Shown here piece after piece: positions 1 to 64,000 of a stretch of 64,000 bases of DNA. This DNA is from Zymoseptoria tritici IPO323 (Eukaryota > Ascomycota > Dothideomycetes > Mycosphaerellales > Mycosphaerellaceae), in assembly GCF_000219625.1 (NCBI RefSeq), contig NC_018205.1:434001-498000 (forward strand), written 5' to 3'. Position 1 is the stretch's first letter, and every line of letters begins with the position of its first letter. The translations under genes and the position numbers were made by a program. The notes beneath the pieces were generated by a model. It searched no databases and was not told the origin of the DNA. It worked only from the letters and a program-made list of their open reading frames with translations.

Positions 1-2341
1 GGCTTCTTTGTTGTTACCCTCTTAAATAGGGTTATCTATTGCAGTTTAGCTGTAGGTGTCCTGTTTAGAAGGTACATAGCTGAATCTAATAGCTATGGCT
101 ATAGCTTCTTTGGCAGATGGCTATTAATTCTGAGGGTTCTTGCCTTTGTTACAATCTCCCTGCCTGCCACTTTACTAGCACTATTCTAAGCAGGAGTCTC
201 TGCTGCAGTTGGCAGTATTGTCAGGCTAAGTTTGGCAGCAGCCTTGCCTGCGTCCTTGCTAATTATAGGCTCTATATTAGACCTAAACAAGATTGTCTTA
301 GCCTGCAGAGTTACTTCTATCTTCTTAAAATAGCCTGCAATCTTGGCCACTGCCTAAGGCTTGGTTGCTACTGGTTTACCTGTATAGAAGGCCTTATTGT
401 CGTAGTAGAAGTAACTATAGAACTTGTAAACTACTCTGTTTAGGCCTGGAAGTAATAGCTCTATCTTAATTAAATCCTATGAACATACTGCTATCTAAGC
501 ATGTTCTGCCTAAGGCAGCACTTCCCTATGCTTCTCAGAACGTCTGGAAATCACTGCCTTAGCCTTAGCTAGCAGGCATGTGTTACATATAACTCTATTT
601 AGAGGTTCCTCCCCTGTCTCTGTATCAATTACTCTGCAGCTATCTGTCGATAGCTCTAAGTGCTTAATAGCCCTAATAGAAGGATAACCAAGCAACTAAT
701 GCTACTAGTTAGCAGTTGCAGCGAGTGCAGGAAGTAGTGCAGTAGATAAGAGAACTACTACAGTGCTGGAATTAAGAGCTGTAGTCTTAATTATGTCAGC
801 TTCTCTATATGGAGAATCCGGGGACCCCTTGCTTATGTCAGCAGCCCCTAACACTTCAGCCATTAAATTCTGAAAACTATCACATTGTCGTAATAGTGCA
901 AAACCTGCATAACTCGCGCAGTTTGCAGAACCATCACATATGCGTAATGGTGCAGAGGCCGTTGCCTTAGATTTGGTCGGGCCCCGGGTGCCTAACGGCT
1001 TAGAAACTGCGGCTATTCCAGCTACACTGTCTTCTGGCAGTTTCTCAATGATCTAATAGCTACTTCTGCCATTAGAGTGTTCCGGTGTAAGGAGGGCCTA
1101 GAGCTTAGGGAATTTATGTGCCTCTCCTTTAATTAGCCTGTTAGGCTAGTTCCTTGTGTTATGATAGATACCCTTCTTGTTTAGTATCTGAAGAGATACT
1201 AAACTAGTAAAGAACTCTGGAATTAACCTGGCTTCTAGCAGGGTAAGCTTCCTTGTGATTCTATCTGCTATTGTAAGTATAACTACTGCATCTACAATAG
1301 CTTCTAGGAAGTATTTCTTGTCCCCTGAGATTACATAGTTAAAAGGCCCAGGTAGCCTTAACTTGACGATTCTTGGCCTTATAGCGTCGTTTACAATGTG
1401 AACATTGGCTCCTCTATTAAGGATAGCTATCCTATGCAGCCTGCCATCCTAACTAAGGGAACTAACACTTGGTTTAAAGGAAGTTGTAGTCGCTGTAGCT
1501 GCTGTGTCTTGCGTATCTAACACTATTCCAGAAGAGTCCTTAACCTGTTAATAAGCTTAAATAATCTTGTTAACCCTCTCCTTTAGGCCCTTATCCTCTC
1601 TGAACCGCTTCTTAATCCTGTCTTTAATGTCCTTCCTTAGCTTCTAGTTGTTAGGCCTTAGAAAGTCTGGATTTAGGTAGAAATACACCCTGTAGCGGTA
1701 TAGCTTGCTACAGAGACACAATAACTTTAGCTTGTCAGAACTAGCTTTACCTAAAGCCGTAGCTATTGCAGTTCCAGCAACAGAGGCCTTGTGAACCTTG
1801 CCCCTGAACTTGGTCTCCCTATTGTGTTAGAAGTAGGCTTCCTATACAGTTAATTCTAAGTGCAGAGCAGTAACTGCACCTGTTTCTTGCTTATTAAGCA
1901 ACTTGCCAGTTCTTGTAGCTACATAGTTAGAGTAGAGTGGGGTTATGGAAGTTAACTATGCTTGTGTCGATTTATTGTCTGTCTAAGCCCCTAAGGCATC
2001 CTTCTTGCTGCACTACATAAACTAGAGCTGCATATAGTTACTAATTGATCTGCTATAGGGTGTTACTGTCAGAGATTGTTATTCTAAGTGTCTCTATTAC
2101 ACTTGTATGTAAACTAAGCATCGCTAATTTGCTCCCTTGTTGTCAGGCTAGCTGCAGAGTAGGCAGGTAGAGCCTTAAACTGCACTAGGTTGTCCTCATC
2201 AGGTTCCGGTGTCTTATAATTAATGTCACTCTAAACACGAAGCTCCCTCGCTTCTGTCTTAATGTGATTAATCCACACACTCCAGTCCTGCTAGCTCTAT
2301 AGCCTAACTACTGAAATGGACGTTAAACCTTCTATTGACAT
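1..2341 (-). pseudogene. Copia gag-pol reading frame, RIP-degraded, partial
   Basis: The frame opens with ATG at 2341. Its first ~40 codons read QDWSVWINHIKTEARELRV, a typical Copia gag start (Trp-x2-Trp pattern), with TAG at expected Trp/Gln sites. Around 510-715 is the GAG-pre-integrase domain (LLGYPSIRAIKHL, then CNTCLLAKAKA, the CxxC part of the HHCC finger). From about 480 down to 1 the integrase core follows, with LIKIELLLPGLNRVVYKFYS and a Copia-like block near position 90 (PKKL then AI, FSYVPSKQDTYS). Protease motifs between gag and integrase were not resolved. Reverse transcriptase and RNase H would lie outside the window. No functional product is possible from this copy. Confidence 0.75.
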
Positions 2342-2601
2342 CGTGTCGTCGTCGTAGGTGTAATTGTCGTCGAATAACAACGCGTATTTGTCGTTCTGCG
2401 GGGGTGTAGGCGGAGGATCCGTAGGCGGATCGCCTATTAGTTAATCGTCGTTACCGATAGGGGTTCTCCGTGTCCGTAGAGCCCTAGGATCCGTAGAAGA
2501 TCGCTCACTTAATCGCTATAATCGTGTAATTATTGGCCTGTATCGGTGTCGTTACTGCAGCAGTCTTAATCAACTACCCTCGATTAATCAATTAGTGCAA
2601 A

Positions 2602-2613
2602 CCGGGCTCATAA
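2602..2613 (-). other. Copia primer-binding site, half-tRNA type
   Basis: One base inside the LTR the minus strand reads TTATGAGCCCGG. This is complementary to the anticodon stem-loop of initiator tRNA-Met (GGGCTCATAA), not to the tRNA 3' end. Drosophila copia and yeast Ty5 are known to prime with a cleaved initiator tRNA half. The match is seen here; use as a primer is inferred. Confidence 0.6.
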
Positions 2614-2614
2614 C

Positions 2615-2826
2615 TGTTTGGACTAGCGACCACACTAGCGTGTAATCAAGGAGTGATCAGCGAGACGCCAGTGGTTTAGAACCGACTTTATAACGCGCCT
2701 ATTAAGAGGCAGAGGGGGGTGGGTACCCACCTCTCTATCTACTACAGAATGCCAAGGAATAAAACTCTTCCTTGCCATAAACCCTGTAAGTTGATTATAA
2801 GCCACCCATGTCACATGGTCGCAACA
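2615..2826 (-). repeat. Copia 5' LTR (212 bp)
   Basis: The LTR starts TGTTGCGACC and ends CCAAACA on the minus strand. A 212-bp homologue lies at 43403-43614 on the plus strand. The boundary is defined by that second copy and by the uninterrupted R1 sequence at 12628-12632, which shows what the target looked like before insertion. Confidence 0.85.
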
Positions 2827-2990
2827 CTCCCGCTTCCCTAAATAGAACAAGTGCATTAGTTCTATTAGGGGTCTAGAGGTTAGGGAGGAGAGGACCCCCG
2901 CCTGCCTTCCACCTTTCGGCTGTCTTTGCACCTCGTCCCTAGAGTCTCTGTCGTTGATGAGACCGATGACATCCCTACATCTACTCGATG
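2827..2990 (-). repeat. Repeat R1, copy A (left part), Copia insertion site
   Basis: On the minus strand this matches 12425-12632, starting at GCCATCGAG and ending at the GGGAG target where the Copia LTR begins. R1 has no recognisable coding content. Its nature (old LTR, MITE or other) is unknown. Confidence 0.7.
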
Positions 2991-4725
2991 GCAGCGCGTA
3001 CTTACTAACGAAACTTCGAGATCCACGCACTCGCTCGCGCACGCCTAAGGAATACTACTTCAGCCTCCGTGCTAGTAGGCGCAACTGGCACGTAGCATTC
3101 TAGGCAGCTCTGTAGTAGACTATTACGTATAGTCCCGCAAACCACGACTCGATAATACCTCTTGCACCTACGAGAAGCTATAGCGTAGTTCGAAGAGGAA
3201 GAGGAGGAGTAGCTACTACCTATAACGAGGAACCTTTCCACTCCATGTCGCTACTCCTCTCGCTGCCGCATGAGCTACTCGTTGACATCCTCTCATGTCT
3301 CCCTTTTGCAGATCTGAAAGCGTTGCGCTCCGCCTCGTATATATGTTCTGGTCTAGCGACGCCTATTATTTTCCAAGAGGTTCTATTTCACTTCGAGCCT
3401 AGGGGATGTATAACTCTCGGCGATATCGCTCGCGCGCCACATCTCGCTCCCTATATGCGCGCAATTCGACTCTAGAGGGCGAAAGGGATATATCGTTTCG
3501 ATAATTACGATGCATAGGAAGGAGCGACAATATACGAACACCTGCCCGACGAGGAGCTCTTCGGGCTATCGCCACCGCCTCTCACGAATATTACACTAAT
3601 GTCACCGGGGGAATAGGATACATTAGGTGCTATAGAGCGGCGAAGGCTATACGACGAATATTAATAAGAGATTTAAGCGACCGACTAGTTCTACGCACGA
3701 TTTGCGTCTACCGTCCTCGCAGCCGCGTCGTCGCAGTATAGCACGCCTCTTAGCCACGTCAGCCATCGACATCCGCACTTCCATTGCACACCCAATATTG
3801 ACCTGATCATCACCAAACACGCACTATTCGAAAGCCCTTATTAAGGCCGTTCTAACAAACCCGCATTCACCTCGCTGCCCTCAAAACCCACGCCGCTACT
3901 AGAGTTTAAAGATTTACCTTGTTGCCCCCTTTAGGGTGCAAATTTTGACCCTGAACTCCGGGATTTGGCCCCTACCTCCGAAACCTTATTCCGACCTTAC
4001 CTCCCCTACACTCGAAATATTCCCTGTTTAGGGCATTGCACAAGGAAGGTTCACAACCTGTACCACAACACAACACTACAACACTTTAACACACTACAAC
4101 ACAACTAATACGCCGCCGATTCGGACGCCGTGTAGCCCGTTTGAAAGCCCTCGACGAGAGCTTTTATTCTAGCTATCAAACGCCTGATTTGGTCGAATTC
4201 TGAAAGAGCCAAAGGCCAAACAAGAGCAGTGTCCCTAGGATACACAAACATACATATACACTTAGTTCTCTCTATACTAGAGTTACCTGTTGTCCTACGC
4301 CGCCGAGAGAGGAAGCTAAAGGAGCAGTGTAGTTTAGTAAGGACGAATTTGCACCTCTAGGGATTAGAGTAGTAGTACTAGCTGTATAGCTAGATACTCT
4401 GTATAGAGTATAGGCCTACCTTTCCCTAGAGACAAAGGTTGTCCCGAACCTGCTACAGCTACCCGCAGAACGCCTCTAAAGCCTGCTACAAAGACGCACG
4501 TTACTGCAGGCTAGAGTACTTCCTAGAAGCAGAGGTATATTTATATATCTCTTCTCTCCTCTTTAAAGTATACCTTCTCCCACTTTGTATAGTAGGAAGA
4601 AGAGTGCCCTAGTGTCGCAAGTAGGCTAGGACCCGAACGCGATTGGAAATAGAGACGAACAAGCAGCCCTCTCGGCGTAAGACTGCTAAGCCTCTTTTCA
4701 AACAACAAACAACAACAACAAGACA

Positions 4726-5264
4726 ATGTCTACCGAGACGGAAATGGAAATGACAGACGCAAGCTCAGCCCCTCAGACTCCAAAAGCTACGGCTAGAGGG
4801 GACGAGGAAGTTACGTTTAAGTCTCTCAAAACCCTGCCGTTGCTGGAGGAACTACTGAAAAGAACCGGCATTCCTTTCATACCTAGGAAAAGGCAAAACC
4901 CCTTCGAATTCAGTATCTCCCCGACTCGCAGCCCTTCTCTCGGAAAGAAACAAACACTCTCTTACACGCCCGCGAACGAGAAGATCCTACAAGCCCGACA
5001 GCTACTAGTCGAAGCGGCGGGGGATCTAGTCGGGTTTCCAGGAGAACAAACCCGGGTTCTCGACCTTCTCGAAGTCTTTCGGCACTTTACCGAGCGTACA
5101 GACTTTAGGACAACGTCCCAAATCCTCGCAAAGCAAGTCTCGAACCTAGAAATAACAACAAAGAAACTAGCAGCACAGGCGAAGAAGCCTACTTTCGCAG
5201 ACGTTGTTAAGGGAGACAGCGGATCCGCTACCTCTACCTCTACCTCCTCGACAACAAAGACAAC

Positions 5265-5297
<33 letters not shown>

Positions 5298-5904
5298 GTG
5301 GACGACCGTCTCCTAGAGGGCTAGCAAGCCGAAAGAACAAGCAGAACCGATGCCTCTTATCCTTGTACCAAAGGATAAAGAGAAGGAACTCGACCAGATC
5401 GCAACCCGAGACAAAATCAACGACGCTCTTAAAGGCGAAGACCAAGAGCTAGCTGTCCTTGCGATAAAGAAATCATTTCGGGGTAACATTGTCCTAAACT
5501 TTGCAACAGAGAAAGCCCGCCAACGAACGATCGATAGCCTTACTAAGGTTACCGATATCGTAGGCGAGGCACGGGTAATAGAGGACTCTCTCTGGCACAA
5601 GGTCGTAGTCCACGGCGTCTCGACCGCGAACTTCAACACGCCAACAGGCCTACAGGACATTTAACGAGAAATTGAGACCTTTAATAGAGGTCTTAAACTC
5701 GCAGGCACCCCGATTTGGCTAACAAACGAAGAGAGAAGAAGGACTCTTACTGGGGCGACAGTTCTAGTAGGCTTTGCTACCGAGGAGGAGGCAAAAAGGG
5801 CTATTCAAAACCGTCTATACGTAGGCGCGGACAGCCTAAGAGTCGAGAAGGCGAAGGATCGTATACAACAGAAAGGGAGGCCCCTAGAACGTTCTACATG
5901 TTAG
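4726..5904 (+). pseudogene. LINE ORF1 (gag-like nucleic-acid-binding protein)
   Basis: One frame of about 392 codons is interrupted only by TAG at 5314 and TAA at 5662, both consistent with RIP. The N-terminal third is acidic and Ser/Thr-rich. A run of CAA codons (polyGln, 5266-5298) follows, then an RRM-like region as in ORF1 proteins of fungal LINEs (VVVHGVSTANF, later TVLVGFATEEEAKRAIQNR). The usual CCHC knuckles are not seen before the stop at 5902, so they are lost or encoded past it. The last sense codon and the ORF2 ATG overlap (ATGTTAG). ORF1 proteins package the LINE RNA; this copy is dead. Confidence 0.7.
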
Positions 5905-8900
5905 AACACTCTCTACGGATTTTCCACGTTAATCTTAACCGATCTATCGAGGCTACAGAGTCTACCTTAGACGTCGCGGTTAAGCAGAAAGCCGACCTTC
6001 TACTAGTCCAGGAACCGTGGACTATAGAAGACCCGATAACAGGCTACAAAGAGACAAGATCTATCGCACACCGGGAGTACAACCAGCTATTCCCAACGAC
6101 TACGGATTCGACGGTCCGGCCAAGAACAATGCTATATATTAGCACAAGACTCAACGTCAATATCTCTCCTATTTTATTAGACGACAGCGACATACTTTCC
6201 TTTGTTATTTCAGACAAGAAGGGCAACAAGATCCAGATAGTTAATCTCTACAACGAGAAGGACCTTCGGGATACCGAGAACCCGCAAAACCGGCGAACAA
6301 TAGAGAGAAGCCTCTACTCTCTACGCAACACGTTCCTTCCAAACACTCTACTAGTAGGAGACTTTAACCTTAGACACCCGTCCTAGGATCCGAGGGGAAA
6401 GGATACTACTAGCGCCCGCGAATTTATAGAGTGGATAGAAGACCAGGGCTTTACTCTACGTAATACGATAGGTGTCGGGACCTTCTATAGGCCGCACCTA
6501 GACGCAGAGTCGGTCCTAGACCTTACGTTCACAAGAGGATCCTTATCTACGAAAGAAATCGACTGGAGAACGATTCCGACAGGCTCAGACTATAAGGCTA
6601 TATCTATAGACCTTATTAGCGCGCAAGATCGAGCCCAACAGAAGAAAGTAGTTCTAGATATAGCTTCCGCGGATTGGGAACTGTTTACAGATCTCCTAAT
6701 AAGCAAGGCGACGTCTATTAACTATACGAACTCCCTCGACGACATCGCAGACTCCCTTACCTCGTGTATTACCGAATCGATGCGGGGAGCAATCCCAGAG
6801 AAAGTAGTACACGCCTGCGCAAAACCTTGGTGGAATAGAGAGCTACGCACACTACGCCGTACAATGTCTAGAACATATAGACAGACCTTTACCTGCGGAC
6901 GTACGCCGACGCTAGACGAGAAAGAGGCGTATACGAAAGCGAGAAACGAGTACTTCCAAGCTATTAAAACAGCTAAGAAGAACCACTAGAACGCTTTCCT
7001 CGAAAAAGAAGACTCGAAATCTATCTTTAAAGCTATGTCCTATACTAGGAATAGCAGCCGAAGACAGATACCCACGATAAACAACGAAGATTCTTTCGAG
7101 GGGAAATGTAAGGCCTTCTCCGAAGCCTTATTTCCGCGCCCTCCTGCCGAGGAACCTCTACCTAGCCGTTAGGAAGCGTATACAGCCGGGGATTAGGGCT
7201 GGACTACGCTAACCGAAGAGGAACTCGCTGCTGCCTGTAGCACGAAGATAGTAAAAGGAAAAACGCCGGGCCCGGACGGTATTACGCAAGCTATTATTAG
7301 TAAAGCGTACGGCGCTATTCCTATTACCTTTCTACGTATATACAGTAGGCTACTCGACGAAGGACACTACCCCCGATGCTGGAAAGTTGCGACAGGCGCA
7401 GTTCTAGCAAAGCCGGGAAAACCAGACTATTCGGTCCCTAAGGCCTACCGAGTTATCTCTCTCCTAAACTGCCTCGGCAAGATTAGCGAGAGAATACTCG
7501 CAAAACGCCTAGGGATTATCGCAGAGACGAAGCCCCTTCTACACGACTCGCAGTTAGGAGGGCGAAAGAAGAAATCGGCTATCGATACGGTGCTTCTCTT
7601 AACGAACGAAATCGAGGAGAATCGAAGAAAGAAAAAGAAGACTTCGGTTATCTTCCTCGACGTAAGAGGAGCATACGACCACGTTGCAAAGAACCGACTG
7701 TTAAGAATAATGATCCAGTTAAGGCTTCCGCACAGCCTTATACGTTGGGTTCAGTCGTTTATAAGCAATAGACGCCTACGAATAGCATTCGACGGACAGA
7801 TACAGGAATTCCAGGACGTAGAGATCGGCATTCCGCAAGGCAGCCCGATGTCTCCTATCCTCTTTCTTATCTATACGCGCGACATATTCTTCTCGCTACA
7901 AGGAGTCACTCCTAGTTCCTACGTCGACGACATTAGACTATCTACCTCGTCTACGTCCCTTAAGAAGAACTCTAAGGTACTAGAACGTGAGGCAAGAAGG
8001 CTAATAGACCTAGGAAAGAAGAACTCGATTGCTTTCGACCTAGCAAAGACAGACCTAGTACACTTCTCGAAAGGGAAAGGGTCCGATTGCCCGGTAATTC
8101 TTCCAAACGGCGATATTGTTCGCCCGGCAAAGAAAGCGATAAGGTGGCTTGGGATTTGGCTAGACGCCGGTCTTACCTTTAAGGAGCACATTGCAATAAG
8201 ATCGGCACAAGCACAAGCGGCATTCTATCGATTAGAAAGACTAGCAAATACCGAACGCGGTCTATCTTCTATATTGTTAAGAAAGATCTACCTAGCCTGC
8301 GTTACTACAATAGCAGACTACGGGGCCCCGGTTTGGTAGCGGTCGAAAAAGAGCATAAAACCTCTAGTATCTCTACAAAGTAAAGCTTGTAGAAAGATCC
8401 TAGGCGTTTTCCGTACCGCCCCAAACGTCCCGTCCGAAGTAGAGTCAAATCTCTTCCCCCCGGATCTACGCCTAGAGAGACAGTCAATTTTATACTCTCT
8501 ACGCGTAGCAAAGCTACCCGAAAACTACCCCGTAAGACTCGCTATCCAAAGCGCGCCTTCGGATACGCGAGAAGTCTAATACGAGGACTCGAGAGAGATA
8601 CTTCCGCAAAAACGACAGAGAACACAGATACAACTACTCTGTTATCGACTCCGACAATACAAGCATTTCGTAGAACACGAGAGGGCTAACTACGCAAAAG
8701 ACGATCTCTTTAGCGTCTGGAAAACCCGATACGAAATAGCAAGACAACGGGAGATTAATAAGGTACCTAGGAATACAAATAGCTACCTTAGTCGATTTCT
8801 ATAGAGCTCGCCAGGAAAACATAGAATAGGAGGAAGACGCGCTTTAACTAGTGCCTTCTATACTATCCTATTAGGACACGGATACCTAAAGTCCTATCTC

Positions 8901-9143
8901 TGTCGCTTTGGACACGCAACGACGCCAGACTGCCCTTGCGGACGACGAGAAACAGCAGAACACCTCGTATGTAGCTGCCCTATCTACGATGTATTTAGGC
9001 TACTACCGCTACGATAAGCACAATCTCTGCTAGAAATAGTAGAAGACAAGGAACTCCGGAAACACCTTACTACCTTTCTCTCGGATACAAAGATTGCTTC
9101 TAGGTCCTGGCACCTAGCAAGAGGCGAAGACGAGACCGTCTAG
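5898..9143 (+). pseudogene. LINE ORF2: endonuclease and reverse transcriptase
   Basis: The frame spans about 1081 codons with stops at 6384, 6987, 7170, 7194, 8337, 8577, 8802 and 9015, all TAG/TAA where Trp or Gln fits. Domains in order: APE-type endonuclease (ADLLLVQEPW near residue 36; LLVGDFNLRHPS near 155), then reverse transcriptase with KGKTPGPDG, VISLLNCLGKISERILA, VIFLDVRGAYD, GIPQGSPMSPILF and the catalytic SYVDD box. Near the C-terminus is a Cys/His knuckle (CPCGRRETAEHLVCSC). No RNase H domain was recognised. The endonuclease would nick the target and the reverse transcriptase copy the RNA there. Non-functional without repair of the stops. Confidence 0.85.
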
Positions 9144-10487
9144 CCTACACTCCTTTTACTTTTCCTTATTTGTCTTTCTTTAAAGTCCTTCGATACTAGC
9201 TAGCTACTATCCTAGGCACGGGTCTTTCCCTAAGGTTAAGAGATACGAGAGAACAACGATTGTACATAGATAGACTGCTGTCGCGAGACAGCCGTCCTAC
9301 ATAGTTATAGACTCCTACAGGACGTAAATGGAACAAACAAACAACAAACAAACAAACAAACGCCTCTTAGCCCTCGCCCTACCGACTCCGACGCTGCGCA
9401 GCTCCTCTGCTGCTATCGAATGTTCTCGACACTTCTATAGAATGTCCGTACCTTCTCGTATGTTCCTACCTACCGGGTCGACGAGCTCGGCTAGGGAGCG
9501 ACCTAGCGCAATATTGCCTTCCACGTCTTCGCATTAGTGGAGCTCGGCTGGGGAAACGACCTATACTACGATACGGTTCAGCTCTTCGCTGCGCTTGCCT
9601 TCTCCCGATTTCCCGCAGGACCGCTCGCTATCCGGTCACTAACGCTTATAACATAGGGAGGCGCGTTTTGGACGCTCCCGTACCTAATTCGACTTCTCTA
9701 TTGGATGTATGGGTCTCTAGAGAATCGGGCCGTCTCGGTGCCCTCTAATTATCTATATCTCCAAGGCGCTGTTATAGCGGGTAGCCGGGAGTTTATAGTT
9801 GAACAGGTCGAACACCTAACGCGGGCTCTCTTCGCCACTGAAAACCATTTCGTGTCGCTAGTCTGCCTCGAGTGCCGGATTGACACCCTATAGGATGTTG
9901 GAGGGTACCAAGGGGAACAGGCCCTCGCGCTCAAAGTAGCGCGGTGCATCCGAAAGGCAAGACGACTCGAGTAGCTAAGCCTCGCCTTCGGCGAAGATGT
10001 ACATGTTAAGGGTGACCCCGCACACTATTTCAGCGAGTATCGTCGTCCAGACGTGGCGTACACGGCGCCGATCTCGCGACATTTGCTCAGTGCGATAGCC
10101 AGTCTCCGGCACGTACGACATCTCCACCTCTCCTTACTTACTATTACTCCTTATCTTCTCGGGGTCTTCCGTATTATTTCCCAACTTACCTTACTCCGAC
10201 TCTCCTATATGGCACTCCTCTTAGGCTCCTCTAACGACATCCTCGTATAGATTACGAACCACTTAACGTTGGATTTGGTAGAGCTAATCGTTCTTGAAGA
10301 CATCGTGTAAGGCCAACTACGGATTCTCCTCGATCCTCGCGGACCGGCGTGGTTATCTTCGACAGTCCCGGAGGTCTGGTATAATAATTATAAGGAGGAC
10401 ATTCGGCGGTTTGTTCTCCGGACGTCGTCTATACCGCTCGTGCTTTCTCCTAACGAATATATCGCGAACCGACTTCGTTTAACATAA

Positions 10488-12424
10488 TCCCTGCTTTCAC
10501 GTTCCTCTAAGAACTCGAAGATGCAATAAATCCTGCAAACTATAAATCAATATCAATGTGCATTAGACCGTTGTCGTCGTCTACAATTGGCTTGCCATCT
10601 GCTGCTGCGAACGCGTCCTTTGTCTGTCGCCGTCGATCCAACCGTGCGGTGCCAGTGGCTTACTAGACTTAGATGGGATTGGGTATCGCTTACATTCCAT
10701 ATGCTTAGAAACCAGCTGGCGTTACGCGAGGCCCTGAACGCGCTCGCCGTTCACTTCATCATAGGCATTACTATTTGTAGGCACCACAAGTCAATACGGC
10801 CCGAGGGCTTGCAGACACCATTCTAGGGTGTCTTCGGGCAAGTATGCCTCGATGTCCACCGCTGTTAGCGAAAGTACTATAGTAAGCAGATCGACGAGCG
10901 AAACAGTACGCACCTATAGACACTAATTGCAATCTTCTCCGTCATCGCGACTCAGGCTACGAGGCCGGACTTGACATCGTTTGCACGAGGCTGGGACCTC
11001 ATCGGCGCATTCAGTAGAGAGCTCGAAGAAGGCCTTGCATAGGACTTCACTTTCCATGGTCTCGTTAGGTCGGCGACGAGGTCGACCTGTACGTGGTGCC
11101 AGCTAAGAACCTGCCACTGCTCAGCAGTTGGCAGAGCCAAGAGGCCTTAAACATACGGCCCCGATAGTCTGTTAGCCTATCTACACATCTGCCAACATCT
11201 GCGACGTTCCACGTCTCTAAATCTCTGGGCAGAACGGGATCATCTCTCACGCGAATCGAACACCGGGCACTCGACACGCTACCGAATGGTGTCACACGAT
11301 ACGCAGATACACAAACAGCCTCGCCCACTGTCGCCCCCCAGCCCTTAGCGAAGGCCTGGTCACCTTTAACCACCCGACAAAGCCCGAGGAGGTCGCGTGA
11401 GAGCTCTCATGCCTAGTAATTCGAAAACTAGTCGAAGTGGAGCATCGTGTCCGTATACCAGATGCTAGCAGAGATACCACAGCAGTTATCGATGACGGAT
11501 AACGCACAATTTACAGCAACATCGCATCGCGTTGCGACGGCACTATTAGATTCTAGCAAAGCGATACGAACAAACAGAGCAAGTAGGCCGGAAAGAGCAA
11601 GGGCACAGATCTGCATGTACAGAAACAACACCAATTGAACCCAAGGAAGTGGAAAGGAGGTCTACAGGCGCCTTTCGACACGCGACGATGTGATGCCGGC
11701 ACGGGCACCACTGCCGAACATCGCAATATCGCGATTCTTGCGAATACCTCCACCTCTACGACGAAGCGATCCCTACGCTTTGTTAGGCATGGCAGGGACG
11801 AAGACAAGGAGCAAAGCGATCTTGCATAGATGGCCGCGCGGGAGTCGTACTGCCGCGCTCGTACAAAAGCACCGTATCACTTTACGCAGACCGCCTGTCG
11901 AGCCTGAGGATCTGGTAGCCTAGGCCTACGTGCCCATTCCAAAGAGTAGTGATACGTGGATGTTTCAGACGGGTACATAGACCATAGACAGAGGAGCCAT
12001 AGCAGATGGACACAATAGTAGAGTTATACATGTCAACATATACACACACACACATTTACGCACAGGCACACAGAGAGGACAACGAATTAGGCATAGGAAA
12101 TAGCAGGCAGGGGCGAAGGAACAGCTGGCTATACTTTTGGTATTGCGAAGTGGGGCGCGTTAACTCTGTCAGCGCTGCGTCGACTGTTTGCCAACCCTCG
12201 GCATCCGAGTATAGCTGCGTATACAAGGCGGCTGTAACCGTGTAGGAATCAATCAATCAAGCGGCCGCAGTAGCACCCCTGCGGAGTGGCGGAAGTAATT
12301 CACATGGGCTGCATATCCATTGCAATCAAGTTGTAGTGTGTGATCTACAAGCGACTTCTCCTCTTGCGGTGTAAGCAGCTGCTATTTGACAGCTCGCTAA
12401 CGGCGAGACTGCCGGCCGTGTTCG
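10488..12424. other. Island without a confident gene; contains a retroposon-head-like segment
   Basis: CpA/TpG content is normal, so this is not RIP-mutated, yet no gene could be assembled. At 11068-11120 the sequence GTCGGCGACGAGG, then CTGTACGTGGTGCC, matches the first ~55 nt of the SINE-like element read from 40907, and both translate to a GDE..LYVVPA.NL frame. On the minus strand 11428-11634 encodes 68 residues with a hydrophobic N-terminus and five Cys. It could be a small secreted protein, but nothing else supports it. A short CA-rich run lies near 12040. Confidence 0.3.
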
Positions 12425-13055
12425 CGATGCCATCGAGTGGATGCAGGGATGTCATCAGTCTCATTAACGACAGATATTCCAGGGACAAGGTGCACATCAG
12501 AACATACGTTCACGCAGAGACAGCCAAATAGCGAGAAGGAGGGGAAAAGGTGGGAGGCAGGCGGGGTCCTCTCCTTCATGACCTCTAACCCCGTTAGAAC
12601 TGATACACTTGTTCTATTCATGGAAGCAGGAGCTAGTATCTTGAATACGGCAAGGGGCGCGCTGTCGACTCCCGTAGCACTAGTCAACGCTAAGTTATAG
12701 TGCGCCGTACTCGTGGCCGGGACTCTCTTGCACTGCGATTCACAACTACTATTCTCTTACTTTGCACCCCTACAACTTGGTTATACCTGGGCCCAACACA
12801 GATGCACTGCATATATTTCTGGAGCAAGACCTGTAAGGAACATACGCGACAGATTATAAGCATAATTGAAGCGACAAAGGAATCTTCAGATCGCTGCAAT
12901 CGCCGTAGGTTGAAATTAGCTAGTTAAGTGCGACACAAGTCTTATAGCGATCCTATCCGCCCTCTTTCTCTAAGACATACAAAATAACCCAGAATGGAAC
13001 GAGTAACCCTAGGACATATTAATAACGAAGACTCAAGGTAATTCGATGGAGTATA
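12425..13055 (+). repeat. Repeat R1, copy B: un-mutated, without the LTR insertion
   Basis: The left part matches copy A (2827-2990, inverted) and the right part matches copy C (43615-44022). At 12628-12632 the sequence AGGAG runs straight on where the other copies have GGGAG next to an LTR, so this is an empty-site paralogue. CpA and TpG dinucleotides here are TpA in copy C, giving a direct before/after view of RIP. Confidence 0.75.
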
Positions 13056-13134
13056 GCAGAGCAGATATTGATTTCTGTAAGGAGGGACTTACTAGTTTCC
13101 CCACACCGGGCGTTTCGTTGCGGGGTGAAGCACT

Positions 13135-14160
13135 CTAGAGGTGGATATCCATTACCTCAGGCACTATCTGCATTGGCGCCATCATGAGGATAGATCGCAA
13201 TTGCAACAATGCCATGCACACCGAATGACAGATCTCCTCGGCTTGAGTATTCTGGAGTGTTTGAAGGTCGAGCACCTGGCGCAGACGAACGACTTCGTCT
13301 TCTTTCTCTTGATACTTCATCTGCAATACCTCAAGTCTGGACTGTACGGCATCGACTTCTCGCATCTTGTCTTCCTGTACAGACCAGATTTTCCTTTGAG
13401 CATTAGCCAGTTCGGTCTGCAGAAATAATGTGCTCCGCTCAAGATTGATCGCGTTCTTGGGAAGAAGTGCTGAATATGCAGGACTGCCATCTATTTCATG
13501 AAAGCTCTGCTTTAGTGTTGATGTCGATGGCTCGAATTGATCCTGGTTCGCAAAGTATACAGTTTGCATTTCGGCGATAGAGCTGCGTTGAGTGCGGGCC
13601 CCTGCGGGATATGAAGCCGTGCCGAATGTGCTCCTTGCGAACCCAGTGCGGCAGGGTGGTATGTCCGTGTAGGTGAGATGTCCGTGTGGGTGAGATGTCC
13701 GTGTAGGTGAGATGTCCGTGTAGGTGAGATGTCCTTGCGGAACACGCTCGGGAGTGAGATATGTATGTGCCGATTGTGGCTTGCTGCGGAAACAGCGCAG
13801 CGGGGAAACGGATCTGTACTGAACCTCGCTGCCTGGGGAGGCGATGCGATAGGGAGATAAGTCTGTGTCGACTGTAGCTTCCTGTGGAAACACTGCAGAG
13901 TGGAACTGGAGCAGACAGTGAGATAGGTCTGTGCTGGCTGTAGGCTCCTGCAGAAACAGTGCTGTGCTGGGTAGGGCCTGCTGCGGACTCAATAGAGGTG
14001 TGGAAAGCAGTCGGTGCTGCAGTGTGGTCCGCACTGGCTCAGATTCGGTGCGGACTTCACTGCTTGTCAAGTCCCGTTTCAGCCGCGCGAGAGCCCGAAT
14101 TGGACTTCCCATCAAGTGAACAGTAGGCAGCGCGAGTCGTGTTAAGAACAGCGACCGCAA
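13135..14160 (-). CDS. Hypothetical protein with Ser/Thr/Pro-rich half and C-terminal coiled coil
   Basis: A single 341-codon frame with no recognised family. Residues ~1-200 are rich in Ser, Thr, Pro and Arg and include a repeat derived from a 17-bp minisatellite (motif GHLTYTDISPTRTSHPH). Residues ~240-315 have the heptad spacing and Leu/Glu/Arg/Gln content of a coiled coil (LQTELANAQRKIWSVQEDK). There is no signal peptide or membrane segment. The start is the first ATG of the open frame; an upstream exon is possible. It lies in the non-RIP-mutated island and is transcribed toward R1 copy B. Function unknown; protein-protein interaction through the coiled coil is the only inference. Confidence 0.5.
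   Translation of the reverse strand: MRSLFLTRLALPTVHLMGSPIRALARLKRDLTSSEVRTESEPVRTTLQHRLLSTPLLSPQQALPSTALFLQEPTASTDLSHCLLQFHSAVFPQEATVDTDLSPYRIASPGSEVQYRSVSPLRCFRSKPQSAHTYLTPERVPQGHLTYTDISPTRTSHPHGHLTYTDIPPCRTGFARSTFGTASYPAGARTQRSSIAEMQTVYFANQDQFEPSTSTLKQSFHEIDGSPAYSALLPKNAINLERSTLFLQTELANAQRKIWSVQEDKMREVDAVQSRLEVLQMKYQEKEDEVVRLRQVLDLQTLQNTQAEEICHSVCMALLQLRSILMMAPMQIVPEVMDIHL
13661..13734 (+). repeat. 17-bp minisatellite inside a coding frame
   Basis: Four full units of ATGTCCGTGTAGGTGAG (one with a G variant) plus a partial fifth, starting at 13661, 13678, 13695, 13712 and 13729. Seventeen is not a multiple of three, so only gains or losses of three units keep the gene in frame. Confidence 0.85.
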
Positions 14161-15002
14161 AAGCCGGATACGATCAGATCATCGACCGACGTTAACATTA
14201 TGCCTTACCAGTGGGACAACGCCTCCGATACCTCTACAACTCGCCCAATGTATCGTGCCTTTCCAGGCCCTGCTACCGGCGCATATGGCAGCGAACCTCT
14301 CGGCGCTCCGAGAAGAGGAACCGACTCGGCTCGCCCTTCTCCGCCGCCTCAATGCCACGGTCTGAACACGACAAATCATACAAGCGTCAACGAGTTTGGA
14401 CCATCTCTGCCTACTGTTGCGCATCAATCAGCAGCGACTCCGTGTTCACGGCCCGTGTTCCACTTCACAATCATCTGCAACAGAAGTCGACCTTGTGGCT
14501 CTGAGCCTGACTCATGTGCCTCAATGAGCAATGATGGCCTTGCTCTAGTAAGTACGAAAACATGCTATAGCATAGTCGTAATCTCTTCTCACAGCACTAG
14601 GAGAAGTCGGACAAGCTTCGAATGGGGAAAAGGTATCTCACACTTGCACTCGAACATCTTCGCTGTGCAGAGGGCTCGGATGATCTGAACAACGAAGTGG
14701 AGCATCGGGATGAGGCTCTCGATGTATGCGAGGCATTGGAAAGATCGGCAAAAGCAGCACGGAACTCACGTTCTAATCGGAGGTCCTGTCCTACACTAGT
14801 TAGCACTACGGACCTCTGCTGAGGCGAATGGCACTTGCAATTCTTACTGTGGGTGTTAATTGTTCATCGTTGTCTGATGTTAGGTAACCTTGCCAAAGCG
14901 ACAGACTCCTGTTGAAGATCACGTGCAGCGGAGTCTGTCAGAGTAGCAATGTATTTCAGAGTAGCAGTCTATTGCAAGACATAGAAGATGCACACTGGAT
15001 TT
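14161..15002. other. Unassigned non-RIP-mutated stretch
   Basis: Several frames look partly coding on the plus strand (for example 14200-14688, Ser/Pro-rich, and 14622-14822). None has a clear family, start and splice structure. One or two exons of an unrecognised gene may be here, but no model is supported. Confidence 0.2.
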
Positions 15003-15533
15003 TCAGTCAACTATCATGGCGTACGTATCATTTGGGGCATTGATGCGAAACCGCCCGCCCAAGAAGCCGTAATAACTTGCTATAGAGGGGCAGACACTTC
15101 CACAATTCTTGTCAACAACCCAGAATACCCTGGGCTCTGCAAGATTAGCACGAACTTGCACCGAGGCGTATTCTTTCCCGGACCACGTGAACTCTTGAAG
15201 TTCGCTAGGGTCTGTCCTAGTAGAGTCCACGAACAATGACAGGTCTGTACGTGGCAGTCTAAACTCAAGAGTCGCATCTCTGCTGATGCTCAGTGCTTCG
15301 GGATGGAAAGTGAGTCGTCCCGGGTGTATGTCCACTACTATCAGCGGGACCATTTGAGCTACACCACTCGGCGTATGCACATCGAGATCCTGTACGAGTA
15401 GCTTGACTTCTCTGCTCGTTGATGGAATGGCAATCGCACTTCTGCTATATGATGAGTTGTGCACCAGCTTTGGAAGGTCATATTCGAGCACCTACGTAAA
15501 TCCAGAGAGACCGAGAAGGAAGATTGCCAACAT
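15003..15533 (-). pseudogene. Small secreted-type protein with a stop codon in the leader
   Basis: ATG at 15533 begins a hydrophobic leader (MLAIFLLGLSGFT) typical of a signal peptide. The next codon is TAG (15494-15492), and the same frame then runs open for 162 codons to a TGA or TAA-type end at 15003 (VLEYDLPKLVHNSSYSRS at the start, KNCGSVCPSIASYYG near the C-terminus). With CAG instead of TAG this would be a ~176-residue secreted protein. No family was recognised. Alternatives are an alternative start at 15491, a recent nonsense mutation, or a missed intron. The frame continuity across the stop favours a Gln-to-stop change. The surroundings are not RIP-mutated, so this would be an isolated event. 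Confidence 0.45.
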
Positions 15534-15944
15534 GATTTCGAGCTGTGCAATAGCAGGACCGCCACGTTCGCAGTCTGACGAAGTACGAAGAGCACTATTT
15601 GGAGAATCTGGGTCGCATCCTCAGTAGGCTGGAAATGGCCTGTCCGGCCGGTTTGAGCCGGATGGTGTCCAGAATCGTCTGAACAGCAACATCACCAGCT
15701 ACCAGCCTCACTCAATATTCTATACTACACTACCCTCTTCCACAAGACCGAGTTCAAACTGCACCTAGCGATGCGAGTCCAGCCTGTAGCGATCTGCGCT
15801 GCTGCGAAGCCATCTCCAAGCACCCATAGCATTGATGTGAAGATCAAATGTCGCGAGGGGGAAGTAATTCACGTTGGTAGAACTTACTTACCATTCTGGC
15901 CTTTTCATGACACGGAAAGCTGACAAGTGTCAGGCGAGGCATTT

Positions 15945-16926
15945 ATGCGTTCTTCTGACTTGCTGATGCATTGTGCTCTCAAGTCGACAGTCGGCGCCGA
16001 ACCCGCAAGTATCGCGCCGCAAAGCATAGTTGCACAGGTCAAGGTCAGTCTATACATTACTTGCGAGGACTACGCTCATAGTAAATGACTAGTACGGGAT
16101 CAGCACGATAAGACTCGTCCAAGTATGGAGCGAGAATACTCTGAATTCTGGAGACTGGCGAACATGGCCTGCACTAATCGAAGGTTGGGATGACCCACGC
16201 TTTCGACAACATTATCTTCACGGTGCTCCCTTCGAAGAGCTCGAGGACGTTTATCGATTCGCCCGCGATTTTGGGATAAAGTCCTTACAGGAGGTCGTCG
16301 CGGAGCAGTTGTGGCATGTCGCATCCGATTTCATGGTATTGTGTCATCTGAATTGCATGTTTCTCCAGGGTCAATTGCACTTCACGCCCTATCACTCTGG
16401 ACCACCGCTCGCTGAAACATGGCCTCTGGTGCCCGACCTTCTGCGTTTGAACAGACTTGGCGTTTTCACCTATAACAGCAGTCCATATGAGCTGGAAGTC
16501 GTCGCAGAGGACGTAAGTGTTGAGTGCGAACAGCGTCCGTACCTGGAATGCATCCTGTCCGCAAGGACGACCCCGAAGTGGCGGGCATTTTTCGACGATC
16601 TCAAAGCGCTTGAAGGACTTGCGGTAGAAGGACACGCCATTACTGCTGAAGCATCAAGTCTACTTGCTGGCTCAGAGAACGTCGACGGCATCCCCCACTT
16701 CCGATTCCGCTCCATCGGCGGAGACTGGACTCCTTATCAGCCCTATCATAATGCCTGTGAGGAATGGCATTGGGACCCTCGCGAAGACCCGGTGCTCACT
16801 TGGCAGAATATACTGGACAACGACCCCATCGTGATGCGAATCATTGCGGAGCGATGGGGCCCTGTAGACCTGCACGCAGCTGTGGTCCAAGTTGCACAGG
16901 CATGTCTTACTCATACCACAAGCTAG
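15945..16926 (+). CDS. DUF6919-like protein of unknown function (2 exons)
   Basis: The model is exon 1 15945-16043, a 49-nt intron 16044-16092 (AAG|GTCAGT to CTAG|TAC) and exon 2 16093-16926, giving 310 residues. The splice keeps phase 0 and removes the only upstream stop. The segment LVPDLLRLNRLGVFTYNSSP resembles the hallmark of DUF6919 (leucine-rich, LNr.GfvT..SQP), known mostly from hypothetical bacterial and fungal proteins. No enzymatic motif is visible. The C-terminal ~100 residues are acidic and Trp-rich (EEWHWDPREDPVLTWQN). It lies 330 bp from, and convergent with, the deaminase-MYND gene. The family link rests on one motif, so it is moderate. Confidence 0.55.
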
Positions 16927-17255
16927 TTGATTGTATGTAGCATGCATTTCTCTAGCGCACTCTACGCGAGCAGAGCATGAATGCGCCTTTGAATGGCTCG
17001 CGGGCGCAGACATCAATGTCCTGGGTGGCGAGTTCGGCTGCGCCAAAAAGCTGCTATCGCAGGTGAACGCTGGGCTGGAATTGACCGGCTCTTGAAACTG
17101 GGAGCGGACGAATCAGCGTTGAGTTTGGGAGCCACGCAAGACTTGAGGAATACGAGAGCCGAAGGGAAAGTCAGTGGTCGGCATAAGTTAATCAATCAAA
17201 TTCGAATAGACCTTTCCAATCAAGGCTCTGTTATTCTAAACTACGGACTGGGGCA

Positions 17256-20033
17256 TCATAGGTCCTTTCGATCTGAAGATACATACAAGTTAGCAAGTGA
17301 ACGTCGTAGCCAATGGTTCCACTTGAGGATCTCTGCCAGATCTGGGCTGATTTCCACGTACTGCTCGGCGAACTGCAGCAGTCGACCAGTAGCCTGAGCT
17401 TCTTGTAGGGCTACAGCGTCTGCAAGCGCAAGTATGGAAGCATAGAGCTGCTTTAATCGGCTTCTCACTCGTAGGTCAGCACATCGAACGAAGCCGAAAG
17501 AAACGAAGATCTCTGTTGGCGGACACTCTGCATCCCCGCTCTTGAGGAAAGTCAACAGCTTCCAGACAGGAGAGTGTCGTGTCTCTTTCGGAGCATTCAG
17601 GTATGTTTCGAGATGCCGTATTGATGACCTCTGCTGCTTCATCCCATTGTTGTCCATGAACTGGATCAGGTCCTGGTTTTCAAAAGCCTGACAGAAGTCT
17701 GAGAAGCGGGCAGCGTAAGCATCGGAAGTGGGCATGTCTCCCCAGTACCATCGTTGTGGCTGGTGGATGTCGCCAACGATCAATTGCTGATACAAGACTC
17801 CAAGAGTCGATTCCTCCGCCTCGTTCCTACATGCACAGAAGCCAAAGTCGTAGTACGGACCATGGAGTTCAGGAGACGGATGTTGCGACTGAATGATAAG
17901 GGCAGCAAATATGAAGCAGTCGCGCTTGGTACTCGGCTCTAGAGACTTCACAGGCTTGAGGCGATCTCTGGGCTCCAGCAAGAATTTTGCTGGTTTGTAA
18001 TAATGTTCTGAGATGTCATTGTCCGTTACTGCGTGGATTTGTGGGACAGGCGGGAAGATGAGAGGTCTGTTCTCGACGAACCATGGAAAATATCCTCCAC
18101 GAGAACGAGGTGGTAAGCGTTCGAAGGTCTCAATAATGCGATCGGCCAATCTTCCAGAGATTCGCCACTTATGCAACTCTTCTGCTTGAACATCGAGGTA
18201 CATCAGACCTTTGTACAACCCAAGCAGCTTGGACTGATCTGGAAATGTCAAAAGTCGTTGGAAACCGAAATCTGCTAGAACATCTGGGTCTTTCGGGATC
18301 TTGTCACCAATGCAGTCCGACATGAGGTAGTCGGCAGTTGTCAAAGCGCCATTCGAGCATGTGAACTTGTGAATTGGACTCATCCGCTCCTCACAGGCAT
18401 GAGAGCAAAATCGATCGAGCCCGCAACGGCTACACTGTCGATAAGTGAGCCGTGAACACCCGCCACATTCGTCCTGATAATGCGCTGTTTCGGACTGAGC
18501 TTGCTGCAACACTGTTGAATCCAAGCTGTCGTTGATTTGATCCGGCTCGGTAGTGTACTCGGGCGTCTCAGGCTTCTGTAGATCGAAATAGCGGGACAAC
18601 ATGCCTTGCTCTTCCGCTTGCTGTTGCTGCTTCCTAGCCAATCGATATTCAAGACTCATCGTTTCCGACGTCACAGTCGTAATACCGGATGCGAGGGTCA
18701 TGTCGACAGTCGACTCAGGACGGAAGTCTCTCCCTTTGCCTGGTACAAAGAGCAGGGTCGCTCTCAGAGTCTCTCTCAACTTTGCGATGACTGTCCAAAA
18801 TCGACTCCGGACGTCTCGAGGCAGGGTTTTTATGTCGGGAACCATCCATCGCGGGTATAAATGGTCATGAGACATGCGACAAGTCAGCATTCCTTCGATT
18901 TTCAGCATTGTAGCGCAGAGGACGCATGGAAGCCTGCTAGCTCCAACGTAAGTGAATGCGCCCATGATCTTGTTTGTAGCAAGATGAAAAAGCACCTGGA
19001 TCTCTGCATGGACGTGCGGGTATTGTGTTTGGGCCTTTGCGAACTTTGCCTCACTTCCTGGTCTGTTCTTGATGTCTTGAATGACGAGATGGCCATCTGG
19101 TACACCAGCTCTTTCCAAAGCAGACAGGACAGTAAGTCTTTCTTCTGGGACATGAGCTGGCGAGGGCACTCGCAAACTATTGATCTTGAAAGTATAGCCT
19201 CGCCACAATTTGGCGGTAACTTTGGCGAAAGTGTGACACGCAGAGCTGACCTTCCCGGCCAAGCATAGTAGAGTGATAGCTTTGCGTGCCCAAGCGGGTC
19301 CGTCTACAGCATTTGATCGATCACTGTCAGCATGGACAGCTCTTCTTGCATCGGCTCCCAAGCTGACAAGGTGGCCGAGGCGCTGTATATCAGTTTTCAG
19401 CGGAGTCTTTGGGCTGAAGAAGTGGCTGTAAACTCTTTTCCTGAACTCTAAGCTCCCGCTCATGGAGGACGAAAGGGAGAGTAGCTCCGCTTTGTGAGGA
19501 TCCAAGATTATCTCAAGCTCACCATCGTAGCTGCTCAGCCGTTGTTCCGAATATCGTATCATGTGACTCAGGAGGTTTGCCGTGCCTTGATCTGTGTCCC
19601 TGGACAGCTGGTTCAACTCGTCTTCTATTGCCTTGATCATCTCCTTGTCTCTGGACGTGGAAAGGCCATTGTTTCGTGCAAGCCAAATGTCGACACGATC
19701 TTCACATTCAGCTTCCCTAAGGACCGCTGCAGCCACAAAATGTCCATTTCTCTCCGCGGCAAATAGCTCCGCAAATCGGTCAAGAAACCGCTCTCGTAAT
19801 TTGTCACGTGCTTGTGGTTGGCGTAGCTGGTCTTGATCAGTGGTGTGTGCGAAGTCTTCGTCATCAATGAGACCAAGTTCGTCTCCAGATCCAGATTCAG
19901 CACTAAGTCCCTGCTCAAGAGTGTCAGGGACAGCAGGTCGAATGGGGCTACCAGCGCGTAAAGCAAGCAAATTGATCAAGTTTGTTAGATCTGCGAGCGC
20001 TGGCATACCGCGATCGCCGGAGCTCTGGGCCAT
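17256..20033 (-). CDS. OTT_1508-type deaminase-fold protein with MYND zinc finger
   Basis: An uninterrupted frame of 925 residues from ATG 20033 (good context, A at -3 and G at +4); the open frame extends 21 codons further upstream but without an ATG. Residues ~330-410 hold the deaminase signature: HAE (H342, E344) and PCVLC (C370, C373), the zinc ligands and catalytic Glu of the cytidine-deaminase fold. Spacing and context fit the OTT_1508-like family, which is expanded in fungi and related to bacterial polymorphic-toxin deaminases. Residues 523-559 form a MYND finger (CGGC, CSRCG, CSHACE, HKFTC), a protein-interaction module. The C-terminal ~350 residues are unassigned. Base or nucleic-acid deamination is family inference; the substrate is unknown. 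The gene is single-exon and not RIP-mutated. Confidence 0.8.
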   Translation of the reverse strand: MAQSSGDRGMPALADLTNLINLLALRAGSPIRPAVPDTLEQGLSAESGSGDELGLIDDEDFAHTTDQDQLRQPQARDKLRERFLDRFAELFAAERNGHFVAAAVLREAECEDRVDIWLARNNGLSTSRDKEMIKAIEDELNQLSRDTDQGTANLLSHMIRYSEQRLSSYDGELEIILDPHKAELLSLSSSMSGSLEFRKRVYSHFFSPKTPLKTDIQRLGHLVSLGADARRAVHADSDRSNAVDGPAWARKAITLLCLAGKVSSACHTFAKVTAKLWRGYTFKINSLRVPSPAHVPEERLTVLSALERAGVPDGHLVIQDIKNRPGSEAKFAKAQTQYPHVHAEIQVLFHLATNKIMGAFTYVGASRLPCVLCATMLKIEGMLTCRMSHDHLYPRWMVPDIKTLPRDVRSRFWTVIAKLRETLRATLLFVPGKGRDFRPESTVDMTLASGITTVTSETMSLEYRLARKQQQQAEEQGMLSRYFDLQKPETPEYTTEPDQINDSLDSTVLQQAQSETAHYQDECGGCSRLTYRQCSRCGLDRFCSHACEERMSPIHKFTCSNGALTTADYLMSDCIGDKIPKDPDVLADFGFQRLLTFPDQSKLLGLYKGLMYLDVQAEELHKWRISGRLADRIIETFERLPPRSRGGYFPWFVENRPLIFPPVPQIHAVTDNDISEHYYKPAKFLLEPRDRLKPVKSLEPSTKRDCFIFAALIIQSQHPSPELHGPYYDFGFCACRNEAEESTLGVLYQQLIVGDIHQPQRWYWGDMPTSDAYAARFSDFCQAFENQDLIQFMDNNGMKQQRSSIRHLETYLNAPKETRHSPVWKLLTFLKSGDAECPPTEIFVSFGFVRCADLRVRSRLKQLYASILALADAVALQEAQATGRLLQFAEQYVEISPDLAEILKWNHWLRRSLANLYVSSDRKDL

Positions 20034-21202
20034 GATAGTTCGCTTGGAGGTGGAAAGAGTTTCACAGATGAGAGCAAATATAAGCAGCGTCGGCACGTAC
20101 CAAGATCGAGAACGAGATCTTCATCAGCTGGATTTTGGAGAGGGAAACAGCTTGAGCGATAAGCAGATGATGCTAAAGAGCTGACGCCAAGCTTGTAGCC
20201 GCTTGTATCAGAACATGCAGTACACGTGTATGTCGCTGAGTGGCTACAAGATGCATATGTGTAAGTGCAGCATAAGATCAGTTTCGCATACGAGTCCTGC
20301 AGTGTATCGCGAAACAACCGAGAAGGACGTTCAGCAACTCAAAGCGTCGTGCTCTATCAGCACCAGCGACACTTCGGTAGCTTCGCCGTCGCCGTCTTTG
20401 TCACACCGTACGCCTGGCGCAAAGTGGCCAGCAAACAAAACGGGTTGCCAAGGATTGAACCGTTTGTTTACCAAAACCTAAACAAACATAGCCGTCCGAT
20501 CCATTCAAACAAACAATTAGGGTAGGAAGACTTGCAAATCACATGGCAAAGAGCCTTCGCTGTGCATTTTCGCCATTGTTATATCGTGATGCGTTCCATG
20601 TACACGACCGCATGCAGGCAGCCTCGGACATGAACCGTGACGCAATGCCCTGCAGGGTAGAAGGTGACATTGTGGCCCGCGAGCATCTGATGTCTAACAT
20701 CCCCATTACTCGATATAAGCGTTTGAGCGTGAACGTAATGTGTATTCCAGGAATTGTCTTAAGCTGCATTGACGATCCAGCAACAACAGCGAGGCTAAGT
20801 GGGCCCAAGCGACTCTTCTGCAAAAGTGCAAAACCCGTAAGTTGGGATAATAAAGGAGAATATGATACTCCTAAGACTGAATCGACTCTTAATCATGGAT
20901 CATACGTCTTGGAAGAGCCTGTTCACAAGTTGTCAGGTATGCGCTGCAATAATGGCATCAGCAGCAGGAGGCGAGTTGGAGTCGAACGAGCCGAAGCCGA
21001 AGCAGCAGGAATAAGCTGATCGCAGGAATTATCGCAGTCAACCTTGCGAGTACATGAGAGCGCGGCGCGTGTATGGGAGAGCTCGTAGCTCTAATGCTTG
21101 CGATTGGGCAACATCTGTCTTGTGAGGCAAGCTTGTGAAGCTGGCACTCCCATGCCCCAGCTCCACCTGATACAAAGCTAGTAGTTTGAGCTGCTTTAAT
21201 GT
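20034..21202. other. Upstream region of the deaminase gene; no supported gene
   Basis: The sequence is not RIP-mutated. A 158-codon frame at 20543-21019 (plus) has an overlapping minus-strand frame of similar length, and neither shows a family motif. The region ends exactly where the left TIR of element E1 begins. Confidence 0.3.
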
Positions 21203-21269
21203 ACGGCGGCTCAAATGGCCCACCCCGCCAAATTCGGGATTCTGAATTTTCCGAATTTCTCTGAAATCC
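21203..21269 (+). repeat. E1 left terminal inverted repeat
   Basis: Starts ACGGCGGC and continues TCAAATGGCCCAC, CCGCCAAA, then CCGAATTTCTCTGAAATCC. It pairs with 39711-39777 at roughly 80 percent identity by eye. Confidence 0.75.
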
Positions 21270-21839
21270 GAGAAGTCGAGCGTTTTGGTGAGCGACCATA
21301 CTACGAACGTGGTAAACATGGACTAGAAAGAAATTATATAAGTAGATACATCCTAAGTTGATATTCTTCGATTAAATCGTTCAAAACTACCTTAATTGCT
21401 CCGAACACTGCGCGAATAGAGTACGAACGGTGCAATTATGTATGTTTATATATAATTTTAACGGTTAAACAAACATAAGAAGCAGATATACACAGAACTC
21501 GCCGAATATACACTTATACGTCCTACAAAGTCTACAATAATTAACAACTAACACTACGAGCCCTCTGCGAGTACTACATAGCACCGGCATTACTAGGTTG
21601 TCGCCGTCGCCGTCGTTGTATAGTAGAAGGAACAACCTAAACCCTAACCCTATAATAGCGCCGAGCAACAACAACAACAATAACACGACCTTACGACTTC
21701 AGACAACTTAGAGGCATCAAGGGAGACAACGAGCGCGTTTGTATACTATTCGCTATATATTCGCACTCGCTAGGGCCTCTACTATCCTCGATTCGAACCC
21801 TTAGCGGTGTAGATTGCGGCGTAGAATGCTAGCGCGTCC

Positions 21840-22873
21840 TGCCTCTAAGTCCGACATATTAACAGTCTGTCTCTCGCGACCGGTAATACGCCTACCGAAC
21901 TACTGTAGCTACGTCTTATAGAGTGCTAACTATAGACGCACCTCGCAGTCCTTAAACTGCTCGAACTTGCTAATTAATATGCCTAGCTGCCTCTGCAGCA
22001 TAGCGACCTACTAGGCTAAAGTAGAGACGTCGACATTAGCCGGAGGTATTGGCGGAGGGATGTTAACATTAGCCGGAGGCTCGAAGGCGCGACAGCCCTT
22101 TAAGGAGTTAGCAAGAGCACGAGTGTACATCGAATAGGCGGCGAACGTACTAAGAAGCCCTTTACATAGTAGCGAGCGTACTACGCATCTTCGGTTAAGT
22201 AGACAGTGTAGTCGATATTAGCGTTAACACATCTGCGATTAATTAGCATCTAAAGACACAGAAGAGCTTAGATATATATACGGATCGTAGGGAGAGGGAG
22301 TAGGACGTCCTTAACCGGCTTCTATTAACAGCCTGCTATAGTTAATGTAGCGGAGGTTGGCACTAAACTGTTAGCTTCACGATTACATAGCGAGTAGCGG
22401 CGAACGTACAGCGCATTCTTCGCCTGCGTCTTGTCGCCGTCGACGTTAAGCGCCTTAGTTACCTAGGTCTGCTATTTCTAGAGCGAGTAATCCCACTAAA
22501 CGCTATTGCCGGACTGTTGTGGACGGTGTAGGCTAAGCACGATTAGCACACGATCGCTGCGCGACTGAGACGAAGCATCGTACGTATTAATCACCTGCTG
22601 GACACGCGCAGAGGTCGCTATGCTAGTAGAGGTAGTAGAGGTAGTAATATTGTTTAAGGAAGGATTTTGAAAGCCGAAGACGTAGCTTTTAAAGAGGGCA
22701 TAGCGATAAAGTAACAATAGTACGGGAATAGCCTTATTAAAGAAGCCGGTGACAATTAAGTAAGAACGACGGACAATACGAAGCGAAAAAAGGGGGCGAA
22801 GGTTAGCTAATTGCCTAAATTGAATAGTGATCTGGACGAGCACGTTCGTACTACGTTCGCGGAGTGATCGCAC
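21840..22873 (-). pseudogene. Relic of an E1-type coiled-coil gene
   Basis: On the minus strand near 22120 the frame reads SMYTRALANSLKGCRAFEPP, then a Pro-rich linker and a helix-forming stretch (VAMLQRQLGILISKFEQFKD). This parallels the protein at 37770-38552, whose corresponding part reads RSMFALTNVLKGCDIHSI followed by a coiled coil. Upstream coding-looking pieces in other frames (ALNVDGDKTQAKNALYVRR near 22410; an Arg/Ser-rich frame at 22496-22873) suggest frameshifts or introns. RIP stops are frequent. It may be a third, older copy of the coiled-coil gene or a domain duplication within E1. Function unknown. Confidence 0.4.
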
Positions 22874-23375
22874 TCGAGCAGGTCGTACGGATATCTCTAT
22901 CTCGACCAGTCTTCTATTCGACCCTCGAATTCGAACCCTCTAGGAGTCCTTACGGAGCAACCTAGCGTACGAACGCACCGCGAACGAACAGCGAACGCCC
23001 CTAACGCCTCTCCTATTTCCCTACTATATATGCGACTCCTGTTCTATTGCTGTTAGATAACATAGACCGCGAGACAGAGACTGTAGGCAACGAACGTCGA
23101 TTAGATTCGCTATATTAAGCATTGCTCCGCTCCCTTCGCACTCGCAGACGACAGAAGACTCGTAGACTACTTGCAGACGATAGAAGACTCGTAGACTACT
23201 CGTAGACGACAGAAGACTTGTAGACCACTCGCAGACGACAGCCGATCCCCTAAGCAAAGCTTATTGCGACTATTGCCTCCGCACTCGCAGACGACATGCA
23301 ATCCCTTAACTAAAGCTTATTGCTACTACTCCCTTCGAACGCCCCTCCGAACCTCCCTCCGAACCGCCCCTTCGA

Positions 23376-23759
23376 TTAACCGTCTCTCTTCGACGCAATC
23401 TAGTTTGCCTACGTCGATATGCTATCATCTAGCGGCAGGCTAATAGCTAGTGCTAACGCTACGTTAGCTAGCTGTAGCTGAAGTCCGAGCCGCGTGTAGT
23501 AACGCTCCAGCCTATTAATATCCTTCGTAATAGTGTAGTCGCGGTTCTCGCAGTATTAGTATTTAAGCTCTAGCTTAACCTCGTTTAGCGGATAATACTT
23601 GTCTCCGACGTTTAGTCGCTAGAACCAGGCTACCCCGACCCTGAAGTTAGTGCCTGGATTCTGAAGGTCGAAGAGGATGTATCCCTTAGTGCTGCCTTCG
23701 GCATTAAGGCGTTAGGTATAATAGAAGTCGGTGTAGCTGTTGCGGCCGAGATATAGCAT
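23376..23759 (-). pseudogene. Unknown small E1 gene, RIP-mutated
   Basis: ATG at 23759 starts a ~127-codon frame broken only by TAG/TAA at Trp/Gln-compatible positions. Readable segments are LYLGRNSYTDFYYT, LNAEGSTKGYILFDLQNPG, TNFRVGVAWF and LERYYTRLGLQLQLANVALA. It is rich in Tyr, Leu and Asn, with no membrane segment and no recognised motif. The lack of frameshifts and of TGA stops supports a real former gene. No homologue was found elsewhere in this window, so its link to transposition is only positional. Confidence 0.5.
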
Positions 23760-26501
23760 TTATAAATACTAACCGTTACCGCGACGGACGGAGGTGCTGC
23801 GGCGAGGATCGGCCGAGGGGACGAGGTAGGGCTGCGAAGGAGCCTATATGTTGGCGATAGTGTAAAGGGTGTTAATAATTTAGTAAAGGAGCTGTGTAAG
23901 GATTGGTTTGTTAGTTAAGATGTAAGAAGATTAGTATGTTAGATGCGGTGTAAGAGAAGAAGGAATAAAGGATAGGGAGGTTGGCCGGTATATATATAAG
24001 GGAAGGACAGGAGCACTATAGAATAACCGAGCATAGAATAACCGTAACTAACAAACATCAGCAGGCTATAATTCTACACACGAACGGCGCAGGATAACCT
24101 GTTAAATAACTAGAAAGCTGTATATAGTAGTTAGACGAACAGGCAAACATTAGTAGGCAACGGAGTATTGCAGAATAACCGGCGGCATAATTACATAGCC
24201 GTGCAGAATGACCTATAGTATAACTAGGTATCTGTGCCGAATAATCGGAGGGATAAGTACGGAGTAAGCCCTGTAATATAGACGAGTACGTTCGTAGAGC
24301 ATTCGCGAAGTAATCGCACTTAAGCAGTTACTAACTAAGCTCTAGAGTATAAAAGTTGAAAGTTAAAAGTCGATAGTTAGGAGCTAAAAATATTAAGAGC
24401 TAACTATCGCAGCATCCCCTCGAGCGCGAATGCACCGCGAACGCACTACGACTAGCCTCGTTAAAATCGCGACACCGTCTCAGCTACCGGAATTCGAGTG
24501 CCTACGTCCGACGCCCTCGTTCCGCTATATGTTTACTTATTAGGCCCTACCTCTACCTCTACCTCTACCCCTTCCTTCCCCTACGACACCTTAACCTCGC
24601 GCTGTTCCCTCCCCTTACTAGGCTTAGCTAGTCGTTCGCAATAAGAAGGACGGTAGAGGCGATGTTAACCTCGAACGCGCTACGTACGCGCGGTGTGGAA
24701 TTTTACCGCGGAAAGGCGGAGTCTATTGCTGTTACGGATGCTAAGGCGTCCCCTAAGTAGGCGCACTTCCCTAAGTAGGAGCATTACGGCGGAGTGGCGT
24801 AGGCGGTGTATATATACACTACGACGCTGCTGCGACGCTAACGGCGTCGCAGACGGCGGTGCTAGTCGGACGGTGCTAGTCGGCGCGCTAGTCGGCTCCG
24901 CTAGTCGGCTCCGCCATCGGCTTCCGCCCTCGGCGACGCCCTTAGCGTCCCCCTTAGCGTCCCCATCTATATATACCCCCCCTCCTAGTCAAATACCCCC
25001 CTCCTGGTCCGCTAGTGTGGAAGGGTAGCTATAACGACGAGGACAATAGCTAGGTGGAAGACGGACGTATTGGGCCGCTCCCTCCGCTCCTCCGCTCCTC
25101 CTTCCTCTAACGAACGACTAGCCTAGCCTAGCAGCGGGGGGATGCATTGCTAGGTTTAAGGTGTGGCAAAGAAGGAACGTTTGGAGGAGCAGATTAGCGG
25201 TAGAGTTCGCTCGCGCCGACGCAGTAGCGCGTTCGCGCCGCGTTCTATATATATACACGGCCGACGCTCGATATATATATACGGCCAACACCTCCGACTT
25301 GCTCGCCTAATTCGGTGCTTATTAGTCGCCTACATTAATTCGGAAAATAGATCGTGAGACCGCTAGTTACCGCCTTCGTAGTACCGAGAACTCTCCGTCC
25401 AAAGTATCAGACTTTAATAACACTCCTCGGCCATATAACAATAGCTACATCGACTACCGCCGCAGCATCGGACCTCGATGATACTCTATAGCTATACAAC
25501 AATAGCTATATCGACTACCGCTGCAGTATCGGACCTCGATAACACTCTACAGCTATATAACAATAGCTATATCGACTACCGCCGCAGCATTGGACCTCGA
25601 TAACACTCCATAGCTATACAACAATAGCTATATCGACTACCGCCGCAGCATCGGACCTCGATGAAACTCTACAGCTATACAATAATAGCTATATCGACGT
25701 GCGTAGCGATTCCGACGAGAGCGACGATAAGCTAATCCACTAGCAAGACTCTGTTAACATCCGACACTACACCGACCGGCCAAGCCTAGTAGGAGGGTAA
25801 CGTGCGGATAAGGCGTTGTAGGGGAAGGAAGGAGTAGAGGTAGAGTTAAGGAGTAGATTAGTGGACTAGTAGAGTTCGCTCGCGTAGACGCAGTAGCGCG
25901 TTCGCGCCGCGTTCGATATATATATACAGCCGACGCCTCCCTACTATTCTCTCTCGTCCGTCTAAAGCATCAGACTTCGATAACACCGCTTCCGGCGACG
26001 CTAGCGCTTCTGCTAACGGCGACGATGCTGCTCCTACCTCGGCTACCCTTCCTTCTACGGACGACTAGCCCTACCTAGTAGGGGCAGCGGAGCAGCGTAA
26101 AAGTAGGGTGTTGCAGAGGAAGGAAGGGGTGGAGATAGAGGAGGAGTAAATCGGTGGAGTTCGCTCGCGCGGACGTAGCGGCGCGTTCGTAGCGCGTTCG
26201 ATATTTATACTACTAACGCCGCCTTAAGCTCTCTCCCTCTTATAAAGAAGCTACTACCGCAGCAACGCACTAACTAGCTCTAGCTCTAGCTCCGGCTCTA
26301 GCCTTAGCTCTCCAGCGGCGGTGGCGGTAGACTAGCTAATGCTATAGCGGTTAACGAGGACGATGATATAGAGGAAGGGCGAGGGGGGTGGTGTGTTAAC
26401 GGTAAAGCTAGAGAGAGATAGAAGCTAGAATGATTTATATGTTTCTAACTACTATATAGGAGATATCGGCACGAACCTACTACAAACCTACCGCGATCGA
26501 C
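23760..26501. other. Non-coding, RIP-mutated interior of E1 with repeats
   Basis: No coherent frame. A module containing GAGTTCGCTCGCG, then GCGTTCGCGCCGCGTTC and a TATATATA run occurs three times (about 25203-25258, 25867-25925 and 26155-26213). The 61-bp tandem array is listed separately. Many copies of GCGAACG/CGTTCGC are scattered here and through E1. Confidence 0.5.
25427..25697 (+). repeat. 61-bp tandem repeat, about 4.4 copies
   Basis: ATAGCTACAT/ATAGCTATAT followed by CGACTACCGC recurs with a 61-bp period at about 25441, 25502, 25563, 25624 and 25685. Copies differ mostly by C/T and G/A changes, as RIP would leave. Confidence 0.85.
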
Positions 26502-27059
26502 CTATAATAACTTATTTCGAAGCTCTATTGTCAACGGATTACTAGGCGGCTTGGTCGGCTTCTTCGCACTAGCGTTCTTTGCACTAGCGTTCTTCGCACT
26601 AGTCTTCTTCGCACCAGTCTTCTTAACACGCTGCTTCTTGCGTTGTGGTTGTTGCGGCGACTCTGGCGGTAGTGCAGCGTCCTCGTTATCCCTATTAAGA
26701 CTACTAACAGTCGGCTCCGTCGGAGTTAGCGTTGGCGTTGGTCTCTGCGTATATTCATTTATCGATAGACCTTTGCCTATAAGACCGCCCTCGCCTATAA
26801 GGTTAAAGGCAAAGTCGTAGTTATCGACCGGGCTATTGTTATAGCTAGTCGTAGTGCGCTCGTCGATGCGTTCGTCGGCAGGGCCTGCGCCCTAGTCGAC
26901 TCTATCGCCTATATTCGAACTCTTTTTAGAGGCGCCGCAGCCGGCCTACCTCTTATCGCTATCGGCTAAATCGGAGTTGTCTAAAAGCTTACTACGTGCA
27001 ACGCCCTAACTAGCTGGATCTAGCTTATTACGTTTACCCTCTGTCGAGAACACTCGGAC

Positions 27060-27388
27060 TGTGAGGACACCCTCACGATGACGCCCCCTACCTGTCCCAA
27101 CCTGGACTATCCTGGCACTACAGATTACCGGTGCTATCTTATCTGGCCTAGACTAGGACATCCTGTAGAGGGACGAACCTTACGGGCGCACGATAGCCCC
27201 CGAGCGGACGTCGGACTGCGACCGGTGCCGGGTCTGGGCAGAGGGACGCATTTGGCAACACGAAGGGCGGGTACATAGCCTCGGGGGACGCTCTTATCCA
27301 TTCCCTTCCTTATCGAATCGACTCGTTACATTCTACAACTATTTGTTTTCGGTGCAAGCCTACACTCCCTCTTAAGGTGCTTCTAACA
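27060..27388 (+). repeat. Chromovirus 5' LTR
   Basis: 329 bp, starting TGTGAGGACACC and ending CTTCTAACA. About a dozen differences from the 3' LTR were seen, nearly all C/T or G/A transitions. Confidence 0.92.
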
Positions 27389-27519
27389 TTCGATTCGATT
27401 AAAAACAACCGTACAACTATACCGAAAACTACCGACATAGCTCTAAAGGTTACCTGTCGTTAGGACGATTCCCTTCCTAACACCTCCGCCCGACAGTAGG
27501 CAAGCGCTTCCTCTACGGA

Positions 27520-28640
27520 GCTATCGGCTACGCCTGCTAGTTAACTGTAGGACGTTAACCTTCTCAACCAGCCTAGCTCGGGAGAGACCGTAGAAGAAAG
27601 GGCCACCCGGGAGCACGACAACGAAGTCGCCCGCGCTACCTTCGAGTTCTTAACCCTTTAGCAGAAGATTAAGGAACTCTGTGCCGAACTAGACCATCCT
27701 ACGCTAGAAGGGAACCTAAGGACGGCTACCCTCCGCTACCTTTTCTCCGAACCTAACTAGCACACTAAAACGAGGGATAACCTCCCCAAGTTAAAGGAGC
27801 TACTAGTCTTCGAGGGCAAGTCGCGTACGAGCTACGACGACTAGGTCCGAGCCCTCGAAAGAGCCTTTAGACGATACGAAGGATTCGCCGAACGCGAAGA
27901 CCGCAAGGTCGACTTTGCTGCCGACTATATAGGAAAGCTCTAGCAAGACTACTAGGAACGCTACGTCGACAGCCTTAACGACTAGTCTAAGCCAACCTAG
28001 TCTATAATAAAGGAGGTTATGCTTAACTCGATAGGCACAGAGACCGAACGGCGCGAGAAGGCCTACGAGAAGCTGAAAAAGGTTACCCTAGGTGACCGCA
28101 CGCCGGAAGAACTCCTCGAGGAGCTAAAGACACTCTAGAAGGAGCTCGATAAAAGGGACGATAGCAAGAAGATCCTTAGGTTCTACAGCGCCCTTCTATA
28201 GACCCTTCGCAACCGCCTCTCGAACTACCCTACCGCCCTACTAAACCTAGTAGACGCCGAGGAGAGGGCCAAAAAGGCCTACCGTGCCAACGAGGGCTCC
28301 AAATAGGAGGCTCGTAAGAGGCAGGCTGCTAAAAGGTCCGCTAAGTAGGCGAAGAAGCGCCCTAGCGACGGCTCTGCTGCTCCGGATGGCAAGAAGGCAA
28401 GGACTAGCGATAGCGAACAGAACCCGAAGGCCCCCTCTAAGGCTACGTACTACGGATGCTAACAGGTCGGGTATATCCGCCGCGACTGCACTAACTAGCA
28501 CCTGTAGAAGGATTCGGGGAAAGAGACGCCCCCTAAGTAGATGCTGTTGCTTAGGTGGGCTAAGTCCTCTACAATGAGGATTAGCGGCGCTCGGCTAAGC
28601 TAGGAAAGCGCCGCGCCTAGCAAGGGCGCCTAATTAGCGT
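27520..28640 (+). pseudogene. Chromovirus gag
   Basis: The capsid-like frame reads LVFEGKSRTSYDD, then VRALERAFRRYEGFAERED and a basic C-terminal region (KKRPSDGSAAPDGKKA). At the end is a CCHC zinc knuckle whose first Cys and the His have become Tyr (YYGC..VGYIRRDC), just what CpA-to-TpA changes would do. Several Trp/Gln codons are TAG. Gag is in reading frame 2 while protease-pol is in frame 1, consistent with -1 frameshifting or a separately initiated pol; the exact slip site was not identified. No function is possible now. Confidence 0.75.
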
Positions 28641-31600
28641 CGAGTTGACGCTAAACGGCCTAGGGGAGTCCAGAAAGGTCCGGGGCCTAATTGATAGCGG
28701 CGCCCAAGACAACTTCTGCGACTCTATGCTAGCAAAGGAAATAGGGTGGACGGTTTCCGAGCTATCTACCTAGACAAAGTACCTAACTCTAAATAGCCAG
28801 AGCCTGTAGGTCTTTAGAGAAACGAGAAACTCCTACAAGGCTATAGACACCTCTAGCAAGGCGCAGGGGTGCGTGGACACGTTTAAGGTGGGACGTATCC
28901 ACAGTTTCGAAGTCGTGCTCGGCATGCCCTAGCTCGAGAAGTACAACCCGGGTGTTAACTTCGCTCTAAAGGAGGTCTTCTAGAGGCAGAAACCTCGAAA
29001 GCGTTAAGCAATGGCGGTAGTGTCCCTGGACAGGTTCTACCGGGAGTGTCTCGGTAAAGTCGAGGCAGCTCTTTACGTTATGTCGATCTAAGAGGTCGAG
29101 GATAGATTCGAACTAGACCAGAATAGCGTCCTAACGGCGTATTCTAACTTCTCCGACGTCTTTTCGGAGGAGTTGGCTAGCGAGTTAGCACCGTATAGAC
29201 CGCACGATCTCAGGATCGACCTAGTTAAAGGAGCAAGGGTCCTATTTAGCCCTATGTACGCTCTGTCGGAGGCAGAGATAGATGCGATGCGCAAGCAGCT
29301 CCCTAAACATCTAAAAAGTGGCTTTATTCGCCGCTCGACGTCCTCGGCGGGCGCGCCAATCCTCTTCGTAAGGAAAAAGGACAACACACTCCGCCTCTAT
29401 GTCGACTACCGCGGCCTAAATGCAGTTACGGTAAAGAATAGGGGGGGTCTTCCCTTGATTTCCGAGTTAATAGACTAGCTGGCTAGCGCCAGGTACTTTA
29501 CGAAGATAGACCTCCGCTACGCGTACTACCGTGTCCGTATCCGGGAAGGCGACGAGTAGAAGACAGCCTTCCGGACCAGATACGGCCATTTCGAATACAC
29601 CGTAATGCCCTTTGGGCTCTATAATGCCCCCGCGGTGTTCCAAAACTTCATTAACAGCGTGTTAGTAGGGCTAATCGACGTGTTCTGCGTCGTTTACCTC
29701 GACGACATCCTTATATACTCCAAAACGGTAGAGGAGCACGAGGGCTACGTCCGGGAGGTGCTAGAGCGCCTCCGGAAACACAAGTTGTACGCTAACCTGT
29801 CTAAGTGCGATTTCCACAAGGACCGCGTCGACTACCTCGGGTACGTTATTACACGTGATAGGCTAGAGATCGACCCAGAACGGGTCAGATCGGTCCAGGA
29901 GTGGCCACTTCCCTGGTTAATACATAACATTAGGGTCTTTATCGGCTTCGCGAACTACTATAGGCGCTTTATTAAGGGCTTCTTACGCCTCGCTGCGGCA
30001 CTTAACCGCTACACGGAGGGGAAAAAGGCAGTAAACTAACGTAAGAAGGAACGAGCATACTTAGAGCTCGACGAGCAAGCTGTGCTTTCCTTCGACGAGT
30101 TGCGGAAAAGGTTCTCGGAAGCTCCTATCCTGCGCCATTTTAACCTAGAACTGCCCTGTAGGGTAGAAACCGACGCCTTAGGCGAGGCGATCTCGGGCAT
30201 CCTGAGCTAACTATACGAAGACTACGGCAAGACGTAGTAGTTCCCTGTATTATACTTCTTACGAAAGATGATCGCGGCAGAACGGAACTACGTTACGGAA
30301 GACGCTAAGCTGTTAGTAGTCGTGGACTCCTTTAAGTACTTTAGACAATACCTGGAGGGGGCTCGACACTAGGTCGAACTACTAACGGATTATGCAAACC
30401 TGCAAACTCTTATAACGACTAAGACCTTGTCTAGGCGGTAGGTTAGATAGGCCGAGTAGTTATCGCAGATCGACTTTAGGACTATTTACAGACCCGGCAA
30501 GGCTAATAGGGCGGCGGATGTACTAAGTAGAAGGCCCGACCTTACGGACAAGGACTACTCTGGACGGTAGGCTACAGACGAAGAGTCGTCTATAAGCTTG
30601 CGGCTCCTCTAGACGGCATTCCAACCGCATCTAGACTATAATAGACTAGTAAGGCACGTAGGGGTAGTAGAGGACGCCCCAGACCTAAAAACGCGCCTGA
30701 AATGCGCCCTCTTAAAAGATCCGACCTTTAACAGGATTAACGAGGAGAAGGACTAAGCGGAACCTGCTTTCTAGGCAGATCGATAGACTAACGAGGATAG
30801 AGTCGCGTATATAGACGGCAAGGCCTACGTACCTAAAGGAAGCATAAGACTCCAACTGCTTTAGGAATACTACGACGATCCTATAGCAGGGCACTTCGGC
30901 TTCTCTCGAACGCTCGAACTTCTACAAAGGAGTTTCTACTGGCCCAAAATGAGGAAATACGTTAAGGACTACATACGAACGTGTTAAGCGTGTAGTAGGG
31001 CAAAGCCACGGCGGCACAAACCTTACGGATTGCTGTACGCAGAGCTACTATCGCTCACACTATAGGAGGATGTGACGCTAGACTTCATAACGGACCTGCT
31101 ACCTAGCATGCTTCTAGGCCAGGCTTACAACTTAATCCTGGTAATCGTAGACAGATGCACCAAAATGGTCTATTATGCGCTATGTAAGAAGACGATTACC
31201 GCAGCAGAGCTCGTAGAGGTGTTTATAAGGGAAGTCGTACGACTCTATAGCGCACCGGCTACGATTACGTCGGATCGAGGACCTATCCTAACCTTAAAAT
31301 TCTAGAGCACGTTCTGTTTCTGCCTTAGCATACGCCGGAAGCTGAGTATAGCGTTCTACCCTTAAATAGACGGGCAAATAGAGCGCCAAAACCAGACGCT
31401 AGAGCAGTATCTTCGTACATACTACAACTATAAACAGGACAACTAGGCCTCCCTACTCTCTACTACGGAATTCTCGTATAATAACAGCGTACACTCCGCA
31501 ATAGGGGTCACGCCATTCTAGGCGTACACGACACGGGACCCTCGGCGGTGCTACTAGCCTAGACTACGCCAGAATGGACGAGAAGCCCCGTTCGCTGTAC

Positions 31601-32166
31601 AACTTGCCGACCGCGTTATCTCCAACTAGAAGAAACTGCGGGTCAGACTAGCTAAAACAAAGAAGCAAATGGCTAAGTGGGCGAACGAGCATAGGAAGGA
31701 CATCTCCTTTAACGTCGGAGACGAAGTCTACCTTAACATACGCAACATTAGGTTATTAAGACCTTCGGCGAAGCTCGATTACAAATACATTGGGCCTTAT
31801 AAGGTAAAAGCGGTCATTAACCGCGTCGCATATACGCTCGATCTACCAGACTTACTAAAGATCTACCTAACCTTCCATGTTTCTCTGCTAGAACTATCTA
31901 TCCCGGACTAGTTTGGTCGCAAATAGGACAGGATGATGCGATACGACGCAGGAGAGGACAATAAATACGAAGTCGAGGCTATTCTGGCTAAACGTGTAGA
32001 CAAACTAAACAATCGGGAGTACCTTATTAAGTAGAAAGACTACGACTAGTCCGAGAACTCCTGGGAAGTAGCAGTTAACATTAGCCCGGCAGCAATGCAG
32101 GCCTACCGGCGTAGAATAGGCTAGAAAGGACCGACTGCGCGCGGTAAATTCTAGAAAAAACGCTAA
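28641..32166 (+). pseudogene. Chromovirus pol: protease, RT, RNase H, integrase, chromodomain
   Basis: A single frame carries in order: protease (LIDSGAQDNFCD, 28687); reverse transcriptase ([47 protein letters not shown] and the catalytic VVYLDDILIYS near 29690); RNase H (VETDALGEAISGIL near 30165); integrase with a Zn finger (HFGFSRTLELL, CSRAK) and core (LDFITDLL, VDRCTKM, ITSDRGPI near 31270); then a chromodomain (YEVEAILAKRVDKLNNREYL, 31968-32100). Chromodomains direct integration to histone H3K9-methylated chromatin in related elements. Many TAG codons replace Trp or Gln, with no frameshift seen. The frame ends at TAA 32164. Confidence 0.9.
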
Positions 32167-32393
32167 CCCCCTTGGTTAATTTTTCAATCCTTTTTTGCTT
32201 TATAACATTGGACTTTAACATTTTTAATAATTCTAGGGATTTCATTTGGGTGTCAAGGCTTTCCATTCTGGACTATTCTGGTCCACGTCAAGCTATTCTG
32301 CGCTATTATAACTCAAAAGGGCCCTATCACTCTGCGTAATAGCGTTATCTGTTATACCCTGCATACTGCTAGAGCTAACTGGACCAAACCGGC

Positions 32394-33295
32394 TTAATTA
32401 TCGCTATCCTCGTCCGAAGCGTCCTCTCTACGCTCCTAAGCGGCCGTGGTGCTTACTAAAGCCTTCAACGCCTCCCTGTTAGTCTTTCCCGTACCCCTAG
32501 CGTACGAATTAAACCTCTCTAGGGCCTTGCTATTGCGATGCAAGGCAGTCTTGTACTTGTTAAGCTTGTCTGTTAACAACTAGACCGTAATAGCGCCCTT
32601 TAGATTAATTAGGCGGCTTCTCTTAGCCCTCGGGGTCCCGGCAGCAGCCTGCTCCTACATCCTAGCGTTAGCATAGCCCAAAATGCGCTAGAACGGTACA
32701 CTTACGGCCTTCTCTATATAAGTAGCGGCCGACCTGTCCCGCTTCTTGACCTTTTAACCCGTCGTGTCCTACTCGCGGGTACCCTGGTGCAAAGTAAGAC
32801 CCTCCGGGCCGCGAACGCTGTTTCCTAGCTCCCTAAGGCGCCAACTGTTAGCATACTAGCCTAAAATAAGCCAGAAAGGCACATACAACTTAATCGAACT
32901 AGCAAACAGGAGCACCTTGCTCCTTAACTTCTTCCTGTTGTCCGCGTTTACCACTGGATTAGCGTACTCTGCTTAAATCTGGGCATTAATAGTGTCCTAC
33001 TCGCCCTTACGGGCCGGAGGGAGCTATTTAGGGTCAGCCTAGATCTAGAAGACTCCAGAACAGTCTAGAAATATCCTACCTAGAAGCAATCGGCATTTCT
33101 GTCGTCTAGATAGCCGGCGCATTTAGCAGTAATGCCCTTAATAGGTTTCTCTGGCCCTAACTGGCATAGTTTAGTTAAGTCTTTGTTCAGCTTAACGTCT
33201 TTGATGCAATTAAAGCACGGATTATAGTTAAAAGCCCCGTTGCGGACCTTTTTGGCGTAATCGTTGCGCACGAGGGCCGCGGCGGCGGAAGACAT
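32394..33295 (-). pseudogene. Antisense accessory gene of the chromovirus
   Basis: ATG at 33295 opens a frame starting MSSAAAALVRNDYAKKV. Residues ~25-70 are Cys-rich (PCFNCIKD, KLCQLG, AKCAGYL, NADCF), like a zinc-binding module. After TTC-TAG a 41-nt segment with GT...AG ends fits an intron (about 33044-33085), and the frame then runs to TAA at 32394: 861 coding nt, 286 residues. The C-terminal part is Lys/Arg-rich (KLNKYKTALHRNSKALERFN), ending in an acidic tail (EDASDEDSDN). Stops inside are TAG/TAA at Trp/Gln positions, so the frame was under selection before RIP. It is transcribed against pol. No family was recognised. A regulatory or nucleic-acid-binding role is a guess from Cys and basic content. 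Confidence 0.65.
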
Positions 33296-33510
33296 AGTGT
33301 GTCTGCGCCAATGTTAGCCTTGCTAGACCCAAACTGGACTATACTAGCACCACCCCAGATTACTTACTTTTTGGTAGTTAGTAAAGAAGAGAGAAAGTTT
33401 GGAAGAAGAATTAAATTAATATGGCGACGCTACGGACCCGCAAATCCTTCCAGATTAGGACATCTGGCAGCTAACAGCTTGTGAATTTTCTACCGCAACT
33501 AAGGTTAGTT

Positions 33511-33531
33511 GCAGAGAGGGGAGGGGGGCAA
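33511..33531 (+). other. Polypurine tract of the chromovirus
   Basis: AGAGAGGGGAGGGGGGCAA abuts the 3' LTR, the expected plus-strand primer site. Confidence 0.75.
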
Positions 33532-33860
33532 TGTAAGGACACCCTCACGATAACGCCCCCTACCTGTCCCAACCTGGACCATCCTGGCACTACAGATTAC
33601 CGGTGCCATCTTATCTGGCCTAGACTAGGACATCCTGTAGAGGGACGAACCTTACGGGCGCACGATAGCCCCCGAGCGGACGTCGGACTGCGACCGGTGC
33701 TAGGTCTAGGCGGAGGGACGCATTTGGCAACACGAAGGGCGGGTACATAGCCTCGGGGGACGCTCTTGTCCATTCCCTTCCTTATCGAATCGACTCGTTA
33801 CATTCTACAACCATTTGTTTTCGGTGCAAGCCTACACTCCCTCTCGAGGTGCTTCTAACA
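33532..33860 (+). repeat. Chromovirus 3' LTR
   Basis: 329 bp, starting TGTAAGGACACC. It is immediately preceded by a polypurine tract and followed by the CGGAC target duplication. Confidence 0.92.
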
Positions 33861-34960
33861 CGGACGGCGCGCTTCTCTCTTCTCTAGATTTCTACCATCT
33901 TCGCCTAGTGATCCGTAACTTAGCCGGCGATCTCTATAATAAGGGCAGGATTAACACCCTCTCCCTCGTTATACTCCCTATTCTCCGCCCTCGCCTTGTC
34001 TCGAGCTGCTATCTCCCTACGAACGGCTATCATTTGCAGATTCTTTTTGACTTTAGCATTAACCTCTATATGCGTATACTTCTTCATCCTGTCTATATGC
34101 ATATGTAAGAGGATAGTAATAGTATAGACTTACTTCTACAGTTTGCCTTTGCTATATATCGCAACATCGAACGGCTATAGGTTAGTAGCCGCATCGCTAG
34201 TTAAAATCGCTTGCTTTAATATATCCGCGAGGCCGTCGTCGATAGCAATGCCGGTAACGGCGCTATATTCGAAGAAGCCCTCTCGAAGACTTAGTAGCCG
34301 AATGTCGCTCCGTGTCGTGCGAGAAAGTAGGAATCCGAGGAAGTCTGCTAGATTTATATAATCGTCTAGCATTTGTTAGGTAAAACTGTTAGCCCTATTA
34401 TATACGCATTCGAGTAGAGTATGCATCTTAGTTAACGACTTCTTAGATACATAGTGCCAAAGCTCGTAGACGATAACGCGGACGTAGAAGAACTCGGGCA
34501 GGACACTCCTCGGCACTAGAGCCTTCCCTCTGCGACTACCTAGCGGCTTGCGTAGTAACGGCGATAGTAATGCTAGAGTTCCTAGGTCGTCGGAAGCTCT
34601 TAGTTACCGTGCTAAGATCGCTACGGCGCCGGCACTGCTAGCCTGCATAGGGAACCCGGCGAAACTGTATTATTGCGGTCGTAGTTAGGTTCTAAAGGTG
34701 CTCGTCTGTCTATACCCCTCGGATTCGTTTGGCAAAGATGTAAAGGAGGTGTAGCTGCTACTCGCAGCGGCGTTCGGAGGTAGTAGTAGGGAACGTCTTA
34801 GATTCGGCCGGTTGCAATCCTCGCAGAAGTCGTCCTCGTCGAGTTGCTACTATGTATACGGCCGTCCGACAACGGTGCAATTAGTGCCCTATAGGCGGCG
34901 TTCTTTACGTACTGCTATAGTATAAGAGACCGTAGCAAATATGGAGGTCGTAAGGCAAAG

Positions 34961-35550
34961 GAGTTAGCAAGGGGATAAGGAATATGTGCAGAATAAGAGC
35001 ATATAACATCCCTCGGTACGAGTCTAGAGGCGGTAAGACTCCTTATGCCTAGGGGAGGGTCTCGAACGCTTAACGAATAGCTGCGAACGTAGGGTCTGCG
35101 CGGGACACGAGGGGATTGCCGGCTCTGCTATTAGTTCCGGTCGCCCTATAAACCTTAATAACAAACTGTTATAGCCTAATTAGGCGGGGCGAACGCTTGT
35201 CGAATAGCCGCGAATGACTACGATCGCCGGGCTATATAAGGAGACTGCCTCTCTGCCGCCTAGAGTCGCCAAACTCGATGCCGACTGCAGCTATTACACA
35301 TTGCCTTCGATTAAACCGAATCTACCGGAGCCTAACAGCTTAGTTAGCAAACACATCCGGCGAGTCGATCGAGGATCGTAGGATTAGATCGATGGGGGAC
35401 CCCTGCCCCGCTCGCGGCTACTCGACTAGCGTTCGCGGTTACGTATTCCCAATCGAATCTACTATCGATCCCTTATAGACTCCTTGTTAGACTCCTTAGT
35501 CCGGTTCTTTGTATTAGGCCCGTTTCTTTTCTATAGCGGTAGCAAAGCGC
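34961..35550. other. Divergent intergenic region of E1
   Basis: RIP-mutated, non-coding DNA between the accessory gene (leftward) and the transposase (rightward), so a shared promoter region by position. No motif was recognised. Confidence 0.4.
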
Positions 35551-37695
35551 TTACCTTGCTTCTATCGTACTTAACACCTCCCTTAACGTCTCTTCTGCAC
35601 ACGATCTAGGTTGCTACGCTCGCGCTATAGACTACTAGGCCCTATTAGCAAGAGTAGCAGAGGTAGAAGACTTCCGCGAATAGATTATAGTACGCATCGC
35701 CGACGGCTCCTTATAGGCAACGGTTCGTAGAGATCTGTTTAGTCTACATAACATCGACATGCCTAAGCGGATATTCTAAAGGAAGCTGAAGGAGTAGGGA
35801 GTTAAGCATCTATCTAAACGTCTAGCGGTAAAGGATATAGTTATGCTACGATATTAGATCGCTTATACGTTTTACGTTCTTCGGTATAGCGACGAACATA
35901 CCTCTTATCTCCTAGAAGACAATAGATTCGTTATTAGGCCGAAACGTGTAAAGAAGATCTGTAAGAAGATAGGCCTATTAAAGAAGGTTGCCGCGGTTAA
36001 CCGCGAAGCTGCTAAAGAGGTAATTCGTACGGTCCTTCGCGAGGAGCTAGATAATGGCGATATCGAGGGTTTTGGTCGACGACTACTATACGAGCATATA
36101 AGGAACAAATGGACTATCGTCGGCCAGAAGAGAGTGTATAACATCCTAAGGGAGCTAAATCTAGACGCCGTTTACTAGCGAACATATACTGCAAAGCAGC
36201 ACCGTAGAGCTGTAATCCTTCTAGGACCGAATTATGCTTAGTCGATAGACGCCTACTACAAGATAGAGTACTTCGGCTTCTAGATATATAGCTGCACAGA
36301 TATATTTGCCTGTTACATTACTTAGATCTACATTAGGATTACTAGAAGGACCTAGGTGTCGGTGTAGAAGCAGTACGTTAAAACGGCTAACGAGGGGAAG
36401 GTAATGTATGCGATTAGTTCTCGAATAAAGCGCCGTGGTTAGCGAGCTAACAACTTCGAGCCCTTATATGCTCCAAAGCGATTGCGGTAGCGAGACTTGT
36501 TATATAGCCGATGCTTACCTCTCCCTCCGGCGGCAACTCTACGACGGACCCGAGGTAGGTAGACGTCTACCGAGCAGACCGCGAGTGAGCAACGAACTAA
36601 CACTAGAGCCCTAGCCGCTTACCTTCGATAAGTACTTCCGGTACGGCACTAGCAAGATAAACTAACGCATCGAGAGCTAGTAGCGTTAGCAGACCGCTAG
36701 TACTGCTCGTTAGCGTTAGTTCTTTATAGAGCTACACCTGCAAGGGCTTTACTTAAAGAAGAACAAATACGACCGGATTGCTATACTGTTCGTATATATG
36801 CTAATAATAAGGTCTACCGTCCTTGACTTTGTGCACTTCTGGAACACTTATCACATCCGGTTAGATAAGAAACGTCTATAGGTCGTTAGTAGTATGCCGC
36901 ATTCTATATACTTTAACCTAAGGTTGTTTAATACCGAGCAGATAGGCGTTTACGTTCTAGGAGAACTTCTAGAGCTAATAAAGAGGGACCTTAAAGGTGC
37001 GTTCGTAGTGCGTTCGTACGATGTTCGCTTATTGTTCTACCTCGCCGTTTGCTCTACATCCGCTATTAACAACGAGAACCTCCCTAAGCTAGACAGACTA
37101 GGAGCAAGGAGCGGGCCTAAGGGTACTCGGCGAGGACGTTCGTTGCTCGTTCGTACCCTATTCGCACCTCCTGCTTATTTACTGTCCTAGCTTATACTCC
37201 GAGCCTAACACTAACAATATTAACATAGGTTTTGCGCTTAATAAGCACCTTCTAGTAGCGACAATAGAGTAGTGCGAGTAGGTTTTATAAGGGCAGGGCT
37301 TTGCAGTGCCGGTTTCTAGCAAAGCTACAGACCGAGAGAAGTTTCGCATCTATCCGTAGGCATACATAACTCTCCGGAGTACTATTCGTAAGCTGTTTCG
37401 CGTGCATAGTAACGATGCCTTAGCCGAATGCCTAAAGCTATATGCTTCCGAGCACTAGAGGCCTGATCTAAATAACGACTTTATATATCGAGAGGCCAAT
37501 AAGCGAGTGTTCGACGGCCTAGAGCTAGAAGGTTACGAGGAGCCTACCGGCGTTAACACGATAGAGCAAGGCGATAAGGAGGAGTTTGATAATAATATGC
37601 TAGAGCAGTTTCTAGGCCCTCGAGATAATGGCTTTGTTACAGACTTAATAGCAGCGCTGAATCGATATCGCCAGCAGCGCGGCGAGCATGTTTAA
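35551..37695 (+). pseudogene. E1 integrase-type (rve/DDE) transposase
   Basis: A reading frame with RIP stops, probably with one or two introns around 36390-36600. N-terminal HTH-like part: DIEGFGRRLLYEHI, then VGQKRVYNILREL. Catalytic core: GPNYAWSIDAYYKIEYFGFW (first Asp in SIDAY), YSCTDIFACYITWIYI (second Asp), and near 36660 FRYGTSKINQRIES followed by Trp-Trp (third acidic residue in RIES). Downstream is TVLDFVHFWNTYHIR. This is the pattern of eukaryotic integrase-core proteins with WxxDGYDKL and NQRIExxW motifs. The closest named group I can suggest is IS3EU; this is not certain. The C-terminus is acidic (VNTIEQGDKEEFDNN), ending at TAA 37693. Homologous along its length to 59490-62330. 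Confidence 0.72.
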
Positions 37696-37769
37696 AGGCC
37701 CTGTATATATATATAATACGGACTAAGGAGTCTAACAATGCATTATTTAGAGAGTCTTAATGTACGAAT

Positions 37770-38552
37770 TCACAGCGAACGAGGCACGAATACACGTAAA
37801 GGCTTCTCTTATTGCTGCTACTGCTATCTACTACTGCTACTGCTGTCTACTACTGCTGTCGCTATCTACTACTGCTGCTTCTGCTTCTCTAGCCGCTCCT
37901 CCTCTATGTGTTTAATAGGGTTAGTCACGCCCTTATACAGCGGTCCGCGAATAAGTAGAACAGGCTCTTTGCCGGAGGCGGCGAGCTTACTTAGGTCTGT
38001 TTCTTAAGGTAGTTAATCCGGATAGTTCTAGCTAAAGACTAACGTAAAGGTCCAGCGCTTAAGATCGTCCGCTACGCAGGCAGTCTACAACAGCCATTTC
38101 TTATACAGCGTAAGCGTCTCGCGCGTCTCCTTCTTAAACGCCGTAAGGGATTTGAATACCTTCTGCATGTTCGAATCGCCCTTATTAGCCATCCTCTCGA
38201 CGGCTTCGAGTTTAGACTAGAGCGTAGTAGCAGTCTGCTCGGCGGCAGTAGCACGCTTATCTAATGCCGCTATGCAGCCGTCGACTGCCGCTATACAGTC
38301 TTCGTATGCCGCTATGCAGACTTCGGCTGCCGCTATGCGGTCTTCGAGGGAGGGAGGGGTAGGAGCGGTTATCGAGTGGATATCGCAGCCCTTAAGGACG
38401 TTAGTAAGTGCGAACATACTACGATCAGACTGCGAACGACTTACGGTCTTGCCGCTGAAGCGGCAATAGGCGCAAGCCTCTTTCCTCGCGTCCCTCTAGA
38501 CGTAGTAGGCGTAACCGAGGTTTCTACCGCGAGTATAGCTAAGAGTAAACAT
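37770..38552 (-). pseudogene. E1 coiled-coil protein gene
   Basis: ATG 38552 to TGA 37770, 260 codons in one frame with TAG/TAA at Trp/Gln sites. The N-terminus reads MFTLSYTRGRNLGYAYYV, then a Cys pair (ACAYC) and FALTNVLKGCDIHSI. A heptad-like region with short Ala-rich repeats follows (IAAAEVCIAAYEDCIAAVDG), then EETLTLYKK-type helices and a Gln/Ser-rich tail from a CTG/CTA microsatellite (37814-37890). It ends 74 bp from the end of the transposase, tail to tail. The gene at ~58920-59398 in E2 has a matching N-terminus (YSRPSALGAIYYV) and the same convergent position. It may be an oligomerising transposition partner; that is inference. Confidence 0.6.
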
Positions 38553-39710
38553 TAGCGATTATTCAGCGAACGAGCAGCGAACGGGACAGCAAGACTTATA
38601 TAGTGCAGGCTGGCGAAGCATTGATGCCTTTATTCGTCTCGGCTATACGTCTAGCGGAATTATGCTTCCTAAGTTTCGCACTACGTAAGTTAGCTTTAAC
38701 ACATAAACAGCAGCAAGATGGACATACAGTGCAGCCGACGCAGCCTTATTTACAAGCTCCTCCTAGACAGCATGCTGCGAACGTAACAAGCTAGGGTAAG
38801 CGGCTCTATCGTAGGTCTCGCTCGCGGTGTAGAGAAGATCGTTCTATTTAAGGGGGGAGTAGCTATAGTAGTACTCTACGAGTTGAGGGCAGCGGAGTCT
38901 ACGAGCGATTAGTACACAAACAAGTAGCGAACGGCCTAACAACTTACCCTCGGAGCTTGGCCGGTAGAGGAGAAGGCGGCACGCGTAGTAGTAATAAGGG
39001 CGGAGGTAGTAGTAGAGGACTAAAATTAACGATTAGCACCACGAATGTATAGCGAACGGCAGGAGAAGAACCTACGCATCGCTTATCTCAGAATCGACAG
39101 CAGTAAGAAGACTAAAAGGGTGTTAGCACTAGCATGTGTCTAAAGTTGTAAAGGAGAAGGAAGGGATCGCTTACGAGTCTGCGGCCGATATGGTAGTAGT
39201 AACGACGGCGGTGATAAGGAGTTCGGCGGCGGTGATAGTAAGGTCGGAGACGGCGGTCGTAATAGTAATATAACAAGATTAAATAAGTGCTATTAAGCAG
39301 CGTAATCGTGCGGGCAGCGCGTGCGTAACAGTAGTAGTAGTGATTAAAGAGACCGATTCGAGAGAAGTTTTTAAAGGACGTAAGGTTAAAATGTTAACAA
39401 TAACAAGCAAACGGTGCATTCAGCCCGCGATTTACTCGCGAGCACCGCACGAGCGCACTGCGAGTAAGAGCTAACAATAGGAATGAAGCTGTTATATTGT
39501 TAGGGTCGTAATATGGTTAAAGGGCGTCATTCACTTATAATGCGTGCGCTGGCCGAGCTAGCAACACTATTCCTACCGAGTTTTTATAGTTTTCTGTCGG
39601 TAGGATTTTGAACATTTAATTGAGACTGAGATGGACACACTCGCACCTATTTGTGGTGCGTTCGCGTCCGTGATAATCTTTAAAGGACGCAGTGAAGTCC
39701 TGAAGTGAGG
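38553..39710. other. Right end of E1, non-coding
   Basis: RIP-mutated DNA with GGCGGTGATAG-type and TAGTAGTAG-type short repeats; no frame with coding character. Confidence 0.4.
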
Positions 39711-39777
39711 ATTTGAAGAAATTCGGCTAATTCCGAAATTTCCAGATTTTGGCGGTGTGGGCCATTTGAAGCTCCGT
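39711..39777 (-). repeat. E1 right terminal inverted repeat
   Basis: Reverse complement starts ACGGAGCT, then TCAAATGGCCCAC, ACCGCCAAAA and CCGAATTTCTTCAAATCC, matching the left TIR along its length. Confidence 0.75.
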
Positions 39778-40054
39778 CAATTTGAATGCGCTAGAAACCA
39801 ATTTGCGCACAGATGCCTCATAAAATCATTTCACTCTCACTATAGTAGCTTGACCATCGTGCTAATGAAGCAGTGAAGAATGTCCGTAGAGGCGGCGTTA
39901 AACTAGCGGGTACTAGTTGATGATTGCGCATTTGAGGCCACGACAAATCTAATTCAAGGCCTCATGTATCGTTGTCTCTAACATCTGCGACTTCAGAAGC
40001 ATCTTGCAAGAGCAGACCACATTAAGAAAATACCTCCGACTTCTCTCGTTTGAT

Positions 40055-40907
40055 TGTTTGTTTGTTTGTTTGTTTTTGTTTGTTTGTTCCATTTACGTCC
40101 TTTTGGAGTCCAAGACTATGTAGGACGGCCTTGCGAACAAGGCAGTAGATCTATTTACAATCAAATTCTTTTGGTATTCTTTAACCTTAGGGGAAACCCC
40201 GTGCCTAAGGCAGGACCTGCAAGCAGAATCTGCCGAAGGACTTTAAAACAGCGCAAGACAAAGGAAATCAAACGAGTGTCGTTGTCTGCAGCCGGGGCTG
40301 CAGAATTTTCGCGCCAAGCTTTTTGCAGAATTTTCAGCGGATCCTTCCGCTTCGTACGCACGCTGCAAATTCGAAAAAAAGGAGCGTAGAATGCAGTGCA
40401 AAAGCAGTGCAGAATGTAGTGCAAAAGCAGTGCAAAAGCAGCTGTCTAACTCGCTGCCCCCTCTTATCCTTAATATGCCTTTGTAGAACTGTATACCGCT
40501 TCTAAACGTATACAGCTACGTAGGTTAATCGCAGAGTTGTAGATTCCACCGAGTTCTAGCTCTTTGAAGTGCATGTATGCTTCCTTTAAGGGCGACGAAG
40601 TCTCTAGAGAAGGGACATGCGATTTCGGTTCGGATTTCGAGGAGGTGCGCGTATAGGGCAGAGTGGACTACTTCTTCTTCTTCTTCTTCTCGTTCGTAGC
40701 GTAGAGGGCTATTCGTTCGAATCGTGCCGTTGTTCTGTTGTAGCTTGTATTTCGATAGGAGGCGTACTTCTAGGTCGTATTGTTGTTGTTGTAAGGGAAG
40801 AGGGATTAACGGCCTCTCCAATCCTCCGGAGGAAACTTAGCTCTACAACGACGGTATCGTCGCAGGTTCGTAGCCGGCACCACGTACAGGTGTTCCTCGT
40901 CGCCGAC
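40055..40907 (-). mobile_element. SINE-like retroposon A (853 bp)
   Basis: Read on the minus strand, it starts at 40907 and ends in a CAAA-type tail at 40055. A perfect 15-bp target duplication CTTCTCTCGTTTGAT flanks it (40040-40054, 40908-40922). Its last ~190 bp match the 3' end of the LINE at 3756-9360, but the body is unrelated to the LINE ORFs. It contains a purine run (GAAGAAG) and short frames such as GDEEHLYVVPATNL. No clear pol III A/B boxes were seen. It is not RIP-mutated. A homologue is at 60391-61187. Probably a non-autonomous element mobilised by the LINE machinery. Confidence 0.8.
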
Positions 40908-41099
40908 CTTCTCTCGTTTGATCCAAGCGACTCGAACCCAACAATGGTGTATATGGAGAACTACATACGCACGGTATTATCCATTGCGGTGGCACGCAGA
41001 CCGAGATGTCCTCGGTGCTTTTGGCAGTACGAATCTTCGCATAATGCTTCGTCTATAGATCCCGAGTCCATGTTCGCTGTAGAAACGCGTTGCGTTAGC

Positions 41100-42073
41100 T
41101 TAGCTGTGTATCTGGCAATGGTCTCCAGGACCTCCGGTCCTTGACCTGAGACATTTATAGCATAAGCCACTCATCGCCGAGAGTTTGCTCAGTTCGTGCT
41201 TTCGTGTACTTAGGTCAAAGTCTTTATGCCACCGAGCCCGTGGACAGTTTGAACGTATGGTAGCCGCAGGTATAGCCAGATGTTTCGCTATTTCGATCCC
41301 ATCTGAGAGCTTCTCTAAAGGGTCGATAGGGAAGAGGCTTGATTTCTCCAAGAGCGTGATATATTTCGTCACCTGTTGAGCTGACCAGTCACAACCATGG
41401 GAGCATGCTAAGAGATAAGTAGCTTGGGCCAGAATTTGGTTGAACTCGAAGCGGACAAGACTTCGTTTCTCTTCCAGGCATACTGTGCACTTATGATTAG
41501 CTTGTTGTTCCTTGAATCCTCCAGTAACGCGAACTTACGCATCACCTCCCAGCCGAAATGCTCCATAAAACCTGGTATGTTGTCGAGCGTCTGGTAGGAG
41601 CCGTTGTAGGAGAGGACGAGCCGTGCCGTCACCTGGAAAAAGATCTCTGGAAAGGCATATATGTATGCAGCAAGCATGAATAGTCCAAGATCATGCGCGT
41701 TCGAAACAGAGTCCAGTTGCATCCATGCCCTAGCCGCCAAGCTTGTCGCCATGACGCAGTCGTATTTATCCGCTGCTATGGCGAGATCATAGATCTCCAT
41801 CGCTGTTGGACGTGGAGGAAGGTTGCCATTGCGATGTTGGATGATGTTACACATCATCTCCATGGCTACAGGTTTATCGTCAGGAAGCATGACTTGTTTG
41901 CTGTCATGATCATCTTGTTCTTGTCCTTCTAGGAAGTTGGGCCCTAACATTTTCTTGAAAGGTCTCGATATGGCGCAGAGGATGTCAGGACAAACCGAAA
42001 TCTGCACTCGATCAAATCCAACAAGCAGAATTATATCTTCGCGTAGTGCATAGTCCGCAGCAACTAGCGACAT
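41100..42073 (-). CDS. BTB/POZ domain protein (2 exons)
   Basis: Exon 1 is 42073-41539; a 56-nt intron (41538-41483: GTAAGT donor, GCTAATC branch site, CACAG acceptor) leads to exon 2 41482-41100, giving 305 residues. Residues ~15-115 fit a fungal BTB fold: a short strand segment (LLVGFDRVQISVCPDILCA), SRPFKKML, LPDDKPVAMEMMCNIIQHRN, then YDLAIAADKYDC. Exon 2 has Cys-rich pieces (VCLEEKRSL, ACSHGCDW) and a helical end. BTB proteins dimerise and often act as Cullin-3 adaptors, but most fungal stand-alone members are uncharacterised. The sequence is not RIP-mutated. A MITE lies 168 bp upstream of the start. Confidence 0.75.
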
Positions 42074-42240
42074 TGCTGTATTAGTGTGTAGGGAGAAGCA
42101 AGGCAGCTCAAAATGATATGACTGGACTTCGAGAAATGATAGTAGTAGTTGCAGTAGCAGTGGTGCTGCCAGGTAGCTACGGTATCAGTGTAGTGCCGAG
42201 TCCTGTTGCGCAGTTGCTGAAGCCCCAAGTCTGCAAGTTA

Positions 42241-42678
42241 AGAGCCTGTTCGTTAAACTTTTCAGCGAATAATTGAGACTCTCAAAGTAGTCGTGATATG
42301 GCTCTCAGACAGGATGAGACGAATGACGGTGGCTGAAGTTGAGCGGTAGCTGCCGAATGATATGAACATGAGTTGTCTCGAGGGTCGAGGCAGCAGACAG
42401 AATTCGAGCCTCAGATAGCTGCTGGGATACCTAGATAGGAAACCCGGACCAAGATTTGACTGAGATTTGCGAATCATGAGATGCTGTCAGATTCGTTACT
42501 GTGTTGAAAATCTCGAGCGTTCGACAACGCTCAGATGAATAATACCAGCCACAGCACCCTCCGGTAACCCTCCGGCAACCCTCTAGGCAATTCTAAGATA
42601 AATTCGAGCGTTCGATAAACATCATTCGACTGACTGAATCGTCTCAATACGTGTTTGAAAATTTAACGAACAGGCTCT
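42241..42678 (+). mobile_element. MITE-like element (438 bp)
   Basis: The left end AGAGCCTGTTCGTTAAAC and, 40 nt in, ATTGAGAC are mirrored at the right end (AGAGCCTGTTCGTTAAAT, ATTGAGAC on the minus strand), giving TIRs of ~45 bp. No coding capacity. A clear target duplication is not visible. Confidence 0.6.
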
Positions 42679-43402
42679 AAGACTAGTAGTCGCTACTCGA
42701 ATGGCGTGGGGCGTGGCGAGGTACTCGAGTCCACGACGCTTGATGTAGCGCCGTGGCTCAAACGAGACACATGATGCACTTCTAGCTCTATGCGAGCCAT
42801 GACCAAACACGAGCCAAGGCGCGTAAAAACCTGCAGAGCATTATGCAAGCTACGCTGAGCCTTCTGATCCGTCTCACTCCGTGCACCGTTTGCAGAGCCA
42901 AAGTCCGGTCTCACCGCTTGCACGCACTCACTTGCACAATCTGACCCATGATCGATGAATTAGCCAACAAATTGAAGAAAGGGAGAATTGCGAAAGAAAA
43001 GCACTCTTCATGCAATCAACCAGCTAACACTGCCATGTCTTTGCTCATGATCCTGATGAATGGCGCAAAAAGCGCGGCTAGCTCTATCGCCAGGCGGAAT
43101 GATCAAGCTCAAGCTGTGTACTTCGACTGTGAAGAGCATCAGCACTCTCCATCACTTGCAGCCGATACTCCCACTGCTGTCATCTGTGGAAGCCGAGTGC
43201 TTACCTACTTTGCGTCCAGATAATGCCGCTGCGCCGAGGGCGGTCAGCTGCAGCTTTTCCACTCGTCTCGGAACTGTCTCCTTGATTCGAATCTGTATAG
43301 GTCCCGCATTGCAGTTGATATATGCCGTGACATGAATGTGGGCCAATCATATCCTTGCGTAGTACAGAAGGTTCGAATGAACGCGAAAAGTGCTGCGCGG
43401 GT
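42679..43402 (+). other. Possible host-gene remnant ending at the solo LTR
   Basis: A plus-strand frame from ATG 42948 (MIDELANKLKKGRIAKEK) has one TAA at 43221 and then continues in the same frame (LFHSSRNCLLDSNLYRSRIA, VQKVRMNAKSAAR) to the LTR edge at 43403. It could be a host gene cut by the LTR rearrangement, with an intron near the stop. No family was recognised and other frames are also open, so support is weak. Confidence 0.25.
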
Positions 43403-43614
43403 TGTTGCGACCATATGACATGGGTGGCTTGTAATCAACTTATAGGGTTTATGGCAAGGAAGAGTTTTATTCCTTGGCATTCTGTAGTAGATAGAGAGGT
43501 AGGTACCTACCCCCCTCTGCCTCTTAATAGGCGCGTTATAGAATCGGTTCTGAACTACTAGCGTCTCGCTAATTACTCCTTAATTACACGCTAGTGTGGT
43601 CGCTAGTCTAAACA
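43403..43614 (+). repeat. Solo Copia LTR with unmatched flanks
   Basis: 212 bp, from TGTTGCGACC to CTAAACA, homologous to the LTR at 2615-2826. The 5 bp on the left (CGGGT) do not match those on the right (GGGAG), and only the right flank is R1. No internal Copia sequence adjoins it. Confidence 0.82.
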
Positions 43615-44022
43615 GGGAGCTAGTTCCTAGTACACGGCACGGCGCTTGCCGTTAACGGCTGCCTAGACTAAGATATACCGCGCCGTACTCTTAGCCGGGA
43701 CCTTCTTCTACTGCAACTTACAATTACTATTCTCTTGCTTTGTACCCCTACAACTTGTTTATTCCTAGGCCTAATACGGACATACTATATACAGTCCTAG
43801 GATAAGACCTATAAGGCACATACTAGCAGATTATAAGTATAATTAAATCGACAAAAGGATCTATAGATCGCTGCAACTATAGTAGGCTAAAATTGGCTAG
43901 ACGGGTGCGACCTAAGTCCTATAGCGATCCTGCCCGCTATCTTGCTTTAAAATATACAAAATAACCTAGGATAGGACCGGTAACCCTAAGACATATCGAT
44001 AAGAAAGATTCGAGGTAACGTA
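43615..44022 (+). repeat. Repeat R1, copy C (right part), RIP-mutated
   Basis: Begins with the GGGAG target and matches 12628-13055. Where copy B has CACAGATGCACTGCATATAT, this copy shows TpA for most CpA (near 43775). Confidence 0.75.
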
Positions 44023-44689
44023 CATCCTGCTATAGCGAATAGCCGGGTATAGGGAAATCTCTCGGTAACTAACGCTAGAGATCTTTGTGTATTAAGCTAT
44101 ATATATAGTTAAATCTATTAAGAAATTATCTAAAGGGTCGGTTCGTCGTCCTCTCCTTTGTCTTAATGTTTCGAAAATGTTTGTAGTAGTATGCGCGGAT
44201 ACGCGTGCTACTTAGTATGCTAGTCTTAAAGCCTACATTTTCGCTCCGCCTATTCGCGCTCGTTCCTACAATTATGTCGAGAGTTAGTCGTACTTTAAAT
44301 CGGTATAATAACCTTGGACCGGCTTAGTAATCGATTCGTATCCTTATTAGTAGGTCTAGGGTAGATGTTAATAGACTTGTAGGGATGCAAAGCTATTGTT
44401 AATAGTCGAGATAGGCTAGCTTCCGCGCTCTCTAGAGTTACGAACGGCAAGCGATAGCTATGCTACGGTGTACTATAACTTATAGCTAGGAGGTTAGGCG
44501 GCACGCCCCGTTACGCGTTTTAGGAACGCTCTAGGAATAGAAACAGCCTGCGACCAGGGAGTGAGAGCACCCCTATCTCTCGAACTCTCCGACCTTCCTT
44601 AGCTCTCCTCCTCGCTCCTCGACGGTATACATACGTGTTACTTATAAACATATACCTTGCTCTCGATACGTATATTACTAACGACGAAG
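44023..44689. other. RIP-mutated, unassigned
   Basis: AT-biased, CpA-depleted sequence between R1 and the pogo fragment. It may include the 5' end of the pogo element; no TIR was found. Confidence 0.3.
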
Positions 44690-45240
44690 TCGATATCCCT
44701 ATCTCTACTCGATAGCACTAAGCCTACAGGCGCCAGACTCGGCGCTAACGAGCTGTACAATAGCAGTTGCTTATATAACCTGAAGAGAAGGCCCTTATAG
44801 AACATATACTACGCCTATACCGGAACGGCTATCCGGCCCGCGTTAAACATCTTCGGGACTTCGCGAGAATACTACTTCGGTAGCGCGTCAGAACCGATAG
44901 CTAGCGCAGTCCATGCCTGCCTAGTAAGGACTGGCTATAGGCGTTTTACAAGCGTCACCCAGAAGTGCAAGCCGTAAGGCTAAAGGCTATTAATTAGCAG
45001 AGGCATACGAGGAACATTCGTGCTAAAGTAGAGCGCTAGTTCGACATTATAAATACGCAACTTAACGAACGCGGGGTCTTGTAAGAGAACGTATATAATA
45101 TGGATAAGACGGGCGTACTCCTCAGTAACCTTAACACCGTGAAAGTGCTCATCGCTCGCGATGACAAAGACAAACGTCGTTAGGAAAGGGAATTGCGAGC
45201 AAAATGGACGGATGGGCAGAGGAGCTGAGGTCTTATAGAC
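44690..45240 (+). pseudogene. Fot1/pogo-type transposase fragment
   Basis: One frame with RIP stops reads EEKALIEHILRLYRNGYPAR, then VKHLRDFARILL (CENP-B-type DNA-binding helix-turn-helix), KDWLWAFYKRHPEVQAVRLK, VERWFDIINTQLNERGVL and ENVYNMDKTGVLLS. The last block is the start of the DDE_1 catalytic domain of Fot1/pogo elements (first Asp in MDKTG). Coding similarity stops near 45200 shortly after this, and the flanking LINE begins about 70 bp later, so most of the catalytic domain is missing. Cut-and-paste transposition is the family role. Confidence 0.75.
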
Positions 45241-45499
45241 GGCGTGGGGGTTCGCGTCCGCCCGATCGAGGTACGCTCACTTCCGGATACAGGTTTGCCG
45301 CGACCAGCTTTATAGAATATAGTTCGTCTAGTTACTATCCTCTATTACTCTCGCTACTCCTATCTTGCCCTTTTCTCTAGCCCGTCGCTTCTTTAGCGGC
45401 TATATTAGTAGCCTCGTTTCCCTCGATACCTTTATAGGAAGGTATCTAGCGGATCGTAACTATATAGCCTTAACTTTAAAGCATATCTATCTAGCGGGT

Positions 45500-48400
45500 A
45501 ATATATTTTAGTATATATACTCCGGATCGACCCTCGGTACGGATAAGCGACCGGATTACTACCTAGTTATCTATCTAGATAGTAATACGTCGTCGACTAT
45601 TAGTTCTATTATCTACGATATCCTACGCGATCTTTAGTACGAGGGTAATTCCTTATAGCTCTACGGCGTATACCGTAGAGACGGCCTCCGTCCCTATATA
45701 TATACTTTCCGTCCGGTCTACTAATAGGTAGACGGCTACTACTCTAATATAACTACTAATACCGCTACCGTCGGTATAGATATAGATAGTATCCGGCTTA
45801 ACTAATTTAGTATCGTATCTACTTCTCGCGTCTTCCGTATTATTAATATAGATTTCCGGCCCTATCCGCTACGGTTATAAGATAAAGGGCGGTATATACT
45901 CTAGTATATCGATATTTACCGCCGCTTAGGTCGCCGCCGAACGTCTTATATTGTAGAGAGGGCTAATATATTTCTATACCTTAGTACGGGCCGCGCCTAG
46001 TCGTACCTTAGTATCGTTCGTACTCGCTAGTATCCGGAATATAGCTTCCGTATTATATTTCTCGATTTATCGTTCGACCGGGAGAAGAAATGTCTCTATA
46101 TCTAGTATAGCTATAGAGGTTACTCGGTATACGCCGTATATAGCTCTAGCCGCTCTTACCTATAGTAACTCGAGTATACGGAGTATTTATTTCGTATAAC
46201 TACTACCTCCTACTCGCCCCTATAACTATACCGAGTATACGTATATTATCTATAGTATTACTACTCCGCGGTATAGTTTTCGTATCTTAAGTATCCCGGC
46301 TCCCTATATTAAGCTTCCGAGAGAATAGAGAGCGTTAATTGTCCTAGTTACTTTCCTTTAGATATCTTCGATATATAGCTTCTATTATAGCTTAGTGTCT
46401 ATAGTTACGCCGAGATACTTATAGGTCGCTTAAGGGGTAATATTATACTATATCGTATTAATGCCTTTTATTAGGTCGAAGCGTATTCGTACTCTCGTAA
46501 AGTATATTAGCTAGAATTTCTCGGGAGTAAATTTCGATACGTAGGTAGTAGCCTAGTTCTAAGCTTTACGTAGCGCTTCCGCGAGCTTCGTATATATATC
46601 CGATATCGTATCGCCCTACGTAAGAATCGTAGCGTTATCGATATATCTAGTAGTAGCGGTACTACTATCTATATTATCTAGCTCGATAAGGCTAGAGTTA
46701 TAGAAGATATATAAGATAGGCGAGAGTAGTAAGCCTTATAGTATACCTATTAAGACGGAGTATAGAGGTAACTCGAAGCTATCTATAATAATCCTCGTCG
46801 ATCGGTTACTTAAGAAGCTAGCGATCTATCGGACTAATCTTTCGTCGACTCGGCGAGCTCGTAGATCGTATAGTAGCCGTTTATATAATATATTATCGAA
46901 AGCTCCCGAGATATCTAGTAGTAGTAGGCTAGCGACTTTCCTCTAACCCGTATTCTACGCTTCGTAAATCTTATCCGTAATATAGTAGAGGGCATACTCT
47001 ATCGACTTCTATCGTCTACCGCCTATATACGCCTTTAGGAGAAGGTTATATATTTCTACTACGTAGCTTAGCTTCCTTGCTAGTACCGTATCTATAACTT
47101 TTCCAATTATATTTAGTAGAGCGATTAGGCGGTATACCTTAGGTATCGTATAGTTATCTTTCCTAGGTTTCCGTAGAACTACCGTAGTCGAGTAACGAAA
47201 GTACTTAGGATAGTACGCTAAGGCGATACTACTATTAAACATATTAGTTAGGTGTTTTATAAGGACCGTACTACCGGCCTATAGAGCTTTATTAGCGATC
47301 TCGTCCGGCCCTAGTACTTTAAGCGCTTTAGTAGCCGTAACTACGTCTACGACCTCCTTCTCCGTAATATCGGGTAGTTTAATCGGCTCCGGGTACTACG
47401 TCGAGCCTATATCGTCTAAGTTTGCCTACGGGGGTTCCGGAAAGAAGATATCCCGAAATAGGGCTGCCTTCCTACTAGTATCTACGACTTCTTCTCCCGT
47501 CTCTACGTTCCTAATCGGAGGTATAATACTCGGTATATAGTTACCGCGGTTCCTTACCTACTTAGCTAATTTCTAGAGCGACTCCGGTAACTATAATACT
47601 TCCTCTACCTTATCGCGGTAAGCTTACCTTAGCGCTTTGCGAATTGTTCTTATCTTATAATTTCTTACTACTCGATAGGCCTTCTAGTCGTCCTCTATAT
47701 ACTCTCGTCCGTATCTACGCTTTAGTCGCTTAGCTTCTACGAGTACCTCGGCGTATTCCTTATTCTACCCCTCTCTCGTTTTAACCGACGGCCTCGTCTT
47801 TAGTAGTACCTAATTCGCGGCCTTACTAATCGCTAATACTACTTCTAAAACGTAAATATCGAGATTCTCCTTCGTCCTAGGGCGGCGTACTTACGGGAGC
47901 GCGGTCTTTAGCGCTTTATAGAATCCCTTACTATCGAGATACTTCTAGTTTCTTCGTACTTTTACTACCCGGCGTAGTAGGTATAGATCTATTACTATAG
48001 CGATCGGTAGATAGTCTAAGTCGTAATTAAGCTCTTAGTCTACCTAGCTACGTATTATCCTATCTACGAGACCTATAGAGACGAGATATAGGTCGATCGT
48101 AGATTAGGAGTTGCCTTCTTTATACGTAATAGTCCCCGGTCGTAGCGTATTCTATAGTACGTAGTATTCTATAAGCTCGATAAGCTCTAGTACCTCTACG
48201 TCTACGTACGTTACCCGCTCTCCTCCCTATATATAGTAGTAGAGGTTAAAGTCCCCTACGACGATATTCTCGCTAGCGTAAGAAGTTATAAGTAGTACGC
48301 CTAGGGAGGGGAGCGTACTCGTTCGATCTTCTACGCCCTTCGGTAGATTATAGATATTAAAGATAGTAAGGCTCTACGCTTCGTCTACGTCCCCGAACCT

Positions 48401-48730
48401 AAAAGTAAGCGAGTATATATCCCGGCTATACTAGTCGAATCGCTACCTCGTATAATCTAGACGTTTATATACGAAGATATATACTCGTATCGGTCTACTA
48501 TTGGTATCGTTTAGTATATAGTAGAGGTAGAAGGTATCCTTCGCTAGGTAATATATTATTTCTATAAATAGGTTCCGCTATAGCTTCTATATAGCTATAA
48601 TATCGAAGTCTACTACTTTCTCGTCGCGTAGTAGGGTTACTATTATAGTATCCCGTAACTTCTAAACGTTATACTATAGTATACTTAGGGTTAGGCGTTC
48701 CTTTATTAGTCGCTCTCTATATCGATTTCT
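45500..48730 (-). pseudogene. L2 ORF2: endonuclease, reverse transcriptase, RNase H
   Basis: Endonuclease: FDIIAI, then RPIRVYIFVYKRLDY, LTIFNIYNLPKGVED and ENIVVGDFNLYYY (near 48250). Reverse transcriptase: FRYSTTVVLRKPRKDNYTIP, VYRLIALLNIIGKVIDTVLA (47009-47242), and the catalytic loop near 46640, where L3 reads RYIDDAAILAWG but L2 has the second Asp changed. RNase H: YIYTDGSGISSYI near 45775. This domain order is that of the Tad1 clade. TAG at Trp/Gln is very frequent. The element family is distinct from the LINE at 3756-9360, which lacks a recognisable RNase H. Confidence 0.82.
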
Positions 48731-48739
48731 ATATATTAA

Positions 48740-50388
48740 CTATTATTACGTAAGGCCGAGTTTATATATAGAGACTCTAGTACCTTTCTCGTCGGGTAGT
48801 AAGCCCGTTATAGCCTTTAACTACCCTAGTTAGCTAGAGGCTCGTTCTCCTTTTCCGTAGGAACGGTAGGGATTCCGGTATTCGTCCTTTTATATCTAGT
48901 TACGGTAGTCGCGGTTCTAGGTATCCCGTCCTCGTCTTATTAACCGAGATTACGCGCGGAGCGCTTCCTACGTAATAGTACGGTAGTACTTCTAGGTACT
49001 ATCCTAGTAGTCGGTACTATCGGTACGGGGTAGAACGGCGCTCTAGTAGTATAGGCCGCCTTCGCGTAAGCTACCTCGTCTTATCGTATCGTATACTACC
49101 GGCTCTATACCTCGTGCTCGCCGTAGTACGTAGCGTACTTCCTCGGTCTATCCCGTTAGCCCTTCGATAGGCAATCCCGAGACTAGTATTCCTAAGTATA
49201 ATAGCTATATATTATTATTATCTTATATTAGGTTCCTATATAGCTATATTTTTAGTAGTTAAAGTACTACTTAAGCCGATATTACCTCTTATATCTCTCG
49301 TACTAGTAGAGCTCGCCGTACTATACTAGACCCTCGCTAATAATCTTGTTTATATCCTCCGGCCGCGCGAACTCGATAATTATAGAGGTCGTAGATTTCT
49401 TCGTACCGTTCCTCGTAAGCTATCCTATATATTTAATTTCCGCGTTTAGGATAAATAGCCTATTCTCGAGTAGGATTCTATCTCGATTCTACTCGAATTT
49501 GTCTATATCTATCGAGTACGTATGGATACCGTATACGATTACGCCGTACGTAGGTACGCGGATAGTAGCTCCGTTCCCGATATAGCGCGCCTACTTATCG
49601 CCGCCCTATCGTAGTATCTATATTTCGCTAATACTCGCCGTTCTAATAATAAGGTCGCCGCTCTTAAGTTAATTAGCTAATATAACTCTTACCTACCTAA
49701 ATTATTTATTCGAGCTTTATTTAATAGCGCGATCGACGTAAGACTTTAGGTTACGTAGGTTTATCGCTCGTAGGCGTTTAATAGTTATAGGGTTTCTAAT
49801 ATTTACTATAATCTCGCGCTAGCTCTATATAGATATAGTCTACGTATTATAGGGGCTATAAATACTACTAGCTAAGCTACCGCTCGCTAATACTACTATA
49901 TAGCTTATCGGTACGCTCTTATTATTCTATAAGCCGTTATTCTTTATTTCTCTTATAATTCCTACTCCTACCTTTCCTACCTCTACTACCTCTTTCGCTA
50001 CTTCTTTAGTCTCTTCGCCGACCTTACTAATCTTTTCTAACTATATATTAGTATTACGTAGCTCTTTCTTTAGTACCTCTAGTCTCTATAACGTTTCCTC
50101 TTTAGCGGCCTTCGCGTCGCTACGTATTATACGTAGCGTATCCTAGACGGCGGTTATATCGGGGGTATTTTATACTTTAGCGATAAATAATATTATACCC
50201 TAGATAATTATCTTTACGACCTCTACCGGTATAATATAGCTACTAGTACGATTAATATAGCCGCGTATCTTAAGTAGGTACTTTATAAGTTATAGAGCGT
50301 ACTCTCGGTATTCTATAGCCTAGGTAACCCCCGGAGGCTATATTTCGGCTATAAGTAGTAGGCGCGCGGGCGACGCGTCTAATTTCAT
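48740..50388 (-). pseudogene. L2 ORF1 (gag-like)
   Basis: ATG 50388 starts MKLDASPARLLLIAEI. The next ~170 residues can be followed through TAG/TAA stops and include a helical stretch (TLQRLEVLKKELRNTNIQLE) typical of the coiled coil in Tad1 ORF1 proteins. Beyond that, RIP has made the frame difficult to follow and zinc knuckles could not be identified. ORF1 proteins bind LINE RNA. The corresponding part of L3 (52676-53900) is better preserved in its first 250 bp. Confidence 0.6.
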
Positions 50389-50539
50389 AGCTTCGTATAA
50401 CCTTCAAAGGCGGGTATAGCGCACTATAGTACAACTAAATTCCAATAAGTACGGTACTCGCTATGTTAATGTTTTCCGGCGGTCGGACGTGGTGGTCTCG
50501 GTCGAATGGAGAGAGAGTGTAAGTGTGTCACGTGAGTAC

Positions 50540-50881
50540 GTGTAACCGCCCTTCGCCGCTCGAACTCTCCCCTCCCGCCCTATCCGCGGTCTGTCACTAC
50601 GACAGCGCCATTGGACGGACTGTTGCGACTCGCGACGCCTGCGGGGGAGAACCGTGTAACCGCCCTTCGCCGCTCGAACTCTCCCCTCCCGCCCTATCCG
50701 CGGTCTGTCACTGCGACAGCGCCATTGGACGGACTGTTGCGACTCGCGACGCCTGCGGGGGAGAACCGTGTAACCGCCCTTCGCCGCTCGAACTCTCCCC
50801 TCCCGCCCTATCCGCGGTCTGTCACTGCGACAGCGCCATTGGACGGACTGTTGCGACTCGCGACGCCTGCGGGGGAGAACC
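50540..50881 (+). repeat. Three 114-bp tandem repeats upstream of the SSU1-like gene
   Basis: Units start at 50540, 50654 and 50768 (GTGTAACCGCCCTTCGCC). They are almost identical; the first has CACTACGAC where the others have CACTGCGAC. Each contains the near-palindrome CTGTCACTGCGACAG and GCCATTGGAC, an inverted CCAAT box. The array ends 128 bp before the start codon. Because 114 is divisible by three, long open frames appear on both strands; these are artefacts. Confidence 0.9.
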
Positions 50882-51009
50882 ACCATCACATAGCCAGCAG
50901 TCGAAGGGAATAAAGGCGCTGTACATGTGTACTCAATGCGCCTTCCCATCTCAAGCCAAGACATTGTCCTAAGCGAAATCCACGCAGTTGGAACATCCGG
51001 TCAATCCCA
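50882..51009 (+). promoter_or_regulatory. Proximal promoter/5' leader of the SSU1-like gene
   Basis: Contains GGAATAAAGGCG (weak TATA-like, ~100 bp upstream) and a CCCAATGG start context. The tandem repeats lie directly upstream. Confidence 0.4.
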
Positions 51010-52503
51010 ATGGCTCAAACCGGCGACTCCCCGGGACTCGAGACTGAAGACGCGCGAGTCTGTGCACTGACGACCAAGCGACAACATGGATGGCGACGCA
51101 TCGTCCGCAACTTTACGCCGTCGTGGTTCTCGGTGAGTATCTACCTCCCAAGTCAGCCAGAACATACAGCTGGGCAGCTAGATCCTCTTCGCGGGGCTGA
51201 CTTGAGGTAGGTCAATATGGGCACTGGCATAACGTCCATCCTGCTCAACAACCTACCCTACAACGGACGCTGGCTGCAGTACATCTCATATACCATTTTC
51301 GCCTTGAATGTTGCTCTGTTCATCATCTTCTTGACCATCTCCATCTTGAGATATACGATATATCCCAAGATATGGACAGCGATGGTGCGCCACCCGGCAC
51401 AGAGTCTCTTCCTCGGCACCTTCCCGATGGGCCTGGCAACTATCATCAACATGATCGTATTCGTGTGCGTACCGGCCTGGCAGGGGAATTGGTGGAAGCT
51501 GGCATGGGCATTGTGGTGGATTGATGCTGCAATCTCCCTCTCATGCTGTCTGTACCTGCCGTTCGTCCTGTGAGTGACATCCTTTCTTCATCCTGTTCTT
51601 GCTTGTCTTATTTCGCTGACGTCGGAACGAAAAGAATGTCGCATCGGAAAGCCACCATGGAAACCATGACAGCAGCATGGCTTCTGCCGATCGTCTCCAC
51701 CATCGTGTAAGAAATCCAAAGGGCAGAAGGCCTGCAGCTTAGTCCGAGACTTTCTCTCGCGCTATGTCTGCTGGTCTTATCCTACCTTTACACCTTTCTC
51801 ATCCGCACCATCGCTGACCCTTCTATCCTTCTGTTTTAGCGCCGCCGCTACAGGAGGCATCGTGGCCGAAGTCATTCCCGACCCTCATCTGGCCCTGATA
51901 ACGATCATCTTAGCTTATGTGCTCTGGGGAACCGGTGTGCCTCTGGCCATGTGTGTGCTCGTCATCTACTTCCTCCGCCTCACAACGTACAGCCATCCTC
52001 CAAACGCCGCCGTGGTATCGACCTTCCTGCCTCTTGGACCGCTCGGCCAGGGCGGCTTTGGCATCATGCAGCTCGGTAAAGTGGCTATGCAAGTCTTCCC
52101 GCAAACGCACACGATTCCGTTAGCAATTCACCCGGGAGAGATCCTCTACATCCTGGGATTCTTCATGGCACTCATTATGTGGGGCTTCGGTCTGGTCTGG
52201 CTAACCTTTGCTGTGTCGACGATAATTCGCGCAAGGAGTTTCCCTTTCAACATGGGTTGGTGGGGCTTCACTTTCCCGCTCGGGGTTTACACAGTCTGTA
52301 CAACGACGTTCGCGAAGGAGATGCCATCGGCTTTCTTTCGCGTACTGGGGACGATCTTCTCTATTGTGGTAACATTGTTGTGGATCGTCGTTGCTTGCGG
52401 CACTATCTACAAGGCGTACGCGGGAGCTCTACTCGTCGCACCTTGTTTGAAGGAAGCTGAGGAGAAAGAGGCAAAGGGACGGGAGAAAGACGTAGAGGGA
52501 TAG
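51010..52503 (+). CDS. SSU1: Sulfite efflux pump, SSU1 type (TDT/SLAC1 superfamily)
   Basis: Four exons, 51010-51132, 51211-51569, 51635-51706 and 51840-52503, join with GT-AG introns of 78, 65 and 133 nt into 405 residues. The start of the membrane domain, RNFTPSWFS joined to VNMGTGITSILL across intron 1, is a hallmark of the SSU1 branch. Further conserved blocks: HPAQSLFLGTFPMGLATI, FVCVPAW, TAAWLLPIVSTIVAAATGG, YVLWGTGVPLAMCVL, FLPLGPLGQGGFGIM, ALIMWGFGLVWL and PFNMGWWGFTFPLGVYT. About ten hydrophobic segments are present, with a charged C-terminal tail (KEAEEKEAKGREKDVEG). SSU1 exports sulfite across the plasma membrane, protecting against sulfite stress. The related malate carriers (MAE1) differ in these motifs, so SSU1 is preferred. 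The gene is intact and sits between two RIP-mutated LINE copies. Confidence 0.85.
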
Positions 52504-52675
52504 TCGTAGGAACCTACGTGCAAAAGAGGCGAAGAGTCTTTATACAATATTCACAGAGCACGCATGTCCCCTGGACGCTCGCCAAGTCGAGACCGCACTG
52601 CGCCAGTTCCGTCTACGCCAGTTCCGTCTACGCTCGAAGTCGCTCGTGCTGCATGAGATGGAGTCCGCTATGTCC

Positions 52676-55345
52676 GGCATCTTCAGAAAAACAAGAGCGC
52701 ACCGATGAGCTACGTAGCAGCATTAGCGAGCGGTAGCTTAGCCAGCAGCATTCACAGCCCTTACAACCCGTAGACCGTATCCATATAGAGTTAGCGCGAG
52801 ATCATAGTGAACATTAGAAACCCTATGACTACTAAACGCCTACGGGCGATGAATCCGCGGAACCTGAAGTCTTACGTCGATCGCGCTATCGAACAGAGCC
52901 CCGATGAATAGATTAGACAGGTAAGAGTTATGTTAGCTAATTAGCTAAAAAGCGGCGACCTTATAATCAGAACGGCGAATATTAGCGAGACGTAGACACT
53001 ACGATAGTACGGCGAGGACTAGGCGCGTCAAATCGGGAATGGCGCTACCGTCCGCGTTCCGACGTACGGCGTAATCGTATATAGTATTCGTACGTACTCT
53101 ATAGACATAAATAGATTCGAGGAGAATCGAGATAAAATCCTACTCGAGAATAGGCTATTTATCCCTAAGGCGGAAATTAAATATATAGGATAGCTAACGA
53201 GGAACGGTACGAAGAAATCTATAACGTCTATAATTATCGAATTCGCACAGCCGGAGGACGCTAATAAGATTATTAGCGAGAGCCTAGTATAGTATAGCGA
53301 GCTCTACTAGTACGAGAGATACAAGAGGCAATATCGGCTTAAGTAGTACTTTAACTACTAAAACTATAGCTATATAGGAACCTAATATAAGATAATAATA
53401 ATATATAGCTATTATACTTAGGAATACTAGTCTCGGGATTACCTATCGAAGGGCTAACGAGATAGACCGAGGAAGTACGCTACGTACTACGGCGAGTACG
53501 AGGTATAAAGCCGGTAGTATACGATACGATAAGACGAGGTAGCTCGCGCGAAGGCGACCTATACTACTAGAGCGCCGTTCTACCCCGTACCGATAGTACC
53601 GACTACTAGGATAGTACCTAGAAGTACTACCGTACTATTACGTAGGAAGCCCTCCGCGCGTAATCTCGGATAATAAGACGAGGATAGGATACCTAGAACC
53701 GCGACTACTATAACTAGATATAAAAGGACGAATACCGGAATCCCTACCGGTCCTACGGATAAGGAGAATAAGCCTCTAGCTAACTAGGGTAGTTAAAGGC
53801 CGTAACGGGCTTACTACTTAACGAGAAAGGTACTAGAGTCTCTATATATAAACTCGGCCTTACGTAATAGTAGTTAATATATAGAAATCGATATAGAGAG
53901 CGACTAATAAAGGAACGCCGAACCCTAAGTATACTATAGTATAACGTTCGGAAGTTACGGGATACCGTAATAGCAACCCTACTACGCGACGAGAAAGTAG
54001 TAGACTTCGATATTATAGCTATATAGGAGCTATAGCGGAACCTATTTATAGAAATAATATATTACCTAGCGAAGGACATCTTCTACCTCTACTATATACT
54101 AAACGATACCGATAGTAGACCGATACGAGTATATATCTTCGTATATAAACGTCTAGATTATACGAAGTAGCGATTCGACTAGTATAGCCGGGATATATAC
54201 TCGCTTACTTTTAGATTCGGGGACGTAGACGTAACGTAGAGCCTTACTATCTTTAATATCTATAATCTACTGAAGGGCGTAGAAGATCGAACGAGTACGC
54301 TTCCCTCTCTAGGCGTACTACTTATAACTTCTTACGCTAACGAGAATATCGTCGTAGGGGACTTTAACCTCTACTACTATATATAGGGAGGAGAGCGGGT
54401 TAAATACCTAGACGTAGAGGTACTAGAGCTTATCGAGCTTATAGAATACTACGTACTATAGAATACGCTACGACCGGGGACTATTACGTATAAAGAAGGT
54501 AACTCCCGATCTACGATCGACCTATATCTCGTCTCCGTAGGTCTCGTAGATAGGATAATACGTAGCTAGGTAGACTAAGAGCTTAATTACGACTTAGACT
54601 ATCTACCGATCGCTATAGTAATAGATCTATACCTACTAAGCCGGGTAGTAAAAGTACGAAGAAACTAGAAGTATCTCGATAGTAAGGGATTCTATAAAGC
54701 GCTAAAGACCGCGCTCCCGTAAGTACGCCGCCCTAGGACGAAGGAAAATCTCGATATATACGTTTTAGAAGTAGTATTAGGGATTAGTAAGGCCGCGAAT
54801 TAGGTACTACTAAAGACGAGGCCGTCGGTTAAAACGAGAGAGGGGCGGAATAAGGAATACGCTAAGGTACTCGTAGAGGCTAAGCGACTAAAACGTAGAT
54901 ACGGACGAGAGTATATAGAGGACGACTAGGAGGCCTATCGAGTAGTAAGAAATTATAAGACATTTACGAAGCGTAGAAGACGGGTTAGGGGAAAGTCGCT
55001 AGCCTACTACTACTAGACGTCTCGGGAGCTTTCGATAATATATTATATAAACGGCTACTATACGATCTACGAGCTCGCCGAGTCGACGAAAGACTAGTCT
55101 AATAGATCGCTAGCTTCTTAAGTAACCGATCGACGAGGATTATCGTAGATAGCTTCGAGTTACCTCTATACTCCGTCTTAATAGGTATACTATAAGGCTT
55201 ACTACTCTCGCCTATCCTATATATCTTCTACAACTCCAGCCTTATCGAGCCAGATAATGCAGACGGTGGCACCGCCATTACTAGATATATCGACGACGCT
55301 GCGATTCTTGCGTGGGGCGATACGAAGCTCGCGGAAGCGCTCCAA
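52676..55345 (+). mobile_element. Tad1-type LINE L3, truncated, RIP only in its interior
   Basis: Homologous to L2 in the opposite orientation: an ORF1 part, the endonuclease (ENIVVGDFNLYYY near 54350) and reverse transcriptase up to RYIDDAAILAWG (55270), then the similarity stops. Both ends are cut. The first ~250 bp and the last ~115 bp retain CpA/TpG; the middle (~52920-55232) is heavily RIP-mutated. It lacks 18 bp present in L2 just after the catalytic motif, between short repeats. Confidence 0.82.
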
Positions 55346-55563
55346 TCACGAGGAGACGGAGCTCTATCCGTTTCGACAGCTGTGATCCGTGCTTCGCCGG
55401 GCAGGTGGTCTTCGAACCTCAACTTCAGTCTCTTCCCAGGATCGCATTCGGCCCCAATCTACGTCTAACATGACTTATTGAGAATTCGTTGTTGGTACAA
55501 TACGGCAGCTAGTGGCACCCTCTGAATTTTGGCACGCTGGGCGGACCTATTGTGAAGTGCGCC

Positions 55564-57805
55564 ATGTCCTGGAAACAGACCACTGCGGCCAAACGCGAGC
55601 AGGTCCTGTCTCTCTTTCCTCCCGAATGGAGATTGGCGTCTGAAGAGACCGGAGGCAGGAACAAACGGCCAAAAGTGATCGACTTGGTTTCCAAACACGT
55701 TTCTGCCACAGAACGCGAAATCACGGAAATCTCAGTCCTGCAGCTGGTTCAAAAGCTTCAGCATGGCGATGTCACTGCTCGTGAGGTCCTGGTACGTGTC
55801 ACCTCCAAAGGGTTCCTGAAAGTGTCTCGAGCATTACGTAGCTGATGCGGTCGTGCTCGTCTACGCCGGTCGTGAAGAAGTACTGAATAACCATAGGCTG
55901 CCTTTGCCCATCGTGCTGCACTCGCACATCAGCTGGTGGGGTTTAACCTGGCTCAATCTCTTGCTTGCCACTCACATCTCCCTAGACCCATTGCTTGAGC
56001 GAATTCAATTATCAGGATGCACGAAGTCGAGCGACTCAACTGGACGAATACTGGCGCATGCATCAAAGACCGTTAGGTCCACTTCATGGACTGCCAGTCA
56101 GCCTGATGGATCGGTTCAATGTCGCCGGCTTAGACAGCGCATGTGGCTATACCAGCTGGCTTGGACAAATCAAGACAGAAAATGATGAGGGCGTGCTGAT
56201 CAAGCAGCTTCGCAGCCTTGGTGCGGTCGTCTTTTGCAAGACCAACGTACCTATGAGTTCAATGGTAAGCTCTCGTATCTTGCACCAGGTGGCGGAGACG
56301 CATACTTATTGTGTGCAAAATCTATAGATGGGTGAGACTGATAATAACATCATGGGGTTCACCATGAATCCATACAATAGGATGTTGTCGGCCGGAGGCG
56401 CTTGTGGTGGTGAGTCACGACTCGTCTTCAAATGCTACATGGACTTATACTCGAATTTGCACGACAGGCGAAGGTGCTTTAATAGCTTTGCGAGGATCAC
56501 CGATGGGTTTTGGAACGGACATTGGTATGTTGCATCAATCGCTCAACGTAGATCAATGCTTACGGCCGTGCAGCCGGCTCTACTCGCATCCCGGCAGCCT
56601 TCAATAATCTTTTCTCCTTGAAGACTTCCGAACAGAGACTCCCCCAAAGTGGTATTGCTGCAATAGTCAGTGTTCGACCATGTTCGATGTATGTCGTGAA
56701 CAATGCTGATGCTCGCACAAGCTTCCCGGCCTACCTACAGCCTCCGGCTCTATTGGCTTGCTCTCTTACGATCTCGACGGGATCAAGCTAATGTTTAGGG
56801 CTATATTGGACTCGAGTCCATGGACTTACGACTCTGAGAATCTGGAGATGCCTTGGCGGCAAGACAAGTACGAGAGTATCATGGCACGCAGCTGTAGCCC
56901 AGCATCGACAGAGGCAAATGGTCGACTGGTGTTTGGAGTAATGGCTTCAGACGAGAATGTCACCCCACACCCACCCATCCGGCTCGCTCTTCAGGCAGTC
57001 AAGCAAGCTTTAGTAGCGTGCGGACATGAGGTCAGTCGCACGTGAGCCAGAAAAAAAAACACCCCCACCCGACAGAGCTAATGCATCGGCAGGTCGTTGA
57101 ATGGAGACCGCCTCCGCAGAATGAAGCAGTCGAGACACTTGTGCGCCGTCAACTATCACCTGGACCACCAGAGAGACTTCGCTGATTGTGTGTGCAGTTC
57201 AAAATCCTTGGATCAACTGGCGCAGAAGAAATACGGCGTGCCCTTGATGCCAGTGGAGAGCCTCCCGTTGCTCAAATGCGCCCATGGTATGACCAACAAG
57301 GCGGCGAAAACATCTCAACGTCCGAATTCTGGCAACTTTGCGAAGCTCGAGACCAGTATCGAAGGGCCCACGCCAGATACTGGCGGCATATGGACGAGCA
57401 GACCAATTCAGGAAGGCGGGTCGACGGCGTTATTCAACCAGTTGCTCCCTACGTTGCCGGTCATCAGAACGACTTTCAGTATTATGCCTACTCAGCAATC
57501 GCGAACGTTTTGGACATCTCCGCCGCCACTTTCCCGGTCTCGTCGGGTTTCTCTCTCGGCGAGATGGCAGCCGAAAAGGAGTCCGATGAGCCGATAAGGG
57601 GCGAAGAGGATGAAAGGGTTCAAAATAATTGTGGGTAATTCCTTCGTTTTTTGGGTTCATGGGCTGATGCGTTATCCTGGCAGACCGACCGCAAGATGTA
57701 CAGAATATGCCAGTAGGATTGCAGGTACTAGGCCGTCGATTGCAAGAGGAACAGGTCTTGGCAATGGCTCAGGCGATTGTGGAAGCAATGCAGCGTGAAA
57801 CCTGA
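55564..57805 (+). CDS. Amidase-signature protein, acetamidase (AmdS)-like, 10 exons
   Basis: Proposed exons: 55564-55791, 55897-55935, 55986-56264, 56328-56409, 56468-56524, 56574-56651, 56741-57030, 57093-57140, 57198-57630, 57684-57805. They total 1656 nt, 551 residues, close to the ~548 of fungal acetamidases. Motifs: AAFAHRAALAHQL, GPLHGLPVSLMD, VVFCKTNVP (catalytic Lys), GGACGGEGALIALRGSP, GTDIAGSTRIPAAFNNLF (nucleophile Ser) and MPVGLQVLGRRLQEE near the end. The family uses a Lys-cisSer-Ser triad to hydrolyse amides. Here the usual GGSSGGE reads GGACGGE, so the cis-Ser is Ala and activity is doubtful. The boundary of exon 6 (GTATTG donor) is the weakest. Not RIP-mutated; it starts 220 bp after L3. 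Confidence 0.75.
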
Positions 57806-57941
57806 TCGTCCCGAGTTCATGTCCAGCGTGGTGGCCCGCTGCTGCAAGATTTGAGCACGACAGCGTATACTTGTTACTTTTTCATTGCCAAGTCCGATGA
57901 CGGCGGAGCTCCGGATCTGGCAAGCGGCCAAAACCTCGGCG

Positions 57942-58010
57942 CCTGAAATCATGAAATCACAAAATCCTGAAATCACAAAATCCTAAAATCCTAAAATCCT
58001 GAAATCCTGT
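57942..58010 (+). repeat. AAATCCTG-type microsatellite at an island edge
   Basis: Irregular 8-9 bp units (AAATCCTG, AAATCACA, AAATCCTA) about eight times, exactly where normal-composition DNA gives way to RIP-mutated DNA. Confidence 0.75.
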
Positions 58011-58919
58011 AATCGTAGTAGCGTTCGCGCGTATATTCGGGGTTACACTAGATATAACTTCACTTTATAGATCGCTCTTTCGGGTTTAATAGCGACTACA
58101 CTTTATAGATCGCTAATAGCGCTATCTATACTATAATTGTTCTTCTAATCTATAGTTTATAATACTAACCTACGTTCGCGTACTGTTTATAGCGACGTTT
58201 ACTTTAGTAACTAATATATATACTATTCCGCTCTATCGTAGCTACTAGTAGGCGTTCGATTAATCTTTAAATAGAACTATAGGCTTAGTTAATATAACGT
58301 CTATCCTATTCGCGTAGCGTTCGTAGTATATTCGATATTTAAACCTTACTTCCGAAGCGTATTATTCTACTTACTTCCTATTATTATATCCTATTATCGC
58401 TATAGCCGCTTTCGGACTACTATTATCGACCGTAACTATTATGCCTCTTATTATTATGCCTCTTATTATTAGGCTTACGATATATCTTCCTCCGCTTCTA
58501 CGACTTCGTCTTCTTCTTCTTCTTCTTCCTTTAGAGAAAGCAAATATATTATAGTAGGTTACCTACTACTATATTCGCGCGGCATTCGCGCCTACGTTCG
58601 GCGTACTAACCTCTATATAGATTTACTAAACCTACTACTACTAATACGACCGACTTCTAGTTCGTTACGCTAGTAAAATAGAAGTCCTAGGTCGACTAGG
58701 CTAAGGGCGACGACGCCTAGAAGAAGAAGATTACGCTATATATTCTATTGCGGCGATTCGCGGCGATTCGTAGTACAATTCGTAGTACTAATTTATATTA
58801 TTTAGTTAAAATCTTCGCTACTACGAGGCCGCCGGCCTTATTATAGAGACCGATAAGGGTAAGGCTACGCCTTCGCTATATAGTTAGTAAGTAAATACTT
58901 ATTATAGTTCGTCGTATCG
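58011..58919. other. RIP-mutated left part of element E2
   Basis: CpA-depleted sequence. A plus-strand piece near 58670-58740 reads as LVKWKSWVDWAKGDDAWKKK if TAG is taken as Trp, so a further exon may exist. No TIR like that of E1 was found here. Confidence 0.35.
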
Positions 58920-59398
58920 TATACTAATATTGATTTAGGTATTCTCGTCCTAGCGCCTTAGGCGCTATCTACTACGTCTAGTAGAATAAGATAGAGTCTT
59001 ACGCCTATTATAAGGCTAAGGCCAAGGGCGTAAGTATCTATTTATACGCTATTTATATAGTAATTCGCTAACTACGTTCCTAGGATTATAGGGCCGCCTA
59101 CCCGCTACTACTACTACTACTGCCTACCGCTACCTCGGGCTCCGGTATCGACCTTTCTACGGTCGCCGAGGCCGCCGCCACCTCCTCTATCTCCGCCGCC
59201 GCCGCTACTATTTCCTTCCTAGAGGAGAGGGTCTCCGAGTTAGAGACTAACCTCCGCGGGGCGGAGGAGAGGGTAGCGACCCTCGAGCGCCGCCTCGAGC
59301 GCGAGTAGAAGAACGCGGAGAAGAGCCGCGAGGCCTTCTCTACCTTAAAGGTAGAAATGCGCGGTCGCTTTGCCGCCCTCGAGAAGGGCGATAAATAG
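58920..59398 (+). pseudogene. E2 coiled-coil protein gene
   Basis: The N-terminal piece YSRPSALGAIYYV, then NKIESYAYYKAKAKG (58940-59028), parallels the start of the E1 coiled-coil protein (YTRGRNLGYAYYV). An interruption, perhaps an intron, follows. From 59100 a clean frame reads PTATSGSGIDLSTVAEAAAT, then a strong coiled coil (ISFLEERVSELETNLRGAEE, RVATLERRLERE) ending GDK at 59398. The coiled-coil part has kept its GC-rich codons better than its surroundings. It ends 91 bp from the transposase end, tail to tail, as in E1 (74 bp). Function unknown. Confidence 0.58.
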
Positions 59399-59489
59399 GT
59401 TCTTATAGTATTTAAATAAGTTCGCGGTAGCGTTTATAGTATTAATCGTCGTATTCTACCTTATTCTATACTTAATCTCCTTACTCGAA

Positions 59490-62330
59490 CTATAAAGCTA
59501 TATTAATGTCGTCTTGAATTACTCTATAGCGTAGTACTATAGGCCTAAACTACGTAGGGTCGTCCTCCTTATCGGCCTACCAATTAAGTTTATCGTCCGT
59601 AGGTAGTAGGCTATTAAATAGGTTCTCGTTTGCCTCGTTAAGGATAGCCTAGTTTACTAGATTAGTACGCTAATAAGCTATAAGTAGCTTTAGTGTCTTA
59701 TCTAGTATACCCTAACTATTAGTAAGGAGGTATCTACGTAGCTTATTACGTAGTGCTATGTATACTTATATATATATGCGGTTACTATCTATATTAATAG
59801 CCTTACCGCTTATAGGTATCGTAAATCCACGGCGCTATAGCGTCGTATAATACTACTATAATATAGCCTCTAGAAGATACTCCTTAATATCAAATCCTAC
59901 GAATTGTTATATAAATGCTCTACGAACGTAGGAGTAATAAACCTTAAAGATCTTCCTATATAGGCTTAAGTGTCTCTAGCGGTACCTCTAGCCTATACTG
60001 TTTAAAGTCGCCAGCTTCCTCTAGATAGTAGTATAAGACGTATAGGATACCGGAGAGTACGTATAGCCTATTATACTACTTTCGTATCCGGTACGTATTC
60101 TAGAGATATACGAAGTCGAGAACTATACCGCGAATAATCGGTATATATACCGCGAGCATTGTAATACGGTTATACTTATTCCTCCTTAGGTATAGCCCCT
60201 AGCCCTATAGTTCGTAGAAGAACTCGCGCTAGCGCGTAGTACTAGGCCTCTAATGTCGCTACTATCCCTCGATCCGGTATTAAAGTTTGCTTATACTATA
60301 CCGGAAGTAGTCGTCGAACGTTAGAGGCTAGGCAGTTAGTAGAATTCGCGTACTATTCGTGTAGCATTCGTACCTTAGGGCCCTAGTATATTGTTTGTTT
60401 GTTTGTTTGTTTGTTCCATTTACGTCCTTTTGGAGTCTATGACTATGTAGGACGGCCTTGCAAGCAAGGCAGTAGATCTATTTACAATCAAATTCTTTCA
60501 GTATTCTTTAACCTTAGGGGAAACCCCGTGCCTAAGGCAATGCCAAAGGACTTTAACCAAATGCAAGACAAAGGAAATCGAACGAGTGTCGTTGTCTGTT
60601 GTCTGCAGCCAGGGCTGCAGAATTTTCGCGCCAAGCTTTTTACAGAATTTTCAGCGGATCCTTCCGCTTCGTATACACACACACGCTGCAAATTCGAATG
60701 CAAAATTCGAATGCAAAGCAGCTGTCCAACTCGCTGTCTTCTCTTGTCCTTAATATGCCTTTGTGGTATCGTAGTAGCAGTTCTATCTACGACAACGCAG
60801 GTTGATCGTAGAGTTGTGGATTCCACCGAGTTCCAGCTCTTTGAAGTGCACTTTTCCGTAGAGGACCCGAATCTCTAGAGGGAAAGAGGTGCGATTTCGG
60901 TTCGGATTTCGAGGAGGTGCGCGTATAGGGCAGAGTGGACTGCTTCTTCTTCTTCTTCTTCTTCTTGTTTGCAGCGTAGAGGGCTATTCGTTCGAATCGT
61001 GCTGTTGTTCTGCTGTAGCTTGTATTTCGAGGCGGATTTCGAGAAGGATTTCGAGGCGGATTTCGAGAAGGATTTCAGGCGGATTTCGAGAGGTTTTCGA
61101 GGAGGTTTCTTCTAGACTGTCTTGGTTTCCCTTCGAGGAAGGTACTTACAACGGCCACCACGTGAAGGTGCAGTCTGTTCGGCCGTCTAGGGCCCTAGTA
61201 TAGCTAACGCCTTAAAGTTAAGTAATAGTCTACGACGTATAGCGTCTTAGGGCTACGATTAGTTTATAGGATTGTAGGACTAATCTATATATTAATAAGC
61301 ATTCTTACGGCGTTTATAGTATGGTCATTTCCTTATATTATGCTACTAGCTCTAGTAGCCTCTATATACTACGCCTAAATAGACACCTATATCTTGCTAG
61401 TAATGCCGACGTATATCTAGGTAATATAGCGTAAGAACGCGTCTATATAAGTATATATTTCGAAGCCAAAGTGGTCTAGCTTATAGTAGGCGTCTATTAA
61501 CTATATATAGTTTGGCCTAGGTAGGATAGTTCTAGCTCTACGCTATTGTCTAGCAAATACCCTCCTCCTCTCTATACCTTCGGGGTTTAACTATTAGAGA
61601 ACACTATATAATCTGTCCCTACTTACGATATTATATCTCGTTCGCATATACTTATAGAGTATACGTCGGCTATAGTCCTTAATATTGCTATCCTTAAGCT
61701 CCTTCCGTAGTACTTCTATAATAGCTAACTCGGCTTCCTCTCGTTATTCCGAGGCGATACGCTTATAGAGCCCTATCTCCTTCCGTATACGCGCTATAGT
61801 GTCTAGCCTAATAATAAAACCATCGCGATAGAGAAGTCGACATACCTTAATGTCTATAAGGCGAAGGATAAAGAAGTAATACGCAATACGCTACCGTAGT
61901 AGTAGTAAGTCGATATAGGCTCTTCGAGCTATAACGTTCTATATTTGTAGTCGGCGCCGGAGAGTTCTTAGTACTACGTTAACTCTATATACCTATAGGA
62001 GTTTATCGCGGATTGCGCCTTATATATACCCGGCTCTAATCCGCTACGTAATCTAATCCCTAAAGTTATTAAGCGGAATCCGCGGGTAGTTACCGTTCCT
62101 TTCTATTATATTAGAGAATATAGCGCGAATTTAGTAGCAAACGGCGTAAACGGCGAAGCGTATTATAGTGTCGTATATATGCAAAATCGTAATAGTTAGG
62201 TAGATTAACGCGGTAATATCGGAATTCGGCCGACAAACCCTTATTAAACCCTATATTTAAGCTTATTCGTACTAGGTTCGTAGCAATATTTAGGGGTTAG
62301 ACCTAACTATTAGCCGCATATAGACAAATC
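59490..62330 (-). pseudogene. E2 integrase-type transposase, split by a SINE-like insert
   Basis: Minus-strand coding from about 62330 to 61203 and from 60375 to 59490, with retroposon B in between. N-terminal blocks align with E1: FRDWITWRIRAGYI, GAIRDKLL, DLLLLR, IAYYFFILRLID and IARIRKEIGLYKR (Trp/Gln inferred at TAG/TAA). Core: PNYI(W)LIDAYYKLDHFGFEI, then YIDAFLRYIT, and after the insert FDDYFRYSISKL, YRIEG with two Trp-type TAG, and GIVLDFVYLWNTYRIRK. The C-terminus keeps YIALRNKLRRYLLTNS as in E1 (YITLRSTIRKLFRVHS). Divergence from E1 is large at the protein level, so these are two old family members. RIP is heavy. Confidence 0.7.
60391..61187 (-). mobile_element. SINE-like retroposon B (797 bp)
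   Basis: The minus-strand element starts at 61187, with its CAAA-type tail at 60391-60415. A perfect 15-bp target duplication TAGGGCCCTAGTATA (60376-60390, 61188-61202) lies inside the E2 transposase. It shares its 3' ~450 bp and a purine run with copy A, and the shared head motif CACCT..ACGTGGTG. Its body contains 24-bp tandem repeats (GGCGGATTTCGAGAAGGATT) at about 61031-61090. It is not RIP-mutated although its surroundings are, so insertion followed RIP of E2. Confidence 0.8.
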
Positions 62331-62525
62331 TTATAACTATTAGCCGCTTTATAGCTATATTAAAATGCATGTCTCTATCTATATACCGTTCGATAATTTT
62401 CGTAGCCCTATTTACGGCTAGGGTAGCTTAGAATAGGTAAAGAGGCGGGCATCCCCTATCCGATTTTTCTTCTCCTTCCTCCTATAGCTCCTATATACAT
62501 ATATACTCTTCTCTTAGTACAAACG

Positions 62526-64000
62526 ATGTCGTCGGTCTACGAAGAATAGAACATAACCTATAGCGTAACTAGTAAGGCCTATACTAACTACGGCGATTTT
62601 AGAGAGTACCCTAATTATAATAAGGTAAACCCTAGGCTAGACGGGTTCGGTATTTCCTACGATACGAACGATAGCGTAAACGCTACTATAAACGATACTA
62701 TAAAGAATACGAAGCCCGCTATCTAGCCTAAAGGTTATATAGTATTCTCGTTATTGTTAAACGAAGTAGAAGTATAGAGACGCAAAGGCTTCGGTAAGAA
62801 GCTACCCCTAATATATATATATAGTATAGGTGGCAAGTCCTATTCCTATAGGATGCCTTCGAACACCCCCGCGAATCGAGCTATCGCCGCCGCGAATAGC
62901 TATAAGGAGTCGGAGCTAGCGCTTAACTCGTCCCCTCCGCCTCCGACTAAGATAAAGAGTAAGGAACGAGCGGCCTTACCGTTAGTTATCCGGTGTAGTA
63001 CTAATATATAGACTTAGCGTTATCGTATAAAGTATACTCGGATTAGGTACGAGAAGCTATAGTTCCTTAGAACGTAGAAGGATAGGTTTACCGAAGAGAA
63101 GTTTAATGCGTATAAGAGAAGCTTTAACTTACTTACGGACTTCCTACTTAACCGTAGTAGTAACTATATAGTTAGGTTTATCTAGACATATAAGGCCTAC
63201 TAGAAACATATGTTTATTAATAGATTCTATAAGACTACTTACTAGCCTTTAGAGATAGCTACCGAGGCCCTAAGGTTAGTAACTCTCGCTAAGATACTAC
63301 TACTATTTCCATTTACTCGTATTAAGGGCTAGCCTAATATATTTAAGTTCGAGGTTATAGTACTACAAATAGACTTCGACTATTAATTAATCTACGACTA
63401 GGTTATTAACGATAAACTAATTGCTAACCCTAGCCTAGCTACTAATAAAGATAACTAGTACTATTTAACTAAGACGTTACCGGAGAGAATTACTATAAGG
63501 AACACGTTAATATAAAGGTATCTATATATAGAGTTACCGAAGGAACTACTATCGTCGCTAATATTGCCGTCGGCCTAAGAGATTATCTCTAAGGCCGTTA
63601 CGTCTAAGGTTTAGAGAGATAGGCTAGCTAGAGCCGTAGTAGATAATAATAAGATAGGAGTCTCTACTAGTATAAGTATAACTAACGCCGAGAACATACT
63701 ACGAACGCTACCGCTAGCGTATAAGCTAACAATCGACCTAACTAATAATATACTAGTCGGATAGCCGAGCGCTACTATAGCTACGAACGATATTACTAAG
63801 AAGAGTTCTAGTAAAACTATAAGTAAGACTAATAATACCGGTACGACTAGCGCTACTTACGCGGTTATTACGGGCATAGTAGGGAATAATACGGAGGAGG
63901 CCTCGAATATAGGCGCGGATATAGGCGCGAACGAGGGCGTAAATAATACTATACCTACGTCGCCCTAATCGCCGGCTCGGAAGAAGTAGAAAAGGGCTAT
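62526..64000 (+). pseudogene. E2 accessory gene with basic tail (runs off window)
   Basis: ATG 62526 (MSSVYEE) opens a frame that runs ~490 codons to the window end, broken only by TAG/TAA (no TGA, no frameshift). Readable parts include KVNPRLDGFGISYDTNDSVN, GGKSYSYRMPSNTPANRA, FNAYKRSFNLLTDFLLNRSS and LATEALRL-like helices; the last residues seen are SPARKK then KRA, a basic nuclear-type tail. It lies divergent from the E2 transposase, exactly as the E1 gene with a PQRKKQRVKK tail does. No known family was recognised. Homology to the E1 gene is supported by position and tail, only weakly by the rest. A DNA-binding or regulatory partner of the transposase is a guess. Confidence 0.55.

Follow-up and report, generated by a model that had tools for sequence, protein, structure and literature searches.

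The window analysed here comprises 64,000 nucleotides of Zymoseptoria tritici IPO323 (contig NC_018205.1, positions 434,001 to 498,000) and contains a large TIR DNA transposon, designated E1, which was later invaded by an LTR retrotransposon. The element is delimited as follows (positions within the window):

21202..39778, no strand assigned: the whole of E1 including the nested LTR retrotransposon, 18,577 bp (11,776 bp without it), defined by the TIRs, the composition edges and the copy on contig C21
21202..21269, plus strand: left TIR, tip TACGGCGGCTCAAATGGCCCAC, predicted specificity box TGGCC at 21216-21220
39709..39778, minus strand: right TIR, minus-strand tip GACGGAGCTTCAAATGGCCCAC, predicted box at 39760-39764
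27060..33860, no strand assigned: nested LTR retrotransposon, a later insertion, with LTRs at 27060-27388 and 33532-33860

Self-comparison of the window recovered 67-bp imperfect inverted repeats at 21203-21269 and 39709-39777 (E=1.2e-8), and a scan at 500-base resolution shows the depletion of CpA/TpG beginning and ending at the E1 edges. The measured lengths agree with the TIR-bounded block of about 18.6 kb (11.8 kb without the nested element) that had been proposed from the DNA letters alone (hereafter the sequence-only reading). The edges given there, 21203 and 39777, are correct in that TIRs and composition switch coincide, but related copies place the outermost base 1 nt further out on each side, at a T (21202) and a C (39778). 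The LTRs of the nested retrotransposon are 96.4% identical, and CGGAC is found at either of its flanks. No target duplication was detected at E1, where TAATG on the left faces AATTT on the right.

The sequence-only reading had proposed a genome search for other copies of the TIR. Using the tip pattern and allowing up to three mismatches, 60 matches were obtained genome-wide versus 8 in the control; 24 of the 60 had no or one mismatch. All 17 tip pairs have unequal ends, one starting with TA (TACG in 15, TAGG in two) and the other with GACG. A perfect 5-bp target duplication was found in 12 of the 17 pairs (shuffled mean 0.72) and a 6-bp duplication at that boundary in none; a matching duplication is absent at E1 and at two of the 16 other pairs (C1 and C5). 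The aligned copies, from which exact ends and target duplications had been expected, thus provided the ends, and 5-bp duplications at the short relatives but not at E1. Miniature elements with E1-type tips measure roughly 0.25-0.5 kb. MITE families with 5-6-bp duplications have been described in Mycosphaerella graminicola (PMC4522978); they may include these short elements, and the accessible text of that article gives no autonomous partner for them.

A second long copy, on contig C21, covers 11,660 of the 11,776 bp of E1 (99%). It holds the left end, 99% of the interior in the same order and the right TIR except for approximately the last 11 bases. The lost right tip was sought by pattern, with 29 matches versus 32 in the control and none on C21. 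No duplication is visible at either long copy because E1 is without one and C21 has lost its right tip. The case that the sequence-only reading considered fatal to a single element, two TIRs belonging to separate small elements around unrelated sequence, was sought and not found. Short elements commonly carry E1 tips and E1 lacks a target duplication, but in C21 the interior is preserved in unchanged order, together with the left end and a nearly complete right TIR, and we regard this explanation as extremely improbable. Over 5,305 bp, E1 and C21 differ by 433 transitions and 17 transversions, and 311 of these transitions are in CpA/TpG context. When 1 kb on either side of E1 was compared with the sequence beside C21 (834 and 1,098 bp), nothing matched. 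Given the transition excess, the 99% cover and the absence of a common flank, E1 is therefore a single unit, which likely transposed and was then RIP-mutated. That E1 and C21 owe their origin to segmental duplication or ectopic recombination instead of transposition is unlikely: the missing duplication at E1 and the missing right tip of C21 would fit such an origin, but the similarity ends at the TIR ends, the flanks do not match, and duplications are present at short elements with E1-type tips. Two long copies are known, both in one genome. A third candidate (C2:3572545-3586809) proved to be a short element with a ~13.8-kb insertion.

The transposase of E1 is predicted to be encoded by three exons:

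35639..36405, plus strand: predicted exon 1, with the helix-turn-helix region and first catalytic Asp; start predicted
36461..36996, plus strand: predicted exon 2, with the second Asp and the Glu; 3' border read by eye
37229..37695, plus strand: predicted exon 3, to the stop; 5' border read by eye

Joined in frame, they amount to 590 codons, which include 24 internal TAG or TAA but no TGA. Exon 1 shows codon periodicity, and an intron position is common to the transposases of E1, C6 and C12, although the intron borders and the start remain predictions. The integrase-type transposase postulated from the sequence was recovered as a match to Pfam rva_4 (E=1e-7, above the cut-off). The E1 enzyme shows 28% identity (E=6e-41) to the Z. 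tritici protein P0001, which is probably the integrase of the published transposon Styx, and its catalytic D, D and E are retained and aligned. Neither the mutated E1 transposase in a protein search nor P0001 in a PDB sequence search gave a match. The model of P0001 folded alone was poor (pLDDT 39.5) and was not used; a relative, P0005, yielded a confident model (pLDDT 89.6) with an integrase-like core. Naturally intact relatives, P0006 and P0009 among them, come from rock-dwelling fungi. A genome-wide comparison with the E1 transposase gave 82 matching stretches at E<=1e-5, each exon being counted separately and E1 and C21 being included.

The sequence-only reading also assigned at least three further genes to E1. 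The remaining frames and one conserved block are:

37872..38558, minus strand: likely second gene, convergent with the transposase; a short Cys-containing region, then a coiled coil
34100..34945, minus strand: candidate reading frame, only in the two E1 copies, no Pfam match
22499..22939, minus strand: candidate reading frame, 147 stop-free codons common to both copies (shared-stop test, non-discriminating)
26505..26891, minus strand: candidate reading frame, antisense frame open as well
23216..24022, no strand assigned: conserved block, probably non-coding, also on C12 (71%) and C4 (85%)

The count of at least three was not confirmed: one of these frames (37872-38558) found some, weak, backing from outside E1, while the others are without a Pfam match or convincing homolog. 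The frame at 37872-38558 recurs in C21 with the same 229 codons, and frames in C16, C12 and E2 resemble it weakly; it is likely a second gene. For the frame at 34100-34945, tblastx showed a 37-residue piece in C6; because tblastn did not recover this piece, the frame stays a candidate. The shared-stop test does not discriminate genes, since antisense frames scored alike. A Pfam scan of seven chosen E1 frames gave a match in the transposase and none in the candidate frames. The block at 23216-24022 was rejected as a gene, showing no codon periodicity and transversions independent of codon position.

The element could not be named in the sequence-only reading. Its kind is known, however, because the transposase is of the rva_4 type and related to the probable integrase of Styx, an IS3EU element of Zymoseptoria with 7,927 bp and four reading frames (PMC10853768); multi-gene fungal IS3EU elements, Styx among them, have been published (PMC10853768; PMC12730594). 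The rva_4 match, the identity to P0001 and the aligned DDE residues place the predicted enzyme, indirectly, in the IS3EU lineage. E1 resembles Styx in being a TIR DNA transposon with an rva_4 transposase and more than one reading frame in the same host genus, and possibly in a related minus-strand Cys/coiled-coil frame (E=0.004). Unlike Styx, which was searched for with a 36-bp TIR and 6-bp duplications (PMC10853768), E1 measures 11.8 kb, its TIRs of 67 bp have different tips, and its relatives show 5-bp duplications. In tblastx, E1 and a Styx-like copy on C16 shared a transposase piece only, and their tips differ. E1 is not Styx itself, as TIR and element sequence are different.

IS3EU elements are described as always having TA..TA termini and usually 6-bp duplications (PMC10045372). 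None of our 17 pairs has such termini, and their duplications are mostly 5 bp long; we found no report of 5-bp duplications for IS3EU in literature searches or in the accessible portions of PMC10045372 and PMC12730594. IS3EU families of Pucciniales end in TAYGG..CCRTA with 6-bp duplications, and in Pucciniales and Tuber the TET+ IS3EU elements include genes for TET/JBP and alpha-kinase (PMC12730594). E1 is likewise integrase-type and fungal and likely multi-gene, and its left TACGG fits TAYGG, but it ends in CCGTC; the seven scanned frames contain no Pfam match to TET/JBP or alpha-kinase. As in IS3EU/GingerRoot (PMC10045372), a DDE transposase is combined with a helix-turn-helix N-terminus, and no zinc-binding (HHCC) N-terminus was detected by Pfam at E<=1 in P0001 or in E1, whose N-terminus is mutated and whose start is predicted. 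The latter also bears on a Ginger or Maverick/Polinton identity, since HHCC lies upstream of the integrase core in Ginger1. Ginger2 makes 4- or 5-bp duplications (PMC10045372), and many rva_4 relatives of E1 also match PF00665, the general integrase family. At E<=1, however, the E1 transposase matches rva_4 and HTH_21 only, P0001 matches rva_4, Clr5 and helix-turn-helix families, and E1 falls with fungal rva_4 proteins; either identity is very unlikely. In the seven chosen frames, Pfam gave no match to DNA polymerase B, packaging ATPase, protease or capsid, the genes of Maverick/Polinton. We consider it highly probable that E1 is a RIP-mutated 11.8-kb TIR DNA transposon, likely mobilised as a whole by the rva_4-type DDE transposase that it is predicted to encode; this enzyme is akin to that of IS3EU/Styx but probably belongs to a separate branch.

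Parts of E1 are also found behind a second type of tip, with GTTAG in place of TGGCC:

21233..26552, no strand assigned: left body module, behind second-type tips on C6 (to 26552) and C5 (to 24599)
38961..39740, no strand assigned: right body module, behind a second-type tip on C18, with 0.64% transversions

In the left module, E1 differs from C6 by 1.36% transversions (21233-24490) and from C5 by 2.36, 0.54 and 1.50%; further body comparisons gave 1.30% (C21/C6), 1.80% (C21/C18) and 0.78% (C6/C5). Between element types, the body thus shows 0.5-2.4% transversions versus 17% in the transposase, and 7 and 8 transversions separate the outer 30 nt. The enzyme appears to have changed jointly with the ends, a feature that, with unequal ends and 5-bp duplications, appears to set the group apart from published IS3EU. 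Enzyme and tip were seen together in a single second-type element (C6), and two elements with second-type tips, one of 4.1 kb on C1 and one of 2.8 kb on C5, have nothing internal in common with E1. We tentatively propose, at a probability slightly short of even, that one multi-kb body is served by two recognition systems (TGGCC tips with the E1 transposase, GTTAG tips with that of C6), tips and enzyme having been swapped jointly on a nearly identical body, and that elements of this group form a distinct IS3EU-like branch with unequal ends and 5-bp duplications. There is a substantial chance, though somewhat below even, that C6 reflects no exchange and that a divergent transposase from another element was inserted beside the shared left module: no right end of C6 was detected within 12.5 kb, and its transposase match breaks off abruptly at 2212129. 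Order and orientation in C6 are nevertheless those of E1, with a gap between module and transposase of 1.7 kb (in E1, 2.3 kb once the LTR element is disregarded), and the left tip (C6, C5) and right tip (C18) are altered too while the body is not.

In the proposed mechanism of E1 movement, the transposase would contact the outer 30 nt of both TIRs through its helix-turn-helix region, with specificity probably set by the 5-bp box, which reads TGGCC in E1 and GTTAG in second-type elements. Cleavage at the TACGG and GACGG ends would fall to the RNase H-like DDE core, which would also insert these ends into the target at positions staggered by 5 bp. The E1 transposase would also move miniature elements with the same tips in trans. 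Both long copies were afterwards RIP-mutated by the host; any role of the likely second gene (37872-38558) in this scheme would be presumptive.

With E1, a group of integrase-type fungal transposons can be defined by its exact ends, its duplication length and its short partners, and relics of integrase-type transposases in the Z. tritici genome extend well beyond Styx. If the joint switch is true, natural pairs differing mainly in tips and transposase would reveal the bases read by the enzyme, and would show how transposons could evade cross-mobilisation via exchange of recognition modules.

The genome searched comprised 39,686,251 bp in 21 contigs, and the window (C14:434001-498000) lies on what we take to be accessory chromosome 14 of IPO323. 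The sequence-only reading had bounded E1, a RIP-mutated DNA transposon with a predicted rva_4-type transposase, by inverted repeats and a switch in composition. This was sound, and its edges were correct to within one base. The inverted repeats were recovered in a self-comparison of the window (E=1.2e-8), and the edges coincide, at 500-base resolution, with the onset and end of CpA/TpG depletion.

Features of E1 (window coordinates)
21203-21269 and 39709-39777, inverted repeats
27060-33860, nested LTR element, flanks CGGAC/CGGAC
37872-38558, minus strand, likely second gene; the same 229-codon frame is kept in the C21 copy

By coordinates, 11,776 of the 18,577 bp remain when the nested LTR element is subtracted; its two LTRs are separated by 12 transitions, with no transversion. 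A 61-bp tandem repeat was observed in the left half of E1 (25403-25707), with copies arranged differently on contig C6.

E1 likely moved as a unit. A colinear copy (C21:212832-225402) matches 11,660 of these 11,776 bp; it is without the nested LTR element and carries other small insertions, and its outermost right bases are replaced by other sequence. No homology was detected between its flanks (834 and 1,098 bp) and the 1 kb on either side of E1. In the right part, where 5,305 bases were aligned, the copies differ by 433 transitions, 311 of them in CpA/TpG context, and 17 transversions; transversions were 0.3-1.2% in four other stretches compared. It follows that the copies were near-identical until recently and were mutated by RIP afterwards.

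Beside the transposase, the frame at 37872-38558 likely represents one gene, judging from sequence comparison. It resembles a Cys/coiled-coil frame that occupies the corresponding place in a Styx-like relic on C16 (E=0.004, single comparison), a 24-residue piece is similar in C12 (E=0.032), and a similar coiled-coil piece occurs in E2 (E=0.002). Because coiled coils inflate similarity scores, it was graded no higher. A frame at 34100-34945 is present in the two E1 copies only, and no frame in the left half was demonstrated as coding. E2 is a second integrase-type relic in the window (58200-62200), whose ends were not found.

Features of E2 (window coordinates)
about 62168 to 59685, minus strand, transposase
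near 59192-59416, plus strand, coiled-coil frame
60391-61030, inserted short repeat

The same short repeat adjoins E1 (40062-40755) and recurs partly at 9147-9361; fragments of it match at points of insertion where the E1 body is copied on C21 and C5. Elsewhere in the window, a 2.3 kb inverted repeat (47653-49928 and 52685-54960, 93% identical) is nearly devoid of CpA/TpG, a mark of very strong RIP, and three tandem copies of ~115 bp (50539-50881, 99% identical) lie in unmutated sequence.

According to Kojima 2023 (PMC10045372), the termini of complete IS3EU families are always TA..TA, and their duplications are usually 6 bp long. Those of Pucciniales are reported to end in TAYGG..CCRTA and to have duplications of 6 bp, and such elements can carry alpha-kinase and TET/JBP genes (Kojima 2025, PMC12730594). 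Styx is described as an IS3EU element of 7,927 bp with four reading frames, searched for with a 36-bp TIR and 6-bp duplications (PMC10853768), and IS3EU is given as the most abundant DNA transposon of Colletotrichum lupini (PMC11645255). Multi-gene integrase-type elements were thus already known in ascomycetes: the initial reading of E1 was right in kind, but that kind had precedents in IS3EU elements, including Styx. E1 resembles IS3EU in its transposase but differs in its ends and duplications, and is therefore termed IS3EU-like rather than a member. The C16 Styx-like copy (C16:541700-547129) has long open frames, few transposase stops and a degraded left tip; the closest named protein found for it belongs to Zymoseptoria tritici 1A5 (82% identity, stops read as Q).

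What is new here is a variant of this kind in which the two ends are unequal and the target duplications measure 5 bp. Genome searches with tip patterns found many shorter relatives (19 hits vs 6 in the control; 60 vs 8). Seventeen two-ended pairs were read: E1, 11 others with its TGGCC-box tips (first type; all 11 are short elements, one of which holds a large insertion) and five with GTTAG-box tips (second type). The count leaves out C21, which has lost its right tip, four single tips, and one-ended fragments on C6, C5 (944 kb) and C18. All 17 pairs have one TA end (15 TACG, 2 TAGG) and one GACG end. Perfect 5-bp target duplications flank 12/17 (mean with shuffled partners, 0.72), and the number rises to 14/17 if one mismatch is allowed. 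A 6-bp duplication at that boundary was found in 0/17, and the 5-bp duplication was absent in E1, C1 and C5 (1.76 Mb). As neither long copy has a countable duplication, the 5-bp rule rests on short or nested relatives. One short first-type element (C2:3572545-3586809), its 5-bp duplication intact, carries ~13.8 kb of inserted sequence in its tip region.

With the box left open, the tip pattern gave 29 exact matches (18 T(G/A)GCC, 11 GTTAG or GTCAG). Another 12 rows had one mismatch: 6 belong to these types and 6 are chance-like. A reversed control yielded 6. GTTAG-box tips precede the left body module of E1 on C6 and C5 and the right module on C18. Relative to E1, the left body on C6 had 43/3,172 transversions and the right body on C18 had 5/777 (0.5-2.4% in all second-type body comparisons), whereas the outer 30 nt had 7/30 (C6) and 8/30 (C18; Fisher p against body 2e-7 and 2e-9, respectively) and the C6 transposase 153/889. 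Tips and transposase therefore diverge and the body does not. The C6 transposase may be a foreign one nested in a second-type element: C6 alone combines a second-type tip with a transposase, and its right end was not found within 12.5 kb of C6 sequence. The divergence of both tips and transposase on a conserved body is also what a matched exchange of enzyme and ends on a shared body might leave; such an exchange is possible from these sequences and, if so, would be new.
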